Assembly (NCBI RefSeq): GCF_000307105.1
Contig: NC_018645.1
Span: forward strand, 2,317,501 to 2,381,500
Reading direction: 5' to 3'
Length of the DNA: 64,000 nucleotides
From: Desulfobacula toluolica Tol2
Lineage (GTDB): Bacteria > Desulfobacterota > Desulfobacteria > Desulfobacterales > Desulfobacteraceae
The translations under genes and the position numbers were made by a program. The notes under the pieces are model-generated. The model was not told the DNA's origin. It saw only the letters and a list, made by a program, of their open reading frames with translations, and ran no database searches. Of the stretch, positions 1-64,000 are shown in pieces. The number at the start of each line of letters is the position of its first letter. The stretch's first letter is position 1.

Positions 1-298
<298 letters not shown>

Positions 299-432
299 AC
301 TTTTTCCACAGATAACTTTGAACGCTTTAATGCAAACATATTAAAATTTACTGCAACTTATTATAAATTTAAGGATTTATCGGACATGTAACCCATTAAA
401 AAATATTCAAACGTCCGGGATCCAGCCATCTT

Positions 433-552
433 AATCCGGTGGCTATGGCAAAGAGGTCACACCCGTACCCATCTCGAACACGGAAGTTAAGCTCTTTAGC
501 GTCGATGGTACTGCATGGGAGACTGTGTGGGAGAGTAGAACGCCGCCGGATT
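433..552 (+). rRNA. rrf: 5S ribosomal RNA
   Basis: This is a 120-nt 5S rRNA. The ends pair: AATCCGG-TGGC at the start matches GCCGCCGGATT at the end. The internal CACCCGTACCCATCTCGAACACG and GGAAGTTAAG blocks are diagnostic of bacterial 5S. The 134-bp spacer from the 23S end holds no tRNA that I can see. Confidence 0.95.
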
Positions 553-559
553 ATTCTTT

Positions 560-612
560 AAAAAGCCCTGATCGTTAAAACCTGTAATATGGTTCAATGA
601 TCAGGGCTTTTT
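560..612 (+). terminator. Intrinsic terminator of the rRNA operon
   Basis: A perfect stem (AAAAAGCCCTGATC pairing with GATCAGGGCTTTTT) with a 25-nt loop ends in a T run just after the 5S gene. This is a strong rho-independent terminator. The AT-rich stretch from 613 to 904 before xseA shows no gene; it presumably contains the xseA promoter, which I could not pin down. Confidence 0.88.
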
Positions 613-904
613 GCGTTTTGCGATTTAGATGATTTTTCCCCAGACACCTTGCCAAGGAGGGCAGGGTTTTGAAATAACCCATAGGGTTACAAGGTTTGTT
701 GCTCGTTTAAATATATATCATAAAAGTTTACATAATATATATTATCAGACGCCAAGGAAATATGCTATTTTTACATATATTGCACATATAGCGTTTTGAT
801 ACAGAATTTATATTTATTTTAAAATAATAATTTTATTGTTAAAATATTCCCTTTGTTTTATAAATATAAATTTTGCATTTTACATGGTTCAATATGGTTA
901 AACA

Positions 905-2269
905 ATGATAATAACAGGAAAAAAAACTGGGCAGCCTTATACTGTCTCAAAACTAACAAGAGAAATCAAATCTCTTTTAGAAGAAACCTATCCATTTGTA
1001 TGGGTAACAGGTGAAATTTCTAACTATGCAGTACCTGCTTCCGGTCATTCTTATTTTTCCTTAAAAGATCAACAAGCAGTTATCAGTGCCGTAATGTTTA
1101 AGAATCAAAAACGGACATTAAAATTTAAACCTGAAAACGGTATGAAGATTAATGGACTGGCAAGGCTTACACTTTATGAACCCCGGGGTGCTTATCAGCT
1201 TATTTTTGAATATTTGGAACCGGAAGGCGCAGGTTCTATGCAGGTTGCTTTTGAACAACTAAAAAAAAAATTATCCAATAAAGGTTTTTTTGATGACAAA
1301 TATAAAAAAGCCATCCCGTTTTTACCTTCAAAAATAAGCGTGATAACTTCCGGTACAGGAGCTGCTGTCAAAGATATCATCAATGTCGCTCAAAGACGGT
1401 TTTTAAACTGCCACATTGAAATTATTTCGGTTAAAGTACAGGGAGATGGATCAGAAAATGAAATTAGTGATGCCATTAACCTTGTAAATCAACATCAAAG
1501 TATGGATCACAAAATATCGGACATCATAATTCTTGCCCGGGGTGGCGGATCATTGGAAGATCTGGCCGCATTTAATTCAGAAACCGTTGCCAATGCCATT
1601 TTTGCTTCCTCTATACCAATTATTACCGGTGTCGGTCATGAAACCGATTACACTATTGCTGATTTTGTAGCAGATTTAAGGGCTCCTACACCTTCTGCGG
1701 CGGCGGAACTGGCTCTGCCAGACAAAAACAATCTGGTGCAAACAGTTTTAAAATTGCAGGAAAGTTTAACCATATCCGTAAAAAAGAAAATTATTGTACA
1801 CCACCAGACTGTTTCTTATTTGATTTCAAGATTAAAAAGTCCCAGAACAATTATTTATGATTTTCGATTCAAGCTTGAGGATTATAAATCAAGATTAATT
1901 AATATGATGACGCAGTATGTACAGTATAAAAAAGAAAAACTTAGCTGGTTGTCAAATTCGCTTCATTCCAGGCAGCCCCTTAAAAAAATTTTTGACCACC
2001 AGCGGCAGGTTAAAAGACTTTCCAACGAGTTCACACATAATTTTCAAAAAAAAATTCAACAGATGAAAACAGATCATTTGGAACTGACCTCTAAACTTCA
2101 GGCGCTTAATCCAAAAGCAGTTTTAGACAGAGGGTACAGTATCTCAAGATTTGTTTCCGACAAAAAGTTGATCACTAATTCAAGTGATGTGAAAAAAAAT
2201 GATCAAATTGAGGTAATTCTTTCTAAAGGACAATTGATTACAAGAGTGGAAAAGATAAAAAATGGCTAA
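905..2269 (+). CDS. xseA: Exodeoxyribonuclease VII large subunit
   Basis: This is the catalytic large subunit of exonuclease VII, which degrades single-stranded DNA to oligonucleotides together with XseB. At 454 aa it has the family's usual length. An N-terminal OB-fold spans about residues 10-105 (VTGEISNY, SGHSYFSLKD). The nuclease domain carries VITSGTGAAVKDI near 145, ARGGGSLEDLAAFN near 210 and TGVGHETDYTIADFVAD near 240. A coiled-coil rich C-terminal half follows. The ATG at 905 lacks a strong Shine-Dalgarno sequence. The gene starts an apparent operon with xseB, ispA, dxs and tlyA and overlaps xseB by 8 bp, which suggests translational coupling. Confidence 0.97.
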   Translation: MIITGKKTGQPYTVSKLTREIKSLLEETYPFVWVTGEISNYAVPASGHSYFSLKDQQAVISAVMFKNQKRTLKFKPENGMKINGLARLTLYEPRGAYQLIFEYLEPEGAGSMQVAFEQLKKKLSNKGFFDDKYKKAIPFLPSKISVITSGTGAAVKDIINVAQRRFLNCHIEIISVKVQGDGSENEISDAINLVNQHQSMDHKISDIIILARGGGSLEDLAAFNSETVANAIFASSIPIITGVGHETDYTIADFVADLRAPTPSAAAELALPDKNNLVQTVLKLQESLTISVKKKIIVHHQTVSYLISRLKSPRTIIYDFRFKLEDYKSRLINMMTQYVQYKKEKLSWLSNSLHSRQPLKKIFDHQRQVKRLSNEFTHNFQKKIQQMKTDHLELTSKLQALNPKAVLDRGYSISRFVSDKKLITNSSDVKKNDQIEVILSKGQLITRVEKIKNG

Positions 2270-2489
2270 GAAAAAAACATTTGAAGAAGCATTAAAAGAG
2301 CTTGAAGATATTGTAAGACAAATGGAATCAGGTGATTTACCACTTGAAGATGCGGTTAAAAAATATGAGTCAGGTATGAAACAATCCAAATATTGCCTGG
2401 ATCTTTTAGATAAAACAGAGCAAAAAATATCTCTGCTGACTAAAGACCTTGATGGTAATGTAAAAGAAGAACCATTTGAAAATGAATAG
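2262..2489 (+). CDS. xseB: Exodeoxyribonuclease VII small subunit
   Basis: This 75-aa protein matches the small, helical XseB subunit (FEEALKELEDIVRQMESGDLPLEDAVKKYESG). XseB binds the large subunit in many copies and is needed for activity. The start overlaps the xseA stop. It sits directly upstream of ispA, a xseB-ispA-dxs order widespread in proteobacteria. The acidic C-terminus is normal for the family. Confidence 0.96.
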   Translation: MAKKKTFEEALKELEDIVRQMESGDLPLEDAVKKYESGMKQSKYCLDLLDKTEQKISLLTKDLDGNVKEEPFENE

Positions 2490-2495
2490 TGTATA

Positions 2496-3413
2496 ATGAT
2501 GAATAATATAAACTTTAATTTGCAGCATTATCTAAAAGAAAAAAGAAAACTGGTAAACCAATACCTGAAACTTATTTTTCAGCCTTATGACCAGACGCGT
2601 GAACTTATTATGGCCATGGATCATTCACTTATGGCCGGGGGAAAAAGGCTGCGCCCTATCCTGTCAATGGCTGCTGCCCAGGCCTGTGGAAAAGATTTCC
2701 TGCTTGCCCTGCCCGCTTGCTGTGCCATGGAAATTATCCACACCTATTCTTTGATTCATGATGATTTGCCGGCCATGGATGATGATGATTTGCGACGAGG
2801 GTTGCCCACCTGTCATAAAAAATTTTCCGAAGCCACCGCCATCCTGGCAGGAGATGCATTATTGACTCACGCATTTAATGTCCTTTCCAATCCTCAACCC
2901 TTTTTTGAAATTTATCCGGACAATGACACAAGACTTCAATTGATTTCAATCTTTTCTGCCGCAGCCGGTATCCAGGGGATGGTTGAAGGCCAGATGCTGG
3001 ATATTCAGTCCTATCAACCCGGGCAAAATAACAGGTTAGCCCACCTGAAGAAGATACATGCACTTAAAACCGGCAAATTGATCACCGCCAGTGTTGAATC
3101 AGGTGCAGTAAGTGTTGGAGCCGATTTAAAAACTATTGTAAAATTAAAGTGTTATGCAGATCAAATCGGCCTGGCATTTCAGGTGGCGGATGATATTTTA
3201 AACATAGAAGGAGATCCTGAAATCATGGGCAAATCTGCCGGGTCTGATGAGCAAAATGATAAAATGACGTTTCCTGCAATTATTGGCCTGGATGAGTCAA
3301 AAAAATACGCAAAAATGCTTGTTGAAAATGCTATTGATGAGATTTCAAATTTTGATGAAACCGCAGCACCTTTGAGGGCCATTGCCAATTATATTATTAA
3401 CAGGAACCATTAA
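2496..3413 (+). CDS. ispA: Polyprenyl (farnesyl/geranylgeranyl) diphosphate synthase
   Basis: This is a short-chain trans-prenyltransferase, condensing IPP with allylic diphosphates in the cytosol to make farnesyl or geranylgeranyl diphosphate for quinones and undecaprenyl lipids. The first aspartate-rich motif is DDLPAMDDDD (near residue 90, with the bacterial two-residue insertion). GGKRLRP lies near residue 48. The second Asp motif, QVADDILNIEGD, is near 230. The length of 305 aa is typical. Two in-frame ATGs (2496 and 2499) are both possible. It lies 6 bp after xseB and 21 bp before dxs, so one operon feeds isoprenoid synthesis. The exact product length cannot be fixed from sequence alone. 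Confidence 0.93.
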   Translation: MMNNINFNLQHYLKEKRKLVNQYLKLIFQPYDQTRELIMAMDHSLMAGGKRLRPILSMAAAQACGKDFLLALPACCAMEIIHTYSLIHDDLPAMDDDDLRRGLPTCHKKFSEATAILAGDALLTHAFNVLSNPQPFFEIYPDNDTRLQLISIFSAAAGIQGMVEGQMLDIQSYQPGQNNRLAHLKKIHALKTGKLITASVESGAVSVGADLKTIVKLKCYADQIGLAFQVADDILNIEGDPEIMGKSAGSDEQNDKMTFPAIIGLDESKKYAKMLVENAIDEISNFDETAAPLRAIANYIINRNH

Positions 3414-3434
3414 TTGAATTGAGGTTGATACATT

Positions 3435-5321
3435 TTGAGTTTGCTTGAACAAATAAAAACATCCAAAGACATAAAACAACTCACCAGAAAAGAACTCAAA
3501 CTTCTGGCCAAGGATATTCGAAACCGAATTATCGACGTGGTTTCAAAAAACGGTGGACATCTGGCCTCAAGCCTGGGAGCCGTGGAATTAACTCTGGCCA
3601 TCCATTATGTGTTTGATCTGCCAACCGATACATTGATATGGGATGTTGGCCATCAATCTTATGCACACAAACTGATAACAGGAAGAAATGACACCTTTGA
3701 CACACTTCGCCGGTATAAAGGCATATCAGGATTTTCTAAAATCAAGGAAAGTCCCTATGACGGTTTCACTGTGGGGCATTCTTCAACCTCTATTTCAGCT
3801 GGGCTGGGGGTGTGTTATGGCAACTATTTAAACAAGGATGATTCCGATGTTATTTCGGTTATCGGAGATGGTTCTCTCACTGCAGGGCTGGCCTATGAAG
3901 GGCTGAACCAGGCCGGAGAATTGAAAAAACGAAATTTGATTGTCATCCTGAACGACAATGATATGTCCATTTCTCCCAATGTTGGTGCTTTGTCTTCTTT
4001 TTTAAGCCGTACGTTTTCAGCCAGATATCTTCAGGCCATGAGAAACCGATTTGGGTCGTTTTTAAAGTCTTTGCCGAAAATTGGTGATGACATTTATAAA
4101 ATTGCCAAACGGTCTGAAGAGTCTTTTAAAACATTCATGACACCGGGGATGTTATTTGAAGCCTTTAATTTTGATTATTTCGGCCCTATTGACGGCCATA
4201 ACCTGGATCATTTGATCGATATCCTGAAAAACATCAAAAACCCTAAAGATCCAGTCCTTCTGCATGTTACAACTGTAAAAGGCAAGGGTTATGAACCCGC
4301 TGAAAAAAATCCGGTTTATTTTCATGGGGTAGGCTCTTTTGCGGTTGATACGGGTAAAAGCAAAAAAATACCCAACGGGATTCCTAGCTACACCCAAGTG
4401 TTCGGCTCTTATATGCTCAGTCTTGCTGAAAATAATGAAAAAATAGTTGCAGTTACGGCTGCCATGCCTGAAGGGACCGGGCTGATTGAGTTTTCCAAAC
4501 AATATCCAGACCGGTTTTTTGATGTGGGGATTGCAGAACAACACGCAGTAACATTTTCAGCCGGTTTGGCATCAAAGGGTTTAAAACCTGTTGTTGCCAT
4601 TTATTCAACATTTTTACAACGAGCCTTTGACCAAATTCTTCATGATGTTTGCATTGATTCACATCCTGTTGTGTTTGCCATTGACCGGGGAGGTGTTGTT
4701 GGAGAAGACGGCCCCACGCACCATGGCCTTTTTGATTATTCATATCTTAGGTGTATGCCCAATATGACCATTATGGCACCAAAGGATGAAAATGAACTTG
4801 TAAGAATGCTGGTTACAGCAGTTCAGCACACTGGGCCTGTGGCTGTTCGATACCCCCGGGGAACAGGAGAAGGCGTACAAGTTGAAAATAATCCTACGCC
4901 GATAAAAATAGGGAAAGCCAAGGTCATAAGTAAAGGTGATGACTTGTTGATTATTGCCATAGGAAATTCTGTTAACGAGGCTGTAAAAGCAAGCAAGTGC
5001 CTGGAGGAGCAGGGTATTTATACAACAGTGATTAATGCACGGTTTGTAAAGCCTCTTGATACGGATTTGATAATGGAATATGCAGTAAAAATCAAGAAAA
5101 TCATCACGGTTGAAGAGCATGTTCTTGATGGCGGATTCGGGTCTGCTGTTTTGGAAATGTTATCAGATCAAGGCGTTACGAGATATTCACTTAAGCGGAT
5201 TGGCATTAAAAACAGATTTGTAGAGCATGGCCCCCAGAATATTTTAAGAAAAGAGTATGAAATAGACTATTTGGCTATTACAGACGCAGCAATGGAAATC
5301 CATGGCAAAACAATCGAATAA
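3435..5321 (+). CDS. dxs: 1-deoxy-D-xylulose-5-phosphate synthase
   Basis: This is the thiamine-diphosphate enzyme that joins pyruvate and glyceraldehyde 3-phosphate in the first step of the MEP isoprenoid pathway. The 628-aa length is standard. The features are SLGAVELTLAIHYVF near the N-terminus, GHQSYAHKLITGR, the ThDP motif GDGSLTAG...NDNDMSIS (about residues 150-180), the pyrimidine domain with AMPEGTGL and FDVGIAEQHAVTFSAG, and a transketolase C-terminal domain. I use the TTG start at 3435, which has GAGGT about 10 nt upstream. The 3' end overlaps tlyA by 20 bp. Confidence 0.97.
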   Translation: MSLLEQIKTSKDIKQLTRKELKLLAKDIRNRIIDVVSKNGGHLASSLGAVELTLAIHYVFDLPTDTLIWDVGHQSYAHKLITGRNDTFDTLRRYKGISGFSKIKESPYDGFTVGHSSTSISAGLGVCYGNYLNKDDSDVISVIGDGSLTAGLAYEGLNQAGELKKRNLIVILNDNDMSISPNVGALSSFLSRTFSARYLQAMRNRFGSFLKSLPKIGDDIYKIAKRSEESFKTFMTPGMLFEAFNFDYFGPIDGHNLDHLIDILKNIKNPKDPVLLHVTTVKGKGYEPAEKNPVYFHGVGSFAVDTGKSKKIPNGIPSYTQVFGSYMLSLAENNEKIVAVTAAMPEGTGLIEFSKQYPDRFFDVGIAEQHAVTFSAGLASKGLKPVVAIYSTFLQRAFDQILHDVCIDSHPVVFAIDRGGVVGEDGPTHHGLFDYSYLRCMPNMTIMAPKDENELVRMLVTAVQHTGPVAVRYPRGTGEGVQVENNPTPIKIGKAKVISKGDDLLIIAIGNSVNEAVKASKCLEEQGIYTTVINARFVKPLDTDLIMEYAVKIKKIITVEEHVLDGGFGSAVLEMLSDQGVTRYSLKRIGIKNRFVEHGPQNILRKEYEIDYLAITDAAMEIHGKTIE

Positions 5322-6075
5322 AGGTACAAAAAATAAAACCAGGCTTGATCTTTTTGTCGTTGAAAAAGAAATGGTTAAATCCCGACAGCGAGCAAAGGCT
5401 TTAATTATGGCGGGTAAAGTTTTTGTAAATGGCATGCCTGTGGATAAACCCGGAAGCTTGATTGCCGATGATGCAAAGGTGATCGTAAAACAGGATGATA
5501 ACCCGTTTGTCAGCCGGGGAGGCTTAAAGCTTGAAAAGGCATTGAAAACAATCCCGGTCTCGGTAAAGAATTTGACCTGCCTTGATATTGGTGCTTCAAC
5601 CGGCGGTTTTACCGATTGTCTGCTTCAGCATGGGGCAGGTAAAGTTTATGCTGTGGATGTGGGATATGGTCAATTTGACTGGTCTTTAAGACAAAACAAG
5701 AGGGTTGTGGTTATTGAAAGAACCAATATACGGCATATGCCCTTTGAAGTTATTAACGAAAAAGTTGATGTGGTTGTAGCAGACACGTCATTTATTTCTC
5801 TTAAGGTTGTGATACCGTCTGCTGAAAAATTCATGAAAAAAGACACAATGGTTTTGGCACTGATCAAACCACAATTTGAAGCAGGAAGACAGAATGTAGG
5901 CAAGGGTGGTGTTGTAAAGGACCCTGAAGTCAGGAAACAAGTGATTAAAGACTTGGAAGTCTTTTTCAAAGAAAAGGGATACCAGATAAACCAGGTAGTC
6001 CCCTCCCCTATTTCAGGCCCGAAAGGAAATAAAGAATATATTATATCCTTAACTTTTCAAGAAAATTTAAAATAA
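5302..6075 (+). CDS. tlyA: TlyA-family rRNA 2'-O-methyltransferase
   Basis: A 257-aa protein with an N-terminal S4 RNA-binding domain (about residues 9-70, RLDLFVVEKEMVKSRQRAKALI) and a C-terminal FtsJ-type methyltransferase. The SAM-binding loop is CLDIGASTGGFTDCLL near residue 95. VADTSFISL and LIKPQFEAG carry the acidic and lysine residues typical of 2'-O-methyltransferases. TlyA homologues methylate 16S and 23S rRNA, and some are annotated as hemolysins. It is the last gene of the xseA operon, overlapping the dxs end. The substrate here is inferred from family only. Confidence 0.92.
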   Translation: MAKQSNKGTKNKTRLDLFVVEKEMVKSRQRAKALIMAGKVFVNGMPVDKPGSLIADDAKVIVKQDDNPFVSRGGLKLEKALKTIPVSVKNLTCLDIGASTGGFTDCLLQHGAGKVYAVDVGYGQFDWSLRQNKRVVVIERTNIRHMPFEVINEKVDVVVADTSFISLKVVIPSAEKFMKKDTMVLALIKPQFEAGRQNVGKGGVVKDPEVRKQVIKDLEVFFKEKGYQINQVVPSPISGPKGNKEYIISLTFQENLK

Positions 6076-6144
6076 CACTGTTAATTTTATTTAAATTTTA
6101 TTATTTAAATGTAACTTTTTATTAATTGTTTATAAGGAGCAGTA

Positions 6145-8220
6145 ATGAGCGAAGAAATTAAAACCATGAGAAATGTGGCTCTGGCTGGCCATGGGGGTGC
6201 AGGCAAGACAACTCTTGCTGAGGCTATGCTATTTAAAGCCGGAGTTACCAACCGTCTTGGGAAGGTTGAAGAAGGCAATACCGTAATGGACTTTCAACCG
6301 GAAGAAACCAGAAAACAGCAGAGTATTAACACATCATTTATTAAGTATACCCATAATAAGCATACAATTACTTTAATAGATACTCCTGGTGATCAGAATT
6401 TTTTCTCTGCTGCTAAAACATGCTTTCCTGTTGCAGACTGTATGGCATTTGTGATTGACGGAGTCGGCGGACCGTCCGCCATGACCGAAGAAGCCGCAGC
6501 CAGTGCATTGGAATATAATCTGCCCGGTTTTGTGATTGTAAATAAACTGGATCGTGAAAGATCTGATTTTTCAACCTGTATTGAAGCCTGTAAAACCGCA
6601 CTTAAAAAAAAGATCCTTCCCATATTTTATCCCATCGGTTCTGAAGATGACTTTAAAGGGTATGTAAATATTATTTCAGGCCAGGCTTTTGAATATGACG
6701 CTGATGGAAAATCAAGTAAAATTGATGTGCCTGCGGATATGTTGGATGATATTGAGCTGGCAAAAGAAGAATTTGTTGAGAATGTGGCTGAACTTGATGA
6801 TGAGCTTCTTGAAAAATACCTTGAAGGTGAAGAAATCACAGAAGATAAACTCAAGGCAGCATTTCGGCAGGGTATTCTGGATGCCCAATTTTATCCGGCT
6901 ATCTGTTCTTCAGCTACAAAAATGATTGGCATTGATGTTATTTCCGATATTATCAATGATTATATGCCGTCTCCCCTTGACAGAGGTGACTGGACTGCCA
7001 AAGATGCCAATGGTGAAGATATTATTGTTTCTCCTGATCCGGATGCGGAATTTTGCGGATTTGTTTTCAATACTATTGTTGACCCCTATGCAGGCCGACT
7101 CTCCCTTTTCAGAGTGATTTCAGGAACTCTTGGAAAAGAAGGCAATGTTTTTAATACGACAAAAGACAAAAAAGAGCGGTTTTCACAACTTCTTGAGATT
7201 GCCGGCAAAGAGCAAAAAAATATTACCAGAGCGATTCCTGGATCTATTGTGGCTGTGGCTAAATTAAAAGACACCTTGACCGGGGATACTTTGACAGGTG
7301 GAAAAGAAATTCAAATTCCCGCGCCCAAGCCCATGCCACCAGTTATATCCTTTGCCATATCCCCCAAAGCAAAAAGTGATGAAGATAAGATTCATGAAGC
7401 CGTCAGAAAAATTCTTGAAGAAGATACAGGCCTTTTGTTGAACAGAAACGAAGAAACCAAACAGACCGTTCTTTCAGGCAGAGGCCTTGTTCATATCGAA
7501 GTGACTGCTGAGAAAATTCAAAGAAAATTTAATGTGGGCATGGATATTGAGACACCAAAGGTTGCCTATCGTGAGACCTTCAAGAAAAAAGTCCGTGTTC
7601 AGGGTAAACATAAAAAACAGTCTGGTGGACATGGTCAGTATGGTGACTGCTGGATAGTTCTTGAACCGCTTCCCAGTGGTTCGGGATTTGAATTTGTAGA
7701 TAAGATTGTCGGTGGTGTTATCCCGAAAAATTATATTCCAGCCGTTGAAGCCGGTGTAAGAGAGGCATCGCAAACCGGTATCCTGGCTGGATTCCCTTGC
7801 GTGGACTTCAGGGTAACAGTTGACTTTGGATCTTATCATTCTGTGGACTCTTCCGAGATGGCTTTTAAAATGGCAGGAACTCTTGCATTTAAAAATGCTG
7901 CCAAAGATGCAAAAGCGACCCTGCTTGAACCGATCATGAAAATTGCCGTAAAAGTACCTGAAGACAGTACCGGTGATATTATGGGAGATCTTAATTCCAG
8001 GCGAGGCAGAGTTCTGGGAATGGATTCGGAGGATGACAAACAGATCATCAATGCCCTGGTTCCCATGGCTGAAATACTGCGCTATGCACCAGATTTAAGT
8101 TCAATGACAGGTGGCAGAGGAACATTTTCCATGGAATTTGCACAATATGACGTGGTTCCGGGTGATCTTTCTCAAAAAGTCATTGACAAGGTAAATGCTG
8201 AAAAAGAAGAGAACAAATAA
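6145..8220 (+). CDS. Elongation factor G-like translational GTPase
   Basis: This 691-aa protein has the full EF-G layout: G domain, domain II, III, IV and V. The P-loop is GHGGAGKTTLAEAM (about residues 15-28), unlike the AHIDAGKTTTTERIL form of canonical EF-G. G3 is DTPGDQNF and G4 is NKLDRERSD. This places it with the EF-G-like paralogue group rather than the housekeeping fusA, which is normally next to tuf and rps genes. Those are absent here. A good ribosome site (AAGGAG) precedes the ATG. It stands alone after a 69-bp AT-rich gap. Whether it acts in translocation, ribosome recycling or another step cannot be told from sequence. Confidence 0.88.
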   Translation: MSEEIKTMRNVALAGHGGAGKTTLAEAMLFKAGVTNRLGKVEEGNTVMDFQPEETRKQQSINTSFIKYTHNKHTITLIDTPGDQNFFSAAKTCFPVADCMAFVIDGVGGPSAMTEEAAASALEYNLPGFVIVNKLDRERSDFSTCIEACKTALKKKILPIFYPIGSEDDFKGYVNIISGQAFEYDADGKSSKIDVPADMLDDIELAKEEFVENVAELDDELLEKYLEGEEITEDKLKAAFRQGILDAQFYPAICSSATKMIGIDVISDIINDYMPSPLDRGDWTAKDANGEDIIVSPDPDAEFCGFVFNTIVDPYAGRLSLFRVISGTLGKEGNVFNTTKDKKERFSQLLEIAGKEQKNITRAIPGSIVAVAKLKDTLTGDTLTGGKEIQIPAPKPMPPVISFAISPKAKSDEDKIHEAVRKILEEDTGLLLNRNEETKQTVLSGRGLVHIEVTAEKIQRKFNVGMDIETPKVAYRETFKKKVRVQGKHKKQSGGHGQYGDCWIVLEPLPSGSGFEFVDKIVGGVIPKNYIPAVEAGVREASQTGILAGFPCVDFRVTVDFGSYHSVDSSEMAFKMAGTLAFKNAAKDAKATLLEPIMKIAVKVPEDSTGDIMGDLNSRRGRVLGMDSEDDKQIINALVPMAEILRYAPDLSSMTGGRGTFSMEFAQYDVVPGDLSQKVIDKVNAEKEENK

Positions 8221-8250
8221 ACACATTGCATCATTGTGATTAAGACAATC

Positions 8251-8293
8251 AAACCGGACAGTTAAGAATTACATCTTACCTGTTCGGTTTTTT
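8251..8293. terminator. Bidirectional terminator between convergent genes
   Basis: The stem AAACCGGACAG pairs with CTGTTCGGTTT and is followed by a T run on the plus strand; the minus strand has a shorter T tract. It lies between the convergent EF-G-like gene and the acyltransferase and probably serves mainly the former. Confidence 0.75.
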
Positions 8294-8304
8294 ATTGTTT
8301 ATTT

Positions 8305-9009
8305 TTAGGATTTGCTTAATTTATAGATCGTCTCAAAAAGAGTCTGCTGTAATTCTTCTATGGATAAATTTTGAAACTCTTCATGGGAAATTGGTTTACC
8401 GATATTTACCATTACCACTCCCGGATTTAAAATTAAACTTCCTTTCCGATTATAATCAAACAAACCCTTTATTCCAAACGGCAGAATATCTGTATGGGCA
8501 TCTTTGGCCAGGTGAAAAGGCCCTTTTTTAAATGGTTTCATTTCTCCGGTCAGGGTTCTGTGGCCTTCCGGTAATATACCAATACTAATCCCGGACAAGA
8601 GTGCCTTTTTTGCCGTTTCAAGGCTTAAGATGGCATTTTCAAGATTGTTTCTTTTGATGGGAATGCAGCCCCATTTTCGAATCAAATATCCCCACACCGG
8701 CAAAGAAAAATGATACGAAGCTTCTACTCCGACAAAGCACAGGGGAATGGCCGCCGGAATGACGAAAATATCAAACAGACTTTGGTGATTTCCCATGATT
8801 AAATAAGGCTGATCAGGGATTATGTATTCTTTACCGGTTACAATGAGTCTTATTCCCATAACCCTAATTAAAATTTTGAACAGGCGTCTGGCCATAGTGA
8901 ATGTTGTTTCCCGAGATAGTGTAAACAGGCATAAAACAAGAATAAAAGCTGAAACCAAAAAAAAGATACCACCAACAATCCATAACCCTGTTGAAATTAT
9001 CTTTTTCAC
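8305..9009 (-). CDS. 1-acyl-sn-glycerol-3-phosphate acyltransferase (PlsC family)
   Basis: This membrane-bound acyltransferase probably converts lysophosphatidate to phosphatidate. The 234-aa protein begins with a hydrophobic segment (GLWIVGGIFFLVSAFILVL). It then has the catalytic NHQSLFD (NHX4D box, near residue 74), the substrate motif VEASYHFSLPVWGYLI, GCIPIKR and GILPEGHRT (the EGTR-like block with His inserted). The start overlaps the upstream lipid kinase stop by 4 bp (9006-9009), a translational coupling that suggests joint work on phosphatidate. It is the last gene of the purC-led run. Confidence 0.93.
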   Translation of the reverse strand: MKKIISTGLWIVGGIFFLVSAFILVLCLFTLSRETTFTMARRLFKILIRVMGIRLIVTGKEYIIPDQPYLIMGNHQSLFDIFVIPAAIPLCFVGVEASYHFSLPVWGYLIRKWGCIPIKRNNLENAILSLETAKKALLSGISIGILPEGHRTLTGEMKPFKKGPFHLAKDAHTDILPFGIKGLFDYNRKGSLILNPGVVMVNIGKPISHEEFQNLSIEELQQTLFETIYKLSKS

Positions 9010-9893
9010 CTCAGATACCGTATCATTTTATGGTGTACGCTTATGGTTGTCGGTGTAACTCCAAATATCTCACCGTCCGGTGATAAGGTCTTACCGGGCC
9101 ATGTTTTGATGATTGCTTTTTGAGCCTTGATATGTTTTACGGCAGGATGCCGGATATGGGTACCGGTATAAATTTGGGGCAAGGTTGTCAAAAGAGTGGT
9201 TCGGGATACTTTTTCTGCAATAATGATATCCATAAAACCATCATCAATTTCAGCATCAGGAGCTATGAGCATGTTCCCGCCGGTAAACCGTGAATTGCAG
9301 AACTCAACAAAACAATTTTCCTGCGATACCGGTTTTCCGTCAATTTCAAGTTCCATATGGTGGCAAGAAAGCCTTGCAGCCCTGTAAAAGACGCCGATAA
9401 GGTAAGAAAAGTTCTTTAAGAATTTAAATTTCTGAGCTGTTTTTGCCACGTCAGTGGCAAACCCCAACCCAAGTATGTTGACAAAATATTTTTTTTTTGT
9501 GCCCTGTGTAAAAGAGCAGACATCCACCCATCTTGGATTATTTTTCACAAGGGATCTGATACCATCTTCAAACGTATGTATATTCAGATCCCTGGCAAAA
9601 GAATTCCCGGTGCCGACCGGAATAACGGCAATGGGTGGAATTTTTTCAGGTTTAAATCTGGAAAGAAGACCGTTTAAAACGTGAAAATTGCTTCCATCGC
9701 CACCCACGGCAGCAATGGCATCATATTGTTTTATGTTAAGGTCCGAGGCTATTTTGAGTATATGTCCATGATAACAAGATAGATGAGTCTGATAATCAAT
9801 ATGGTGTGCTGCCAGCTTTTTTTCAATGACAGGCAGCAGTTTTCCAACTTTTTTCCCGCCGGCATACGGGTTTGCGATTAAAGCAACTTTCAT
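9006..9893 (-). CDS. Diacylglycerol/lipid kinase (YegS/DgkB type)
   Basis: A 295-aa soluble lipid kinase that phosphorylates diacylglycerol or a related lipid. The N-terminal catalytic domain shows IANPYAGGKK, AVGGDGSNFHVLNG (GGDG nucleotide loop near residue 62) and IPVGTGNSFARDL (near residue 92). The C-terminal beta domain contains DDGFMDIIIAE and PDGEIFG. It forms a coupled pair with the downstream PlsC-type gene: kinase product and acyltransferase product are both phosphatidate. The lipid substrate is inferred. Confidence 0.92.
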   Translation of the reverse strand: MKVALIANPYAGGKKVGKLLPVIEKKLAAHHIDYQTHLSCYHGHILKIASDLNIKQYDAIAAVGGDGSNFHVLNGLLSRFKPEKIPPIAVIPVGTGNSFARDLNIHTFEDGIRSLVKNNPRWVDVCSFTQGTKKKYFVNILGLGFATDVAKTAQKFKFLKNFSYLIGVFYRAARLSCHHMELEIDGKPVSQENCFVEFCNSRFTGGNMLIAPDAEIDDGFMDIIIAEKVSRTTLLTTLPQIYTGTHIRHPAVKHIKAQKAIIKTWPGKTLSPDGEIFGVTPTTISVHHKMIRYLR

Positions 9894-9905
9894 AACGCCC
9901 TTTTT

Positions 9906-11012
9906 TTATAAAAGATTGTAATTTAAATCACAATGAGAGACCGCACTTTTATCCAGCATATGGCCAAGTTCCCCTTCTTTTGCAGGAAAGAATCCCATAC
10001 ATTTTTCCCATACTTCTTCATCTTCCATGCAAAAATAGACCAGCAGATCAGGCGCATATTCCTTTATGCATGAAATAATTTCTTTGTACAGTTTTATTCT
10101 CAATGGTTTAAAATATCGCATTTTATTATCCAGTCCAAGGATAAATTCTCCGTAACAGATGGTTGACTGCTTGAATCTGGTTTCAATTAACTGCTTTAAT
10201 TTGGGCATGAAACGAAATGTTCCAATACTGATCCATACAATGCTTTGGCTGCTTACATATTCAAAAATCTGTTGAATGACTTTTTTATACTCAATTTCAC
10301 AGCCAGGATAAATCACCAGGGGATCGAAATGAAATGCAAGCCTGTATCCTTTTGATTCGGCTTGCCTGGCTGCCTCAAAACGGGCTTTGAGGGATGCGGT
10401 TCCTTTTTCTTCGGAACTAATAATATCCGGCGTGTTCAATGACCAGGCAAGGACGGTTTTGCCATTGTGATCAAGCGGAAGCAACGAGTCAATATTAACG
10501 GTTTTGGTTTTAAGTTCCAAAAGACAATTATTCTGCCGGGCAAATTTTTCAACCAGAAATTTAGGCACAAGGCTGACTTTTTCCCAGATAAGAGAATCCG
10601 TATATTCACCTGTACCGATTCTAAATATTTTGTTCTGGCTGAACGTTTTTTCAAGGGCGTGATCAAGGGTTTCAAGTCCGGCAAAATATTGCAGCACAGG
10701 CGGATGGAAATAAGCCTGAAGAATGCAATATGAGCAATCCATGGTACAAAAAGTGCCGGTATGAAGGATGGTATAATCACAACAGGTATAATAACTGGTT
10801 CCGGGGCATTCCTTGACGACAGCTCCCTTGTTCTTCGTAACATAGAGCGTTGATTTTGCCTTTAAGACGGGATCATCCGCCTTATTGATAAAATCATAGA
10901 CTGTTTTTGAGTCATCTACCCATTGAGGCTCTGCGTTAATTTGTGATATCAGATAATTAAGTTCCATATCCAGGGGTATGGTTTTATCAATAAAAAGTGT
11001 GTCGATTTTCAT
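9906..11012 (-). CDS. Spore photoproduct lyase family radical SAM protein
   Basis: This 368-aa protein resembles the SPL family. The radical SAM cluster motif is CTMDCSYC (CX3CX2C, about residues 93-100), preceded by SYYTCCDYTILHTGTF. Downstream blocks LAWSLNTPDII, AFHFDPLVIYPGCE and WISIGTFRFMP match the family. True SplB repairs spore photoproduct in DNA, but nothing in this window indicates sporulation, so the substrate is uncertain. The gene overlaps the ParB-like gene by 4 bp, so the two are likely co-translated. A role in repair of UV or other nucleic-acid lesions is inference. Confidence 0.85.
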   Translation of the reverse strand: MKIDTLFIDKTIPLDMELNYLISQINAEPQWVDDSKTVYDFINKADDPVLKAKSTLYVTKNKGAVVKECPGTSYYTCCDYTILHTGTFCTMDCSYCILQAYFHPPVLQYFAGLETLDHALEKTFSQNKIFRIGTGEYTDSLIWEKVSLVPKFLVEKFARQNNCLLELKTKTVNIDSLLPLDHNGKTVLAWSLNTPDIISSEEKGTASLKARFEAARQAESKGYRLAFHFDPLVIYPGCEIEYKKVIQQIFEYVSSQSIVWISIGTFRFMPKLKQLIETRFKQSTICYGEFILGLDNKMRYFKPLRIKLYKEIISCIKEYAPDLLVYFCMEDEEVWEKCMGFFPAKEGELGHMLDKSAVSHCDLNYNLL

Positions 11013-11989
11013 AGGTTGAAAATTTCTTTTAATTCCTTGCTTTCTAAAGCCGCAGCCAGATGATGACTATGTGTCTTAAACTCGTCATAATTTTTGGCTT
11101 TAAAGGAGATGGAATAATATTGGCCCTCAAAGTTTTCCGGCGGCAACAATTTAATATTACCCCCCAGTTTAAGGGCGGCTGTTTTTTCCCGGACCAGTTG
11201 ATGTGTTTGGAAAATGGCTGGAAATCGCCGTTCAAAGAGATAAGCCCGCAGGTGTGTGGTTTTTAATCCTGGTTCTTTATTTTCATCCAAAAGAATTTCC
11301 CGGATTGCTTTAGTTTTAAAAAAGTCTGTGGGGTTAACCGCATCTCTGGCTGTAATTTCAATGATATGCTGTATGATTTCAAACTGCTTGCTGTTAGAGG
11401 CCTTGATTTTTGAAAAAATATTCAAAAAAATTTCCATGGTCGCTTTTTCAAAAGAAGAAATTCTTTGAGCAGACTTTAAAGACAGATTACCCAGATGGAT
11501 TAATTCCAAAGCCTTATCAGGCAAAGCCCCGATTGTTAATAAATCCTCTACAAACCGAATATTGAGTTTTGTGTTGAATATGGCAGGTGATTTTTCCGCG
11601 ATCTGTTCCTTATCCAGAAAGGAAGACAAGCGCCTGGTACAGATGATCAGTTCACGATGGGTTAAAGGCCGTTGAAATGCAAGGGCTGTTATGGATTTTA
11701 AAAGACATTGATAATCACTTGCATCCGGTTTTGTTTGATATGCAACTATTTTTGTTTTTTTATTATAAATCTGAGCTTTTACTCTGTTAAACCCTGAAAT
11801 AATAATAAATTTTTTGCCAGCAGGCCTGACAATGGGAGGATATGTCAGGCCTGCTTCTTTAATGGACTGTGCCAGAAAGATGATATCATGATCAGAAACC
11901 GAAATTTTATACCGTTCATCTGTTAAATCAATGTCAGACAAATTTATTTCAGATAAATCTATTTCATAAAGAATATCAGACATTGTCAC
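11009..11989 (-). CDS. ParB N-terminal domain-containing protein
   Basis: A 326-aa protein with a ParB/Srx-type domain in its first 100 residues ([28 protein letters not shown], then [14 protein letters not shown] in place of the usual GERR box). A helical middle with HTH-like text follows ([33 protein letters not shown]). The C-terminal 100 residues are not recognised. It is not next to parA, so a segregation role is unlikely. It overlaps purC by 14 bp upstream and the SPL-like gene by 4 bp downstream. The pairing suggests a nucleotide-dependent partner of the radical SAM enzyme, but that is speculation. Confidence 0.78.
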
Positions 11990-12863
11990 CGGTCAGCCGT
12001 GTATAAATCTCTTTATATGTCTTGGAGGTTCTTTCAATAACATCCTGTGGAAGGTTTGGTCCGGGCGGGGTCTTATCCCATCCTGATGAAATGAGCCAGT
12101 CTCTTACATATTGCTTGTCAAAGCTGTTTTGGCCCCTTCCCGGTTCATAGTCGCTTGATGGCCAGAACCTGGAGGAATCCGGTGTGAGAATTTCATCAAT
12201 CAGGATGATTTCTCCGTCCAACTCACCAAATTCAAATTTTGTATCTGCAATGATAATTCCTTTTGTAAGGGCATATTCAGCGCCTTTTTTATATATTGCA
12301 AGGCTTAAATCCCTTAGCTTTTCAGCTTTTTCTCTGCCTATCAGCTTAATAGCCTCATCAAAGCTGATATTGATATCATGATCACCGACTTCAGCTTTGG
12401 AAGATGGTGTAAAAAGAGGCTGTTCAAGTTTATCAGATTCTTTCAGGCCTTTGGGCAACTGAATTCCGCAGACATGACCCTCTTTTTGATATGAACTCCA
12501 GCCTGAGCCTGAAATATAGCCTCTTACAATGCATTCAACCGGCAGAGGGTCGGCTTTTTTAACAAGCATGCTTCGTTTGTCCAAAGCTTTTAAATGAGGT
12601 TTGAACTCCTCGGGATAGTCATTGACATTGGTAGTGATAATATGATTTTTAACAATGCTTTCCATTTGTTTAAACCAGAATACAGATATCTGGTTCAATA
12701 CTTTTCCCTTGTCAGGAATAATGTCCGGCAACACTACATCAAAAGCGGAAAGCCTGTCAGTTGTAACCATCAACAGTGATTCACCCGTATCAAATATATC
12801 CCTGACCTTGCCCTGCCTGACCAATGACAAATCATCAAATTGAGTCTTAGGAATGGACGCCAT
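11976..12863 (-). CDS. purC: Phosphoribosylaminoimidazole-succinocarboxamide synthase
   Basis: SAICAR synthetase joins CAIR with aspartate in purine synthesis, using ATP. The 295-aa length and the opening [51 protein letters not shown] and [13 protein letters not shown] are highly characteristic. A ribosome site (GGAGAT) lies just before the ATG at 12863. It leads a minus-strand run with the ParB-like, SPL-like, kinase and acyltransferase genes. The 229-bp gap to the divergent tolC-like gene must hold both promoters. Confidence 0.97.
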
Positions 12864-13092
12864 CTCAATCTCCTTATTTTATTACAATTTATATTGTTTG
12901 ATTTGAGGTGATTAATATCATAAAATTTAATATTTATCCATATGCAGACTTTCTAAATCCATTTTTTACATTAAAAACAAAGCAAAAATATTTTACAATT
13001 ATTTGATTTTAATGTTCTGTAAACTTGACTCGGGTTGCTAAATGATATTATTGTTGATGGTATTTTGATTTTTAAAAAAATGAGGTTATCAA

Positions 13093-14394
13093 ATGAATAA
13101 AGTACCAATTTTATTATTTTATAGCATGTTCTTTGTCGTTTTCTTCCAGATTCCTGCATATTGTCAAACAACTTATTCTCTCTATGAATTAACACAACTG
13201 GCCAATAAACATAGTGAGACCATTAAAATAGCACAAGAAGATGTGTATATAGCAAATCAGGACAAGGCCAGAGCTTTGTCCGTTTTAATTCCCAGAGCCA
13301 CAGCATATGGCAGGTTGACTGAATATAAAAACGACGATATCTCTATTCCCGACACCCTGACATTAGGTGTCAAATTAACACAGTCATTTACTTTGAATGG
13401 AAAAGAGCTGATTGCTTTGGATGTCACAAAAACAGCTATTGAAGGTAAGCAGTTTTCACTTGAAAGCATCCGTTCACAGTACTTATTACAGGTGTCACAA
13501 GCCTATTACAATATTTTAAGCGCACAAAGGTTTGTTGAGATTGCCCTGTCGGATGTTAATCGCCTGAGTTCTCACAGGGATGCTGTAAAAGAAAAATTGA
13601 GTGTCGGAAATGTAACCAAAACGGATTTATACAGGGCTGAAGCAGAACTGTCTAAATCATTGACCGAACAGGTAAGAGCAGAAAACAGGATGCTTCAAAG
13701 CAAGGCTGCCTTACACAATCTTGTTGAAATTGAAGATGATTTTACTCTTCAAAAAGATGATATTGGAGAAATTGAAAATTATGAGATCACTCTTGGTGAT
13801 ATTCAAATTGATGCATTAAACAACAGATCAGAAATAAAAGAAGCAAAGAAAAATCTTGAGATCACAAAAAAAACCATTAAATTCAAAAAAAGTGATTACT
13901 GGCCTACACTTGAACTTGAGGCAGGATACAAAGAAACCGACATCAAATATGATTTCGGCCCAACGACTGTGGAAGACGACACAAACGCCGCATATATCAT
14001 GGGGGAACTTATGTTTACCTTGTATGACGGAGGCTTAAGAAAAGCCGAAATCCGTCAGGCGCTTGCAGATCATAGAAAAGCTGCCGATGCATTGACCCTG
14101 CAGGAAAAAGCGATCATTCTGGATTCAAAAATTTCTTTTCTGGATTACAAAACTGCAAAAAGTGCATTATTGAATTTACAAGATGAACTTAAATTTGCCC
14201 GGGAAAACTTTAATGCCGTTCAAATGCAGTTCAAATATGGAATGGCGGACAGCATTGATATGATGGATGCAAATACACTGTTGGTTTCGGCTCAAAGAAG
14301 GAGTTTGGATGCTAAGTATACATACTATCTTTCCGTGCTGAAAATTTTATACACCAAGGGCGATCTACTTGCCTTTCTTTTAAAACAAGCCTGA
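13093..14394 (+). CDS. TolC-family outer membrane efflux protein
   Basis: A 433-aa outer-membrane channel of the OEP family with an N-terminal signal peptide (hydrophobic stretch ILLFYSMFFVVFFQ, probable cleavage after AYC or nearby). Two halves rich in long helices follow, as expected from TolC: SQAYYNILSAQRFVEIALSD and YKTAKSALLNLQDELKFARE are the typical helical repeats, with beta segments DFTLQKDD and LELEAGYKETDI. An AGGTTAT site precedes the ATG. No inner-membrane or periplasmic partner is adjacent; the only co-directional neighbour is a 104-aa protein 13 bp downstream. The substrate is unknown. Confidence 0.9.
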   Translation: MNKVPILLFYSMFFVVFFQIPAYCQTTYSLYELTQLANKHSETIKIAQEDVYIANQDKARALSVLIPRATAYGRLTEYKNDDISIPDTLTLGVKLTQSFTLNGKELIALDVTKTAIEGKQFSLESIRSQYLLQVSQAYYNILSAQRFVEIALSDVNRLSSHRDAVKEKLSVGNVTKTDLYRAEAELSKSLTEQVRAENRMLQSKAALHNLVEIEDDFTLQKDDIGEIENYEITLGDIQIDALNNRSEIKEAKKNLEITKKTIKFKKSDYWPTLELEAGYKETDIKYDFGPTTVEDDTNAAYIMGELMFTLYDGGLRKAEIRQALADHRKAADALTLQEKAIILDSKISFLDYKTAKSALLNLQDELKFARENFNAVQMQFKYGMADSIDMMDANTLLVSAQRRSLDAKYTYYLSVLKILYTKGDLLAFLLKQA

Positions 14395-14407
14395 AGGAGA
14401 GTTTTAC

Positions 14408-14722
14408 ATGTATGAAATAATTGCAAACCCTGAAGAGTACCGGATTGATCATCTCATCAACGGCACCGGCAATGCAAATATTGAAATTTCCAAAGAGGAA
14501 AAAGACAAATGGGCAGGTGAAATTGTAAACTTCAGTGAAAAACTGACTGAATTTGCAAAAAAATCAAAAGCATTGGCAAACCTTCTTGCCGGTTCAGAAG
14601 TCATCTCAACTACCCCGGCATCATTGAAAACATTGAAAATTCAATTGTTCATGATCAATGATGCTTTAAGTTCAGCCATTGAAATTGCAGATAAACTTGA
14701 ATCGGATATTATAAAAAAATAA
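14408..14722 (+). CDS. Hypothetical protein, 104 aa
   Basis: I do not recognise this protein. It is small, without signal peptide or membrane segment, and largely helical with charged heptad-like stretches (KDKWAGEIVNFSEKLTEFAKKSKALANLLAG; SSAIEIADKLESDI). A very good ribosome site (GAAGGAGAG) lies before the ATG, 13 bp after the tolC-like stop, so the two genes are almost certainly co-transcribed. It ends 5 bp from the convergent aroC stop, with no clear terminator between. Confidence 0.75.
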   Translation: MYEIIANPEEYRIDHLINGTGNANIEISKEEKDKWAGEIVNFSEKLTEFAKKSKALANLLAGSEVISTTPASLKTLKIQLFMINDALSSAIEIADKLESDIIKK

Positions 14723-14727
14723 ATCCG

Positions 14728-15783
14728 TCAACCCAGGGTTTTCTGGCGTAATATATGGTCTGTGAGGACAATCGCCATCATGGCTTCACAGACCATATTA
14801 ATTCTTGGAATGGCACAGATATCATGGCGCCCTTGTGTTGAAATTTCTCTTGAATTACCATTTTCATCAATAGTTTTTTGAGGTTTTAAGATTGAAGGGA
14901 TGGGTTTGACATGAACCCTTGCAATGATATCATCTCCGTTTGAAATTCCTGCCAGGATACCGCCGGAATGATTTGTTTGAAATCCATCCGGTAAAATCTG
15001 GTCATTGTTCTCAAAACCGGTCATTTGAGACGCACAGGTACCTGCCCCTATCTCAACGGCCTTGACAGCACCGATACTCATCAGTGCCTTGGCAATATCC
15101 GCATCAAGTTTGTCAAAAACAGGCTCTCCAATGCCTGCAGGTACATTGGATGCAATGATTTGCACTACACCTCCCAGAGAGTCTCCTTGTTTTTTCACAT
15201 CTGCAATTTTTAATTCCATCTTACGGACAGCCTCGGAATCAGGACATAGCAAATCGTTTTTTGCTTTTTGGGAGATATCATCAATCCGGTTGGCCCGGAT
15301 ACCGCCAATTTCAAGCGTGTAGGTTTTTATTTTAATACCCTGCTGATCAAGTACAAGTTGGGCAACAGCCCCTGCTGCAACCCTTGCTGCCGTTTCCCTT
15401 GCAGAAGCTCTTCCGCCGCCCCTGAAATCCCGGATACCGTATTTGGCCTGATAAGTATAATCCCCATGCCCGGGCCTGAAAAGAGAGGCGATATTGTCAT
15501 ATGATTTTGATTTTGCATCTTTATTCTCAATCATAATCATAATGGGTGTTCCCGTGGTAAGGCCATTAAACGTACCAGACATGATAATGGGGTGATCAGG
15601 TTCTTTTCTTTTTGTACCGGATATGCCCTGACCAGGTTTTCTTTTGTCTAAAGCCTTTTGTATCAAGGCCTCGTCAATGGCAAGGCCCGGAGGGCAGCCT
15701 TGAATCACAACCCCGATTGCTTGGCCGTGTGATTCTCCAAAGGTTGTGATATTAAATGCTTTTCCAAAACTACTGCCTGACAT
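14728..15783 (-). CDS. aroC: Chorismate synthase
   Basis: This FMN-dependent enzyme makes chorismate from EPSP, the last shared step to aromatic amino acids. The 351-aa protein starts with SFGKAFNITTFGESHG and carries GRASARETAARVAAGA, SNVPAGIGEPVFDKLDADIAKA and GISNGDDIIARVHVKP, all family signatures. Its start overlaps the aroK stop by 14 bp. It is the last gene of the pheA-aroE-aroA-aroK-aroC operon and so falls under the leader attenuator at 19565-19768. Confidence 0.97.
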   Translation of the reverse strand: MSGSSFGKAFNITTFGESHGQAIGVVIQGCPPGLAIDEALIQKALDKRKPGQGISGTKRKEPDHPIIMSGTFNGLTTGTPIMIMIENKDAKSKSYDNIASLFRPGHGDYTYQAKYGIRDFRGGGRASARETAARVAAGAVAQLVLDQQGIKIKTYTLEIGGIRANRIDDISQKAKNDLLCPDSEAVRKMELKIADVKKQGDSLGGVVQIIASNVPAGIGEPVFDKLDADIAKALMSIGAVKAVEIGAGTCASQMTGFENNDQILPDGFQTNHSGGILAGISNGDDIIARVHVKPIPSILKPQKTIDENGNSREISTQGRHDICAIPRINMVCEAMMAIVLTDHILRQKTLG

Positions 15784-16330
15784 TTTTTAATCTCCTGTCA
15801 ATGATATTAACGATTTCGTCGGGGGAATGGACACTGGTATCAATCCTTAAATGAGCTGTATTTTCATAGAAAGGCTTTCTTTGCCGTATCAATTCATCAG
15901 TTTCTTTTAAAAGGTCATCAGTTGTAAGCGCCGGCCGGGAGTCACGAGTTTTATCATCCCTGTTCAACCTGAGCAAAATTGTCTTGATATCTGCATCAAG
16001 CCAGATGCAAACTCCGTTGGCTTTTATAAATTCCCGGTTCTCAGTATCCATAATAATACCGCCGCCTGTGGCAACAACAGTATTTTTGATATTTTTTGTT
16101 TTCAATAGTGTTTTTTTTTCAATTTGCCGGAATTTTTCCCATCCATGGGTTTGAACAATTTTTAAAATACTTGATCCGGTCTGTTGTTCAATGACCCGGT
16201 CAGTATCCATAAAGTCAAATTCAAGTTGATCTGCAAGCAGTTTGCCTATGGTAGTCTTTCCGGTACACCTGTATCCTGTAAGAAAAATTTTCATATCTGG
16301 TTTGAGTTCTGGTTTGAGTTCTGGTTTCAT
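15770..16330 (-). CDS. aroK: Shikimate kinase
   Basis: Shikimate kinase phosphorylates shikimate with ATP. Walker A is GYRCTGKTTIG, the DTD shikimate-binding motif is FMDTDRVIE, GGG is in VATGGGIIMD, and RPALTTDD is the lid. From the ATG at 16330 the product is 186 aa with an unusual MKPELKPELKPD lead made by a 12-bp direct repeat. An alternative ATG at 16294 would give 174 aa, the usual size. The first start lies only 2 bp after the aroA stop, favouring coupled initiation, so I keep it with reservation. Confidence 0.93.
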   Translation of the reverse strand: MKPELKPELKPDMKIFLTGYRCTGKTTIGKLLADQLEFDFMDTDRVIEQQTGSSILKIVQTHGWEKFRQIEKKTLLKTKNIKNTVVATGGGIIMDTENREFIKANGVCIWLDADIKTILLRLNRDDKTRDSRPALTTDDLLKETDELIRQRKPFYENTAHLRIDTSVHSPDEIVNIIDRRLKNVRQ

Positions 16331-16332
16331 AT

Positions 16333-17589
16333 CTATAACGCTTCAAAAATATTCCAATAATTTGGAAATGATTTTTCAACACAGGTTTCATTTTCAATTT
16401 CAATGCCGTTAACCAACAGTCCGGGAATGGAAAACGCCATTGCAATTCTGTGATCATTAAAAGTTTCTATTCTTGCCCCTTTGGGAGTTCCGCCGGTGAT
16501 TTCAAGATAATCGCTTCCCTGGGTTACGGTTATCCCCATTTTTATCAGTTGTGAAGAAACCGCGTCAATCCTGTCACACTCTTTTTCTCTTAAATGTTCA
16601 ATATTAATGATTCTGGTTTTTCCTTTGGCAAAGCTTGCAACAATTGCAATAGCAGGGACGGCATCAGGTGTATCTGCCATATCCACATCAATGCCGTTAA
16701 GAGTGCCTCCACAAACACCAATCCTGTTATTTTCAATTTTCAGGGTGCATCCCATCTGTTCCAGAATCTTAATCTGCTTTAAATCCCCCTGCAAAGAATT
16801 TTCACTGATATTTTCAACAAAAATCATTTTCCCTGTAATCGCACCAATTGCCCAGAAATAACCGGCATTGGAAAGATCTGGCTCAACAAAAAAATTGCCT
16901 GGAATATAGGTCTGTTCTCCTGCAACCTTGTAATGGGTGGTATCGATTTGGCGGGCTTTAACATTGAATTTTTTCATGATATCAATGGTCAAATCAATAT
17001 AGGGAGAAGATACAGGCGGACTGTCAAGGCTGATATCAAGCCCGTTTTTCATCAATGCCCCCATCATTAAAAGAGAGGACAGGTACTGGCTGCTTTTGGA
17101 ACAGTCAATGTTAACAGCCCCCCCTTCCCTGCTGCCTCCCCGGATATAAACAGGAGGTGTGCCGTTCGGGTTTTGTGAAGTTGCATCAATTCCCAACATA
17201 TTTAATGCATCAAGCAATTCTATCATCGGCCGTTCACACATCCTCTGATCACCAGTGAGAGCATAACGTGTATTTCCCAGTGCTGCGATCCCTGCAAGAA
17301 GCCGCATGGAGGTGCCGGAATTGCCCAGATAAATATCGCTGTCACAGTTGTGAGGGGTTCCGCCAAACCCCAAAACCTTGTAATGATGGTCTTTAAGGTA
17401 CTCAATATTTGCTCCCATCTGTTTGAGCGCACCCATGGTGAGGTTTATATCATCGCTTTGAAGAAGATTTTCAATATTTGATGTTCCACTGGAAAGGGAT
17501 GCGCAAATCATCATGCGATGGGAGATGCTTTTGGATCCCGGAATCACGACAGCCTGGTCTTGAATATCTTTTGGTATAATCTGTTTCAA
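16333..17589 (-). CDS. aroA: 3-phosphoshikimate 1-carboxyvinyltransferase (EPSP synthase)
   Basis: EPSP synthase transfers enolpyruvate from PEP to shikimate 3-phosphate. The 418-aa length is normal. Visible motifs are PGSKSISHRMMICA near the N-terminus, LGNSGTSMRLLAG (about residues 87-99), DCSKSSQYLSSLLM, DTPDAVPAIAIVA, EHLREKECDRI and FNDHRIAMAFSI. It abuts the aroE stop with no gap. The GNSGTSMR loop, the glyphosate-contacting region in other EPSP synthases, has the common GTS form. Confidence 0.97.
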   Translation of the reverse strand: MKQIIPKDIQDQAVVIPGSKSISHRMMICASLSSGTSNIENLLQSDDINLTMGALKQMGANIEYLKDHHYKVLGFGGTPHNCDSDIYLGNSGTSMRLLAGIAALGNTRYALTGDQRMCERPMIELLDALNMLGIDATSQNPNGTPPVYIRGGSREGGAVNIDCSKSSQYLSSLLMMGALMKNGLDISLDSPPVSSPYIDLTIDIMKKFNVKARQIDTTHYKVAGEQTYIPGNFFVEPDLSNAGYFWAIGAITGKMIFVENISENSLQGDLKQIKILEQMGCTLKIENNRIGVCGGTLNGIDVDMADTPDAVPAIAIVASFAKGKTRIINIEHLREKECDRIDAVSSQLIKMGITVTQGSDYLEITGGTPKGARIETFNDHRIAMAFSIPGLLVNGIEIENETCVEKSFPNYWNIFEAL

Positions 17590-18435
17590 TTAATTATTTT
17601 CCTTTATTATGGTTTGCCGCATAAGTTTTATATCCGGTAATATATCTGTCCACAGCTTAAATTGAGCAGCACCCTGATGCAAAAACATGGACAGACCGTC
17701 AATGGTTGTACATCCCTTGCTTTGGGCTATGGACAATAATTTTGTTTTCAAAGGGGTATACACAATATCCATAACAATCATCCGAGAATCCAGAAGGGTT
17801 GATGGAAAAGCACAGGTTTCAATATCAGGACTCATGCCAATGGATGTTGTGTTGATGATAATATCAGCATTAATAATACCTGTTTTATTTATTGCGTCTT
17901 TATTTATTTCGGTTTGATTCATTTTATCCATGGAAATAAACTCGGCATTATATTTTGATGCCAGTTTTTTACCCCGTTCCTTGTTTCTGTTGATAATAAC
18001 AAGTTTGCCTTTTTCTTTGTGTATTCCATAGGCAACAGCTTGGGCAGCCCCGCCGGCTCCAATGATACATACTTTTTTGTTCATTATGCAAAAGGGTCTT
18101 AAAGGAGAAACAGCAGCCTTATAGTCTGTGTTATATCCTATAAGTTTTCCATTCCTATTCACTACAGTGTTGACTGCACCAATACTCAACGCCTCCTCGT
18201 CAATTTCATCAAGATACTTCATGATGCTTTCTTTGAATGGTATGGTAACAGAAGCGCCTTTGATGTTTAAGGTTCTCATTGCCTTCACGCCATCTGAAAT
18301 TTCATCAATTTCAAAGGCCAGGTAGACTGAATTCATATGATGTTTTTGAAAACAGGCATTATGAATTAAAGGGCTTTTAGAATGGGTGACCGGTTTTCCA
18401 AAAATGCAGTAAAGTTTTGTTTTAGAATCAATCAT
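17590..18435 (-). CDS. aroE: Shikimate dehydrogenase
   Basis: This NADP-dependent enzyme reduces 3-dehydroshikimate to shikimate. The 281-aa protein shows GKPVTHSKSPLIHNACF (shikimate binding), ASVTIPFKESIMKYLDE with the catalytic lysine, GAVNTVVN, the Rossmann loop CIIGAGGAAQAVAYGI, and DGLSMFLHQGAAQFKLWT at the C-terminus. The start overlaps the pheA stop by 4 bp (18432-18435), a typical ATGA coupling within the aromatic operon. Confidence 0.96.
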   Translation of the reverse strand: MIDSKTKLYCIFGKPVTHSKSPLIHNACFQKHHMNSVYLAFEIDEISDGVKAMRTLNIKGASVTIPFKESIMKYLDEIDEEALSIGAVNTVVNRNGKLIGYNTDYKAAVSPLRPFCIMNKKVCIIGAGGAAQAVAYGIHKEKGKLVIINRNKERGKKLASKYNAEFISMDKMNQTEINKDAINKTGIINADIIINTTSIGMSPDIETCAFPSTLLDSRMIVMDIVYTPLKTKLLSIAQSKGCTTIDGLSMFLHQGAAQFKLWTDILPDIKLMRQTIIKENN

Positions 18436-19553
18436 GCTTCATGCGCCTCTTTAGCAAACACTGGATAAGACCCCAGTATTTTCAACGAAAGAGAATATTG
18501 TTTGATCTCTTCAATGGTATCTGCAACACGCTTATCCAGCTTGTGTCCTTCAATATCAAGAAAAAAATAATAACTCCAGTTATGATGCCGTGTGGGCCTG
18601 GATTCAAGTTTCAGCATATTAAGCTGTGCCCTGTTAACTGGTTCAAGGGCTTTAAACAGGGCGCCGGGTACATGGGAAGTGGCAAACATAATGGATGTTT
18701 TATCCTGTCCTGTGGGTTCAGGCATCTCTTTGCCAATAACAAGGAATCTTGTAATATTTCCCGAATAATCTTCTATTTTTGATTCAATTGACTGCAATTC
18801 ATACAGATGAGCTGCCTGTTTGCCGGCAATGGCAGCAATGGTTTTGTCATCAGACGCCAGAAGAGCGGCCTTGGAGGTACTGGTGGTCTCAAATATTTCA
18901 GCATGAGCAAATTTTTTTTTAATCCAGGTTTTACATTGGGCCAATGCCTGGGGATGAGAGTAAATTTTTTGAACATCTTCTGCTTCACCTGTTATGGATA
19001 ACAAATCATGAGAGACAGGTTCATAGTGTTCCGCACAAATATTCAGATCAAAGTCGGCGAACAGATCAAGGGTATGATTGACAGCCCCCTCAATTGAATT
19101 TTCAACAGGCACCACACCAAAATGACTTTGATTTTTTTCAACTTCCCTGAAAATTTCATATAAATTAGGCTGCTCGACAAATTTGCCGGAATGCTTGAAG
19201 TGAGTCAGTGCAGCAACATGAGTATAGCTTGCTTCAGGTCCCAGAAATGATATGGTTTTGGGCTTTTGAATTTCCCGAGTGGCGGTAATTATGACATTGA
19301 AAACATATCGTAATAAATCTTTACCGGCCGGTCCCCGGTTCAGCTTAAACAATCTTTCAATCAACTTTCGTTCCCGTGTCCGGTCAAGGATTTGACTGCC
19401 GGTTTGCTTTTTGATTGTCCCGACCTTTTGACCGATTTCAAGTCGCTGGTTAATCAAACTCAAAAGTTGTGAATCAATGGTGTCTATTTGATTTCTTAGC
19501 CGGTTTAATTCATGTTCAGAGTTTTTTTCATTCATTATGGCATACCATCTCAT
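18432..19553 (-). CDS. pheA: Bifunctional chorismate mutase / prephenate dehydratase (P-protein)
   Basis: This enzyme turns chorismate into prephenate and then phenylpyruvate, committing flux to phenylalanine. An AroQ chorismate mutase domain spans about residues 12-95 (LRNQIDTIDSQLLSLINQRLEIGQ). The prephenate dehydratase domain follows (SFLGPEASYTHVAA, VPVENSIEGAVNHTLD, TSTSKAALLA, TRFLVIG). A C-terminal ACT domain contains the Phe-binding ESRP (KLESRPTRHHNWSYYFFLD), so feedback inhibition is expected. The ATG at 19553 gives 373 aa; MNEKNSEH at 19535 is an equally possible start. It is the first gene of the operon, directly behind an aromatic leader peptide and terminator. Confidence 0.96.
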   Translation of the reverse strand: MRWYAIMNEKNSEHELNRLRNQIDTIDSQLLSLINQRLEIGQKVGTIKKQTGSQILDRTRERKLIERLFKLNRGPAGKDLLRYVFNVIITATREIQKPKTISFLGPEASYTHVAALTHFKHSGKFVEQPNLYEIFREVEKNQSHFGVVPVENSIEGAVNHTLDLFADFDLNICAEHYEPVSHDLLSITGEAEDVQKIYSHPQALAQCKTWIKKKFAHAEIFETTSTSKAALLASDDKTIAAIAGKQAAHLYELQSIESKIEDYSGNITRFLVIGKEMPEPTGQDKTSIMFATSHVPGALFKALEPVNRAQLNMLKLESRPTRHHNWSYYFFLDIEGHKLDKRVADTIEEIKQYSLSLKILGSYPVFAKEAHEA

Positions 19554-19564
19554 TAATAATTAAT

Positions 19565-19602
19565 AAAAAAACCGCATCAGTTGTTTAATCTGCTGCGGTT
19601 TT
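19565..19602 (-). terminator. Attenuator terminator of the pheA-aroEAKC operon
   Basis: Read on the minus strand, AAAACCGCA...TGCGGTTTT forms a strong stem followed by seven T residues, ending only 12 bp before the pheA start. Its 5' arm includes ACCGCAG, which can instead pair with CTGTGGT at the end of the leader peptide (one G-U pair). That gives a mutually exclusive antiterminator. Terminator identity is clear; the regulatory role is inferred from this geometry and from the leader peptide. Confidence 0.85.
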
Positions 19603-19636
19603 AAGTGCTTTTTAATTTGTTGGAATGTTAATAAGC

Positions 19637-19705
19637 TCACCACAGACTATGATGTATTGTAAAAAAATACCAAAAATAGGTAAAAAAAATATCTGTAGTC
19701 TGCAT
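19637..19705 (-). CDS. Aromatic leader peptide (pheL-like), 22 aa
   Basis: A 22-codon reading frame lies between a promoter and the attenuator terminator. It starts MQTTDI, continues FFTYFWYFF and ends HHSLW before TGA. The middle block has five Phe, two Tyr and one Trp in nine of ten positions. This is the composition expected of a ribosome-stalling leader for phenylalanine or general aromatic supply (compare the Phe-rich E. coli pheL peptide). GGGA lies 9 nt before the ATG. CAGACTA at the start of the frame is complementary to TAGTCTG near its end, forming a 1:2 pause hairpin that encloses the aromatic codons. An overlapping frame starting 11 nt earlier encodes a longer peptide with fewer aromatics and is less likely. 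Confidence 0.82.
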   Translation of the reverse strand: MQTTDIFFTYFWYFFTIHHSLW

Positions 19706-19741
19706 GCTGTCATTTCCCAATATAATTTTTAATCCTAAAAA

Positions 19742-19768
19742 ATTATACTCAAGGTATGGATATGTCAA
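19742..19768 (-). promoter_or_regulatory. Promoter of the aromatic operon leader
   Basis: On the minus strand a consensus -35 TTGACA (19768-19763) and a consensus -10 TATAAT (19747-19742) are separated by 15 bp. This is shorter than ideal but both hexamers are perfect. The promoter starts immediately after the corC-like stop codon and lies about 37 bp before the leader peptide start. Confidence 0.75.
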
Positions 19769-19770
19769 GA

Positions 19771-21009
19771 TTAATCTTTTTTAATAATAAAACTTTGTAT
19801 TCTGTTTCCATCCATATCTTTAACCGTGACAGTCCATTTATCAATAATGATAGACTCACCAGGCTCTGGAATTCGCCCAATCTGTGATAGAAAAAATCCT
19901 GAAAATGTATCGTATGTATTTGATTCCGGAATTTTAAGCTCGATTTTTTTATTTAGATCATCAATATCAATTTTTCCAGTTACCAGCCATTTATTTCCCT
20001 TAAGTCTGACAATATCGGGTATAAGCCGGTCGGTTTCATCAACTATTTCACCAATGATCTCTTCTACAACATCTTCAAGTGTGGTGATACCGGAAACACC
20101 ACCATGCTCATCCACAACAACGGCAATATGATTTTTTTTCTGCTTGAAATCCTGTAACAGGGAATCCAGTTTTTTTGATTCCGGTATAAAATAGGGTTTC
20201 TTCATGATCTGTTTGACATCCAGAGGGGTGTCAAAATCAGATGTGCAGGCTTTTTGAAAACTTGCAAACAAGTCTTTTACATGCAAGATTCCGATAATAT
20301 TATCAATACTGCCTTCGATAACCGGTATTCTTGAATATCCGGTCTTAAGAATTTGTTCAATATCCATCTCCTGTGACACGTCTATTACGAACATATCCGC
20401 CCTGGGTGTCATAATTTCAGAACAGGAGGTGTCGTCGAATTCAAATATATTGGTAATGAATTCTTTTTCTTCTTCTTTGATTTCACCATCTTCTTCCACC
20501 ACTTCCACCATTGTCATGAGTTCATCTTCAGTCACTGTTTCATGTGAAGTGTTAATTGTTCCATGAAGCCTGGGTATAAAATTCAACAGATAGATCAACG
20601 GAAAAAATAGTTTTGAAAGCCAGAAAAGCGGATAAATGACAAGTCTGGCAACCAGAATATTATTGTGATTGGCAAATGATTTTGGAAAAATTTCACCAAA
20701 AATAAGAATAAGCATGGTCATTGTACCGGTTGCAATGCCGACGGCATTGGATTTAAAATATGAAATGGCAAGGGCTGTGGCAAGGGACGATGCACCGATA
20801 TTTACAAGGTTGTTTCCAATCAAAATGGTGGTTAAAAGCGTATGAGAATCCTCCTTCATATCCAGAATTAATTGTCCGGTATTTGAACCGTCTTTGGCAA
20901 CATGGAGTGCCTTGATTTTGCTGATTGAAAAAAGAGCTGTTTCAGAAGAAGAAAAAAAAGCGGATAAAAAAAGACATATTATAAGTACTATCAATTCAAA
21001 AGTCATCAA
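19771..21009 (-). CDS. CNNM/CorC-family transporter-associated protein (hemolysin-like)
   Basis: A 412-aa membrane protein with an N-terminal DUF21/CNNM transmembrane domain (about residues 1-180; LIVLIICLFLSAFFSSSETALFSISK is typical), a CBS pair (ITNIFEFDDTSCSEIMTPRADMFVID near 190 onward; HIAVVVDEHGGVSGITTLEDVVEEIIGEI near 300), and a C-terminal CorC_HlyC domain (FLSQIGRIPEPGESI). Members are linked to Mg2+/Co2+ efflux or tolerance. It is a separate transcription unit from lpxB, with a 204-bp gap upstream. Confidence 0.9.
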   Translation of the reverse strand: MMTFELIVLIICLFLSAFFSSSETALFSISKIKALHVAKDGSNTGQLILDMKEDSHTLLTTILIGNNLVNIGASSLATALAISYFKSNAVGIATGTMTMLILIFGEIFPKSFANHNNILVARLVIYPLFWLSKLFFPLIYLLNFIPRLHGTINTSHETVTEDELMTMVEVVEEDGEIKEEEKEFITNIFEFDDTSCSEIMTPRADMFVIDVSQEMDIEQILKTGYSRIPVIEGSIDNIIGILHVKDLFASFQKACTSDFDTPLDVKQIMKKPYFIPESKKLDSLLQDFKQKKNHIAVVVDEHGGVSGITTLEDVVEEIIGEIVDETDRLIPDIVRLKGNKWLVTGKIDIDDLNKKIELKIPESNTYDTFSGFFLSQIGRIPEPGESIIIDKWTVTVKDMDGNRIQSFIIKKD

Positions 21010-21126
21010 AGCAGAATAGCATCCTTTGGAAAGAGGACAGATTTCAAGTCTGTTCCCGACATTAATTTATTTTTTTTATAACTGCAACGGGCAGACCTGA
21101 TATTTCATCCTGGTTTGTCCACAACA

Positions 21127-21170
21127 CAAAATGAAAGTCGCTGTTTGGATTTTTGAAGACTTTCATATAA
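21127..21170 (-). terminator. Possible terminator after lpxB
   Basis: A perfect 9-bp stem (ATGAAAGTC at 21131-21139 with GACTTTCAT at 21158-21166) lies 44 bp downstream of the lpxB stop and is followed on the minus strand by TTTTGTG. The stem is AT-rich and the T run is short, so this is a weak candidate for the end of the envelope operon. Confidence 0.45.
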
Positions 21171-21213
21171 AATTCACTCTAATAATATTCAAATGTGTTT
21201 GTCAAATTTAATA

Positions 21214-22398
21214 TCATTGTATGATTTTTTGGATCATATGCATTGCAATACCTGCCGTTCTTTTTGAAGCCCCTTTGTTCCCAAGTAATTTTCTGACCAT
21301 CTGTAACTTATCTTGAAAACAAGACAAATGATCAATCATATACAAGGCTTTTTGACTTATTTTTTCAGGGGTTGCATTGTTTTGTAAAAGTTCCGGCATC
21401 ACTTGTCCATTAACAATTAAATTCGCCAGCCCGGCATATTTGAGTTTAACAAACAATTTTGCAATCCAGTAACTGATAACAGACATCTTGTATATAAGAA
21501 TGGTTGGAACACAACAAAGCGCGGCTTCAAGAGTAACGGTTCCGGAAGCGGCAATCACGAGGTCTGATTTTAACAATATATTCTTAACCGGGCCGTCATA
21601 AATTTCAAATATTTGGTCAAATGAATATTTTTTTAAAATAGCTTTTATGTTTTTTTCATGAATTAAAGATGCTTGAGAAATAATAAAACATATTTTTTTT
21701 CGTTTGACCTGCAGGTTATGTGTTTGATGAATAATAACAGCCGCTTTGATCATGATTTTAAGCAGATTCTTTATTTCAGACGCTCTTGACCCGGGAAGCA
21801 GACTGATAATCAGGTAATCCGTTTTCTTTGCCGATAAACAGCTTGTTCCAAAAAAAGGTTTTGATATATTTTCAGGATACTCGTCTACCAGGGGGTTACC
21901 GACATAAGTGGAAGAAATACCGGCTTTTTTAAATATTCTTTCTTCAAAAGGAAGAATTAATGCTGCATGATCCACATATGTTTTGATCTTTTTAAGCCTG
22001 GATTTTTTCCATGCCCATACCTTGGGTGTGATATAATATAAAATTTTTATCTGGCAATGCTCTTTTGCGAACCGGGCCGCTTTTAGATTAAATCCAGGAT
22101 AATCCACAAGTATAATTAAATCCGGTTTATTAACCCTTAATTTTTTTTTGAATAAATCAAAGGCTTTTTTTATCTGTCCCAACTGTGCCAGGACTTCGGT
22201 AATTCCCATTGCCGAAAGATTTGCAATGTCATAGAAAAGGTCTACATTTTGATTTTTAAGATGAGGTCCGCCAATACCTGAAAAATAAATATTGTTCTTG
22301 GATTGTCTGATTTTTTTAACAAGATGCCCTGCATGGAAATCACCGGAAGGTTCACCTGTAAGAATCATAATGTGTCTTGATTTTGAAGGAAGATCCAT
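21214..22398 (-). CDS. lpxB: Lipid-A-disaccharide synthase
   Basis: This family GT19 glycosyltransferase joins UDP-diacylglucosamine with lipid X to form the lipid A disaccharide at the inner membrane. I place the start at the ATG at 22398, one base after the lpxI stop and preceded by GAAGG; a longer frame reaching 22443 overlaps lpxI and is unlikely. Motifs: ILTGEPSGDFHAGHL, ILVDYPGFNLKAARFA, YYITPKVWAWKKSR, LPFEERIF, SLLPGSRASEIKNLL and AASGTVTLEAAL. At 394 aa it is of usual length. Confidence 0.95.
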   Translation of the reverse strand: MDLPSKSRHIMILTGEPSGDFHAGHLVKKIRQSKNNIYFSGIGGPHLKNQNVDLFYDIANLSAMGITEVLAQLGQIKKAFDLFKKKLRVNKPDLIILVDYPGFNLKAARFAKEHCQIKILYYITPKVWAWKKSRLKKIKTYVDHAALILPFEERIFKKAGISSTYVGNPLVDEYPENISKPFFGTSCLSAKKTDYLIISLLPGSRASEIKNLLKIMIKAAVIIHQTHNLQVKRKKICFIISQASLIHEKNIKAILKKYSFDQIFEIYDGPVKNILLKSDLVIAASGTVTLEAALCCVPTILIYKMSVISYWIAKLFVKLKYAGLANLIVNGQVMPELLQNNATPEKISQKALYMIDHLSCFQDKLQMVRKLLGNKGASKRTAGIAMHMIQKIIQ

Positions 22399-22399
22399 C

Positions 22400-23233
22400 T
22401 TATGTGAGGCCTTCAGGTGAGATATCATCATCGGTATGGCCAATTATGGAAATATGATATTTATTTGCAAGATCAATCATCTCTTCCCGGTCAAAAGCAA
22501 TGGATTTTTCAGCTTCAAGCACAAGAACCCCGACCCCGAATTTATGCATCCTCTCAATGGTTTGACAGCCCGAGGAAGGCAGATCAAAACGCAGATCCTG
22601 GGCCGGCTTGGAAAGTTTAACAATCACTGCACCATTTTTGTGGGACAATAAACCGCCTCTTTTAATGGTGGCATCCGTACCATCAATGGCTTCAACAGCA
22701 AGAACCGTTCCGTTACTGATCACAACACATTGACCTATATCCAGCTTTCCGATCTCTTTTGCTATTTTCCATCCTTGAACAATATCTTTTTTTTCAGCTT
22801 TATCCGGCTTTCGTTTTGTCCAGCATCCTTTGGGGCTGATCAATTCAGGAAGAAGAAAAGTGGAGGGCAAAATTTGTATACCTTCTTTGGCAAGTAAATT
22901 TGCAAAAGAGGTTAAAATTGAGTCATCATGGGTTTTAGCGGTTTTGGCAATAAAGGAAAGCGCCTTAAAATCCGGGCGGATATCTTTGAAAATATTGGTC
23001 TTTTTAATACTGCCCAGCATGACTGCTTCGGTAATATGGTGTTGTCTGAAATATTTGATCAGTTTGGAAATCTGCCCAAGGTAGAGCCATTTCAGCTCTT
23101 CAACATGGTTCAAAAGAATTTTATCCGTTTCAGAGTGAAATCCTGCTGCAAAAACCGTATATCCTTTTTTAACCGCTTTTTTTGAAAAAAGAATGGGGAA
23201 TTGTCCGCCACCTGCTATAAGTCCGATTTTCAT
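22400..23233 (-). CDS. lpxI: UDP-2,3-diacylglucosamine diphosphatase LpxI
   Basis: LpxI (DUF1009) hydrolyses UDP-2,3-diacylglucosamine to lipid X, replacing LpxH of enterobacteria. The 277-aa protein starts IGLIAGGGQFPILFSKKA and contains HHITEAVMLGSIKK, SFIAKTAKTHDDSILTSFA, VSNGTVLAVEAIDGTDATI-like text and FDLPSSGCQTIERMHKFGVGVLVLEA, which are family hallmarks. Position between lpxA and lpxB fits the pathway order. No LpxH is seen in the window. Confidence 0.94.
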   Translation of the reverse strand: MKIGLIAGGGQFPILFSKKAVKKGYTVFAAGFHSETDKILLNHVEELKWLYLGQISKLIKYFRQHHITEAVMLGSIKKTNIFKDIRPDFKALSFIAKTAKTHDDSILTSFANLLAKEGIQILPSTFLLPELISPKGCWTKRKPDKAEKKDIVQGWKIAKEIGKLDIGQCVVISNGTVLAVEAIDGTDATIKRGGLLSHKNGAVIVKLSKPAQDLRFDLPSSGCQTIERMHKFGVGVLVLEAEKSIAFDREEMIDLANKYHISIIGHTDDDISPEGLT

Positions 23234-23274
23234 TTTTTTTCAGTGTGACCTTCAGGTTACGCATGACCTCCAGG

Positions 23275-24045
23275 TTATCGTGTAACCCCACGGTTTGATT
23301 TAATAATAAATTCCACAAAATTTTTCACTTCAGCTATTTGCTCAACTTCGGCTTTCACCCGTTCTGAGGCTTGTTTAACGGTTAATCCGATTCTAAAAAA
23401 AATCCTGTATGCTTTTTTGAGTTCCTGAAGTGTTGATTTGGGAAAATTATGCCGCTTCAGGCCCACATTGTTCAAACCATGGAGAGTTGCACGATCCCCG
23501 GATGCGATCACATATGGCGGTATATCCTTTACCACTGCCGATTTTCCTCCGATATAGGCAAAATCTCCAATTTGAACAAATTGATGAATTGCAACCAGCC
23601 CTCCTACCGTTACATTATCACCAATAATGATATGACCGGCAAGAGTAGAGTTGTTGGCTAAAATAACCTGTTTTCCGGTCTTGCAATCATGGGCAATGTG
23701 GGTATAGGCCATTAAATAATTTTCTTCCCCCACCTCAGTAATGCCGCCGCCGGATTCAGTTCCCCGGTTAATGGTCACAAATTCCCGGATAATTGTCCCC
23801 CTGCCGATTTTAAGATGGGTTTTTTCACCATGAAATTTTAGATCCTGGGGGGCACCTCCAACAGAAGCATATTGAAAAATCCTGCAATTTTCTCCAATAG
23901 TCGTGTATTGTTCAATAGTTGTATAAGGGCCGATTGTCGTACCTGACCCAATGTGAACATCTGATTTGATAAGGGCATAAGGACCGATGCTGACATTGGA
24001 ATCAATTTCAGCTAAAGGATCAACAATGGCAGTGGGGTGAATCAT
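23275..24045 (-). CDS. lpxA: UDP-N-acetylglucosamine O-acyltransferase
   Basis: The first lipid A enzyme, transferring a 3-hydroxyacyl chain from ACP to UDP-GlcNAc. The 256-aa protein is a left-handed beta-helix of hexapeptide repeats (HPTAIVDPLAEIDSNVSIGPYALI onward) with the catalytic histidine in YTHIAHDCKTGKQV (near residue 125) and a C-terminal helical domain (LKRHNFPKSTLQELKKAYRIFF). It follows lpxD by 11 bp. fabZ, which sits between lpxD and lpxA in many proteobacteria, is missing here. Confidence 0.96.
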   Translation of the reverse strand: MIHPTAIVDPLAEIDSNVSIGPYALIKSDVHIGSGTTIGPYTTIEQYTTIGENCRIFQYASVGGAPQDLKFHGEKTHLKIGRGTIIREFVTINRGTESGGGITEVGEENYLMAYTHIAHDCKTGKQVILANNSTLAGHIIIGDNVTVGGLVAIHQFVQIGDFAYIGGKSAVVKDIPPYVIASGDRATLHGLNNVGLKRHNFPKSTLQELKKAYRIFFRIGLTVKQASERVKAEVEQIAEVKNFVEFIIKSNRGVTR

Positions 24046-24056
24046 ATTTACTCCGT

Positions 24057-25100
24057 TTATTCGTTTTTATTTTCCAACTCTTTCAATCTTTTTTCAAAAG
24101 AAAATAATTTTTTTCTCATTTCCGGCAACCGGGATATGATGCTGACAACTTTGCGCCAACGGCCATGCGGCATATGCGGTATACCGGATACAATTTTATT
24201 CTCGCCCACATCACTGTGAACCCCTGTATAGGGACCGACAATAGAACCGTCGCCAATCTTAATATGTCCTGAAATACCGGCTTTGCCGGCAATAATAACA
24301 TTTTTACCGACAATGCTGCTTCCAGCAATCCCAACCTGGGCAACAATCAATGTGTTGTCCCCGACTTTAACATTGTGTGCAATATGGACAAGGTTATCTG
24401 TTTTAACACCAGTCCCGATAACCGTCATACCAAGGGTTCCCCTGTCAATGGTATTACATGCCCCAATTTCAACATGATCCTTGATTTGGACATATCCGGT
24501 ATGGATGATCTTTTCATGCGTACCGGATGATTGGGTAAAACCAAATCCATCCGAACCAATAACTGTTCCGGAATGGACAAGAACATAACTGCCGATTACA
24601 GATCGTTCCATTATGGAGACATTTGGCTTGATAACGGTATGGCTTCCAATACAGGCATTGTCCCCGATAAAAACATTGGGCATCAAATGTACATGATCAC
24701 CCAATGTGACGTGGTCACCAATAAAAACACCGGACTCAATAACAGTATCTTTTCCAATTTTCACATTCTTTCCGATCGTCGCACTGGAATGGACATGGCC
24801 GACATATTTTTTTTGCGGATGAACCATTGAAACCAGTTTGAAAAAAGAAAGTTTGGGGTTTTTTGTTTTTAAAAAGATACCGTTATATCCACTTTCCTTT
24901 TCAATGGAAAAAGTATCGGGAATGATTATCACCCCGGCGTTTGTCTGATCAAGACGGTTTAAGAACTTTGAATCACACGCAAAAGTGATATCATCGGGTT
25001 GTGCATCTTCAAAAGAGGAAACACCGGTAACGATAAAATAAGCATCACCAATGATTTCAGCCTGAATAATTTTTGCAATTTCATTTACAGAGAATTTCAT
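24057..25100 (-). CDS. lpxD: UDP-3-O-acylglucosamine N-acyltransferase
   Basis: The third lipid A enzyme, adding the N-linked hydroxyacyl chain. The 347-aa protein has an N-terminal uridine-binding domain (about residues 1-100, ITGVSSFEDAQPDDITFA-like text: TGVSSFEDAQPDDITF), then a hexapeptide beta-helix and a catalytic HIAHNVKVGDNT (near residue 240) with IDRGTLGMTVIG. A short helical tail follows (EMRKKLFSFEKRLKELE). It forms the core of the bamA-ompH-lpxD-lpxA-lpxI-lpxB run. Confidence 0.96.
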   Translation of the reverse strand: MKFSVNEIAKIIQAEIIGDAYFIVTGVSSFEDAQPDDITFACDSKFLNRLDQTNAGVIIIPDTFSIEKESGYNGIFLKTKNPKLSFFKLVSMVHPQKKYVGHVHSSATIGKNVKIGKDTVIESGVFIGDHVTLGDHVHLMPNVFIGDNACIGSHTVIKPNVSIMERSVIGSYVLVHSGTVIGSDGFGFTQSSGTHEKIIHTGYVQIKDHVEIGACNTIDRGTLGMTVIGTGVKTDNLVHIAHNVKVGDNTLIVAQVGIAGSSIVGKNVIIAGKAGISGHIKIGDGSIVGPYTGVHSDVGENKIVSGIPHMPHGRWRKVVSIISRLPEMRKKLFSFEKRLKELENKNE

Positions 25101-25193
25101 AAAAGAACTTTTATATGAAACTCAGTTCAACATACCGTAAATAATAAGAGTTTCATTTTTTTGTTGTGGCAGGTCAATCTGCCATTGCCTTTA

Positions 25194-25724
25194 TTAGTTG
25201 GTTTTAGACACTTTTAAGTTGTATTTTTTAATAACTTGATCCGTAATATCCAGTTGCGTTGGATGATAAACTACACCAGCCGTCTTTTTTTCAAGAATCA
25301 GCAAATAGTCTTCTTCTTTTCCAATTTCATCTGTAATTTTAAAAACTTCTTTTTCAAATTTATTTAATAAGTCCATTTCAAACTGCTTAATTCCTTTTGT
25401 AAAATCATCCTGCATCTGTTTGATATCATTAACGCGAATCCTGAACTCGCGTTGTTTCTCTTTTTGTTTTTCAGGAGTTAATACAAAGGAATTCGCGTTC
25501 AAGGCTTTTTGCATTTCATCCAGTTGTTTTTTTTCATCCTGTAATTTTTTTTGTAGCTCAGCATGTTTGCCGCTTGTTTGTTTCTGGATTATTTTTCCAG
25601 CGCTGGACTCCTGCAATATTTTTTGAAAATTGATCACACCGATTTTTGCGATATCCGCACAAAGAACTTCAGAAACGAATCCGAAAAACAATATCATACT
25701 TAAAATAACAATAGTTCTTTTCAT
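25194..25724 (-). CDS. OmpH/Skp-family periplasmic chaperone
   Basis: A 176-aa exported chaperone for unfolded outer-membrane proteins. The start at 25724 is chosen because GGAGG lies 5 nt upstream; a 4-codon longer frame would place this site inside the gene. A signal peptide (KRTIVILSMILFFGFVSEVLC, cut near LCA) precedes IAKIGVINFQKILQESSAGK, which is typical of Skp. A long coiled-coil (residues about 45-120, many K, E and Q) and the C-terminal VVYHPTQLDITDQVIKKYN follow. It sits between bamA and lpxD as in E. coli. Confidence 0.93.
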   Translation of the reverse strand: MKRTIVILSMILFFGFVSEVLCADIAKIGVINFQKILQESSAGKIIQKQTSGKHAELQKKLQDEKKQLDEMQKALNANSFVLTPEKQKEKQREFRIRVNDIKQMQDDFTKGIKQFEMDLLNKFEKEVFKITDEIGKEEDYLLILEKKTAGVVYHPTQLDITDQVIKKYNLKVSKTN

Positions 25725-25747
25725 TAAATCCTCCATAATTTTTAAAT

Positions 25748-28408
25748 TTAAAAAGAAGCACCAACGGAAAATTCAAATTGTCCGTCGCCACTGTTTTTTA
25801 CGTTTTTGCCATCAATGACCCAGGCGTATTCAACTCTTAACGGCCCTATGGGAGAATTCCATCGCATCCCGGTACCGAAACTTGAGAATTGGTCTCCAAG
25901 ATCAAAATCTTCACTGGTTCTATATACATCACCGCGATCATAAAAGAAAACAACGGCAACTTTGTATTTTTCCGTTAAAGGAAAAGTCACCTCCGCATTA
26001 AATTGAAGATATTTTTCTCCTCCCCTGTCCTTTTCTCCTGCCTGTGAAGCATTAATGTCAAATTTATCAAATCCTCTGACAGAATTCATACCTCCCAGGT
26101 AAAATTTGGTAAAATCAATATCTATGTCATCGCTGGTTCGGTCATCCAAATATCCTGCTTCCGCATGCAATGCACCTGTAAATTTCCAGAAAAGAGGAAA
26201 AAAGATACCGGTTTCAACAAGATATTTTGTGTAATCAATATCACCGCCCAAAAATTCTCCGGCATATTCAATTGAAAGCTTATGTTTTGATCCTTCCGTG
26301 GGCAAGAAAAAATCATCCCTGGAGTCATATTGCAGAAAAGGTTTTATGCTGCTGGTTAGAAAAGAGCCGGGTGTCATGTTTGTGTCTGCAACTTGAACCT
26401 CTGTTATTTCAAAATCTTCAATATTATAATTTATACCTATTGTAGTATAGTCAAAAAGTCGGTATCCCAACTTTAATGTCATGCCTAATGCCTCTTTATC
26501 ATAATAATCATACTCTTTATCTTCCTTATAAAGTTGCACTCCGCCGGAAACAGCCGTATCCATAATATAAGGCTCAAAAAAACTGATATCATAGAGAACG
26601 GACTCTTCAGAAAGCTGGACACCTATTTTTAAGGTTTGGCCTTTTCCAAAAAGATTTCTTTCCTGGATGGAACCTGACAGAAAACCACCTTCTGTGCTGC
26701 TGACACCACCGCCAATTGAAAAAGTGCCGGTTTCTTTTTCAACAACTCTGACATCTAAATCCATTTTGTTTTCATCAACTGTCTTCACCGGCTTGACATC
26801 AATCTCATCAAAATAATTCAGGCGGTTTAAATTTTTAAAGCTTTTTTGGATATTCTCTTTGCTGTAAAGATCCTGCTCAATAATTTTAATTTCTCTTCTG
26901 ATAACTTTATCACGGGTTTTCAAATTACCACTGATATTAATCCTGTTAAAAAAAACAGGTTCTCCCTTGTCTATGGAAAATGTGACACTCATCATTTTCT
27001 CCTGATCATCTTTATCAACAAGGGGATTGATATTTGCATTGGCAAAACCTTTGTTGGCATAATAATCGGAAATAGTGAGAATATCTTTTCTAATCGTCTC
27101 TCTGTTGTACAGCTGTGTTTCTTTGGACTGAATATCTTCTAAAAGTTCTTCTTTGGCTACAATCAAATCTCCTGCAATATCAATTGTTTTAATCTTATAT
27201 TGCATGCCTTCCTCAATTTTGAAATAAATGGAAATTGATTTTTCACCAACATCAATAACAGGATCTGAAACTTTTGTATCAATAAAACCATTGTTTTTAT
27301 ATAGAGATTCAATCCTTATCACATCATTTTGAACCTCTGTCTCGTTAAGATCTCCTGAAGAGGTGAAAAACGAAAAAAAACCTTTTTCAGACGTTTCCAT
27401 AGCTTTTTTTATTTTTTTATCAGAAAAATAATTGTTTCCTTCAAAGGTGATTTTTTCAACTTTAATCTGTTTTCCTTCATTAAAAATAAAAACAATGTCG
27501 GCCTGGGAATGCTCAAGCGGAACGATTTCATAGCTTACCGAACAATTTTGATAATTTTTTTCAGTATACATTAAGCGCATGCGATTCACATCAGAATTAA
27601 GTTTGTGAATATTTAAAATCGAACCTGTTTTTGTATCTACACTGTCTGCAAGCTCCTCATCCTCATAAACCGTATTATCCTTAAATTTTAATTTCCTGAC
27701 AGTGGGTTTTTCAGTGAGCTCAAAGACCAGTTTTACGCCATTGTCAAGAGATTGTTTTTTAACAACCACATTGTCAAAATAGCCCATTTCATAAATCTTG
27801 CGCAGATCTTTAGATATTTTATCAGGCTTAATAATATCTCCGGCCCGGGAATCGATAATCCGCATAATGGCATCGGTTTCCACTCTTTTATTTCCTGTAA
27901 CAACAATATCTGTTATGATTTTTTTATGGTAAATCTCTCCGATTATTTCTTTACTGATCTTGGATACGGCAGAAAACAGATTTTCAAGGGTGTCGGCATC
28001 AGCATATAGGGGAAAAGAACTGTCCTCTTTATAAATATTTACAAGATTTGAGTCTATACTGACGCTGTCTCCAGCCATAAAAACTGATCCGGTTAAAATA
28101 TAATCAACCCCCAATTCAATCCCGTGTTTTCTAAACTGTGAAAAGGTCCATTGATTGATATCGGTTTGGATATCTGGCTGAATTTTTGAAAAGATTACGG
28201 TAATACCTTCCAACTCAAGGTTTTTAGAAATCATCAATGGAATTTTTGTGGGAATTTTTGTATCAAGCTGATTATCTGGCTGTCCGGCATCAAAGGAAAA
28301 AGGAACAATCGCCAGTTTGATATCCGTTTCTGCGAACAGATCACCACTGAACAATAAACTAAATAAAACAATAACTATGGCTGTTTTTCTTAAAATAGAT
28401 TTATTCAT
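25748..28408 (-). CDS. bamA: Outer membrane protein assembly factor BamA with N-terminal extension
   Basis: BamA inserts beta-barrel proteins into the outer membrane. After a signal peptide, about 130 extra residues resemble a TolB/CsgG-like alpha-beta domain (IKLAIVPFSF, GVDYILTGSVF). Five POTRA domains follow, from about residue 165 (ITDIVVTGNKRVETDAIMRIID) to about 580 (DLDVRVVEKETGTFSIGGG). A 16-strand barrel of the Omp85 class comes next, with the conserved VRGF lock motif (MNSVRGFDKF). At 886 aa it is longer than the usual 750-810. The extension's role is unknown; it may stand in for an accessory lipoprotein. ompH follows after 23 bp. Confidence 0.95.
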   Translation of the reverse strand: MNKSILRKTAIVIVLFSLLFSGDLFAETDIKLAIVPFSFDAGQPDNQLDTKIPTKIPLMISKNLELEGITVIFSKIQPDIQTDINQWTFSQFRKHGIELGVDYILTGSVFMAGDSVSIDSNLVNIYKEDSSFPLYADADTLENLFSAVSKISKEIIGEIYHKKIITDIVVTGNKRVETDAIMRIIDSRAGDIIKPDKISKDLRKIYEMGYFDNVVVKKQSLDNGVKLVFELTEKPTVRKLKFKDNTVYEDEELADSVDTKTGSILNIHKLNSDVNRMRLMYTEKNYQNCSVSYEIVPLEHSQADIVFIFNEGKQIKVEKITFEGNNYFSDKKIKKAMETSEKGFFSFFTSSGDLNETEVQNDVIRIESLYKNNGFIDTKVSDPVIDVGEKSISIYFKIEEGMQYKIKTIDIAGDLIVAKEELLEDIQSKETQLYNRETIRKDILTISDYYANKGFANANINPLVDKDDQEKMMSVTFSIDKGEPVFFNRINISGNLKTRDKVIRREIKIIEQDLYSKENIQKSFKNLNRLNYFDEIDVKPVKTVDENKMDLDVRVVEKETGTFSIGGGVSSTEGGFLSGSIQERNLFGKGQTLKIGVQLSEESVLYDISFFEPYIMDTAVSGGVQLYKEDKEYDYYDKEALGMTLKLGYRLFDYTTIGINYNIEDFEITEVQVADTNMTPGSFLTSSIKPFLQYDSRDDFFLPTEGSKHKLSIEYAGEFLGGDIDYTKYLVETGIFFPLFWKFTGALHAEAGYLDDRTSDDIDIDFTKFYLGGMNSVRGFDKFDINASQAGEKDRGGEKYLQFNAEVTFPLTEKYKVAVVFFYDRGDVYRTSEDFDLGDQFSSFGTGMRWNSPIGPLRVEYAWVIDGKNVKNSGDGQFEFSVGASF

Positions 28409-28435
28409 GATATTGTCACTTGTTTTTTATCTTCG

Positions 28436-29125
28436 TTAAACAGGAATTATTTTTCCATCCATTATGGTAACGGTTCTGTTCATCATACTGGCAAGTTCAT
28501 TATTATGAGTTACCACGATAACAGTCATGCCGATCTCTTTATTCAATTCATCAATTAACTCATGAACACTGCGGCTGTTTTTTTGGTCAAGGTTCCCGGT
28601 TGGTTCATCTGCCAAAAGTATTTTTGGTTTCATAACCAATGCTCTTGCCAGTGCCACCCTTTGTTGTTCACCTCCTGAAAGATCTTCCACCCGATGGGAA
28701 ACCCTTGATAAAAGCCCTACCCTTTCAAGCATATTTAAGGCACTTCTTTCAATAGTTTTTTTATTTTTATGCGCAATTAAACCCGGCATCATAACATTTT
28801 CCAATGCTGAAAACCCTTGAAGCAAATAATGAAATTGAAATACAAAGCCAAGTTTTGAATTTCTGAAATAGGCAAGTTTTTCATCTCCCAATAAAAGCAA
28901 ATCATTTTCCTGGAAAAAAATTTTACCGGAATCAGGCCTGTCAAGGGTGCCTATAATATTTAAAACTGTCGATTTGCCAATACCTGATGCCCCGACAATT
29001 GCAATTGTTTCACCTTTGTAGATATCAAAAGAAGAAGTATCTAAAATTTCAATTTTTGATGATTTTGAATAAAAACCTTTTGAAACCGATTGAAGCGACA
29101 TCAGTGGTATGGGTGAATTATCCAT
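28436..29125 (-). CDS. lolD: Lipoprotein-releasing ABC transporter ATP-binding protein
   Basis: The ATPase that powers lipoprotein extraction from the inner membrane with LolC/E. Walker A is GASGIGKST (an Ile where Ser is common), the Q loop is FVFQFHYLLQGFSALENVMMP, the signature is LSGGEQQRVALARAL and Walker B is ILLADEPTGNLD. The 229-aa size is standard. Its start overlaps the permease gene stop by 8 bp. Placement between lolC and bamA fits an envelope-biogenesis operon. Confidence 0.94.
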   Translation of the reverse strand: MDNSPIPLMSLQSVSKGFYSKSSKIEILDTSSFDIYKGETIAIVGASGIGKSTVLNIIGTLDRPDSGKIFFQENDLLLLGDEKLAYFRNSKLGFVFQFHYLLQGFSALENVMMPGLIAHKNKKTIERSALNMLERVGLLSRVSHRVEDLSGGEQQRVALARALVMKPKILLADEPTGNLDQKNSRSVHELIDELNKEIGMTVIVVTHNNELASMMNRTVTIMDGKIIPV

Positions 29126-30341
29126 ATCTTAAAGCCTCAACCGGATCCATTTTTGATGCTTTATATGCGGGGTACAAAGTTGAGAAAAAACAAATAATAA
29201 TGGCACAAATGGCGATAACAATGACATCAAGAAATTCAAGCTGCACCGGAAGTGTCGAAAAAGGGTATGCATCCGGCAATTGGATAAAGTCATATCGTTT
29301 TAAAACAAAACAAATGACCACACCTGAAATAGTACCGATACATGTCCCCATAAGTCCGATAATCATGCCTTTGAGAATAAATATTTTTCTGATGGTTTTG
29401 TTTGTTGCCCCCATTGCCTTTAAAACAGCGATATCTTTTGTTTTTTCCATTACCATCATAATCAGGGCGCTGGCAATATTAAACGCTGCAACCAGTATGA
29501 TCAGCGTCAGAATAATAAACATGGCTGTTTTTTCAAGTTTTAAGGCTGAAAAGAGGCTTTTATTGATTTCCATCCAGTCCCTCAGATAAAAAGGGTAATT
29601 TGATATATCTGAAAGGCTGTCTTTAACCGGTTTGACATTAAACACATCATCAATCCAGATACCAATGGCAGAAATTTTGTTTTTTGCATTGGACAGTTTT
29701 TGAGCTTCTTTTAAATGAACATAGGCCAGTGTGCTGTCATATTCATACATACCGGAATCAAAAGTTTGCGTTACGGCAAACCGTTTCATTGATGGAATAT
29801 GTCCCATGGGAGAAATAAATCCGTTTGGGGTCATGAGAATCACCTTGTCACCTTTTGTGACTCCGATAATGTTTGCAAGTTCCCGGCCTAAAATTATTCC
29901 CGGAAGGTTCCCGTTTTCCGGTTTTGTGCCCAGCAGTTTTTTTAATTGTTCCGGTCCCAATCCTTTCACAAGACTAAACCCCTTGTCAGGGTCGATTCCT
30001 CTAACCATGACACCGGAAAAAGCATTGCTTGAACGGATCATGGCCTGGGCAAATAAAATCGGCGCAGAGCCTTTGATCTGATCTTTTTGATCAAGGTTTG
30101 TTAATATAGAAGAGTAGGCATCAAACTTTCCTGTGTAATTCATCAAAAGTATATGTGGTTCAACACCTAGAATTCGCTTTCGAAAATCAGTTTCAGCACC
30201 ACTCATAACGGCAATAACGACAACAAGCGCCATAACACCGACGGTAACGCCTGCCACGGAAAGAAATGTAATCAGGGAAATAAACCCTTCTTTTCTTTTT
30301 GCTTTAAGGTATTTGCCTGCTATGAATAATTCAAAGGTCAT
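29118..30341 (-). CDS. lolC: Lipoprotein-releasing ABC transporter permease (LolC/E family)
   Basis: A 407-aa inner-membrane permease with the LolC/E topology: one N-terminal membrane helix (FISLITFLSVAGVTVGVMALVVVIAVMSG), a large periplasmic domain (about residues 50-265) and three C-terminal helices (AMFIILTLIILVAAFNIAS, MIIGLMGTCIGTISGVVICFVL, VIVIAICAIIICFFSTLYPA). The end ASKMDPVEALRYG is family-typical. Only one permease gene is present, so the complex is probably a homodimer, as in other bacteria with a single LolF-like gene. It starts right after the lysS stop. Confidence 0.93.
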   Translation of the reverse strand: MTFELFIAGKYLKAKRKEGFISLITFLSVAGVTVGVMALVVVIAVMSGAETDFRKRILGVEPHILLMNYTGKFDAYSSILTNLDQKDQIKGSAPILFAQAMIRSSNAFSGVMVRGIDPDKGFSLVKGLGPEQLKKLLGTKPENGNLPGIILGRELANIIGVTKGDKVILMTPNGFISPMGHIPSMKRFAVTQTFDSGMYEYDSTLAYVHLKEAQKLSNAKNKISAIGIWIDDVFNVKPVKDSLSDISNYPFYLRDWMEINKSLFSALKLEKTAMFIILTLIILVAAFNIASALIMMVMEKTKDIAVLKAMGATNKTIRKIFILKGMIIGLMGTCIGTISGVVICFVLKRYDFIQLPDAYPFSTLPVQLEFLDVIVIAICAIIICFFSTLYPAYKASKMDPVEALRYG

Positions 30342-31823
30342 CTAATCAGACATTTTTTTCATATGGGGAAAAAGGATGACTTCTCGAATGGAGGCGGAAT
30401 TGGTCAGCAGCATCACAAGCCTGTCGATGCCGATGCCTTCTCCTGCGGTTGGAGGCATACCATATTCAAGTGCTTCCACATATTCGGAATCCATTATATG
30501 GGCTTCTGAATTTCCTTCATCTCTTTGCTGTACCTGCATTAAAAAGCGGTTATGCTGATCTTCGGGGTCATTGATTTCAGAAAATCCATTGGCAATTTCC
30601 CGACCCGCAATAAACAATTCAAACCGGTCTGTCAATTCAGGATTGTCCTCGCTTTTTCTGGATAAGGGAGAAACTTCCACAGGGTATCCGGTAATAAATG
30701 TGGGCTGGATTAACTTGGGTTCAACCAGAATATCAAACAGCTTTGTTAAAATTTTACCATGACGGTCTTTTTTTGTGATCTGTATGTTGTTGTCCTGGGC
30801 AAATTTTAGCAACGCCTGGGTATCATCTATAATCTCAGGATCAATTCCACCGATTTTCGTGAGCGATTCAATCATTGGAATGCGCTGCCATCCTTTTTTA
30901 AAGTCAATGGATTGCCCCTGATAATCTACGGTTGTTGAACCTGACACCTGCTGTGCAATGGATTCAAACATCTCTTCAGTCATATCCATCAACTGTTCAT
31001 AGTCTGCATAAGCCTGATAAAACTCAACCATTGTGAATTCAGGGTTGTGCCGGGTTGAAACCCCTTCGTTTCTAAAGTTCCGGTTAATTTCAAAAACCTT
31101 TTCAAATCCGCCGACAACCAGTCGTTTCAGGTATAATTCAGGAGCAATTCTCAAAAACAGCTCCATTCCAAGTGCATTGTGCCAGGTTTTAAACGGAGTG
31201 GCTTCAGCTCCACCGGCTAATGGCTGCATCATGGGTGTTTCAACTTCCATGAACCCTTTTTCTTCAAAAAAACGTCTCATGGAAGCGACAATCTGGCTTC
31301 TTTTTATGAAAATCTGCCGGGTATCCTCGTTCATTACAAGATCAAGATATCTCTGGCGGTATCGTTTTTCAGGGTCTTTTATCCCGTGAAATTTTTCCGG
31401 CAACGGTCTTACCGCCTTGGATAACAACCTGAATTTATCAGCCAGAAGGGTCCACTCACCGGTTCGTGTTTTAAACAAAGGACCTTTAACGCCAATAAAG
31501 TCACCAATATCAAGCTTCTTAAACAGAGAATAGGTTTCATCCCCTACCCTGTTTTGTTGTAAATAGACCTGGAGTTGATCAGATCCGTCTTTAAATCGGA
31601 CAAAAGACGATTTTCCCATTTTATTAATGGCCATCATTCTTCCTGCCATTTGGAATTGATCGCCTTCTTCACCTAAAGAGTCAGGGTTTTCTTCAGTGAA
31701 TTTTTTCAGTTCTTTGATGGAACATGATGGTTTAAAATCATTTGGGTACAGATTAATTCCATTATCTTTCAATTCATTGATTTTTTCTTTTCGAAGTTGT
31801 ATCAGCTTACTTTGTTTATCCAT
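30342..31823 (-). CDS. lysS: Lysyl-tRNA synthetase, class II
   Basis: LysRS charges tRNA-Lys. The 493-aa protein has an N-terminal OB-fold anticodon-binding domain (about residues 55-145, FQMAGRMMAINKMGKSSFVRFKDG) and a class II core with motif 2 (FEINRNFRNEGVSTRHNPEFT) and motif 3 (GIGIDRLVMLL). The end PHMKKMSD is close to the usual FPxxRP end. It is a housekeeping gene embedded between pilS-like and lolC genes. A 100-bp AT-rich leader separates it from the kinase gene, so it likely has its own promoter. Confidence 0.97.
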   Translation of the reverse strand: MDKQSKLIQLRKEKINELKDNGINLYPNDFKPSCSIKELKKFTEENPDSLGEEGDQFQMAGRMMAINKMGKSSFVRFKDGSDQLQVYLQQNRVGDETYSLFKKLDIGDFIGVKGPLFKTRTGEWTLLADKFRLLSKAVRPLPEKFHGIKDPEKRYRQRYLDLVMNEDTRQIFIKRSQIVASMRRFFEEKGFMEVETPMMQPLAGGAEATPFKTWHNALGMELFLRIAPELYLKRLVVGGFEKVFEINRNFRNEGVSTRHNPEFTMVEFYQAYADYEQLMDMTEEMFESIAQQVSGSTTVDYQGQSIDFKKGWQRIPMIESLTKIGGIDPEIIDDTQALLKFAQDNNIQITKKDRHGKILTKLFDILVEPKLIQPTFITGYPVEVSPLSRKSEDNPELTDRFELFIAGREIANGFSEINDPEDQHNRFLMQVQQRDEGNSEAHIMDSEYVEALEYGMPPTAGEGIGIDRLVMLLTNSASIREVILFPHMKKMSD

Positions 31824-31923
31824 AAATAGTTACTTTCATATTCTTAAGTGCATTTTGCAAGTCGTTTCATTTAATAAAAGAAAGAATAAATAGCCTGTTT
31901 TGTATAAAATTGTCAAGATTTTG

Positions 31924-33225
31924 TTATTTGCCTTTTGAGGCAGCACCATTAAAAAAAATATTGAACGCCGTACCTTTTCCAGGTGTCGATTCAAAGTCAA
32001 TCACACCATCGTAGGTATCAATCAGCCTGTGGATAATAGAAAGACCAAGACCGGTTCCATCTGGTTTTGTTGTATAAAAAGGATCAAAAATATGACGGCC
32101 GTCTTTTTGATTAATACCAATACCAGTATCTTCAATAACCAAATAAACCCTGTTGGTTATCGAAGCTCTGAGTTGAATTTTAATCTCTCCTTGACCGTTT
32201 ATGGATTGCGCGGCATTTTTTAATAAATTCCATAGAATCTGGGTAAAATGCAATGGATCGATAAACACACTGGCATCTTTATTCAACCTCATAGTAAGTT
32301 TGATTTTTTCATTTCGTTCAGGATCATTTAAAAAAAGTGCAACCGTTTCTTCAATTAATTGTGCCATTTTAATCACACAGGCATTGTCTGTACGTGGATT
32401 TGCAAACAAACGAATATTATTGACAATATTTTTAAGCCGATCTGTTTCCCGTAAAATTATCTGCATCAGTTTGTCTTCATAAGAACCGGGTTTTGTATCT
32501 TCCTGAAGCAATTGAATGGATCCTGATAAAGACGCTAAAGGATTTTTGATCTCATGAGCTATGCCTGAAATCATTTCATCCATGGCAGCCATTTTTTCAA
32601 CCCGTTTCAAGTGTTCCCTTACCATTTTTAAATCCTGTTTAGCTCCTTTTAACTGACGCGCCAAAAGGCCGCTTAAGATTGCAACAGCAAAACAAGCCAT
32701 GATTATGATGATAATTCTATAAATAATGTAACTTTCATCAATCGTACCGGAAAGATACAACTGCCCCGAAAATGGCTTGATGATTTTATAGTATTCCAGT
32801 TCAACCAATATGCCATATTGAAGACATGAAATGGTGGCAATAATCAAACTGCCTTTTTGAAGCAGTAACATGGAAGTGTAGATAATAACAACCAGGTAAA
32901 GAAAGGTGAAAATACTGTCATAACTGCCGGTAACAAAAATAATGGCAGTGACGATAAACGTATCCGTAATTGTTTGAAAATACGCCAGAAAAAGTTTGTT
33001 TTTGAATTTATTTAACCAGATAAGATAAAGGATTGAAAGAACCAGAATGGCTGCTGCAATATTATATAAGGTTAAAAACGGCTGTGAAAAAAAAGACAAG
33101 TGTTCTCCTGATGAAAAAACAAGGCAGGAGACAATCAAAACAACGGTAAAAATGACTCTTGACAGAATGATCCATTTGATTTGAAGAAATAAATTTGTCG
33201 ATTCTTTAACAGAATTGTCTTTCAT
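31924..33225 (-). CDS. pilS: PilS-like membrane sensor histidine kinase
   Basis: A 433-aa sensor kinase. Six predicted membrane helices occupy about residues 12-190, matching the PilS sensor region. The DHp domain has ISGIAHEIKNPLASLSGSIQLL (His near 222). The ATPase domain shows the N box ILWNLLKNAAQSI, G1 VIEDTGIGI and G2 GTGLGLSIIHRLID. The ATG at 33225 lies 4 bp after the pilC stop; a longer in-frame start at 33291 overlaps pilC and is rejected. The expected partner regulator pilR is not next to it (lysS follows), so the response regulator must be elsewhere. Role in type IV pilus control is inferred from pilC adjacency. Confidence 0.87.
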   Translation of the reverse strand: MKDNSVKESTNLFLQIKWIILSRVIFTVVLIVSCLVFSSGEHLSFFSQPFLTLYNIAAAILVLSILYLIWLNKFKNKLFLAYFQTITDTFIVTAIIFVTGSYDSIFTFLYLVVIIYTSMLLLQKGSLIIATISCLQYGILVELEYYKIIKPFSGQLYLSGTIDESYIIYRIIIIIMACFAVAILSGLLARQLKGAKQDLKMVREHLKRVEKMAAMDEMISGIAHEIKNPLASLSGSIQLLQEDTKPGSYEDKLMQIILRETDRLKNIVNNIRLFANPRTDNACVIKMAQLIEETVALFLNDPERNEKIKLTMRLNKDASVFIDPLHFTQILWNLLKNAAQSINGQGEIKIQLRASITNRVYLVIEDTGIGINQKDGRHIFDPFYTTKPDGTGLGLSIIHRLIDTYDGVIDFESTPGKGTAFNIFFNGAASKGK

Positions 33226-33229
33226 ATTT

Positions 33230-34447
33230 CTATGAAATTGCACCCGCCATGGTAAAAATAGGCAGATACATTGAAATAACAAGTCCGCCAATCACCACTC
33301 CAAGAAAAACGAGCATAAATGGCTCTATCATATCCGTCAGATTTTTAACGGCCTGGTCCACTTCATCATCGTAAAAATCAGCAATTTTTTCCATCATTGT
33401 ATCCAGCGCACCTGTTGATTCTCCAACAGCGATCATTGAACAGACCATGGAAGGAAAAACACCGGATTCAAGCAATGGGTCAGCCATTGACCGGCCTTCT
33501 GCAATTCCTGCTTTAACGTCCTGGATTGCAAATTCCACGATTTTATTTCCGGATGTTTTGGCCACAATTTCAAGTACCTCAAGAATTGATACCCCGCTTG
33601 AAAGCATTGTACTGGTCGTTCTGGTAAATTTTGCCACAGCAACTTTGCGTATCAGAACACCAATGACAGGGAGTCTCAAAAACAGGTCATCCATTAAAAT
33701 TCGGCCTTTCTTATTGGCATAGGTCCGTTTGAAAAGAAACAAGAAAGCAATTATTCCTCCAATGATATATCCGATATTGCCAATGACAAATTCACTCATG
33801 GCTATCACCAATAAAGTCGGTGCAGGTAATGTTGCACCAAAATCGGCAAACATGGCAGAAAAAACGGGAATCACAAACACCAGGATAACCGCAACAACTA
33901 TAGCAGCTACAATAAGGGTGATAATCGGATAGGTCATAGCACCCTTGACCTGTCTCTTTAACTTGGCCATTTTTTCCATATAGGCAGACAGTCTCTTCAA
34001 AATAACATCAAGTATACCACCGGCCTCACCGGCTGCAACCATATTGATGAACAGCTCATTAAATACTTTTGGGAATTTTTTCAAAGCATCTGCAAAAGTT
34101 TCACCAGATTCAACAGAGCCTTTGATTTTTTTTAAGTTTTTTTTAAACGTTGGATTTTCCTGTTGTGACTGGAGAATATCAAGGCATTGAAGAAGCGGCA
34201 AACCGGCGTCAATCATTGTGGAAAACTGCCTGGAAAATATAATGACGTCACTTTCTTTAACTTTGGGTTGAAGAAATTCTATGTTTTCAAAAATATCTTT
34301 TGGTTTTTTTTTGACTCTGGTCGGGGTGATTTTTCGTCTTTTGAGGCTTTGTTCTACCTGTTTCGAAGTTTCCGCCTCCATTTCACCCTTGACTTTTCTT
34401 CCTTTGGGGTTTTTTCCCTTCCATTCAAATACAGTCGTCATCATCAA
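33230..34447 (-). CDS. pilC: Type IV pilus inner membrane platform protein PilC
   Basis: This polytopic protein anchors the pilus motor and pilin assembly. The 405-aa length is standard, with two T2SSF domains: KESDVIIFSRQFSTMIDAGLPLLQCLDIL (about residues 63-90) and VAVAKFTRTTSTMLSSGVSILEVLEIV (about 270-295). Three membrane helices are seen (YPIITLIVAAIVVAVILVFVIPVF; GNIGYIIGGIIAFLFLF; PFMLVFLGVVIGGLVISMYLPIF). Other pil genes (pilB, pilT, pilR) are not in the window. Alternative ATGs at 34444 and 34441 differ trivially. Confidence 0.95.
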   Translation of the reverse strand: MMMTTVFEWKGKNPKGRKVKGEMEAETSKQVEQSLKRRKITPTRVKKKPKDIFENIEFLQPKVKESDVIIFSRQFSTMIDAGLPLLQCLDILQSQQENPTFKKNLKKIKGSVESGETFADALKKFPKVFNELFINMVAAGEAGGILDVILKRLSAYMEKMAKLKRQVKGAMTYPIITLIVAAIVVAVILVFVIPVFSAMFADFGATLPAPTLLVIAMSEFVIGNIGYIIGGIIAFLFLFKRTYANKKGRILMDDLFLRLPVIGVLIRKVAVAKFTRTTSTMLSSGVSILEVLEIVAKTSGNKIVEFAIQDVKAGIAEGRSMADPLLESGVFPSMVCSMIAVGESTGALDTMMEKIADFYDDEVDQAVKNLTDMIEPFMLVFLGVVIGGLVISMYLPIFTMAGAIS

Positions 34448-34593
34448 TCCTTAATTATCATGTTTCAAATCAAGATTACCTTTATAAACTTAAAATATAC
34501 CAAAATTTAAATGTATCAGGATCAGATCATTTGTAAAATCAAAATAGATATACTATATAAATTTTATTAATTGATTACAACAGGAGTTATTTT

Positions 34594-37275
34594 TTGAGCA
34601 AAAAAAACAAAACCATTACAGCAGAAACGATTATCACAAGTCATATTAATGCGGATTTTGATGCCATCGCTTCAATGCTGGCGGCTCAAAAATTGTATCC
34701 AAATTCAATTATTGTTTTTCCAGGTTCCCAGGAAAAAAATTTACGGGACTTTTTTATCAGTTCCACAAGTTACCTGTTTAACATGGCAGACCCAGGTTCC
34801 ATTGATTTTTCTCAAACCTTGAGGCTTGTAATTGTTGATACAAGACAAACAAGCAGACTGCCCCAGGTATCTGATTTGCTAAGAAAAAAAGATATTAAAA
34901 TAGATATCTATGATCACCATCCCGCCATGGAAGGCGATTTAAAAGGTTCTGTGGAAATCACCCGGCAAACAGGTGCAACAATAACCATATTATGTTCACT
35001 ATTACAGGAAAAAAAATTTTTCCCCACCCCTGAAGAAGCAACAATTATGGCCTTGGGAATATATGAGGATACCGGATTGTTTACCTACTCTTCAACAACC
35101 AGAGAAGATTTTGAACAGGCAGCCTTTCTTTTATCATGTGGCGCAAGCCTCAGTACAATTGCCGGTTTTGTGGTCAAGGAGATCAAATCCGAACAGGTGA
35201 CATGGTTAAATGAATTGTTAAATGAAATGACTATTCACAGGATAAACGGGGTTGATATCCATATGTCCGTCATTTCTTCTTCTTCATACATTACAGATCT
35301 GGCGACAATTGTTCAAAAAATTGTCAGGATGGAGAACCTTGATATATTCTTTGCTATTGTTTTAATGGGCAATAAAATACATATCATTGCAAGGAATTTG
35401 ATTCCCGAAGTTGATGTCGGAAAAATACTTTCGGAATTTGGTGGAGGCGGTCATCCTTCTGCAGCTTCTGCAAAAGTTGAAAACCGCACCCTGGCACAGG
35501 TTGAAATGATGCTCATCGAACGTCTTCAAAAACAAGTAAAGCAGATTCAAATTGTAAAAAATATGATGACCTCGCCTGCCATAACCATTGAACCTCTTGT
35601 TACCTGTAAAACAGCCGGCAGCCTGATGACACGATACAACATCAACACTCTTCTGGTTGTAGATAAACAAAAAAATTATTATGAAGGATATATTACCCGG
35701 CAGATCATAGAAAAAATATTATATCATAAGCTGTCCCATCTCCCGGTAAAAGAGTATATGAACTCCGAAGTCAGCTCTATTTCTTCCGATGCCGATGTCT
35801 CCCAAATTGAAAATATTATTGTTGAAGGAAAGCACAGGATTCTCCCTGTTATCGACGATGGATTTATTAAAGGGGTCATTACCCGGACGGATCTGTTAAA
35901 CTACCTGGTTCAGCACAGCAAAGAAATCAAAAGGAATGAAACCGAACTGGGGATAAAGAAAAATGCCAAGAAAAGACAGATTGAAAATATTTTGTATCAA
36001 CGACTGGACAACCGTATAAAACAACTTTTACAAAATATCGGTAAAACCGGCAATGAACTTGGGTTCAATATGTTTGTTGTCGGAGGCTTTGTCAGGGATC
36101 TGTTGTTGAGCAGACAAATTGATGATATAGATATTGTCGTTGAAGGAGATGGTATTGAATTTGCCAAAACATATGCAAAAAAAGAAGGCTGCAGAATCAA
36201 TACCTATAAAAAATTTGGTACGGCCGTCATTATTTATCCGGATAATTTTAAAATTGATGTTGCCTCTGCCAGGCTGGAATATTATAAAACACCGGCAGCA
36301 TTGCCCATTGTAGAGAAAAGCTCCATAAAACTTGACCTTGCACGAAGAGATTTTACCATAAATACCCTGGCCATAAGTCTCAACCCTGATAATTTCGGGA
36401 CAATGATCGACTATTTCGGTGCCAACAGGGATCTGAAAGATAAAACCATAAGAACCATACACAATTTGAGCTTTGTTGAAGACCCCACCCGTATTTTCAG
36501 GGCTATTAAATTTTCAAACCGGTTTGGGTTTAAAATAGGGAAAGTCACATCAAATTTAATTAAAAATGCAATTACCATTGATTGCTTTAAAAATTTAAGC
36601 GGTCTTCGGGTATTATCCGAATTAAAGCAGATCTTTGAAGAGGAAAACCCGATTCCCGCCATTAAAACTATGGAAAGCTACGGTCTTGAAAAGGTTCTTC
36701 ATAAAGACCTGACCCTTATCCCAAATACATATCAACTGCTGGAGTCGGTGAATAAAATACTGTCCTGGCATGATCTTCTTTATATGGATGAACCATATCC
36801 AAGATGGGCGGTTTATTTTATGGCGATGTTGAACCGGTGTTCGTATAAAGTATGTGAACAAATATGCACACGGCTCAACGTACCGTTAAGAGAACGCGGC
36901 ATTCTTCTGGAAAAAAGATATAAGGCTGAAAAGCAGCTCAATCTTATAGAAAGCTCATCAACTTATACGAAACAGGAGTTGTACTGGACTCTCATTAATT
37001 TTAAGACAGAATACATTTTATATATGATGGCTCTGGTAAAAGATGAAGAAATAAAAAAAGCCATCTCAAATTTTTATACGCATCAAAGAGGAATAAAACC
37101 TTATATAAAGGGCAGGGATTTATTGAAACTCGGTTTACAACCCGGCCCTGTTTTCAGTGCCATAATCAAACAGGTATTAAATGCCAAACTGGACGGGCAA
37201 TTAAAAACAAGAAAAGAAGAAATCCAGTTTGCTGCAGCATATGCTGAAAAAACAAATTTATTGATTAAATCATGA
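34594..37275 (+). CDS. DHH phosphoesterase / CBS / tRNA nucleotidyltransferase fusion
   Basis: An 893-aa three-part protein. Residues about 10-310 are a DHH/DHHA1 phosphoesterase (SHINADFDAIASM, DTRQTSR, YDHHPAMEGD, GGGGHPSAASA). About 320-450 hold a CBS pair (MMTSPAITIEPLVTCKTAGSLM; VKEYMNSEVSSISSDADV). About 480-890 form a class II Pol-beta tRNA nucleotidyltransferase: VVGGFVRDLLL, DDIDIVVEGDG, RRDFTINTLAI and FVEDPTRIFRAIKFSNRFGF. In related bacteria this architecture is an A-adding enzyme working with a separate CC-adding one. The TTG start at 34594 is supported by AGGAG 7 nt upstream. It is divergent from pilC. Confidence 0.92.
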   Translation: MSKKNKTITAETIITSHINADFDAIASMLAAQKLYPNSIIVFPGSQEKNLRDFFISSTSYLFNMADPGSIDFSQTLRLVIVDTRQTSRLPQVSDLLRKKDIKIDIYDHHPAMEGDLKGSVEITRQTGATITILCSLLQEKKFFPTPEEATIMALGIYEDTGLFTYSSTTREDFEQAAFLLSCGASLSTIAGFVVKEIKSEQVTWLNELLNEMTIHRINGVDIHMSVISSSSYITDLATIVQKIVRMENLDIFFAIVLMGNKIHIIARNLIPEVDVGKILSEFGGGGHPSAASAKVENRTLAQVEMMLIERLQKQVKQIQIVKNMMTSPAITIEPLVTCKTAGSLMTRYNINTLLVVDKQKNYYEGYITRQIIEKILYHKLSHLPVKEYMNSEVSSISSDADVSQIENIIVEGKHRILPVIDDGFIKGVITRTDLLNYLVQHSKEIKRNETELGIKKNAKKRQIENILYQRLDNRIKQLLQNIGKTGNELGFNMFVVGGFVRDLLLSRQIDDIDIVVEGDGIEFAKTYAKKEGCRINTYKKFGTAVIIYPDNFKIDVASARLEYYKTPAALPIVEKSSIKLDLARRDFTINTLAISLNPDNFGTMIDYFGANRDLKDKTIRTIHNLSFVEDPTRIFRAIKFSNRFGFKIGKVTSNLIKNAITIDCFKNLSGLRVLSELKQIFEEENPIPAIKTMESYGLEKVLHKDLTLIPNTYQLLESVNKILSWHDLLYMDEPYPRWAVYFMAMLNRCSYKVCEQICTRLNVPLRERGILLEKRYKAEKQLNLIESSSTYTKQELYWTLINFKTEYILYMMALVKDEEIKKAISNFYTHQRGIKPYIKGRDLLKLGLQPGPVFSAIIKQVLNAKLDGQLKTRKEEIQFAAAYAEKTNLLIKS

Positions 37276-37329
37276 CTTTTTGTTACTTCCCTTTCAATTT
37301 AAAATAATTTATTTCAGGAATAATTAAAC

Positions 37330-38340
37330 ATGAAAAATGCAGATTTTTTAACCGGGATCACACCCAGCGGAACCCCACACCTCGGTAATTATGTCGGTGC
37401 CATACGGCCGGCTGTTGAAACCAGTAAAAACAAGGATCTTGAATCCTATTATTTTCTTGCTGATTACCATTCTTTGATAAAAAATTATGACCCGAAATTG
37501 AGAAAACAATCCGCACTTGAAATTGCAGCTGCATGGATCGCCCTGGGCCTGGATTATAACCATTGTGTTTTCTACCGGCAGTCAGATATTCCTGAAATAC
37601 CTGAATTGACCTGGATTCTCACCAGCCTTACCGCCAAGGGATTAATGAACAGGGCCCATGCATATAAGGCTGCGGTTGCAGAAAACGAAGAACAAGGTAA
37701 TAAAGACCCGGATAAAGGCATTACCATGGGACTTTTTTCATATCCGGTTCTCATGGCTGCCGACATCCTCATGTTTAATGCTAAAAAAGTACCCGTGGGC
37801 AAAGACCAGGTCCAGCATCTTGAAATGACAAGAGATATTGCTGCCAGATTTAACCATGTTTATAAAAAACTGTTTATCCTTCCCGAAGTGGTCGTGGATG
37901 AAACATCCTCGGTTCTCTCAGGTCTTGACGGCCGCAAGATGAGTAAAAGCTATAACAATTATATTCCGCTGTTTGATACGCAAAAACGACTTAGAAAAAT
38001 GATCATGAAAATTCAAACCAATTCCCTGGGTCCGGATGAGCCCAAAGATCCGGATACCTGCACCCTTTTTTCAATCTATAAGGCATTTGCATCTGAATCC
38101 GAGACCCTTGAAATGTCAGAACGCTACAGAAGGGGAATCGCATGGGGAACCATGAAACAGGACTTGTTCGAATATATTGACAATATCTTAACAGAGCCAA
38201 GAAAGCATTATGAAGAACTGATAAAAAATCCATCTGATATTGATGCCATACTTAAAAAGGGTGCAATGAAAGCAAGAGAATTTTCCGTTCCCTTTCTTGA
38301 AAAAATAAGAACGGCCATAGGAATTGAGTCACTGGGTTAA
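37330..38340 (+). CDS. trpS: Tryptophanyl-tRNA synthetase
   Basis: TrpRS, class I, charges tRNA-Trp. The 336-aa protein has the HIGH-like TPHLGNYVGAI near residue 18 and the KMSKS loop (GRKMSKSYNN near residue 200). QVQHLEMTRDIAARFN and DPDTCTLFSIYKAF are also typical. It follows the tRNA nucleotidyltransferase gene after 54 bp, so the two tRNA-maturation genes may share a transcript. Its 3' end overlaps the convergent pseudouridine synthase gene by 12 bp. Confidence 0.97.
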   Translation: MKNADFLTGITPSGTPHLGNYVGAIRPAVETSKNKDLESYYFLADYHSLIKNYDPKLRKQSALEIAAAWIALGLDYNHCVFYRQSDIPEIPELTWILTSLTAKGLMNRAHAYKAAVAENEEQGNKDPDKGITMGLFSYPVLMAADILMFNAKKVPVGKDQVQHLEMTRDIAARFNHVYKKLFILPEVVVDETSSVLSGLDGRKMSKSYNNYIPLFDTQKRLRKMIMKIQTNSLGPDEPKDPDTCTLFSIYKAFASESETLEMSERYRRGIAWGTMKQDLFEYIDNILTEPRKHYEELIKNPSDIDAILKKGAMKAREFSVPFLEKIRTAIGIESLG

Positions 38341-39021
38341 ATGTTTTATTTCTTTTGGGGTCAAGTAGCGCCATTTTCCTTCTTTTAAATTTCCAAGGTT
38401 GATATTTGCCATGCGGATTCGCTGTAAAATATCAACCTTGTTTCCGGTTTTGCCTACCATTTTTCTTATCTGACGGTTTCTTCCCTGTTTCAAAACAATA
38501 CGGAATTTATTTTTTGAAAGACGCTTAACCGTTGCTTTCCTGGTTTTAATTTTATCAATCACCATCCCCTGGGCCATGTGGGTTAAGTCAGCATCGGATA
38601 TGGGTTGGCCAGTGGTGACAACATATTCTTTTTCATGATTATAAGACGGATGGGATAATTTATTGTGAAGGTCTCCGTCATTGGTGAGCAGCACCAATCC
38701 CTTGGAATCTTTATCCAGCCTACCCACAGGATAGACCCGCTCATCAATATTGATCAAATCAAGAATGATTTTTGTTTTCTGCTGTGAACAGGATGTAACA
38801 ACTCCTTCAGGTTTGTTCACAGCAATATAAATTTTTGAAACATTCTGTTTTAAAAACACTTTTTTATTGTCAAAAAACACTTGGTCTTGTTCAGGATCAA
38901 TTTTTGTTCCAAGTTCTGTGACCACCTGATGGTTTACTTTTACATAGCCCTGTAATATGTATTCTTCAGCTTTTCTCCTGGAACAAACCCCTGCATGGGC
39001 CAGATATTTTTGAAGCCGCAT
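38329..39021 (-). CDS. rRNA pseudouridine synthase (RsuA/RluB family)
   Basis: A 230-aa enzyme that isomerises uridine in rRNA. An S4 domain comes first (MRLQKYLAHAGVCSRRKAEEYI). The catalytic domain carries GRLDKDSKGLVLLTNDG with the active-site Asp near residue 103, HEKEYVV, and KQGRNRQIRKMVG. Size and motifs suit RluB or RsuA; the target base cannot be chosen from sequence. It starts 2 bp after the argJ stop, so the two are co-transcribed. Confidence 0.93.
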   Translation of the reverse strand: MRLQKYLAHAGVCSRRKAEEYILQGYVKVNHQVVTELGTKIDPEQDQVFFDNKKVFLKQNVSKIYIAVNKPEGVVTSCSQQKTKIILDLINIDERVYPVGRLDKDSKGLVLLTNDGDLHNKLSHPSYNHEKEYVVTTGQPISDADLTHMAQGMVIDKIKTRKATVKRLSKNKFRIVLKQGRNRQIRKMVGKTGNKVDILQRIRMANINLGNLKEGKWRYLTPKEIKHLTQ

Positions 39022-39023
39022 GG

Positions 39024-40193
39024 TTAAGACCTGTAATCTGCGTTAATTTTTACATAATTTTCACTAAAGTCGCAAAACAGGAAACTGTCGGTCTCTTGCC
39101 CGAGATTCAGATCCAGGGTAATTGTAATTTCACTGTTTTTCATGATTTGAGAGGTCTTTTTTTCAGCTTCGGTTCCCTGCCAGTCGCCCTTTAGAACCAG
39201 GGCCTGGTCATCAAAATAAAGATCAATTTTTTCAGGAACAACATGGGCACCGGAACGGCCGACCGCAGCAGTGATCCTTCCCCAGTTGGGATCTTCACCG
39301 TAAATCGCCGTCTTGACCAGATTGGAATGGGCAATGGCTTCAGCAGCCTTGAATGCATCCTTTTTTGTCTGGGCACCTTTAATAATGATCTGGGCAAGCT
39401 TGGTGGCACCCTCCCCGTCTTTGACCACCATTTTGGCAAGTTCAAAACAGACGTCATCCAACATGTCCTGAAAGATTTTTTTAGACCCGGCATCATTTAT
39501 TTGTGCTTCTGAAGTACCGCTTGCCATGGCCATCAGTGTATCATTGGTGCTGGTATCCCCATCAACGGTAATCCGGTTAAAAGATTTTTCATTGGCGGCA
39601 CTCAGGCATTTGTTTAAATCATCTGCTGAAATATGGATATCCGTACAGATATACGCCAGCATGGTTGCCATATCAGGTCGGATCATACCGGATCCTTTTG
39701 CAATCCCCATGATTGAAAATTTTTTATTGTCTATTGTAGCGCTTCTATTCACAATTTTCCGGCAGGTGTCGGTTGTAAGGATGGCATCGGCAAACTGGTC
39801 CACATTATCTTCGGAAAGCTGTTGTACAACATCTGGAACACCGGTTTTAAATTTATCCATTGGCAAATTGGCACCAATCACACCGGTTGAAGACACCAAC
39901 ACATGATCTTCTTCAATATCAAGGCAATCTGCGACCATTTTTGAACAGGCACGGGCATCTTCAATTCCCTGGTTTCCCGTAAAGCAGTTGGCATTGCCGC
40001 TGTTTGCAAGGACTGCACGGCAGACACCGATTTTAATTTTTTCTTTTCCCAGAATTACCGGTGCGGCAATAACTTTATTCCGTGTAAACAAAGCTGCTGC
40101 AACAGAAGGTTTTTCACAATATATCAGCCCCAAGTCTTTTTGATCATTTTTTTTTATCCCGGCATGAATACCGGCAAATTTAAAGCCTTTCAT
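39024..40193 (-). CDS. argJ: Bifunctional glutamate N-acetyltransferase / ornithine acetyltransferase
   Basis: ArgJ recycles acetyl from acetylornithine to glutamate (and may use acetyl-CoA) in arginine synthesis. The 389-aa proenzyme self-cleaves before the Thr of MATMLAYI (near residue 180). Surrounding blocks VLANSGNANCFTG, VSSTGVIGANLP, KGSGMIRPDMATM, TVDGDTSTNDT, EDPNWGRITAAVG and CDFSENYVKINADYR are family hallmarks. No other arg genes are nearby. It is the last core gene before the integron. Confidence 0.97.
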   Translation of the reverse strand: MKGFKFAGIHAGIKKNDQKDLGLIYCEKPSVAAALFTRNKVIAAPVILGKEKIKIGVCRAVLANSGNANCFTGNQGIEDARACSKMVADCLDIEEDHVLVSSTGVIGANLPMDKFKTGVPDVVQQLSEDNVDQFADAILTTDTCRKIVNRSATIDNKKFSIMGIAKGSGMIRPDMATMLAYICTDIHISADDLNKCLSAANEKSFNRITVDGDTSTNDTLMAMASGTSEAQINDAGSKKIFQDMLDDVCFELAKMVVKDGEGATKLAQIIIKGAQTKKDAFKAAEAIAHSNLVKTAIYGEDPNWGRITAAVGRSGAHVVPEKIDLYFDDQALVLKGDWQGTEAEKKTSQIMKNSEITITLDLNLGQETDSFLFCDFSENYVKINADYRS

Positions 40194-40334
40194 AAAACTT
40201 ACTCCTAAAAAACAAAAAAAAATTTAATCTGTATTATACGTTGAGGTTTGATTTGTGTAAATGCTTTAAGGCAAAGAAAAACCGATTCCTGGTGTTGTAT
40301 TCCTACTTGTACAATTCATTTTTTTAAAAAAACT

Positions 40335-40370
40335 AGGGGTTTTTACCTATTGATTTTCTAAAAAACCCCT
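40335..40370 (-). terminator. Hairpin with T run upstream of argJ
   Basis: AGGGGTTTTT (40335-40344) pairs with AAAAACCCCT (40361-40370). On the minus strand the stem is followed by AGTTTTTTT, so it could stop transcripts coming from intI or the MITE-like element before argJ. The remainder of 40194-40480 shows no gene; GCGATTAAGTAATCG near 40411 is a small hairpin of unknown meaning. Confidence 0.6.
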
Positions 40371-40493
40371 TATATAGTACAAAACTGTTTATTTGCTCTT
40401 TGATGTCGCTGACGGCGATTAAGTAATCGAAGGGGCGGAGCTGTATCTTCTATAAGTCTGCCCGCAACATTTTTTTAAAACACTAAATCATTC

Positions 40494-40708
40494 GGGTGTG
40501 TCCCACCTTTTACATAATATGATCGTCTCATTCAAAAAAGAAGGTTCAAAATCAGCCTGAAATCGAATTTTATGAAAATTTGATCGCTTTTTTACTCTTG
40601 GAGTGATGTATAGCAAGCATTTTTCCGGAATATAAGCCCTTTTTAACGAATTTATAAGAATTTTAAGATTGGTCTGATTTTTGCTAATGTAAAAGCTGGG
40701 ACACACCC
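40494..40708. mobile_element. MITE-like element with 22-bp inverted repeats and 8-bp target duplication
   Basis: A 215-bp non-coding element. Its ends are imperfect 22-bp inverted repeats (one mismatch): GGGTGTGTCCCACCTTTTAC at 40494 onward and, on the other strand, GGGTGTGTCCCAGCTTTTAC from 40708. Both flanks carry the same octamer AATCATTC (40486-40493 and 40709-40716), a clear target-site duplication. An 8-bp duplication and GGG-starting ends fit an IS1595-type transposase acting in trans, but I cannot confirm the family. A 76-codon open frame on the minus strand through it looks fortuitous. Confidence 0.8.
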
Positions 40709-40728
40709 AATCATTCACAAGTTGGGTA

Positions 40729-41724
40729 TTACAAATTCAGACCTTCAAGAGGGCTGATAATACGGGAAATATCCTTGTCCATCACATGGGTATACCGCTC
40801 TGTAGTCTTGACATCTGAATGGCCCATGATTTCCTGCAACACTCGGATGTTGATTCCGTTCTCCAGCATGGTGGTGGCCAAACTGTGGCGCAATGTATGG
40901 CAGGTGACACGTTTGTCAATGTCAGCCATTCCCGCTGCTCTTTTTACCGCCTTTTGAAGACCGGACTCCATGACGTGATGCCTTCTTTCCCGACCTGATC
41001 GGGGATCTATGGAGCGTTTTTTCGATGGAAAAACGTATTGCCACTGGGTTTCCATGGCAGCCTTTTTATATTTTCGGCCTAAAGCCTCTGGAATGTATAC
41101 TTCACCGAATCCCTGCTCAAGATCGCATTGATGCAAAGCCTTGACATTTTTAATATGGGTTTGCAGTTCAGAAAGAATTGGGTCAGCCAGAATAGTACTT
41201 CGCCATTTGTTTCCCTTGCCGAGTATATGAATTCGCTTACGGTTAAAATCAAGATCCTTGATCCGCAGACGAACACATTCCATAAGCCGCAGCCCTGAAC
41301 CATACAGGAGCTTGGCCATCAAAGCATGTGTTCCATTTATATGTCTGAATAGTCGGATAATTTCCTCTCTGCCGAGTACTGTAGGCAAGTTGAATTTTTT
41401 TTTTGAACGAACCGGCTGAATTTTTCCATCCAGGGGAAGGTCCAGTACATCTCGGTAAAGAAAAACAAGGGCGTTTAGGGCTTGACGCTGGGTTGAGGCC
41501 GATACTTTTTGCGTAAGCGTTAAATCAGACAGGAAACGCTCGATATCACGGGCATTAAGATCACGAGGATGTGTTTTAGCACCGAAAAAACGGACATAAC
41601 GTAATATCCACTGAGTATAGGTTTGCTCGGTACGATATGCGTAATGGTGATACCTCAGGACCTCTCGGACCTGATCCATTAATTTTAATTTTGGATTTGG
41701 ACGGAATTTTGATTTATTTTCCAT
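40729..41724 (-). CDS. intI: Integron integrase IntI
   Basis: A 331-aa tyrosine recombinase of the integron class, which recombines attC and attI sites. A core-binding domain (LMDQVREVLRYHHYAYRTEQTYTQWILRYVRFF) precedes the catalytic domain: Arg in YGSGLRLMECVRLRIKD, HTLRHSLATTML, GH in IMGHSDVKTTERYTHV with the nucleophilic Tyr. The IntI-only insertion is present: GFGEVYIPEALGRKYKKAA then WQYVFPSKKRSIDPRSGRERRHH. I start at the ATG at 41724; the frame is open to 41949 but those codons lie in the regulatory region. It reads away from the cassettes, the normal integron layout. Confidence 0.96.
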   Translation of the reverse strand: MENKSKFRPNPKLKLMDQVREVLRYHHYAYRTEQTYTQWILRYVRFFGAKTHPRDLNARDIERFLSDLTLTQKVSASTQRQALNALVFLYRDVLDLPLDGKIQPVRSKKKFNLPTVLGREEIIRLFRHINGTHALMAKLLYGSGLRLMECVRLRIKDLDFNRKRIHILGKGNKWRSTILADPILSELQTHIKNVKALHQCDLEQGFGEVYIPEALGRKYKKAAMETQWQYVFPSKKRSIDPRSGRERRHHVMESGLQKAVKRAAGMADIDKRVTCHTLRHSLATTMLENGINIRVLQEIMGHSDVKTTERYTHVMDKDISRIISPLEGLNL

Positions 41725-41745
41725 GATGCTGCTGATAATAGCACA

Positions 41746-41873
41746 ATAAGTGGAAAAAGAGCAGTTAAATATTTTAACAAGACATAATTTTCTATTTTTC
41801 ATAGCCCAATATCGTGATAAGTGGAAAAATTTAACATCTATTACCGTCAATATTATGGAAAATTTCCACTTAT
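41746..41873. promoter_or_regulatory. intI upstream region with three ATAAGTGGAAA repeats
   Basis: Between the intI start and the first cassette, ATAAGTGGAAAAA occurs directly at 41746-41758 and 41817-41829. Its inverse TTTCCACTTAT occurs at 41863-41873. The last two form an inverted repeat. Such repeats could be integrase-binding direct repeats of attI, or sites for a regulator of intI. A TTGACA follows at 41873-41878. attI itself should lie in this 228-bp interval, but no GTTRRRY core could be chosen with confidence. Confidence 0.5.
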
Positions 41874-41914
41874 TGACACTGTTCTCTCTTAACACGCGAC
41901 TATCATTAAAAATA

Positions 41915-41949
41915 TTGACATAAAACAATATGGTGTGTATCATACACAT
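41915..41949 (+). promoter_or_regulatory. Promoter and operator of hicAB-1
   Basis: TTGACA (41915-41920), a 17-bp spacer and TATCAT (41938-41943) form a good sigma-70-type promoter just before hicA. The -10 is covered by the perfect palindrome GTGTAT-C-ATACAC (41935-41947), a likely operator for the HicB ribbon-helix-helix domain. The cassette thus carries its own promoter. Confidence 0.7.
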
Positions 41950-41952
41950 AAT

Positions 41953-42141
41953 ATGAACAACCGAGACATAATTCGAAGGTTAAAAAGCGATGGATGGATT
42001 CTCCATCATGCTAAAGGAGATCATCACCAATTTAAGCATCCAGCTAAAAAAGGGAAAGTAACCATTCCTCATCCTAAAAAGGATTTAGCTATTGGAACTT
42101 TACGAAATATTTATCGGCAAGCCGGGTGGGATTGGAGGTAA
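41953..42141 (+). CDS. hicA: HicA-type mRNA interferase toxin (cassette 1)
   Basis: A 62-aa toxin of the HicA family, a double-stranded-RNA-binding-like fold that cleaves mRNA. The typical text is RDIIRRLKSDGW, then HHAKGDHHQFKHP with the active-site His, VTIPHPKKDLAIGTLRNIYRQAGW. The ATG at 41953 is preferred over an upstream in-frame GTG at 41935 that lies in the operator. It ends 2 bp before hicB, toxin first, as usual for HicAB. First cassette of the array, where expression is normally highest. Confidence 0.93.
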   Translation: MNNRDIIRRLKSDGWILHHAKGDHHQFKHPAKKGKVTIPHPKKDLAIGTLRNIYRQAGWDWR

Positions 42142-42143
42142 CT

Positions 42144-42545
42144 ATGAAATATTCCATCGTTATTCATAAAGACCCAGATTCAGATTATAGCATAACTATT
42201 CCTGATCTTCCGGGTTGTTACTCTGCAGGAGAGACTATCGAAGAAGCAATTAATATGGCACAGGAAGCAGCAGAGTGTCATATTGAAGGAATGCTTATTG
42301 ATTCAGAACCTATTCCAACAACTACCGATATTGAAAAGCACAAAGATGATCCCAATTATAAAAATGGAACTTGGGCACTAATTGAGGTAGATATAAGTAA
42401 GCTCTCATTAAAATCGAAACGCATAAATATTACAATGCCTGAAAGATTACTAAGAACTGTTGATCAATATGCAAAAAAATATGGGTCCAGCAGATCAGGC
42501 CTACTGTCTCAAGCTATTACTGAATATATGGCTGCACACCAATAA
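42144..42545 (+). CDS. hicB: HicB-type antitoxin (cassette 1)
   Basis: A 133-aa antitoxin. The N-terminal degenerate RNase H domain (YSIVIHKDPDSDYSITIPDLPGC, then AGETIEEAINMAQEAAECHIEGML) binds HicA. The C-terminal ribbon-helix-helix (RINITMPERLLRTVDQYAKKYG) binds DNA, probably the palindrome at 41935-41947. The ATG at 42144 has GGAGG just upstream inside the hicA end. It is followed 10 bp later by the first attC. Confidence 0.94.
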   Translation: MKYSIVIHKDPDSDYSITIPDLPGCYSAGETIEEAINMAQEAAECHIEGMLIDSEPIPTTTDIEKHKDDPNYKNGTWALIEVDISKLSLKSKRINITMPERLLRTVDQYAKKYGSSRSGLLSQAITEYMAAHQ

Positions 42546-42555
42546 ACAAATCCTG

Positions 42556-42681
42556 AGAGAACAGGCGGGTGAACCGGACAGCAAGGGTCTCATTCTTTTT
42601 AAAGGTTGAAAAACTTTTAAATGATGTGCTTTCAATTAACTTTTTTGGAAACCCTTGCTGCCCGTTACCCAAGCGTTAGCT
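42556..42681 (+). repeat. attC site 1 (intact)
   Basis: Recombination site closing the HicAB cassette. AAC at 42560-42562 opens the site and GTTAGCT at 42675-42681 closes it (recombination between G and TT). The arms GGACAGCAAGGGT and ACCCTTGCTGCCC pair to give the folded bottom-strand substrate, with an AT-rich loop. The left core (AGAGAAC) is degenerate apart from AAC. Confidence 0.93.
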
Positions 42682-42695
42682 TATTTACCAATACC

Positions 42696-43256
42696 GTGAA
42701 AATACGACCAGACATTACAAATGCCCTTATTCATCTCACAGGAGATAGAAGCAGCAGTGCTGGTGGATTAACAGCTGAAAAAGCCCTGCACTCAATTCTA
42801 TCTGAAGGGATTATTCGTGGAAGTGGTAATGAAGGCTTCATTAAAGGAACAAAACAAGCAGTATGTTTTACTGAAATGCCCCTCAGCTTTGTAAAATATT
42901 ATATCAAAGAAGGATACTCAAAACATAAATACGATTATTTCGGCATAGCAATGTCAAAATCATCTGCATGGAGGGCAGGAGCAAGACCAGTAATTTATTT
43001 GCCTGATGATGAGGCTCATTGGATTCCAGATGATGAAAAATGGCGCCATGTTCAATTCGATTATGGAAATGTTGACTTTACCCATGAAAGGGAATGGCGT
43101 TTAATGGGAGACCTTGATTTAAAACATGGTGAATTTGGTTTTTATGTTATTGTTCCCGAAAGAGATCATGAGGCGAATATTTTAAAAATGAATTTACCAA
43201 TACAAAATAAGATTATTGGTTTTTTGCACATGAACTATCTCAATGATTTAATTTAG
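42696..43256 (+). CDS. AbiGi-like protein (cassette 2)
   Basis: A 186-aa protein starting at GTG 42696; the frame is open upstream but those residues would be encoded by attC. The text IRPDITNALIHLTGD, ALHSILSEGIIRGSG, FIKGTKQAVCFTEMPLSFVKYYI, GIAMSK, RPVIYLPDDE and WRHVQFDYGNVDFTHEREWRL resembles the AbiGi/DUF2743-like group linked to abortive phage infection. I recognise it by pattern only. No AbiGii partner follows: two group II introns and then a DUF3800 cassette come next. Function as a phage-defence component is inference. Confidence 0.6.
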   Translation: MKIRPDITNALIHLTGDRSSSAGGLTAEKALHSILSEGIIRGSGNEGFIKGTKQAVCFTEMPLSFVKYYIKEGYSKHKYDYFGIAMSKSSAWRAGARPVIYLPDDEAHWIPDDEKWRHVQFDYGNVDFTHEREWRLMGDLDLKHGEFGFYVIVPERDHEANILKMNLPIQNKIIGFLHMNYLNDLI

Positions 43257-43258
43257 CT

Positions 43259-45189
43259 ATCGGGATAGGACCCCCCATCACTGAGGAGCCCTCCCACACC
43301 ACCGGACATACGGATCGCGTATCCGGCGGTTCGGCTGATCAGGCAGATTAGTTCCCGGGCAGAAATAATCCAAGAGAAAGGAAATATTTGTTTGGCAGAG
43401 CCATGACAACCCATTTAACCCTGCTCATGCGCCAGTGTTTCTTGCGGGAATTTCCGCAAGTGACGGCATATTGAAACGGTATGCCTCGTTTAAGCAGGTT
43501 CCGGATTTTCGTTCCGGGATTTTTCCACTGTTTCCATACAACACATCTCAAGCGGCGGATAATCCAGCCGTTCAAGGACTTGAATATGTGTCTTGCTTCG
43601 GTGAGACAGTAATAATTCCACCATCCCCTGATGTACATATTCAATTTATCAATGATCTGGGGAAGACTTAGACCACAGTTCCGGTTTGTTAATTCTCGAA
43701 CCCTTTCTTTGAAGCGCTCGATTGTTTTCCGGTGTATGCGGATCTTGGTCTTGCCGCACATACTGATAAATGTGTAGCCGAGAAATTTGTCCAGCCATGG
43801 TCGGCTGACCTTGCTTTTCTCTTCATTGACCTTGAGCCTGAGCTTTACGGTTATAAACCGTGTAACACTTTTCATAACACGTTCGGCCGCTTTCTTGCTC
43901 TTGAGATATATGACAAAGTCATCAGCGTATCTGACAAATTTATGCCCTCTTTTCTCCAACTCTTTATCCAGTTCATCCAAAACGATATTTGAGATCACTG
44001 GTGAAAGAGGGCCGCCTTGAGGAGTTCCTTCAGCGGCAGATACAACCACCCCGTCGATCATGACACCGGCTGTTAAGTAACTTCGGATAAGCTTGAGAAC
44101 CCGCTTATCCTTTATTCTTTCAGCCAGACGGCTCATGAGGCGGTCATGGTTCACTCTGTCGAAAAATTTGGAAAGATCCATATTAACAGAGTGTGTATAT
44201 CCTGAGAGCAGATAAACTTTGCCTTGGAGTATGGCATCATGCTGGGATCTTCCAGGTCTGAATCCATGACTGGACTCAGAAAAATGCGGGTCCCATATTT
44301 GCTGCAATATCTCGCTGACGGCTTGCTGGATCAAACGATCCAAAACTGTTGGAATGCCGAGCAGTCTTACTCCGCCATCGGGTTTAGGAATTTCTTTCCT
44401 TTTCACCGGTAATGGCTTGTAGTTTCCCTGCAGCAACTTTCCCTTAACTTTGGGCCAGTGGCGTCTGAGGTAACCCGGTAGTTGATCAACGGTCATGTTG
44501 TCGATTCCAGGTGCCCCTTTGTTGCTACGGACCCTTTTTAATGCTCTGAACATGTTTCCCCTTTCAAGGATAAACTCCATGAGTCGGGAACTTTCTGTCG
44601 GACTTTCGGTGATCTGTAACGCTGTGAACATTTCCATCTGCTGTGGCAATATGTCCATAAGTATACACCTCCTATTTGTCTCTATCATTTACCCGTACCA
44701 TTCGGTCCGGGCACCGTTCGGGCCTTCACCGGGGTGAGTCCTCCGTGGAATTCACGGCTCGTTTTCCTGCGGCTACTATGCCCTCTGCTGACTTCTTCCA
44801 TGCGGTCGGAGCAGGTTACCCTGCCCTCAGCCAATTTCTGCCGCACGCGGCATCCCAGGGCAGCATGGAAGATCTCCCGGGGTAAAACACACGTCTTTCA
44901 ATACGTGGGTGCCGAGTATACGGACATTGCCTATAATGGATAGAGGACTTTACCTTGTGTTGCAGGCTCGTCCCGCAAATGCACGCCTAACTCGATTTCT
45001 GTACGTCACCCCGTACTTTTGTGCCACTCCGCCTCGGCGAAGCCACTGCCTTCCGGAGTACCGTCACCGGGACCCCGTTGTGATAACACTATGCCCTTCG
45101 CCTCCATCTGGCTGGGCTTGGGACTTGCCTTGACTTCCATAAAGGAAGATGCAGGCTCACCCTTAAGACGTGTGCCGTGCCCGGCACAC
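43259..45189 (-). mobile_element. Group IIC intron, copy 1 (downstream of a tandem pair)
   Basis: A full 1931-bp group II intron on the minus strand. Its 5' end is GTGTGCCGGG at 45189 and its 3' end ...CCCGAT at 43259. Domain V lies at 43290-43332: GAACCGCCGGATACG, CGA loop region, then GTCCGGTGGTGTGGGAGG, a form typical of class C introns. Class C introns insert after hairpins such as terminators or the folded attC bottom strand. About 500 bp of ribozyme domains precede the maturase ORF. Its 5' exon is copy 2, not attC. Confidence 0.93.
43348..44658 (-). CDS. ltrA: Group IIC intron reverse transcriptase/maturase, copy 1
   Basis: A 436-aa multifunctional intron-encoded protein: reverse transcriptase (GAPGIDNMTVDQL, LLGIPTVLDRLIQQAV, SHGFRPGRSQHDAI, MDLSKFFDRVNHD, GTPQGGPLSPVISNIVLDELD, catalytic RYADDFVIY near residue 235) and maturase X domain with a GIIM tail (IDKLNMYIRGWWNYY). 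There is no HNH endonuclease, as usual for class C. The ATG at 44658 is chosen because AGGAGG stands 9 nt upstream; a 10-codon longer frame is open. Confidence 0.95.
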   Translation of the reverse strand: MDILPQQMEMFTALQITESPTESSRLMEFILERGNMFRALKRVRSNKGAPGIDNMTVDQLPGYLRRHWPKVKGKLLQGNYKPLPVKRKEIPKPDGGVRLLGIPTVLDRLIQQAVSEILQQIWDPHFSESSHGFRPGRSQHDAILQGKVYLLSGYTHSVNMDLSKFFDRVNHDRLMSRLAERIKDKRVLKLIRSYLTAGVMIDGVVVSAAEGTPQGGPLSPVISNIVLDELDKELEKRGHKFVRYADDFVIYLKSKKAAERVMKSVTRFITVKLRLKVNEEKSKVSRPWLDKFLGYTFISMCGKTKIRIHRKTIERFKERVRELTNRNCGLSLPQIIDKLNMYIRGWWNYYCLTEARHIFKSLNGWIIRRLRCVVWKQWKNPGTKIRNLLKRGIPFQYAVTCGNSRKKHWRMSRVKWVVMALPNKYFLSLGLFLPGN

Positions 45190-47120
45190 ATCGGGATAGG
45201 ACCCCCCATCACTGAGGAGCCCTCCCACACCACCGGACATACGGATCGCGTATCCGGCGGTTCGGCTGATCAGGCAGATTAGTTCCCGGGCAGAAATAAT
45301 CCAAGAGAAAGGAAATATTTGTTTGGCAGAGCCATGACAACCCATTTAACCCTGCTCATGCGCCAGTGTTTCTTGCGGGAATTTCCGCAAGTGACGGCAT
45401 ATTGAAACGGTATGCCTCGTTTAAGCAGGTTCCGGATTTTCGTTCCGGGATTTTTCCACTGTTTCCATACAACACATCTCAAGCGGCGGATAATCCAGCC
45501 GTTCAAGGACTTGAATATGTGTCTTGCTTCGGTGAGACAGTAATAATTCCACCATCCCCTGATGTACATATTCAATTTATCAATGATCTGGGGAAGACTT
45601 AGACCACAGTTCCGGTTTGTTAATTCTCGAACCCTTTCTTTGAAGCGCTCGATTGTTTTCCGGTGTATGCGGATCTTGGTCTTGCCGCACATACTGATAA
45701 ATGTGTAGCCGAGAAATTTGTCCAGCCATGGTCGGCTGACCTTGCTTTTCTCTTCATTGACCTTGAGCCTGAGCTTTACGGTTATAAACCGTGTAACACT
45801 TTTCATAACACGTTCGGCCGCTTTCTTGCTCTTGAGATATATGACAAAGTCATCAGCGTATCTGACAAATTTATGCCCTCTTTTCTCCAACTCTTTATCC
45901 AGTTCATCCAAAACGATATTTGAGATCACTGGTGAAAGAGGGCCGCCTTGAGGAGTTCCTTCAGCGGCAGATACAACCACCCCGTCGATCATGACACCGG
46001 CTGTTAAGTAACTTCGGATAAGCTTGAGAACCCGCTTATCCTTTATTCTTTCAGCCAGACGGCTCATGAGGCGGTCATGGTTCACTCTGTCGAAAAATTT
46101 GGAAAGATCCATATTAACAGAGTGTGTATATCCTGAGAGCAGATAAACTTTGCCTTGGAGTATGGCATCATGCTGGGATCTTCCAGGTCTGAATCCATGA
46201 CTGGACTCAGAAAAATGCGGGTCCCATATTTGCTGCAATATCTCGCTGACGGCTTGCTGGATCAAACGATCCAAAACTGTTGGAATGCCGAGCAGTCTTA
46301 CTCCGCCATCGGGTTTAGGAATTTCTTTCCTTTTCACCGGTAATGGCTTGTAGTTTCCCTGCAGCAACTTTCCCTTAACTTTGGGCCAGTGGCGTCTGAG
46401 GTAACCCGGTAGTTGATCAACGGTCATGTTGTCGATTCCAGGTGCCCCTTTGTTGCTACGGACCCTTTTTAATGCTCTGAACATGTTTCCCCTTTCAAGG
46501 ATAAACTCCATGAGTCGGGAACTTTCTGTCGGACTTTCGGTGATCTGTAACGCTGTGAACATTTCCATCTGCTGTGGCAATATGTCCATAAGTATACACC
46601 TCCTATTTGTCTCTATCATTTACCCGTACCATTCGGTCCGGGCACCGTTCGGGCCTTCACCGGGGTGAGTCCTCCGTGGAATTCACGGCTCGTTTTCCTG
46701 CGGCTACTATGCCCTCTGCTGACTTCTTCCATGCGGTCGGAGCAGGTTACCCTGCCCTCAGCCAATTTCTGCCGCACGCGGCATCCCAGGGCAGCATGGA
46801 AGATCTCCCGGGGTAAAACACACGTCTTTCAATACGTGGGTGCCGAGTATACGGACATTGCCTATAATGGATAGAGGACTTTACCTTGTGTTGCAGGCTC
46901 GTCCCGCAAATGCACGCCTAACTCGATTTCTGTACGTCACCCCGTACTTTTGTGCCACTCCGCCTCGGCGAAGCCACTGCCTTCCGGAGTACCGTCACCG
47001 GGACCCCGTTGTGATAACACTATGCCCTTCGCCTCCATCTGGCTGGGCTTGGGACTTGCCTTGACTTCCATAAAGGAAGATGCAGGCTCACCCTTAAGAC
47101 GTGTGCCGTGCCCGGCACAC
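45190..47120 (-). mobile_element. Group IIC intron, copy 2 (directly abutting copy 1)
   Basis: A second 1931-bp copy, 5' end at 47120 and 3' end at 45190. Its 5' exon is the bottom strand of attC 2 (ending CGCCTGTT) and its 3' exon begins with the first base of copy 1, so the two introns touch with no exon between. The maturases are identical to the residue. The arrangement implies a later insertion of copy 2 at the same target, after copy 1, since the 5' exon hairpin remained intact. Confidence 0.93.
45279..46589 (-). CDS. ltrA: Group IIC intron reverse transcriptase/maturase, copy 2
   Basis: Identical in sequence to the copy at 43348-44658 (436 aa; RYADD catalytic core, maturase domain, no endonuclease domain). 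Same AGGAGG-supported start. Either copy can supply protein for both introns. Confidence 0.95.
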   Translation of the reverse strand: MDILPQQMEMFTALQITESPTESSRLMEFILERGNMFRALKRVRSNKGAPGIDNMTVDQLPGYLRRHWPKVKGKLLQGNYKPLPVKRKEIPKPDGGVRLLGIPTVLDRLIQQAVSEILQQIWDPHFSESSHGFRPGRSQHDAILQGKVYLLSGYTHSVNMDLSKFFDRVNHDRLMSRLAERIKDKRVLKLIRSYLTAGVMIDGVVVSAAEGTPQGGPLSPVISNIVLDELDKELEKRGHKFVRYADDFVIYLKSKKAAERVMKSVTRFITVKLRLKVNEEKSKVSRPWLDKFLGYTFISMCGKTKIRIHRKTIERFKERVRELTNRNCGLSLPQIIDKLNMYIRGWWNYYCLTEARHIFKSLNGWIIRRLRCVVWKQWKNPGTKIRNLLKRGIPFQYAVTCGNSRKKHWRMSRVKWVVMALPNKYFLSLGLFLPGN

Positions 47121-47243
47121 AACAGGCGGGTGAACCGGACAGCAAGGGTCTCCTTCTTTTTAAAGGTTGAAAAAACTTTTGAATGATGTGCTTTCAATTA
47201 ACTTTTTTGGAAACCCTTGCTGCCCGTTACCCAAGCGTTGGGC
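47121..47243 (+). repeat. attC site 2 (left edge displaced by two introns)
   Basis: AAC at 47121-47123 follows the intron 5' end directly; GTTGGGC at 47237-47243 closes the site. The paired arms are intact. The original left core lay across 43255-43258 (AGCT) and this AAC, now 3.9 kb apart. The site may still fold and recombine, carrying the introns with the AbiGi-like cassette. Confidence 0.9.
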
Positions 47244-47261
47244 TGCAAGGCAATTATTAAA

Positions 47262-47969
47262 ATGAAACTGATTTTTTTTGACGAAGCAAAGAATGATGAC
47301 GGCTATCCTCACTACCACATTGGCGGTATTGGCATAGACGAAGAACACTTGGCTGAAGTTGAGGCGCGCATTAATGAAGTCGTTGAGGAGGCATTTGGCA
47401 GCTCGCGGTTAGAACGCGGCAATGAACTTCATGCTACCGAGATTTACCACCGGAAAAAAAACTTTAAAGATTGGGTAAATTTTAAACAGCGAGTGGCGCT
47501 CTTCGATAAACTGATGCAGATACTTTCAATGCCACAGTTGAACTTAATTGATGTTCAGATTAATGCAGGAAAGCTTTGGCAAAACCAAGTTCCTGACGAG
47601 GTTGCTTTCATGTTCTTTTGCGAGAGAGCCAACGACCTTTGCAAGGCTCAGTCTTGCCTGGGGATGTTGATCGGGGATCGGGAGAGCGACAGGGTAGCCG
47701 AACGATATGCTGGCAGTTTATCTGGTTATCGGGCTATTGGCACAGATTTCGCGTTTGGTAGAGACATCAAAAGCTTGGTTGATTCTGTACATTTCACCCA
47801 CTCTCACCTTAGCCGCTTCTTGCAACTGGCGGATATCTATACTTGGCTTCTCCAGTTTCGCAACCGCAATCACGGTTCTGATAACTTTCGCCATCAAGCC
47901 ATTTTCGATATCTGGGATAAAGAAGAGATCACTATTTATCCGTCAAAGTACAAAGAGTGGCCGAAGTAA
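47262..47969 (+). CDS. DUF3800 domain-containing protein (cassette 3)
   Basis: A 235-aa protein starting at ATG 47262. LIFFDEAKNDDGYPHYHIGGIGID carries the N-terminal acidic DE of DUF3800. ELHATEIYH, DQ-less middle helices and HLSRFLQLADIYTWLLQFRNR complete the RNase H-like pattern. DUF3800 proteins are common in cassettes, phages and defence islands, and a nuclease role is suspected for the fold. A weak site precedes the ATG; expression may depend on an upstream promoter, which the two opposing introns would now block. Confidence 0.8.
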   Translation: MKLIFFDEAKNDDGYPHYHIGGIGIDEEHLAEVEARINEVVEEAFGSSRLERGNELHATEIYHRKKNFKDWVNFKQRVALFDKLMQILSMPQLNLIDVQINAGKLWQNQVPDEVAFMFFCERANDLCKAQSCLGMLIGDRESDRVAERYAGSLSGYRAIGTDFAFGRDIKSLVDSVHFTHSHLSRFLQLADIYTWLLQFRNRNHGSDNFRHQAIFDIWDKEEITIYPSKYKEWPK

Positions 47970-47975
47970 TGTTAT

Positions 47976-48101
47976 GCCCAACAGGCGGGTGAACCGGACA
48001 GCAAGGGTCTCCTTCTTTTTAAAGGTTGAAAAACTTTTGAATGATATGCTTTCAATTAACTTTTTTGGAAACCCTTGCTGCCCGTTACCCAAGCGTTATC
48101 T
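47976..48101 (+). repeat. attC site 3 (intact)
   Basis: The best-formed site in the array. The left core GCCCAAC (47976-47982) matches RYYYAAC exactly. The right core is GTTATCT (48095-48101). The arms and AT-rich loop are as in the other sites. It lies 7 bp after the DUF3800 stop. Confidence 0.94.
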
Positions 48102-48144
48102 TTTAGAACCGTATCCCAGTGATGAGGATCGACAAATTTTAAAC

Positions 48145-48172
48145 TTGACATTGATATCAATAATAGTATCAT
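48145..48172 (+). promoter_or_regulatory. Promoter of hicAB-2
   Basis: TTGACA (48145-48150), a 16-bp spacer and TATCAT (48167-48172) lie 7 bp before the hicA-2 ATG, with the palindrome TTGATATCAA (48151-48160) inside the spacer as a possible operator. The mRNA would be nearly leaderless. Confidence 0.65.
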
Positions 48173-48178
48173 TTACAC

Positions 48179-48439
48179 ATGAAAAGCATAGCTGGAAAAC
48201 TGAAGCAGTTTAAAAACAGTCCGAAAGATGTCAAGTTTTCAGAATTATGCAAAGTTTGTGATTTTTACTTTGGTGACGCGAGACAATCAGGCTCAAGCCA
48301 TAGAGTATACAAAACCCCTTGGAGAGGAGACCCTCGTGTTAATATCCAGAACTCTAAAGGAAAAGCAAAGGCCTACCAAGTCAAGCAAGTCCTAAAAGCC
48401 ATTGAGCGTTTGGAGGTGGAGAATGGTAATAAAAAATGA
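48179..48439 (+). CDS. hicA: HicA-like toxin (cassette 4)
   Basis: An 86-aa HicA-type protein, longer than cassette 1 HicA. FSELCKVCDFYFGDARQSGSSHRVYKTPW holds the SSHRVY block with the likely active His. RVNIQNSKGKAKAYQVKQVLKAIE is typical of this HicA subgroup. The nearly leaderless start sits 7 bp after the -10. Its end overlaps hicB-2 by 17 bp. Confidence 0.85.
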   Translation: MKSIAGKLKQFKNSPKDVKFSELCKVCDFYFGDARQSGSSHRVYKTPWRGDPRVNIQNSKGKAKAYQVKQVLKAIERLEVENGNKK

Positions 48440-48752
48440 TCACTACACATACCGAGTAACTTGGTCAGCCGATGACGATGAGTATATTGGTCTGTGTGCA
48501 GAGTTTCCAAGTTTAAGCTGGTTGACTGAAACGCCTGAAGCCGCTTTGAAAGGTATCCGAAATTTAGTTGCCGATGTGGTAACGGATATGAAGAGGAATA
48601 AAGAAAAAATTCCTAAACCTATCGCTATTAAAAATTATAGCGGTAAATTTATGGTTCGTGTTCCGCCAGATGTTCATCGTACTCTTGCTATCAAAGCAGC
48701 AGAAGCTGGTGTAAGTCTAAATCGTCTTGCAAGTTCCAAATTAAGTCACTGA
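48423..48752 (+). CDS. hicB: HicB-like antitoxin (cassette 4)
   Basis: A 109-aa antitoxin. The N-terminal HicB fold (YRVTWSADDDEYIGLCAEFPSLSW, then TETPEAALKGIRNLVADVV) and a C-terminal ribbon-helix-helix (KFMVRVPPDVHRTLAIKAAEAGVSLNRLAS) are clear. ATG 48423 is backed by GGAGG inside hicA; a TTG 21 nt upstream is open but less likely. The cassette's attC is now 2.4 kb away because an IS91-like element sits between. Confidence 0.88.
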   Translation: MVIKNDHYTYRVTWSADDDEYIGLCAEFPSLSWLTETPEAALKGIRNLVADVVTDMKRNKEKIPKPIAIKNYSGKFMVRVPPDVHRTLAIKAAEAGVSLNRLASSKLSH

Positions 48753-48804
48753 CCCGAAAACATAACAATCTGATAAAAATAGAACTGATCAGATAACAAA
48801 TAAA

Positions 48805-48846
48805 GGATTAGTAACCGTGCCGAGGCACGAGGCTCGGTACTAATCC
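48805..48846 (-). terminator. Terminal hairpin of the IS91-like element, copy A
   Basis: A 9-bp perfect stem (GGATTAGTA with TACTAATCC), extended by CCG/CGG, with an inner GC-rich hairpin. On the minus strand it is followed by TTTATTTG, so it can act as an intrinsic terminator for the transposase transcript as well as an origin-end structure. The same hairpin in copy B is the target of intron copy 4. Confidence 0.7.
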
Positions 48847-49106
48847 TATGGTTCAAGAAGCCGCGGATCAATAGGGGGAAAGGTTAACGATTTGCTGGAT
48901 GTGTTTATGACAAGATGTGATTAAAATATCAAAAGATGGCCTTTATCCTGATGTAAAAATCAAAATTCAGGTCGTTTTCAGCCCTTAAAACCCAGGTCAA
49001 AAATTAAAATACCGTCAATTTGGCGTACGGATACTGAAGCATGTCGATAGTCATTTATCAGGCTGTTTTTAAAGTCGAGCAACACCGGGTAGTCAGTTTT
49101 GTGAAG

Positions 49107-50192
49107 TTATCCGGGCCTGCCTCTTGGTTCCGGCTTTGCAAAGAAAATAAATTTCAAATCATGCCCGCAATGGCTGCATTTAATACCCGGTATTTCAAGT
49201 TCCGGGATTTTAATAAAAAGAGCAATAATGTCATGGATGAATGAGATGAGTTCACGGATTTTTTCTATGGACAATGCGCTGTTGGGATTGAGAAATCCAT
49301 AATGTCTAATTTTCATAAACCCTTTGGGAAGAACATGCTGCAAGAATCGTCGGATAAACTCCATGGCATCCAATGCCATAGTTTTCCACTTCTTTTTTTC
49401 ACGGTCTTTATACAAAAATTTGATGACGCCATTTTCAATGCTTTTAATACGATTATTGGAGATGGCAACCCGGAACACATATCTTGAAAGATAGCGCAGG
49501 GAATTTTGTCCCTGCCCCACGGCCTGGCTGTCAATCACCCATTGCTGTTTCCATACTGCGGAATCAATTTTATCGAGCAGCCCGGCTTTTTTTATGGCAT
49601 CTTTGAATTTGGCTTTAAAAATGACCGCCAGAGGTTTTGTGTGAACAAACAGATCCTGTCTGGAAGAAAGCCATTGGTCATTATCAGATAAAGCACCTCC
49701 GGGAATTATTATATGCAAATGTGGATGATACTGAAGCATGCCGCCCCATGTGTGGAGGGCTGCCAGATATCCGATTCGATCAGATCCGATAAACCGTGTA
49801 TCTTGTGCCAGTTTTTTCAGGGCTTCATTGGTGCATGAAAACAGGGCACCATAAGATAATTTTTGATGAGACCTTACAACATCCCGCAGGCCCTGGGGAA
49901 GTGTAATGGTTAACAGGAAATAATAGGTCGGCAGCAGCTTTTTCATCTGCTGATCCAGCCATTGGTCCGCTTTACTCTGCTGACAGTTGGGACAATGACG
50001 ATTGCCGCAGCAGCAGTGAATAAAATGCAGATTACGGCAGTCATCACATTCATACACCATTGTTCCAAAGGAACCCTTTCTGCAGGCACTGATATCCCGT
50101 ATGGTTTTTTTATGAGACTTCGGCATTCGATCTCCATAAAGTGTCAGATATTTCGGCCCATACATTTGGAAGATTTTTTGAACAGCACTCAT
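49107..50192 (-). CDS. tnpA: IS91-family transposase (HUH, Y2), copy A
   Basis: A 361-aa rolling-circle transposase. The N-terminal zinc-binding region has ECDDCRNLHFIHCCCGNRHCPNCQQ (residues about 49-73). The HUH motif is HPHLH (near residue 155, QYHPHLHIIIPGG). The two catalytic tyrosines lie in SLRYLSRYVFR (YxxxY, near residue 235). The C-terminal IKCSHCGHDLKF is a second zinc-knuckle-like pair. The start overlaps the recombinase stop by 4 bp, so both are translated together. Confidence 0.93.
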   Translation of the reverse strand: MSAVQKIFQMYGPKYLTLYGDRMPKSHKKTIRDISACRKGSFGTMVYECDDCRNLHFIHCCCGNRHCPNCQQSKADQWLDQQMKKLLPTYYFLLTITLPQGLRDVVRSHQKLSYGALFSCTNEALKKLAQDTRFIGSDRIGYLAALHTWGGMLQYHPHLHIIIPGGALSDNDQWLSSRQDLFVHTKPLAVIFKAKFKDAIKKAGLLDKIDSAVWKQQWVIDSQAVGQGQNSLRYLSRYVFRVAISNNRIKSIENGVIKFLYKDREKKKWKTMALDAMEFIRRFLQHVLPKGFMKIRHYGFLNPNSALSIEKIRELISFIHDIIALFIKIPELEIPGIKCSHCGHDLKFIFFAKPEPRGRPG

Positions 50193-51064
50193 GACAACAC
50201 CCCCTGCATGACTTTGGAAACTTTGTCATTGGAATCAACTTGGGCCTGTGTGGTCACATGCAGATAAATCATGGTGCTTTTAAGGGTTTTATGGCCTAAT
50301 ATTTTTTGCACATGGCGTATGGGGATATTAGCTTCCAGCAAATGCGTCGCATAGGCATGGCGGAAGACATGAGGGTGAACATGTTTTTTAAACTTCAGGC
50401 GTTTCAAAGTAGATCGCAAAACGCCTTGAACCCCACTGTCACTGACATGATTTTTGGCATATTGAGCGTCCTTACCGCCATTGCGGCCCAAAGCAGGGAA
50501 TATCCATTTTGAATTGCGATGGGTTTTATAGTATTTGCGCAACGTCAACAGGGTTATTTTGGGTAAAGGCACCGTCCTGTCCATGGCACCCTTTCCACCG
50601 TGAATATGCACAAGTCCCCTGTCGGAAAGAATATCTTTGACCTGAAGTGTTGTTGCCTCCCTTAAACGCAGTCCCATGGAATATAATGTCAAATAAAATG
50701 CATGACTTTGCACAGTGGGAAGGGCATAAATAATCTTTCTGACTTCCTCCAGACTCAGAATAGTCGGTAAGGTCTGCTCACGCTTCCATTTGATGTCGTT
50801 GAAAATGTTCCAGGACCGGACCAGCGTTTTGGTAAAAAAATGCTGAATACCAGAGTAACTGATCCGCAGAGTAGCAGCGCTCCAGCCGAATTCATTCTGG
50901 CAGCAAAGCCAGTATTGACGGAGCTGTTCTTCAGTGATATCTTCTAATGGTTTATTGTAAAAGCGCTGTAGTCTTAAAACCGAACTGGTATAGGATTGAA
51001 TGCTCCTTTTTGCATAACCGGCAAGTTGGAGATCTTCTTTAAAACGTTTGATTAAATTGCTCAT
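50189..51064 (-). CDS. Tyrosine recombinase of the IS91-like element, copy A
   Basis: A 291-aa phage-integrase family protein: SAM-like core-binding domain (LAGYAKRSIQSYTSSVLRLQRFY), then Arg in YSMGLRLREATTLQ, Lys in GGKGAMDRTVPL, HPHVFRHAYATHLL, GH and Tyr in LGHKTLKSTMIYLH. It lacks the IntI-specific insertion, so it is not a second integron integrase. Such recombinases accompany some IS91 relatives. GGAAG lies 7 nt before the ATG, within one arm of a 17-bp inverted repeat. Confidence 0.92.
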   Translation of the reverse strand: MSNLIKRFKEDLQLAGYAKRSIQSYTSSVLRLQRFYNKPLEDITEEQLRQYWLCCQNEFGWSAATLRISYSGIQHFFTKTLVRSWNIFNDIKWKREQTLPTILSLEEVRKIIYALPTVQSHAFYLTLYSMGLRLREATTLQVKDILSDRGLVHIHGGKGAMDRTVPLPKITLLTLRKYYKTHRNSKWIFPALGRNGGKDAQYAKNHVSDSGVQGVLRSTLKRLKFKKHVHPHVFRHAYATHLLEANIPIRHVQKILGHKTLKSTMIYLHVTTQAQVDSNDKVSKVMQGVLS

Positions 51065-51141
51065 GGTATCTTCCTTTTTTCTTTAACCTTGTCGGGTGAA
51101 GATACCGACCTGCAAGCCGGTAACAAGATACCATGAGCAAT
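51056..51141. repeat. 17-bp inverted repeat spanning the recombinase start, copy A
   Basis: ATTGCTCATGGTATCTT (51056-51072) is perfectly repeated in inverse as AAGATACCATGAGCAAT (51125-51141). A further AAGATACC lies between them near 51099. One arm covers the recombinase start codon. It may be the recombinase's own binding or crossover site, or a translational control hairpin. Confidence 0.7.
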
Positions 51142-51192
51142 GGAATTGAACAATGATGATACGGCTTAATCTGCCGCGCAGCGGCTTACTTG

Positions 51193-51315
51193 AACAGGCG
51201 GGTGAACCGGACAGCAAGGGTCTCCTTCTTTTTAAAGGTTAAAAAAACTTTTGGATGATGTGCTTCCAATGAATTTTATTGGAAACCCTTGCTGCCCGTT
51301 ACCCAAGCGTTAACA
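51193..51315 (+). repeat. attC site 4 (left edge displaced by IS91-like copy A)
   Basis: AAC at 51193-51195 directly follows the element's CTTG end; GTTAACA at 51309-51315 closes the site. Arms are intact, with small changes in the loop (GGATGATGTGCTTCCAATG). It closes the hicAB-2 cassette. Confidence 0.9.
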
Positions 51316-51328
51316 TAAAAAAACAGTT

Positions 51329-51784
51329 ATGAATATGAATTACGTTATTTGTGGTCCTCCTGGTAGCGGGAAAACTACTTATGTAAAAAAAGAATCAAAT
51401 AGTGGTGATTTGATCATTGATATGGATGCTTTATCTCACGCAATATCTGGACAACCTTGGTATCAAAAGCCATCTCACATTCTACCATTCGTAAAAAGTG
51501 TTCGAGATCATTTGTATAAGCTGATAGTAGAGCCACCAATTAATGGTCATTTCAATAATTCATGGGTTATCAATTGGGGTGCCCTTGCTAAAGATAGAGA
51601 GCAATTGAAAAAATTATTAAATTCGAAAGTTATAATACTTGAAACTTGTGAAAAAGAATGTTTGAGGCGAATAAAAAATGATTCACGGAGAAGTGACAAT
51701 ATCGATAGTTGGGAAAAGCTAATTAAAAAATGGTGGAATGAATACGAACGACAAGAAGGCGATACAATAATAGGCTTTGATTAA
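51329..51784 (+). CDS. Small P-loop kinase-like ATPase (cassette 5, gene 1)
   Basis: A 151-aa AAA_33/kinase-like protein. Walker A is CGPPGSGKTTYVKK (residues about 8-21). IIDMDALSHAISGQPWYQKP follows, a pattern shared with small phage-type nucleotide or RNA kinases. KVIILETCEKECLRRIKND holds the lid-like Arg residues. No clear Shine-Dalgarno is seen; MNYVICGPP at 51335 is an alternative start. It begins 14 bp after attC 4 and precedes a nucleotidyltransferase by 27 bp. The substrate is unknown. Codon use is strongly AT-rich across this cassette. Confidence 0.8.
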   Translation: MNMNYVICGPPGSGKTTYVKKESNSGDLIIDMDALSHAISGQPWYQKPSHILPFVKSVRDHLYKLIVEPPINGHFNNSWVINWGALAKDREQLKKLLNSKVIILETCEKECLRRIKNDSRRSDNIDSWEKLIKKWWNEYERQEGDTIIGFD

Positions 51785-51811
51785 TGATATTGTCAAATAT
51801 GGCTGGTTAAT

Positions 51812-52981
51812 ATGGGAAATAATATAAAAACATTTTACAAATTAAAGGACTTGCTACTCAGCTCTACAAATTGCAATTTCACATACAGGTTTCCTGACAA
51901 TAGGACTTTCATAGCAAGCTTTATTCATAATAGCAACAACAAGAAAGAGATCATAGTCAATGATATTTTATGTAATGATTTTAGAAAGCTAAACTATTTG
52001 AAATCTGAAATATCTAAATGCCCGAACTATATATCAATATGGGATCATAGACGAAGATTATTGTTTTCAGAAGAAGATTATAAAAAGTACAAAGAGACAG
52101 TATTTAATGGATTGCCATCAATAGGTGGAATTAATTATGTTTACAAAAATGATAGTATTAGTAAAAAAAAACATAAAAATTTCATCAGAGATATAGAAGA
52201 ATCTATAGATCCATTTTTCACTTCTCATCAACTGACTTCCACTATTATTGCTAAGTTTATCAACTCATTGCTTGATGAAGTTGGGATTTGTTGTCACAGC
52301 ATAATTCCATCTGGATCTATTGCTCGACGTACTTGCATTACGAAAAATAAGCATACTATTGATTATGATTATCTAGTAGAGTTGGATACTTTTGATGATG
52401 ATAATATATTGCAAGCATGTAATTTGTTTGCAGAAAAAACCTCTGCCAAAATTCTTGAAGGAAATCGCCCCTCTCAGTGGCACTTAGGAGAAGTGCAATT
52501 TCATGATAAAATTATTGATGTTGATGTGACATTTATACTCAAATTGCCAAATAATATTGTAATTACGCATATGGCCAAACAGCTGCAATATACTAATATC
52601 TTAAAAAATCATGGGGAATCTGTATTAAAGTCTATCTTAGCCAATATAATTGCTGCAAAATCAATATTTAAAAATGCCTTAACCTCAAAGGCTTCAAACG
52701 TGGTAGGGTTAGGAGGCATTGGAATCGAGACATGGATAGTTCAGAGTGGGGGATCAATGCTGAATGCATTTATTGATTTCAAAACAATTTTTTCTCAGAA
52801 CCTATATGATATCCCTCCAGAAGTGTACAATTCTGAATTATTATTATTTAATGATCCTGGGGTTGCGCACAAAAAAGACTTAATGAATGACAATTATTTG
52901 GTTTCTTTATTTTCTAACCAGAAGGATAAAAGTATACAACATATGATATCGATTGTAGATTCGTATTTAGAGCAAATTTAG
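51812..52981 (+). CDS. Pol-beta superfamily nucleotidyltransferase (cassette 5, gene 2)
   Basis: A 389-aa protein. The N-terminal 125 residues are not recognised. Around residue 165 the NT core shows PSGSIARRTCITKNKHTIDYDYLVELD: GS plus the metal-binding DYD. IIDVDVTFIL near 230 supplies the third acidic residue. The region GIGIETWIVQSGGSMLNAFIDF (near residue 305) resembles the helical domain of class I CCA-adding and OAS/CD-NTase enzymes. It could therefore add nucleotides to an RNA or make a small nucleotide signal. It is followed 2 bp later by the phosphoribosyltransferase gene, in clear operon order. Confidence 0.78.
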   Translation: MGNNIKTFYKLKDLLLSSTNCNFTYRFPDNRTFIASFIHNSNNKKEIIVNDILCNDFRKLNYLKSEISKCPNYISIWDHRRRLLFSEEDYKKYKETVFNGLPSIGGINYVYKNDSISKKKHKNFIRDIEESIDPFFTSHQLTSTIIAKFINSLLDEVGICCHSIIPSGSIARRTCITKNKHTIDYDYLVELDTFDDDNILQACNLFAEKTSAKILEGNRPSQWHLGEVQFHDKIIDVDVTFILKLPNNIVITHMAKQLQYTNILKNHGESVLKSILANIIAAKSIFKNALTSKASNVVGLGGIGIETWIVQSGGSMLNAFIDFKTIFSQNLYDIPPEVYNSELLLFNDPGVAHKKDLMNDNYLVSLFSNQKDKSIQHMISIVDSYLEQI

Positions 52982-52983
52982 TT

Positions 52984-53676
52984 ATGGATAAATCAAAAAG
53001 TTCCTTTATATCTTTAATGTGGAATGCTGGAGCCATAAAGACAAGCAGCATTTTTGAGAATAAAGATATACTCTTTAACTCTTCCGGGTATGCTACTCCT
53101 ATCTTTATTGACGTAAACGCAATTTTATCAGATGTAAAACTGTTCGAAAAAATTATGAAGTTGTTAATAGAAGACAATATACATAAAATCAGCAATATAG
53201 ATATTGTTTGTGGAGTAGCATCAGGAGGATTAATTCCAGCGTGGTTAGCTGCCAAGCAGCTTTCATTGAAACTTAACAAAAATATCGGGACAATATATAT
53301 TAAATTTGAAAATAAGATAGATTTTTCATCAAATAATAGTATTTCCGGACTCACTAAAAACCAAACAGGAAAATGTTGTAATTGTTTGGTCATAGATGAT
53401 GTTGTGCATTACTCTAGACATTCTTTAGCTTCAATGGATACCTTAATTGAATATGGAATCAAAGTCAGAAGTGTTGGCTCTTTAGTGACGTATGAAAATC
53501 CAATAGCAACCAAAAATTTTTCAAAATATGAAATAACACATTTTTCTTTTTGTTCTGCCAGAGAAATTATTATTTTTCTGCATGAAAATGCTCTTATAAA
53601 TAATGATGTATTCCAAGATTTATCTTCTTTTATTGACAATCCGTCACTATGGAGAAAACATAACAAACTACCTTGA
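52984..53676 (+). CDS. OPRT-like phosphoribosyltransferase (cassette 5, gene 3)
   Basis: A 230-aa type I phosphoribosyltransferase-like protein. The hood and loop text is IDIVCGVASGGLIPAWLAAKQL (residues about 75-96), like the GVATGG loop of orotate PRTase. The PRPP motif is CLVIDDVVHYSRHSLASMDTL (near residue 135), with the two acidic residues kept but the usual TTGGS replaced by YSRHS. The altered loop could change substrate or reduce catalysis. The downstream transporter gene starts 20 bp after its stop. Confidence 0.78.
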   Translation: MDKSKSSFISLMWNAGAIKTSSIFENKDILFNSSGYATPIFIDVNAILSDVKLFEKIMKLLIEDNIHKISNIDIVCGVASGGLIPAWLAAKQLSLKLNKNIGTIYIKFENKIDFSSNNSISGLTKNQTGKCCNCLVIDDVVHYSRHSLASMDTLIEYGIKVRSVGSLVTYENPIATKNFSKYEITHFSFCSAREIIIFLHENALINNDVFQDLSSFIDNPSLWRKHNKLP

Positions 53677-53695
53677 TCTGAAGGAAATAACAAAA

Positions 53696-54373
53696 ATGGC
53701 CAACTATAATACTATTAACAATTCATTTAGCGACAAATCTCTTAGAACATATATTATCCTATGTTCTGTTTTTTGTGGTAGTTTGGTTATGAATACAGTT
53801 ATAGGAACAAAAATTGCTCATATTGGAGGGCTTTACGTCCCTGCAGGTATTTTCTTGTGGAGTTTAACATTTCCAATAACTGACATTGTTAGTGAGGTCT
53901 ATGGTAAGAAATATGCTATGTATTTTGTTATTGGAGGAGCAATAGTTTTGCTGTTATCATTAACATCTATTCAGTTTGCAATCTTGCTACCATCTGCACC
54001 TTTCTGGACAAAGCAAGAAGCTTATAAAGCTGTCCTTGATAGCAATACTCGGACATTGTTCGCTGCAATTTGTAGTTTTTTAATATCTCAATTCGCTGAT
54101 GTAACAATTTTTAGTTGGCTTAGGCATAAAACAACTGGAAGGTTTTTATGGTTAAGAAACAATGTTTCTACATTCATTTCTCAATCATTAGCTTGTGGTG
54201 TCTTCCTCCTAGTTGCTTTTGGAGGGACAATTAGCCCAGAAAGCATGATAAAACTATTTTCAACTAATTTGATTGCAAGATGGTTATTAGCTCTTACTGA
54301 CACACCAATTGTTTATCTTGGTGTAACAACCATCTATAGAATGCACCCTCAGCTCGCTAATGACCACTATTGA
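53696..54373 (+). CDS. Queuosine precursor transporter (YhhQ/VUT family; cassette 5, gene 4)
   Basis: A 225-aa integral membrane protein of the Vut_1 (PF02592) type, which in other bacteria imports preQ0/preQ1 or queuine. Six or more helices are seen. The diagnostic blocks are NTVIGTKIAHIGGLYVPAGIFLWSLTFPITDIVSEVYGKK (split here: SEVYGKK), FADVTIFSWLRHKT and LIARWLLALTDTPIVYLG. ATG 53696 has AAGGA 9 nt upstream; the longer open frame from 53603 overlaps gene 3. Its presence in a cassette with a PRTase, nucleotidyltransferase and kinase is unusual. Confidence 0.88.
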   Translation: MANYNTINNSFSDKSLRTYIILCSVFCGSLVMNTVIGTKIAHIGGLYVPAGIFLWSLTFPITDIVSEVYGKKYAMYFVIGGAIVLLLSLTSIQFAILLPSAPFWTKQEAYKAVLDSNTRTLFAAICSFLISQFADVTIFSWLRHKTTGRFLWLRNNVSTFISQSLACGVFLLVAFGGTISPESMIKLFSTNLIARWLLALTDTPIVYLGVTTIYRMHPQLANDHY

Positions 54374-54506
54374 ATAATGAAATTATAAATCTCAAAAGTT
54401 ACATTTACGTTGCTTTTGAATGAAAATTCATGTCAATTATATAGAGATTTTGAGCATCCATTTTAGGGGCTTGTAGGCAATTATTTTATAGAACAACATA
54501 AATGTT

Positions 54507-56437
54507 ATCGGGATAGGACCCCCCATCACTGAGGAGCCCTCCCACACCACCGGACATACGGATCGCGTATCCGGCGGTTCGGCTGATCAGGCAGATTAGT
54601 TCCCGGGCAGAAATAATCCAAGAGAAAGGAAATATTTGTTTGGCAGAGCCATGACAACCCATTTAACCCTGCTCATGCGCCAGTGTTTCTTGCGGGAATT
54701 TCCGCAAGTGACGGCATATTGAAACGGTATGCCTCGTTTAAGCAGGTTCCGGATTTTCGTTCCGGGATTTTTCCACTGTTTCCATACAACACATCTCAAG
54801 CGGCGGATAATCCAGCCGTTCAAGGACTTGAATATGTGTCTTGCTTCGGTGAGACAGTAATAATTCCACCATCCCCTGATGTACATATTCAATTTATCAA
54901 TGATCTGGGGAAGACTTAGACCACAGTTCCGGTTTGTTAATTCTCGAACCCTTTCTTTGAAGCGCTCGATTGTTTTCCGGTGTATGCGGATCTTGGTCTT
55001 GCCGCACATACTGATAAATGTGTAGCCGAGAAATTTGTCCAGCCATGGTCGGCTGACCTTGCTTTTCTCTTCATTGACCTTGAGCCTGAGCTTTACGGTT
55101 ATAAACCGTGTAACACTTTTCATAACACGTTCGGCCGCTTTCTTGCTCTTGAGATATATGACAAAGTCATCAGCGTATCTGACAAATTTATGCCCTCTTT
55201 TCTCCAACTCTTTATCCAGTTCATCCAAAACGATATTTGAGATCACTGGTGAAAGAGGGCCGCCTTGAGGAGTTCCTTCAGCGGCAGATACAACCACCCC
55301 GTCGATCATGACACCGGCTGTTAAGTAACTTCGGATAAGCTTGAGAACCCGCTTATCCTTTATTCTTTCAGCCAGACGGCTCATGAGGCGGTCATGGTTC
55401 ACTCTGTCGAAAAATTTGGAAAGATCCATATTAACAGAGTGTGTATATCCTGAGAGCAGATAAACTTTGCCTTGGAGTATGGCATCATGCTGGGATCTTC
55501 CAGGTCTGAATCCATGACTGGACTCAGAAAAATGCGGGTCCCATATTTGCTGCAATATCTCGCTGACGGCTTGCTGGATCAAACGATCCAAAACTGTTGG
55601 AATGCCGAGCAGTCTTACTCCGCCATCGGGTTTAGGAATTTCTTTCCTTTTCACCGGTAATGGCTTGTAGTTTCCCTGCAGCAACTTTCCCTTAACTTTG
55701 GGCCAGTGGCGTCTGAGGTAACCCGGTAGTTGATCAACGGTCATGTTGTCGATTCCAGGTGCCCCTTTGTTGCTACGGACCCTTTTTAATGCTCTGAACA
55801 TGTTTCCCCTTTCAAGGATAAACTCCATGAGTCGGGAACTTTCTGTCGGACTTTCGGTGATCTGTAACGCTGTGAACATTTCCATCTGCTGTGGCAATAT
55901 GTCCATAAGTATACACCTCCTATTTGTCTCTATCATTTACCCGTACCATTCGGTCCGGGCACCGTTCGGGCCTTCACCGGGGTGAGTCCTCCGTGGAATT
56001 CACGGCTCGTTTTCCTGCGGCTACTATGCCCTCTGCTGACTTCTTCCATGCGGTCGGAGCAGGTTACCCTGCCCTCAGCCAATTTCTGCCGCACGCGGCA
56101 TCCCAGGGCAGCATGGAAGATCTCCCGGGGTAAAACACACGTCTTTCAATACGTGGGTGCCGAGTATACGGACATTGCCTATAATGGATAGAGGACTTTA
56201 CCTTGTGTTGCAGGCTCGTCCCGCAAATGCACGCCTAACTCGATTTCTGTACGTCACCCCGTACTTTTGTGCCACTCCGCCTCGGCGAAGCCACTGCCTT
56301 CCGGAGTACCGTCACCGGGACCCCGTTGTGATAACACTATGCCCTTCGCCTCCATCTGGCTGGGCTTGGGACTTGCCTTGACTTCCATAAAGGAAGATGC
56401 AGGCTCACCCTTAAGACGTGTGCCGTGCCCGGCACAC
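54507..56437 (-). mobile_element. Group IIC intron, copy 3
   Basis: A 1931-bp copy identical in size and borders to copies 1 and 2: 5' end GTGTG at 56437, 3' end CCCGAT at 54507, domain V at 54538-54580. It is inserted on the bottom strand of attC 5, right after CGCCTGTT. The 133 bp between the transporter stop and the intron (54374-54506) hold no recognisable gene. Confidence 0.93.
54596..55906 (-). CDS. ltrA: Group IIC intron reverse transcriptase/maturase, copy 3
   Basis: Residue-for-residue identical to copies 1 and 2 (RYADD, maturase domain, no endonuclease). The start at 55906 is again supported by AGGAGG. Confidence 0.95.
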   Translation of the reverse strand: MDILPQQMEMFTALQITESPTESSRLMEFILERGNMFRALKRVRSNKGAPGIDNMTVDQLPGYLRRHWPKVKGKLLQGNYKPLPVKRKEIPKPDGGVRLLGIPTVLDRLIQQAVSEILQQIWDPHFSESSHGFRPGRSQHDAILQGKVYLLSGYTHSVNMDLSKFFDRVNHDRLMSRLAERIKDKRVLKLIRSYLTAGVMIDGVVVSAAEGTPQGGPLSPVISNIVLDELDKELEKRGHKFVRYADDFVIYLKSKKAAERVMKSVTRFITVKLRLKVNEEKSKVSRPWLDKFLGYTFISMCGKTKIRIHRKTIERFKERVRELTNRNCGLSLPQIIDKLNMYIRGWWNYYCLTEARHIFKSLNGWIIRRLRCVVWKQWKNPGTKIRNLLKRGIPFQYAVTCGNSRKKHWRMSRVKWVVMALPNKYFLSLGLFLPGN

Positions 56438-56559
56438 AACAGGCGGGTGAACCGGACAGCAAGGGTCTCCTTCTTTTAAAGGTTGAAAAAACTTTTGAAT
56501 GATGTGCTTTCAATCAACTTTCTTGGAAACCCTTGCTGCCCGTTACCCAAGCGTTAGAA
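56438..56559 (+). repeat. attC site 5 (left edge displaced by intron copy 3)
   Basis: AAC at 56438-56440 directly follows the intron; GTTAGAA (56553-56559) closes the site. Two bases are missing from the T run in the loop relative to the others (CTTCTTTTAAAGG). It closes the four-gene cassette, which now carries the intron as well. Confidence 0.9.
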
Positions 56560-56576
56560 TCTTACGGGAGAATATT

Positions 56577-56777
56577 TTGGATACCATCACAGAATGGATT
56601 AACAGCAATTACACATGGATATTCAGTGGGATTGGAGTTCTCATAATAGGCTCAATAATCACCTTTTTTAAAAAGAAAAGTTCAAACGTCATCAATAGAA
56701 GTCAGCGTTCAGGGAATAATTCTACTAATATTCAGGCAGGTGGAAATGTTGAGTTTACTCAAAAAAATGACAAATAA
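56577..56777 (+). CDS. Small membrane protein with C-terminal GNNSTNIQ motif (cassette 6, gene 1)
   Basis: A 66-aa protein starting at TTG 56577, with GGGAG 6 nt upstream. The open frame extends back through attC, but those residues are attC-encoded. One membrane helix (WIFSGIGVLIIGSIITFF) is followed by a basic stretch (KKKSSNVINRSQR) and the tail SGNNSTNIQAGGNVEF. The tail motif reappears near the N-terminus of the next protein. The gene overlaps it by 32 bp. A membrane anchor or partner for gene 2 is the natural guess. Confidence 0.65.
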   Translation: MDTITEWINSNYTWIFSGIGVLIIGSIITFFKKKSSNVINRSQRSGNNSTNIQAGGNVEFTQKNDK

Positions 56778-57822
56778 ATCCAATCAAAAGCAAGACGCTG
56801 GTGATAACTCCACAAATTTACAAGGCCAGCAAGTTATTGTGAATCAAGGCATTTCCTACGCAGACGCAAAAGAAATTGCGAATGATGTGTTCAAGGCTAA
56901 TTTTATTGAGTTAAAAAAAGAAGCTGCTGCTATTGCACAAAAAAGAGCAGAAGAGGTTACTGACAAAATAATCTCACAGCTTACAGAACGGCATCCTGAG
57001 TCTATTGGTGAATTTGAACAACCAGCAATGCAAGATGCCCTATTCACTGTACAAAAACAGTATGCTATGAGCGGAGACGAGGATCTTGGGGATTTGCTTG
57101 TAGATATCTTAGTTGATCGAGCTTCTGAGCCTAAGAGAAATATGGTGCAAATTGTACTTGATGAATCACTTAGTATTGCTCCTAAATTAACAATCGAACA
57201 ATTAGACACATTAACTCTAAATTTTCTATTAGTCAGCACCAGACGAATAGATGTGAAAAACTATAATGAGCTTGTAGCTCACTTTAATAAAAGAATCATC
57301 CCCTTTGTGGAGAACTTGTCTGATTCCCACTCTGATTATACCCATATTGAGTATTTAGGCTGTGGCCATGTTAGAACAGGAAATTATGGCCAATTAGAAA
57401 AGCGACTCAGAGAAACATATAAAGCATTTTTTTCCAAAGGTTTTACTGAAGAAGAGTTAGTTGACGAGATTGGTGAAGAACATAACCTGCAAGGGTTAAT
57501 TATTCCGTGTTTCCATGAACCGACAAAGTTGCAAATCGGTGTGTTTGATGAAGATGTTCTTGAGCGAATAATTGATAAAAATGGACTTAGTGAAGAAATA
57601 AAAAATAAACTAAAACAATATTGGCAAAATACTACAAAATCACAAGGCGAAGTGAAAACGATGCTTCTGGAGGCAATACCAGAGATGGAAAAGATTTTCG
57701 ATGTTTGGGGCAAAGCATCTTTTAATCGACTTGAACTGACCAGCGTAGGCATCGCAATTGCTCATGCCAATTACAGAAGAAAGACCGGGGACACAATGGA
57801 TCTTTCTATATGGATAAAATAA
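56746..57822 (+). CDS. LPO_1073/Vpar_1526-like protein (cassette 6, gene 2)
   Basis: A 358-aa soluble protein resembling the LPO_1073/Vpar_1526 group, whose function is not established. It opens with AGDNSTNLQGQQVIVNQGISYADAKEIANDVF, then a helical stretch (KKEAAAIAQKRAEEVTDKIISQL) and a long conserved region (LDESLSIAPKLTIEQLDTLTLNFL; LRETYKAFFSKGFTEEEL; FNRLELTSVGIAIAHANYRR). Start choice: ATG 56746 with AGGTGGA; GTG 56740 and ATG 56767 are alternatives. Intron copy 4 begins 5 bp after the stop. Confidence 0.72.
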   Translation: MLSLLKKMTNKSNQKQDAGDNSTNLQGQQVIVNQGISYADAKEIANDVFKANFIELKKEAAAIAQKRAEEVTDKIISQLTERHPESIGEFEQPAMQDALFTVQKQYAMSGDEDLGDLLVDILVDRASEPKRNMVQIVLDESLSIAPKLTIEQLDTLTLNFLLVSTRRIDVKNYNELVAHFNKRIIPFVENLSDSHSDYTHIEYLGCGHVRTGNYGQLEKRLRETYKAFFSKGFTEEELVDEIGEEHNLQGLIIPCFHEPTKLQIGVFDEDVLERIIDKNGLSEEIKNKLKQYWQNTTKSQGEVKTMLLEAIPEMEKIFDVWGKASFNRLELTSVGIAIAHANYRRKTGDTMDLSIWIK

Positions 57823-57826
57823 TTCT

Positions 57827-59757
57827 ATCGGGATAGGACCCCCCATCACTGAGGAGCCCTCCCACACCACCGGACATACGGATCGCGTATCCGGCGGTTC
57901 GGCTGATCAGGCAGATTAGTTCCCGGGCAGAAATAATCCAAGAGAAAGGAAATATTTGTTTGGCAGAGCCATGACAACCCATTTAACCCTGCTCATGCGC
58001 CAGTGTTTCTTGCGGGAATTTCCGCAAGTGACGGCATATTGAAACGGTATGCCTCGTTTAAGCAGGTTCCGGATTTTCGTTCCGGGATTTTTCCACTGTT
58101 TCCATACAACACATCTCAAGCGGCGGATAATCCAGCCGTTCAAGGACTTGAATATGTGTCTTGCTTCGGTGAGACAGTAATAATTCCACCATCCCCTGAT
58201 GTACATATTCAATTTATCAATGATCTGGGGAAGACTTAGACCACAGTTCCGGTTTGTTAATTCTCGAACCCTTTCTTTGAAGCGCTCGATTGTTTTCCGG
58301 TGTATGCGGATCTTGGTCTTGCCGCACATACTGATAAATGTGTAGCCGAGAAATTTGTCCAGCCATGGTCGGCTGACCTTGCTTTTCTCTTCATTGACCT
58401 TGAGCCTGAGCTTTACGGTTATAAACCGTGTAACACTTTTCATAACACGTTCGGCCGCTTTCTTGCTCTTGAGATATATGACAAAGTCATCAGCGTATCT
58501 GACAAATTTATGCCCTCTTTTCTCCAACTCTTTATCCAGTTCATCCAAAACGATATTTGAGATCACTGGTGAAAGAGGGCCGCCTTGAGGAGTTCCTTCA
58601 GCGGCAGATACAACCACCCCGTCGATCATGACACCGGCTGTTAAGTAACTTCGGATAAGCTTGAGAACCCGCTTATCCTTTATTCTTTCAGCCAGACGGC
58701 TCATGAGGCGGTCATGGTTCACTCTGTCGAAAAATTTGGAAAGATCCATATTAACAGAGTGTGTATATCCTGAGAGCAGATAAACTTTGCCTTGGAGTAT
58801 GGCATCATGCTGGGATCTTCCAGGTCTGAATCCATGACTGGACTCAGAAAAATGCGGGTCCCATATTTGCTGCAATATCTCGCTGACGGCTTGCTGGATC
58901 AAACGATCCAAAACTGTTGGAATGCCGAGCAGTCTTACTCCGCCATCGGGTTTAGGAATTTCTTTCCTTTTCACCGGTAATGGCTTGTAGTTTCCCTGCA
59001 GCAACTTTCCCTTAACTTTGGGCCAGTGGCGTCTGAGGTAACCCGGTAGTTGATCAACGGTCATGTTGTCGATTCCAGGTGCCCCTTTGTTGCTACGGAC
59101 CCTTTTTAATGCTCTGAACATGTTTCCCCTTTCAAGGATAAACTCCATGAGTCGGGAACTTTCTGTCGGACTTTCGGTGATCTGTAACGCTGTGAACATT
59201 TCCATCTGCTGTGGCAATATGTCCATAAGTATACACCTCCTATTTGTCTCTATCATTTACCCGTACCATTCGGTCCGGGCACCGTTCGGGCCTTCACCGG
59301 GGTGAGTCCTCCGTGGAATTCACGGCTCGTTTTCCTGCGGCTACTATGCCCTCTGCTGACTTCTTCCATGCGGTCGGAGCAGGTTACCCTGCCCTCAGCC
59401 AATTTCTGCCGCACGCGGCATCCCAGGGCAGCATGGAAGATCTCCCGGGGTAAAACACACGTCTTTCAATACGTGGGTGCCGAGTATACGGACATTGCCT
59501 ATAATGGATAGAGGACTTTACCTTGTGTTGCAGGCTCGTCCCGCAAATGCACGCCTAACTCGATTTCTGTACGTCACCCCGTACTTTTGTGCCACTCCGC
59601 CTCGGCGAAGCCACTGCCTTCCGGAGTACCGTCACCGGGACCCCGTTGTGATAACACTATGCCCTTCGCCTCCATCTGGCTGGGCTTGGGACTTGCCTTG
59701 ACTTCCATAAAGGAAGATGCAGGCTCACCCTTAAGACGTGTGCCGTGCCCGGCACAC
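57827..59757 (-). mobile_element. Group IIC intron, copy 4 (at the end of IS91-like copy B)
   Basis: A 1931-bp copy, 5' end GTGTG at 59757, 3' end at 57827, domain V at 57858-57900. Unlike the other copies its 5' exon is not attC but the origin-side end of IS91-like copy B: hairpin, TTTATTTGTT, then the intron. Its 3' exon (minus strand) is AGAATTATTTT from the end of cassette 6. Confidence 0.93.
57916..59226 (-). CDS. ltrA: Group IIC intron reverse transcriptase/maturase, copy 4
   Basis: Identical to the other three 436-aa maturases. AGGAGG supports the start at 59226. Confidence 0.95.
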   Translation of the reverse strand: MDILPQQMEMFTALQITESPTESSRLMEFILERGNMFRALKRVRSNKGAPGIDNMTVDQLPGYLRRHWPKVKGKLLQGNYKPLPVKRKEIPKPDGGVRLLGIPTVLDRLIQQAVSEILQQIWDPHFSESSHGFRPGRSQHDAILQGKVYLLSGYTHSVNMDLSKFFDRVNHDRLMSRLAERIKDKRVLKLIRSYLTAGVMIDGVVVSAAEGTPQGGPLSPVISNIVLDELDKELEKRGHKFVRYADDFVIYLKSKKAAERVMKSVTRFITVKLRLKVNEEKSKVSRPWLDKFLGYTFISMCGKTKIRIHRKTIERFKERVRELTNRNCGLSLPQIIDKLNMYIRGWWNYYCLTEARHIFKSLNGWIIRRLRCVVWKQWKNPGTKIRNLLKRGIPFQYAVTCGNSRKKHWRMSRVKWVVMALPNKYFLSLGLFLPGN

Positions 59758-60069
59758 AACAAATAAAGGATTAGTAACCGTGCCGAGGCACGAGGCTCGG
59801 TACTAATCCTATGGTTCAAGAAGCCGCGGATCAATAGGGGGAAAGGTTAACGATTTGCTGGATGTGTTTATGACAAGATGTGATTAAAATATCAAAAGAT
59901 GGCCTTTATCCTGATGTAAAAATCAAAATTCAGGTCGTTTTCAGCCCTTAAAACCCAGGTCAAAAATTAAAATACCGTCAATTTGGCGTACGGATACTGA
60001 AGCATGTCGATAGTCATTTATCAGGCTGTTTTTAAAGTCGAGCAACACCGGGTAGTCAGTTTTGTGAAG

Positions 60070-61155
60070 TTATCCGGGCCTGCCTCTTGGTTCCGGCTTT
60101 GCAAAGAAAATAAATTTCAAATCATGCCCGCAATGGCTGCATTTAATACCCGGTATTTCAAGTTCCGGGATTTTAATAAAAAGAGCAATAATGTCATGGA
60201 TGAATGAGATGAGTTCACGGATTTTTTCTATGGACAATGCGCTGTTGGGATTGAGAAATCCATAATGTCTAATTTTCATAAACCCTTTGGGAAGAACATG
60301 CTGCAAGAATCGTCGGATAAACTCCATGGCATCCAATGCCATAGTTTTCCACTTCTTTTTTTCACGGTCTTTATACAAAAATTTGATGACGCCATTTTCA
60401 ATGCTTTTAATACGATTATTGGAGATGGCAACCCGGAACACATATCTTGAAAGATAGCGCAGGGAATTTTGTCCCTGCCCCACGGCCTGGCTGTCAATCA
60501 CCCATTGCTGTTTCCATACTGCGGAATCAATTTTATCGAGCAGCCCGGCTTTTTTTATGGCATCTTTGAATTTGGCTTTAAAAATGACCGCCAGAGGTTT
60601 TGTGTGAACAAACAGATCCTGTCTGGAAGAAAGCCATTGGTCATTATCAGATAAAGCACCTCCGGGAATTATTATATGCAAATGTGGATGATACTGAAGC
60701 ATGCCGCCCCATGTGTGGAGGGCTGCCAGATATCCGATTCGATCAGATCCGATAAACCGTGTATCTTGTGCCAGTTTTTTCAGGGCTTCATTGGTGCATG
60801 AAAACAGGGCACCATAAGATAATTTTTGATGAGACCTTACAACATCCCGCAGGCCCTGGGGAAGTGTAATGGTTAACAGGAAATAATAGGTCGGCAGCAG
60901 CTTTTTCATCTGCTGATCCAGCCATTGGTCCGCTTTACTCTGCTGACAGTTGGGACAATGACGATTGCCGCAGCAGCAGTGAATAAAATGCAGATTACGG
61001 CAGTCATCACATTCATACACCATTGTTCCAAAGGAACCCTTTCTGCAGGCACTGATATCCCGTATGGTTTTTTTATGAGACTTCGGCATTCGATCTCCAT
61101 AAAGTGTCAGATATTTCGGCCCATACATTTGGAAGATTTTTTGAACAGCACTCAT
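60070..61155 (-). CDS. tnpA: IS91-family transposase (HUH, Y2), copy B
   Basis: Identical to the copy A protein (361 aa; zinc-binding Cys cluster, HPHLH, YLSRY). Coupled by a 4-bp overlap to the recombinase gene. Confidence 0.93.
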   Translation of the reverse strand: MSAVQKIFQMYGPKYLTLYGDRMPKSHKKTIRDISACRKGSFGTMVYECDDCRNLHFIHCCCGNRHCPNCQQSKADQWLDQQMKKLLPTYYFLLTITLPQGLRDVVRSHQKLSYGALFSCTNEALKKLAQDTRFIGSDRIGYLAALHTWGGMLQYHPHLHIIIPGGALSDNDQWLSSRQDLFVHTKPLAVIFKAKFKDAIKKAGLLDKIDSAVWKQQWVIDSQAVGQGQNSLRYLSRYVFRVAISNNRIKSIENGVIKFLYKDREKKKWKTMALDAMEFIRRFLQHVLPKGFMKIRHYGFLNPNSALSIEKIRELISFIHDIIALFIKIPELEIPGIKCSHCGHDLKFIFFAKPEPRGRPG

Positions 61156-62027
61156 GACAACACCCCCTGCATGACTTTGGAAACTTTGTCATTGGAATCA
61201 ACTTGGGCCTGTGTGGTCACATGCAGATAAATCATGGTGCTTTTAAGGGTTTTATGGCCTAATATTTTTTGCACATGGCGTATGGGGATATTAGCTTCCA
61301 GCAAATGCGTCGCATAGGCATGGCGGAAGACATGAGGGTGAACATGTTTTTTAAACTTCAGGCGTTTCAAAGTAGATCGCAAAACGCCTTGAACCCCACT
61401 GTCACTGACATGATTTTTGGCATATTGAGCGTCCTTACCGCCATTGCGGCCCAAAGCAGGGAATATCCATTTTGAATTGCGATGGGTTTTATAGTATTTG
61501 CGCAACGTCAACAGGGTTATTTTGGGTAAAGGCACCGTCCTGTCCATGGCACCCTTTCCACCGTGAATATGCACAAGTCCCCTGTCGGAAAGAATATCTT
61601 TGACCTGAAGTGTTGTTGCCTCCCTTAAACGCAGTCCCATGGAATATAATGTCAAATAAAATGCATGACTTTGCACAGTGGGAAGGGCATAAATAATCTT
61701 TCTGACTTCCTCCAGACTCAGAATAGTCGGTAAGGTCTGCTCACGCTTCCATTTGATGTCGTTGAAAATGTTCCAGGACCGGACCAGCGTTTTGGTAAAA
61801 AAATGCTGAATACCAGAGTAACTGATCCGCAGAGTAGCAGCGCTCCAGCCGAATTCATTCTGGCAGCAAAGCCAGTATTGACGGAGCTGTTCTTCAGTGA
61901 TATCTTCTAATGGTTTATTGTAAAAGCGCTGTAGTCTTAAAACCGAACTGGTATAGGATTGAATGCTCCTTTTTGCATAACCGGCAAGTTGGAGATCTTC
62001 TTTAAAACGTTTGATTAAATTGCTCAT
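61152..62027 (-). CDS. Tyrosine recombinase of the IS91-like element, copy B
   Basis: Identical to the copy A recombinase (291 aa; catalytic R-K-HxxR-H-Y series). The same 17-bp inverted repeat spans its start (62019-62035 and 62088-62104). Confidence 0.92.
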   Translation of the reverse strand: MSNLIKRFKEDLQLAGYAKRSIQSYTSSVLRLQRFYNKPLEDITEEQLRQYWLCCQNEFGWSAATLRISYSGIQHFFTKTLVRSWNIFNDIKWKREQTLPTILSLEEVRKIIYALPTVQSHAFYLTLYSMGLRLREATTLQVKDILSDRGLVHIHGGKGAMDRTVPLPKITLLTLRKYYKTHRNSKWIFPALGRNGGKDAQYAKNHVSDSGVQGVLRSTLKRLKFKKHVHPHVFRHAYATHLLEANIPIRHVQKILGHKTLKSTMIYLHVTTQAQVDSNDKVSKVMQGVLS

Positions 62028-62155
62028 GGTATCTTCCTTTTTTCTTTAACCTTGTCGGGTGAAGATACCGACCTGCAAGCCGGTAACAAGATACCATGAG
62101 CAATGGAATTGAACAATGATGATACGGCTTAATCTGCCGCGCAGCGGCTTACTTG

Positions 62156-62278
62156 AACAGGCGGGTGAACCGGACAGCAAGGGTCTCCTTCTTTTTAACG
62201 GTTGAAAAAACTTTTGAATGATGTGCTTTCAATTAACTTTTTTGGTAACCCTTGCTGCCCGTTACCCAAGCGTTGGGG
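62156..62278 (+). repeat. attC site 6 (left edge displaced by IS91-like copy B)
   Basis: AAC at 62156-62158 follows the element's CTTG; GTTGGGG at 62272-62278 closes the site. Arms intact. It closes the LPO_1073-like cassette, which now also carries an intron and an IS. Confidence 0.9.
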
Positions 62279-62663
62279 GCAACCTACAAGCCAGTTGTAT
62301 CGTTGTAGTTTAATTTTACTGTTTGTGGAACGTGTATAATCACTGGCCACCGACATAAGGCGGAACAATTTGAACCGATTGATGCGAGTCTTCCAGAAGC
62401 ACCTTATTATACGGAGTGTCTTGGCCTAAAATGGCAGCCTAATCACTAAAATAAGATTATTGATTTTGTAGTAAATTTAGCAGGGCTATTCCTCAAAAAA
62501 ATAGTTCCAGATCAATTTTCTGGAAGAGGTTTTCTGTCTGTAAATCTTCAAAATAGAGTTTTCCAGAATAGGCTGTGTTTTACAGGATGTCCCGAGTTAA
62601 ATCAGCAATAATTTTATGCAGATATGCTATTGACCTTTGTAAAAAAAAATAGAACCCTCGGTG
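62279..62663 (+). other. Cassette 7, no clear ORF
   Basis: A 385-bp cassette body with no convincing coding sequence. It opens GGCAACCTACAAGCCAG, holds two copies of a module beginning TTCCAGAA and ending GTGTC/GATGTCCC plus TAA (62388-62430 and 62569-62611), and a hairpin TTCCAGA/TCTGGAA near 62505-62525. A short frame with a CGTC-type zinc-ribbon-like text (62331-62447) lacks a start codon. It is nearly identical to cassette 8. It may be an RNA, a relic or a regulatory cassette. Confidence 0.6.
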
Positions 62664-62790
62664 CCCCAACCAGCGGGTGAACCGGACAGCAAGGGTCTCC
62701 TTCTTTTTAAAGATTGAAAAAACTTTTAAATGGTGTGCTTTCAATTAACTTTATTGGAAACCCTTGCTGCCCGTTACCCAAACGTTGGGG
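62664..62790 (+). repeat. attC site 7 (intact)
   Basis: Left core CCCCAAC (62664-62670), right core GTTGGGG (62784-62790). The left arm reads CAGCGGGTGAACC instead of AGGCGGGTGAACC and the right arm ends CCCAAACG, a small variant shared in part with attC 8. Confidence 0.92.
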
Positions 62791-63172
62791 GCAACCTACA
62801 AGCCAGTAGTATTGTTGTAGTTTGATTTTACTGTTTGTGGAACGTGTATAATCACTGGCAACCGACATAAGGCGGAACAATTTGAACCGATTGACGTGAG
62901 TCTTCCAGAAGAACCTTGTTATACGGAGTGTCTTGGCCTAAAATGGCAGCCTAATCACTAAAATAAGATTATTGATTTTGTAGTAAATTTAGCAGGGCTA
63001 TTCCTCAAAAAATAGTTCCAGATCAATTTTCTGGAAGAGGTTTTCTGTCTGTAAATCTTCAAAATAGAGTTTTCCAGAATATGCTGTGTTTTACAGGATG
63101 TCCCGAGTTAAATCAGCAATAATTTTATGCAGATATGCTATTGACCTTTGTAAAAAAATAGAACCCTCGGTG
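62791..63172 (+). other. Cassette 8, no clear ORF, near duplicate of cassette 7
   Basis: 382 bp, differing from cassette 7 by scattered substitutions and short indels in A runs. The changes fall on all positions of the only notable frame, and some alter residues, so there is no sign of coding constraint. Tandem duplication of a whole cassette with its attC is the simplest origin. Confidence 0.6.
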
Positions 63173-63298
63173 CCCCAACCAGCGGGTGAACCGGACAGCA
63201 AGGGTCTCCTTCTTTTCAACGGTTAAAAAACTTTTAAATGGTGTGATTCCAATTAACTTTATTGGAAACCCTTGCTGCCCGTTACCCCAACGTTATCT
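63173..63298 (+). repeat. attC site 8 (intact)
   Basis: Left core CCCCAAC (63173-63179), right core GTTATCT (63292-63298). It has the CAGCGGGTG left arm like attC 7 and CCCCAACG before the right core, so attC 7 and 8 form a subgroup. Confidence 0.91.
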
Positions 63299-63614
63299 TA
63301 AAAAACACAAACACATGAAAAATCAGGCTACCGGCGTAAGGCGAGACAGTTTGCACTGGTTGATGAGAGTCTTCCAGCATATAAATCTCAAAAATAGGAC
63401 CTTCCAGAAGAAGCTTATTCTACGGGGTGTCCCGGCTTAAGAGACGCAGAAAAAAATAACACCACAAAAATTTAATCTGTACAAATGGGGGTATTGACAG
63501 TCCATTTTTCAATGCCATAATTTGTGCTGAGACACAGAGCTTATTTTTGTGTAGGTCAAATCATACCCATATGGATGTATTTATTTCTATGTCCCTTACC
63601 GTTATGTGATAGGA
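63299..63614 (+). other. Cassette 9 leader: remnant related to cassettes 7 and 8
   Basis: 63335-63445 resembles the middle of cassettes 7 and 8 (ACCGGCGTAAGGCGAGACAG, GAGTCTTCCAG, then a TTCCAGAAG module ending GGTGTCCCGGCTTAA at 63399-63442). No credible ORF is seen. 63446-63614 is AT-rich; CGTTATG near 63598 might be a decayed attC core but no paired arm was found. Confidence 0.5.
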
Positions 63615-63619
63615 ATGGA

Positions 63620-64000
63620 ATGGAACAAATATTACAAAACATAGCCGACCCTTCATGGTGGTTTACAGGAACCTTCTTTGTCGTTTTCGGAATTGCATTG
63701 ATAAATCTTCCGAAAGTATGGCGCAAAGCTATGGTCATCATGCCGGCACTAAATCAACAAATTTATAGGTGGAAAGAACTAAAAATTTTATTAATCATAA
63801 AAAGAAACAGACAGCATGAAGTTAAAATAATTTGGCTCATTGGGCGGTATTGGTGCCTATCAACTGTCACAATAATCTACATGGGTTTCCTTATAATTTC
63901 TTACATCTTATCAGAGCCCCCTTCCGAGGTAATCAATTTTATAAAATTTCACTACAAAACACTAATAAAATATTTCCCAATTGTTGTCCCTGCCTATCTG
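63620..64000 (+). CDS. Membrane protein, 3' end beyond the window (cassette 9)
   Basis: An open frame of 127 codons from ATG 63620 runs off the window end without a stop. AGGA lies 5 nt upstream. It starts MEQILQNIADPSWW and shows at least two membrane helices (WFTGTFFVVFGIALINL; STVTIIYMGFLIISYIL) with a third beginning at the edge (YFPIVVPAYL). The central segment is basic (LLIIKRNRQHEVKIIW). I do not recognise the family. Confidence 0.65.
   Translation, partial: MEQILQNIADPSWWFTGTFFVVFGIALINLPKVWRKAMVIMPALNQQIYRWKELKILLIIKRNRQHEVKIIWLIGRYWCLSTVTIIYMGFLIISYILSEPPSEVINFIKFHYKTLIKYFPIVVPAYL

Follow-up and report, generated by a model that had tools for sequence, protein, structure and literature searches.

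The four genes under study form an operon carried by a single cassette of a chromosomal integron in the window (the whole 64-kb stretch of DNA analysed), and the observation made in an earlier sequence-only reading was thus confirmed. The following features were identified:

40729-41949, minus strand: integron integrase IntI (TIGR02249, 404 bits, cut-off 265)
51310..56553, plus strand: integron cassette delimited by the cut points of two attC sites (intron excluded, about 3.3 kb)
51329..51784, plus strand: gene 1, P-loop kinase, 151 aa (Pfam AAA_17, 30.1 bits, cut-off 27; phrog_4581, 1.2e-33)
51812..52981, plus strand: gene 2, predicted Pol beta-type nucleotidyltransferase, 389 aa (SMODS, 16.8 bits, cut-off 26.5; motifs)
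52984..53676, plus strand: gene 3, OPRT-derived phosphoribosyltransferase (PRTase)-like protein, 230 aa (PF00156, 25.0 bits, cut-off 26.3; PDB PyrE 3dez, 1.9e-6)
53696..54373, plus strand: gene 4, YhhQ/COG1738-type (Vut_1) transporter, 225 aa (PF02592, 143.8 vs 27.2; TIGR00697, 121.3 vs 50.95)
54507..56437, minus strand: group II intron (RF02001 and RF01998 above, RF00029 below the gathering score)
56438..56556, plus strand: remainder of the cassette's own attC, 3' of the intron, with a long hairpin fold

IntI precedes the cassette array and the four-gene cassette is located about 9 kb from the integrase. The attC 3' end (GCCCGTTACCCAAGCGTTA) was detected at both cassette edges (51294-51312 and 56538-56556) in the orientation of the array. 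With up to 3 mismatches allowed, it had 8 matches in the 64-kb window, where 0 were expected, and none between 51312 and 56538. When both strands of the surrounding 204 kb were scanned with CGTT fixed and up to 5 mismatches allowed, 20 matches emerged, all on the plus strand; 19 of them had no more than 3 mismatches and the one with 5, devoid of the common flank, was considered doubtful. The earlier reading had placed a four-gene cassette at 51329..54373. The ORFs were found at this place and in the proposed order, but the cassette extends through the intron to 56553. The intron, whose ends were defined against three other copies (four copies in all), is inserted in the cassette's own attC between GTT and AAC and not in any gene, and its maturase ORF occupies positions 54596-55936 (TIGR04416, 420 bits). 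With the intron (54507-56437) subtracted, the cassette measures about 3.3 kb and carries these four genes.

The four ORFs (51329-54373) lie on the same strand, separated by intergenic gaps of 27, 2 and 19 bases. The chance of such open frames at the local base composition was 3e-6, 7e-15, 4e-9 and 6e-9 for genes 1 to 4, respectively. A longer form of the transporter ORF starts at 53603, and the start at 53696 was adopted because AAGGA precedes it. The four genes are overlapped by two antisense ORFs (159 aa and 94 aa long), which were taken as shadows. No promoter excess was found at the operon and no riboswitch, including a preQ1 riboswitch, was found in its vicinity.

Gene 1 was judged from its sequence to encode a generic P-loop kinase with relatives among phage proteins. 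It contains the Walker A motif GPPGSGKTT, a DMD motif and the stretch RRIKNDSRR. The annotation of the related phage P-loop kinase domains (phrog_4581, phrog_9644) is either terminase small subunit, as for many relatives of gene 1, or polynucleotide kinase. In most of the records listed, identity was 26-34% across 74-90% of the protein, and in mycobacteriophages it was 43% across 34%. Unlike the phage kinases, the cassette kinase is a separate gene without a terminase part. Among its four plasmid relatives, the one whose neighborhood was opened lies directly before terminase genes. The kinase also gave a weak match to phrog_505 polynucleotide kinase (residues 5-143, E 0.0024). This match would fit a quite unlikely alternative in which a PNK-like kinase and a CCA-like nucleotidyltransferase alter RNA ends and the PRTase-like protein provides or senses nucleotides. 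A stretch of gene 2, GLGGIGIE, which we take to resemble archaeal CCA enzymes, points in the same direction; against it, no ligase or RNase match was found in the cassette and the CCA-adding family models gave no match to gene 2 up to E 1.

Gene 2 is predicted to encode a nucleotidyltransferase on the basis of its motifs (GS at residues 168-169, D184/D186 and D236/D238) and a sub-threshold match to SMODS, its best Pfam match, and the protein may act as an active nucleotidyltransferase. The GS...DxD...D pattern, written with the gene 2 sequence in view, is present in gene 2 and occurred in 1 of 200000 shuffles. The domain calls of the earlier reading were right or plausible according to the family scores, the PDB match and motifs, but gene 2 showed no family match above any cut-off of the Pfam, TIGR-type, PADLOC or phrog profiles. 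A single-sequence structure model of gene 2 had a pLDDT of 33.2, too low for fold comparison.

The CD-NTases of CBASS (SMODS) and gene 2 have the same motif order, GS and then DxD, but gene 2 falls below the SMODS cut-off and lacks a PADLOC match, and no CBASS effector or accessory gene was recognised in the cassette. Five CD-NTases, those of 10 loci in the order with a frame kept, were compared with gene 2. No BLASTP match below 0.46 was obtained and the profile comparison produced a single match, 39 columns long and covering the GS region (E 0.032, probability 1.6), too weak to be taken as support for kinship.

These data bear on a possible alternative, almost as likely as the nucleobase-capture module preferred below. 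In this reading, the kinase, nucleotidyltransferase and OPRT-like protein would form a three-gene defence or toxin-antitoxin-like module with the transporter as a passenger; upon infection the nucleotidyltransferase would make a signal or block RNA ends, with the PRTase-like protein as sensor or effector. Neighboring genes of the array resemble those of defence or toxin-antitoxin systems (AbiGi-like, DUF3800 and HicB, family matches in three of five frames tested), the top Pfam match of gene 2 is SMODS, and the kinase is phage-related. Moreover, according to PMC12548924, the effectors of type III-A1 retrons are usually PRTase proteins. In contrast, PADLOC had no match for genes 2-4 and only weak, Walker A-sized matches for the kinase, family searches of the cassette revealed no pore, nuclease or other known effector family, and gene 2 scored below the SMODS cut-off and had only a weak CD-NTase profile match.

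The collections searched yielded no relative of gene 2. In plasmids and phages (tblastn, 1e-5 and 10) there were only 34-residue matches, which fell in genes annotated as HAD hydrolases in 4 plasmid records. None of the pattern-matching stretches in viral contigs (10, 64 and 61 in three scans) or genome contigs (50 and 67 in two scans) was confirmed. For the genome searches, 148 and 395 genomes were drawn from the phylum and 389 from the order, with overlap between the draws. Apart from its own genome, matches were present in 17 of the 395 phylum genomes at E ≤ 1 (best 0.032) and in 10 of the 389 order genomes at E ≤ 0.05 (best 0.0037). After re-comparison as loci, 27 of the 29 match places were judged to be chance because none of the alignments shown for them retains GS together with DxD.

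The ancestry of gene 3 is OPRT according to its alignments. The protein aligns with PyrE (PDB 3dez and 2aee) over residues 33-224 or 28-224, including the hood motif and TYExPxAxxNF, but is only 26 and 24% identical to two pyrE proteins of the order and scores below the pyrE cut-offs (TIGR00336, 45.4 vs 106.8; NF001729, 48.5 vs 245). The altered PRTase loop noticed in the earlier reading was borne out: the PRPP phosphate loop reads HYSRHS, as against TTGKSS and STGGSS in the two pyrE proteins, and so departs from the TTG(G/K)S type of PyrE. A serine stands where the two pyrE proteins and the PDB alignments show the loop glycine, and the flexible loop is changed too, with His/Tyr-Gly lost in the alignment with the two pyrE. 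The protein retains the hood motif (SGxxxPIxxD) as well as the acidic pair preceding the PRPP loop. Such a combination of kept hood motif and acidic pair with altered phosphate and flexible loops is as expected if the substrate changed. The loss of the loop glycine and of His/Tyr-Gly could mean that the protein can no longer use PRPP.

The relatives of gene 3 found in the collections searched were pyrE-like only. They comprised two Listeria plasmid records (one annotated as pyrE, one without annotation) and four Listeria phage records lacking annotation; each of the six matched at 24.6%. None of the 7 and 74 pattern-matching stretches in viral contigs was a relative. Besides gene 3 itself, there was no relative among 297 genomes of the phylum (1e-8) and there were two among 389 genomes of the order (1e-4), both adjoining genes read from sequence as pyrimidine genes. 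Family searches found no other pyrimidine gene in the cassette.

The assignment of gene 4 to its transporter family is firm by profile scores: it lies above the curated cut-offs of the COG1738/QPTR (YhhQ) queuosine-precursor transporters over residues 25-214 of 225, and the TIGR00697 match is at equivalog level. In contrast to these transporters, gene 4 sits with kinase, nucleotidyltransferase and PRTase-like genes and not with Q genes. Passages of PMC5372724 describe E. coli YhhQ (COG1738) as needed for preQ0 transport in an indirect assay and suggest COG1738 subfamilies for other purines. The host check proposed in the earlier reading gave matches for TGT and QueA, and QueC was matched as well; the host probably makes queuosine itself. 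Gene 4 was the only Vut_1 match in the host genome, which has no second YhhQ-type gene. With TGT, QueA and QueC in the host, no other Vut_1 protein and no preQ1 riboswitch nearby, ordinary queuosine salvage offers no obvious reason for gene 4.

Related transporters were present on 37 records of the plasmid collection. In all five neighborhoods opened, no PRTase, nucleotidyltransferase or nucleotide kinase was annotated within 5 kb, as read from an incomplete gene table containing hypothetical genes, and in one of the five a QueF-like gene adjoined. It is also possible, with a likelihood close to that of the three-gene defence module, that gene 4 is an independent queuosine-precursor importer sharing the cassette with an unrelated three-gene module. 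Such an importer would agree with the equivalog match, with TGT and QueA in the host and with the plasmid records, including the one with the QueF-like gene. It is at odds with the gap of 19 bases between genes 3 and 4, which holds no attC match, with QueC in the host and with the lack of a preQ1 riboswitch.

No second example of the four-gene set was found in plasmids, phages, viral and genome contigs or the phylum and order genomes. Because the searches reach distant relatives poorly, this co-occurrence test has little power; the contig scans use short peptide patterns detecting close relatives only, and cellular genomes outside the phylum were covered via these scans and the plasmid records. 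When compared with 26 genomes of the genus, the cassette DNA matched itself and a single 45-base stretch at 84% identity, taken as chance. Among the literature matches listed (few subscription journals covered), titles and abstract starts contained no description of the set, and none of the 10 papers listed, of 30, for one query contained COG1738. An assembly by chance, or genes in decay that share no function, would agree with the AT-rich composition (31.6% vs 40.8% G+C), the lack of relatives of the set in these searches, the distance of about 9 kb from the integrase and the altered PRTase loops. Against this unlikely reading, none of the four frames is interrupted, and the kinase, nucleotidyltransferase and transporter retain motifs or family scores.

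The best explanation, put forward tentatively, is that the operon constitutes a nucleobase-capture module. The YhhQ-type protein would bring in a purine-like base, probably of the 7-deazapurine kind, which would be attached to ribose phosphate by the OPRT-derived enzyme; the P-loop kinase would phosphorylate the product. The Pol beta-type nucleotidyltransferase would then move that nucleotide, or a derivative, onto RNA, protein or another nucleotide. The four genes may thus serve a single pathway with this substrate and order of steps, the benefit of which could be phage defence or the use of a scarce base. The capture module is supported by the co-directional, closely spaced genes with no attC match between them, by families whose products handle bases, nucleotides or NTP, by purine-type transport in COG1738, by the lack of an obvious queuosine-salvage role for gene 4, by the altered PRTase loops and by the GS and DxD kept in gene 2. 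The PRTase loop losses, the lack of a second example, the five plasmid neighborhoods and the kinase relatives, which are phage proteins and include a plasmid one before terminase genes, argue against it. In a very unlikely extension, an unusual nucleotide would be made from an imported base resembling a 7-deazapurine by an OPRT relative that has lost the customary mode of PRPP binding. During phage attack the nucleotidyltransferase would attach this nucleotide to RNA ends or incorporate it in a signal molecule, so that immunity or RNA marking would run on a scavenged base.

The altered loops raise the biochemical question of which ligand is bound by an OPRT relative whose phosphate loop is not of the usual type. 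If the four genes cooperate, integrons would be transferring an entire pathway for base uptake and nucleotide synthesis at once, and the functions of COG1738 transporters and OPRT relatives would reach beyond the synthesis of queuosine and pyrimidines.

The integron cassette at 51310-56553 encodes four proteins whose genes are arranged as one operon. The genes run head to tail on the + strand with intergenic gaps of 27, 2 and 19 bases, gene 3 starting two bases past the gene 2 stop. The open reading frame listing confirmed the coordinates and gene order of the sequence-only reading, and the chance of the four frames staying open, computed at the local base composition, was 3e-6 to 7e-15. The window spans 2317501-2381500 of the host genome, a single contig of 5.2 Mb.

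Features of the cassette and its surroundings
40729-41949, - strand, integron integrase (TIGR02249, 404 bits, cut-off 265)
42696-43256, array cassette, AbiGi-like protein
47262-47969, array cassette, DUF3800 protein
48402-48752, array cassette, HicB-family protein
51310-56553, + strand, four-gene cassette, delimited by attC 3' ends
51329-51784, + strand, gene 1, P-loop kinase, open frame
51812-52981, + strand, gene 2, predicted nucleotidyltransferase, open frame
52984-53676, + strand, gene 3, OPRT-derived PRTase-like protein, open frame
53696-54373, + strand, gene 4, COG1738 transporter, open frame
54507-56437, - strand, group II intron splitting the cassette's own attC (Rfam and maturase model)

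The four-gene cassette is real. The window contained 8 occurrences of the attC 3' end, GCCCGTTACCCAAGCGTTA, against an expectation of none. The surrounding 204 kb had 20 ends of the GCCCGTTACCCAAGCGTTA type, every one on the + strand and one of them doubtful (five mismatches, shared flank missing). The intron, whose ends were set against three further copies within the window, gave three Rfam matches, that of domain V being under its gathering score. The intron interrupts the attC between GTT and AAC. With it excluded, the cassette was about 3.3 kb long and contained genes 1-4. The G+C content of its 51309-54500 part was 31.6% versus 40.8% for the region. Sigma-70-like sites showed no excess over shuffles (17 vs 16.0, sd 4.6; both strands), and no riboswitch match was found near the cassette genes in the Rfam search. 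The frames 56740-57822 and 56499-56777 had no family match.

Four near-identical group II introns, all on the - strand, have their maturase ORFs at 43348-44688, 45279-46619, 54596-55936 and 57916-59256. Two of these introns lay head to tail, and two (maturases at 45279 and 54596) directly abutted an attC. A gene pair encoding a 361-aa protein, read from its sequence as transposase-like, and a 291-aa tyrosine recombinase was duplicated at 49107-51064 and 60070-62027; the recombinase model matched nine places in the genome with nearly equal scores.

Gene 1 encodes a P-loop kinase (AAA_17, 30.1 bits, Pfam cut-off 27), for which PDB returned only adenylate-kinase-related chains (E 0.09). Its nearest profile relatives in PHROGs were the phage families phrog_4581 (1.2e-33) and phrog_9644 (1.2e-12), labelled terminase small subunit and head maturation protease. 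It was matched in 29 phage records (identity 26-43% in the best 25 of 29) and in four plasmid records; in the one of these that was examined, the relative lay immediately upstream of terminase genes.

The gene 2 product is a predicted nucleotidyltransferase. When the protein was shuffled 200000 times, the motif order GS, R-x-T, DxD and a second acidic pair arose once, a flattering figure as the pattern was written with the protein's sequence in view, and the GLGGIGIE stretch presumably resembles archaeal CCA enzymes. Pfam gave SMODS at 16.8 bits, under the cut-off of 26.5, and a repeat match at chance level; PHROGs gave a single match (E 0.41), NCBIfam and PADLOC none up to E 1, and PDB none up to E 5. 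An AlphaFold2 model from single-sequence input was uninformative (mean pLDDT 33.2). Searches of plasmid and phage records, viral and genome contigs, and up to 395 phylum and 389 order genomes yielded no relatives, the contig scans using short peptide patterns that detect close relatives only.

Two further loci were noted, with gene names read from sequence except for the SMODS matches. In L072 (3226-6656), a nucleotidyltransferase gene (SMODS 5.3e-15) followed a calcineurin-like phosphoesterase gene beside type III CRISPR RAMP-like genes. L073 (467-4770, - strand), from a genome of the same genus, was an apparent type II CBASS locus with patatin-like, CD-NTase, E1/E2-like and JAB-like genes.

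Gene 3 is, by its sequence, OPRT-derived. PyrE chains headed its PDB list (3dez, 1.9e-6), NF001729 (6.7e-13) and TIGR00336 (7.2e-12) matched far under their cut-offs, and Pribosyltran was marginally under (25.0 vs 26.3). Identity to pyrE proteins from two genomes within the order was 26 and 24%. Searches of plasmids, phages, viral contigs, and phylum and order genomes returned pyrE-like genes only, the viral contigs again being scanned with short peptide patterns limited to close relatives. The phosphate and flexible loops of PRTases bind PRPP and carry catalytic residues. Gene 3 kept the SGxxxPIxxD motif and the acidic pair ahead of the loop, whereas the phosphate loop was HYSRHS instead of TTGKSS and STGGSS, which upheld the earlier claim of an altered loop, and the flexible loop was KFENKIDFSS instead of R-EGKKEHGK and R-KKSKGYGK. 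With both loops altered, orotate activity of the product is doubtful.

Gene 4 encodes a COG1738 transporter (TIGR00697, 121.3 bits, cut-off 50.95; PF02592, 143.8 bits), the sole Vut_1 match of the host genome. PMC5372724 describes E. coli YhhQ as needed for preQ0 transport, by an indirect assay, and suggests COG1738 subfamilies for other purines. The Q genes searched in the host genome, those for TGT, QueA and QueC, each gave a match, which answers the check for host tgt and queA. As the host has QueC, gene 4 is probably dispensable for queuosine there. In 5 of 37 plasmid neighbourhoods of related transporters, those examined, counterparts of genes 1-3 were not among the annotated genes. In a Spartinivicinus plasmid (L056, 5699-6100), a gene that follows the transporter and carries a hypothetical annotation matched QueF (PF14489, 1.6e-14). 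A Monoglobus plasmid record (L060, 4357-5663) held a phage-like stretch with a queuosine-precursor transporter directly after an unknown 213-aa gene, near a ParB_N gene and close to terminase genes.

By family, the four products handle bases, nucleotides or NTP. The simplest account that joins all four is a base-import route: a purine-like base would be imported by the transporter, the altered PRTase would form a nucleotide from it, and this would be phosphorylated and then transferred by the nucleotidyltransferase. The altered PRPP loop of gene 3 counts against this route, as does the failure to find a second example of the set. A role in defence is a close rival, since AbiGi-like, DUF3800 and HicB cassettes lie nearby in a part of the array that looks rich in defence or toxin-antitoxin genes. 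According to PMC12548924, the effectors of type III-A1 retrons are usually PRTase proteins.

No description of the four-gene set was found among the literature titles, abstract openings and passages covered. The set stands as a lone example, and for one of its genes the family is uncertain. It is an odd combination, and its altered OPRT relative lends itself to direct testing.
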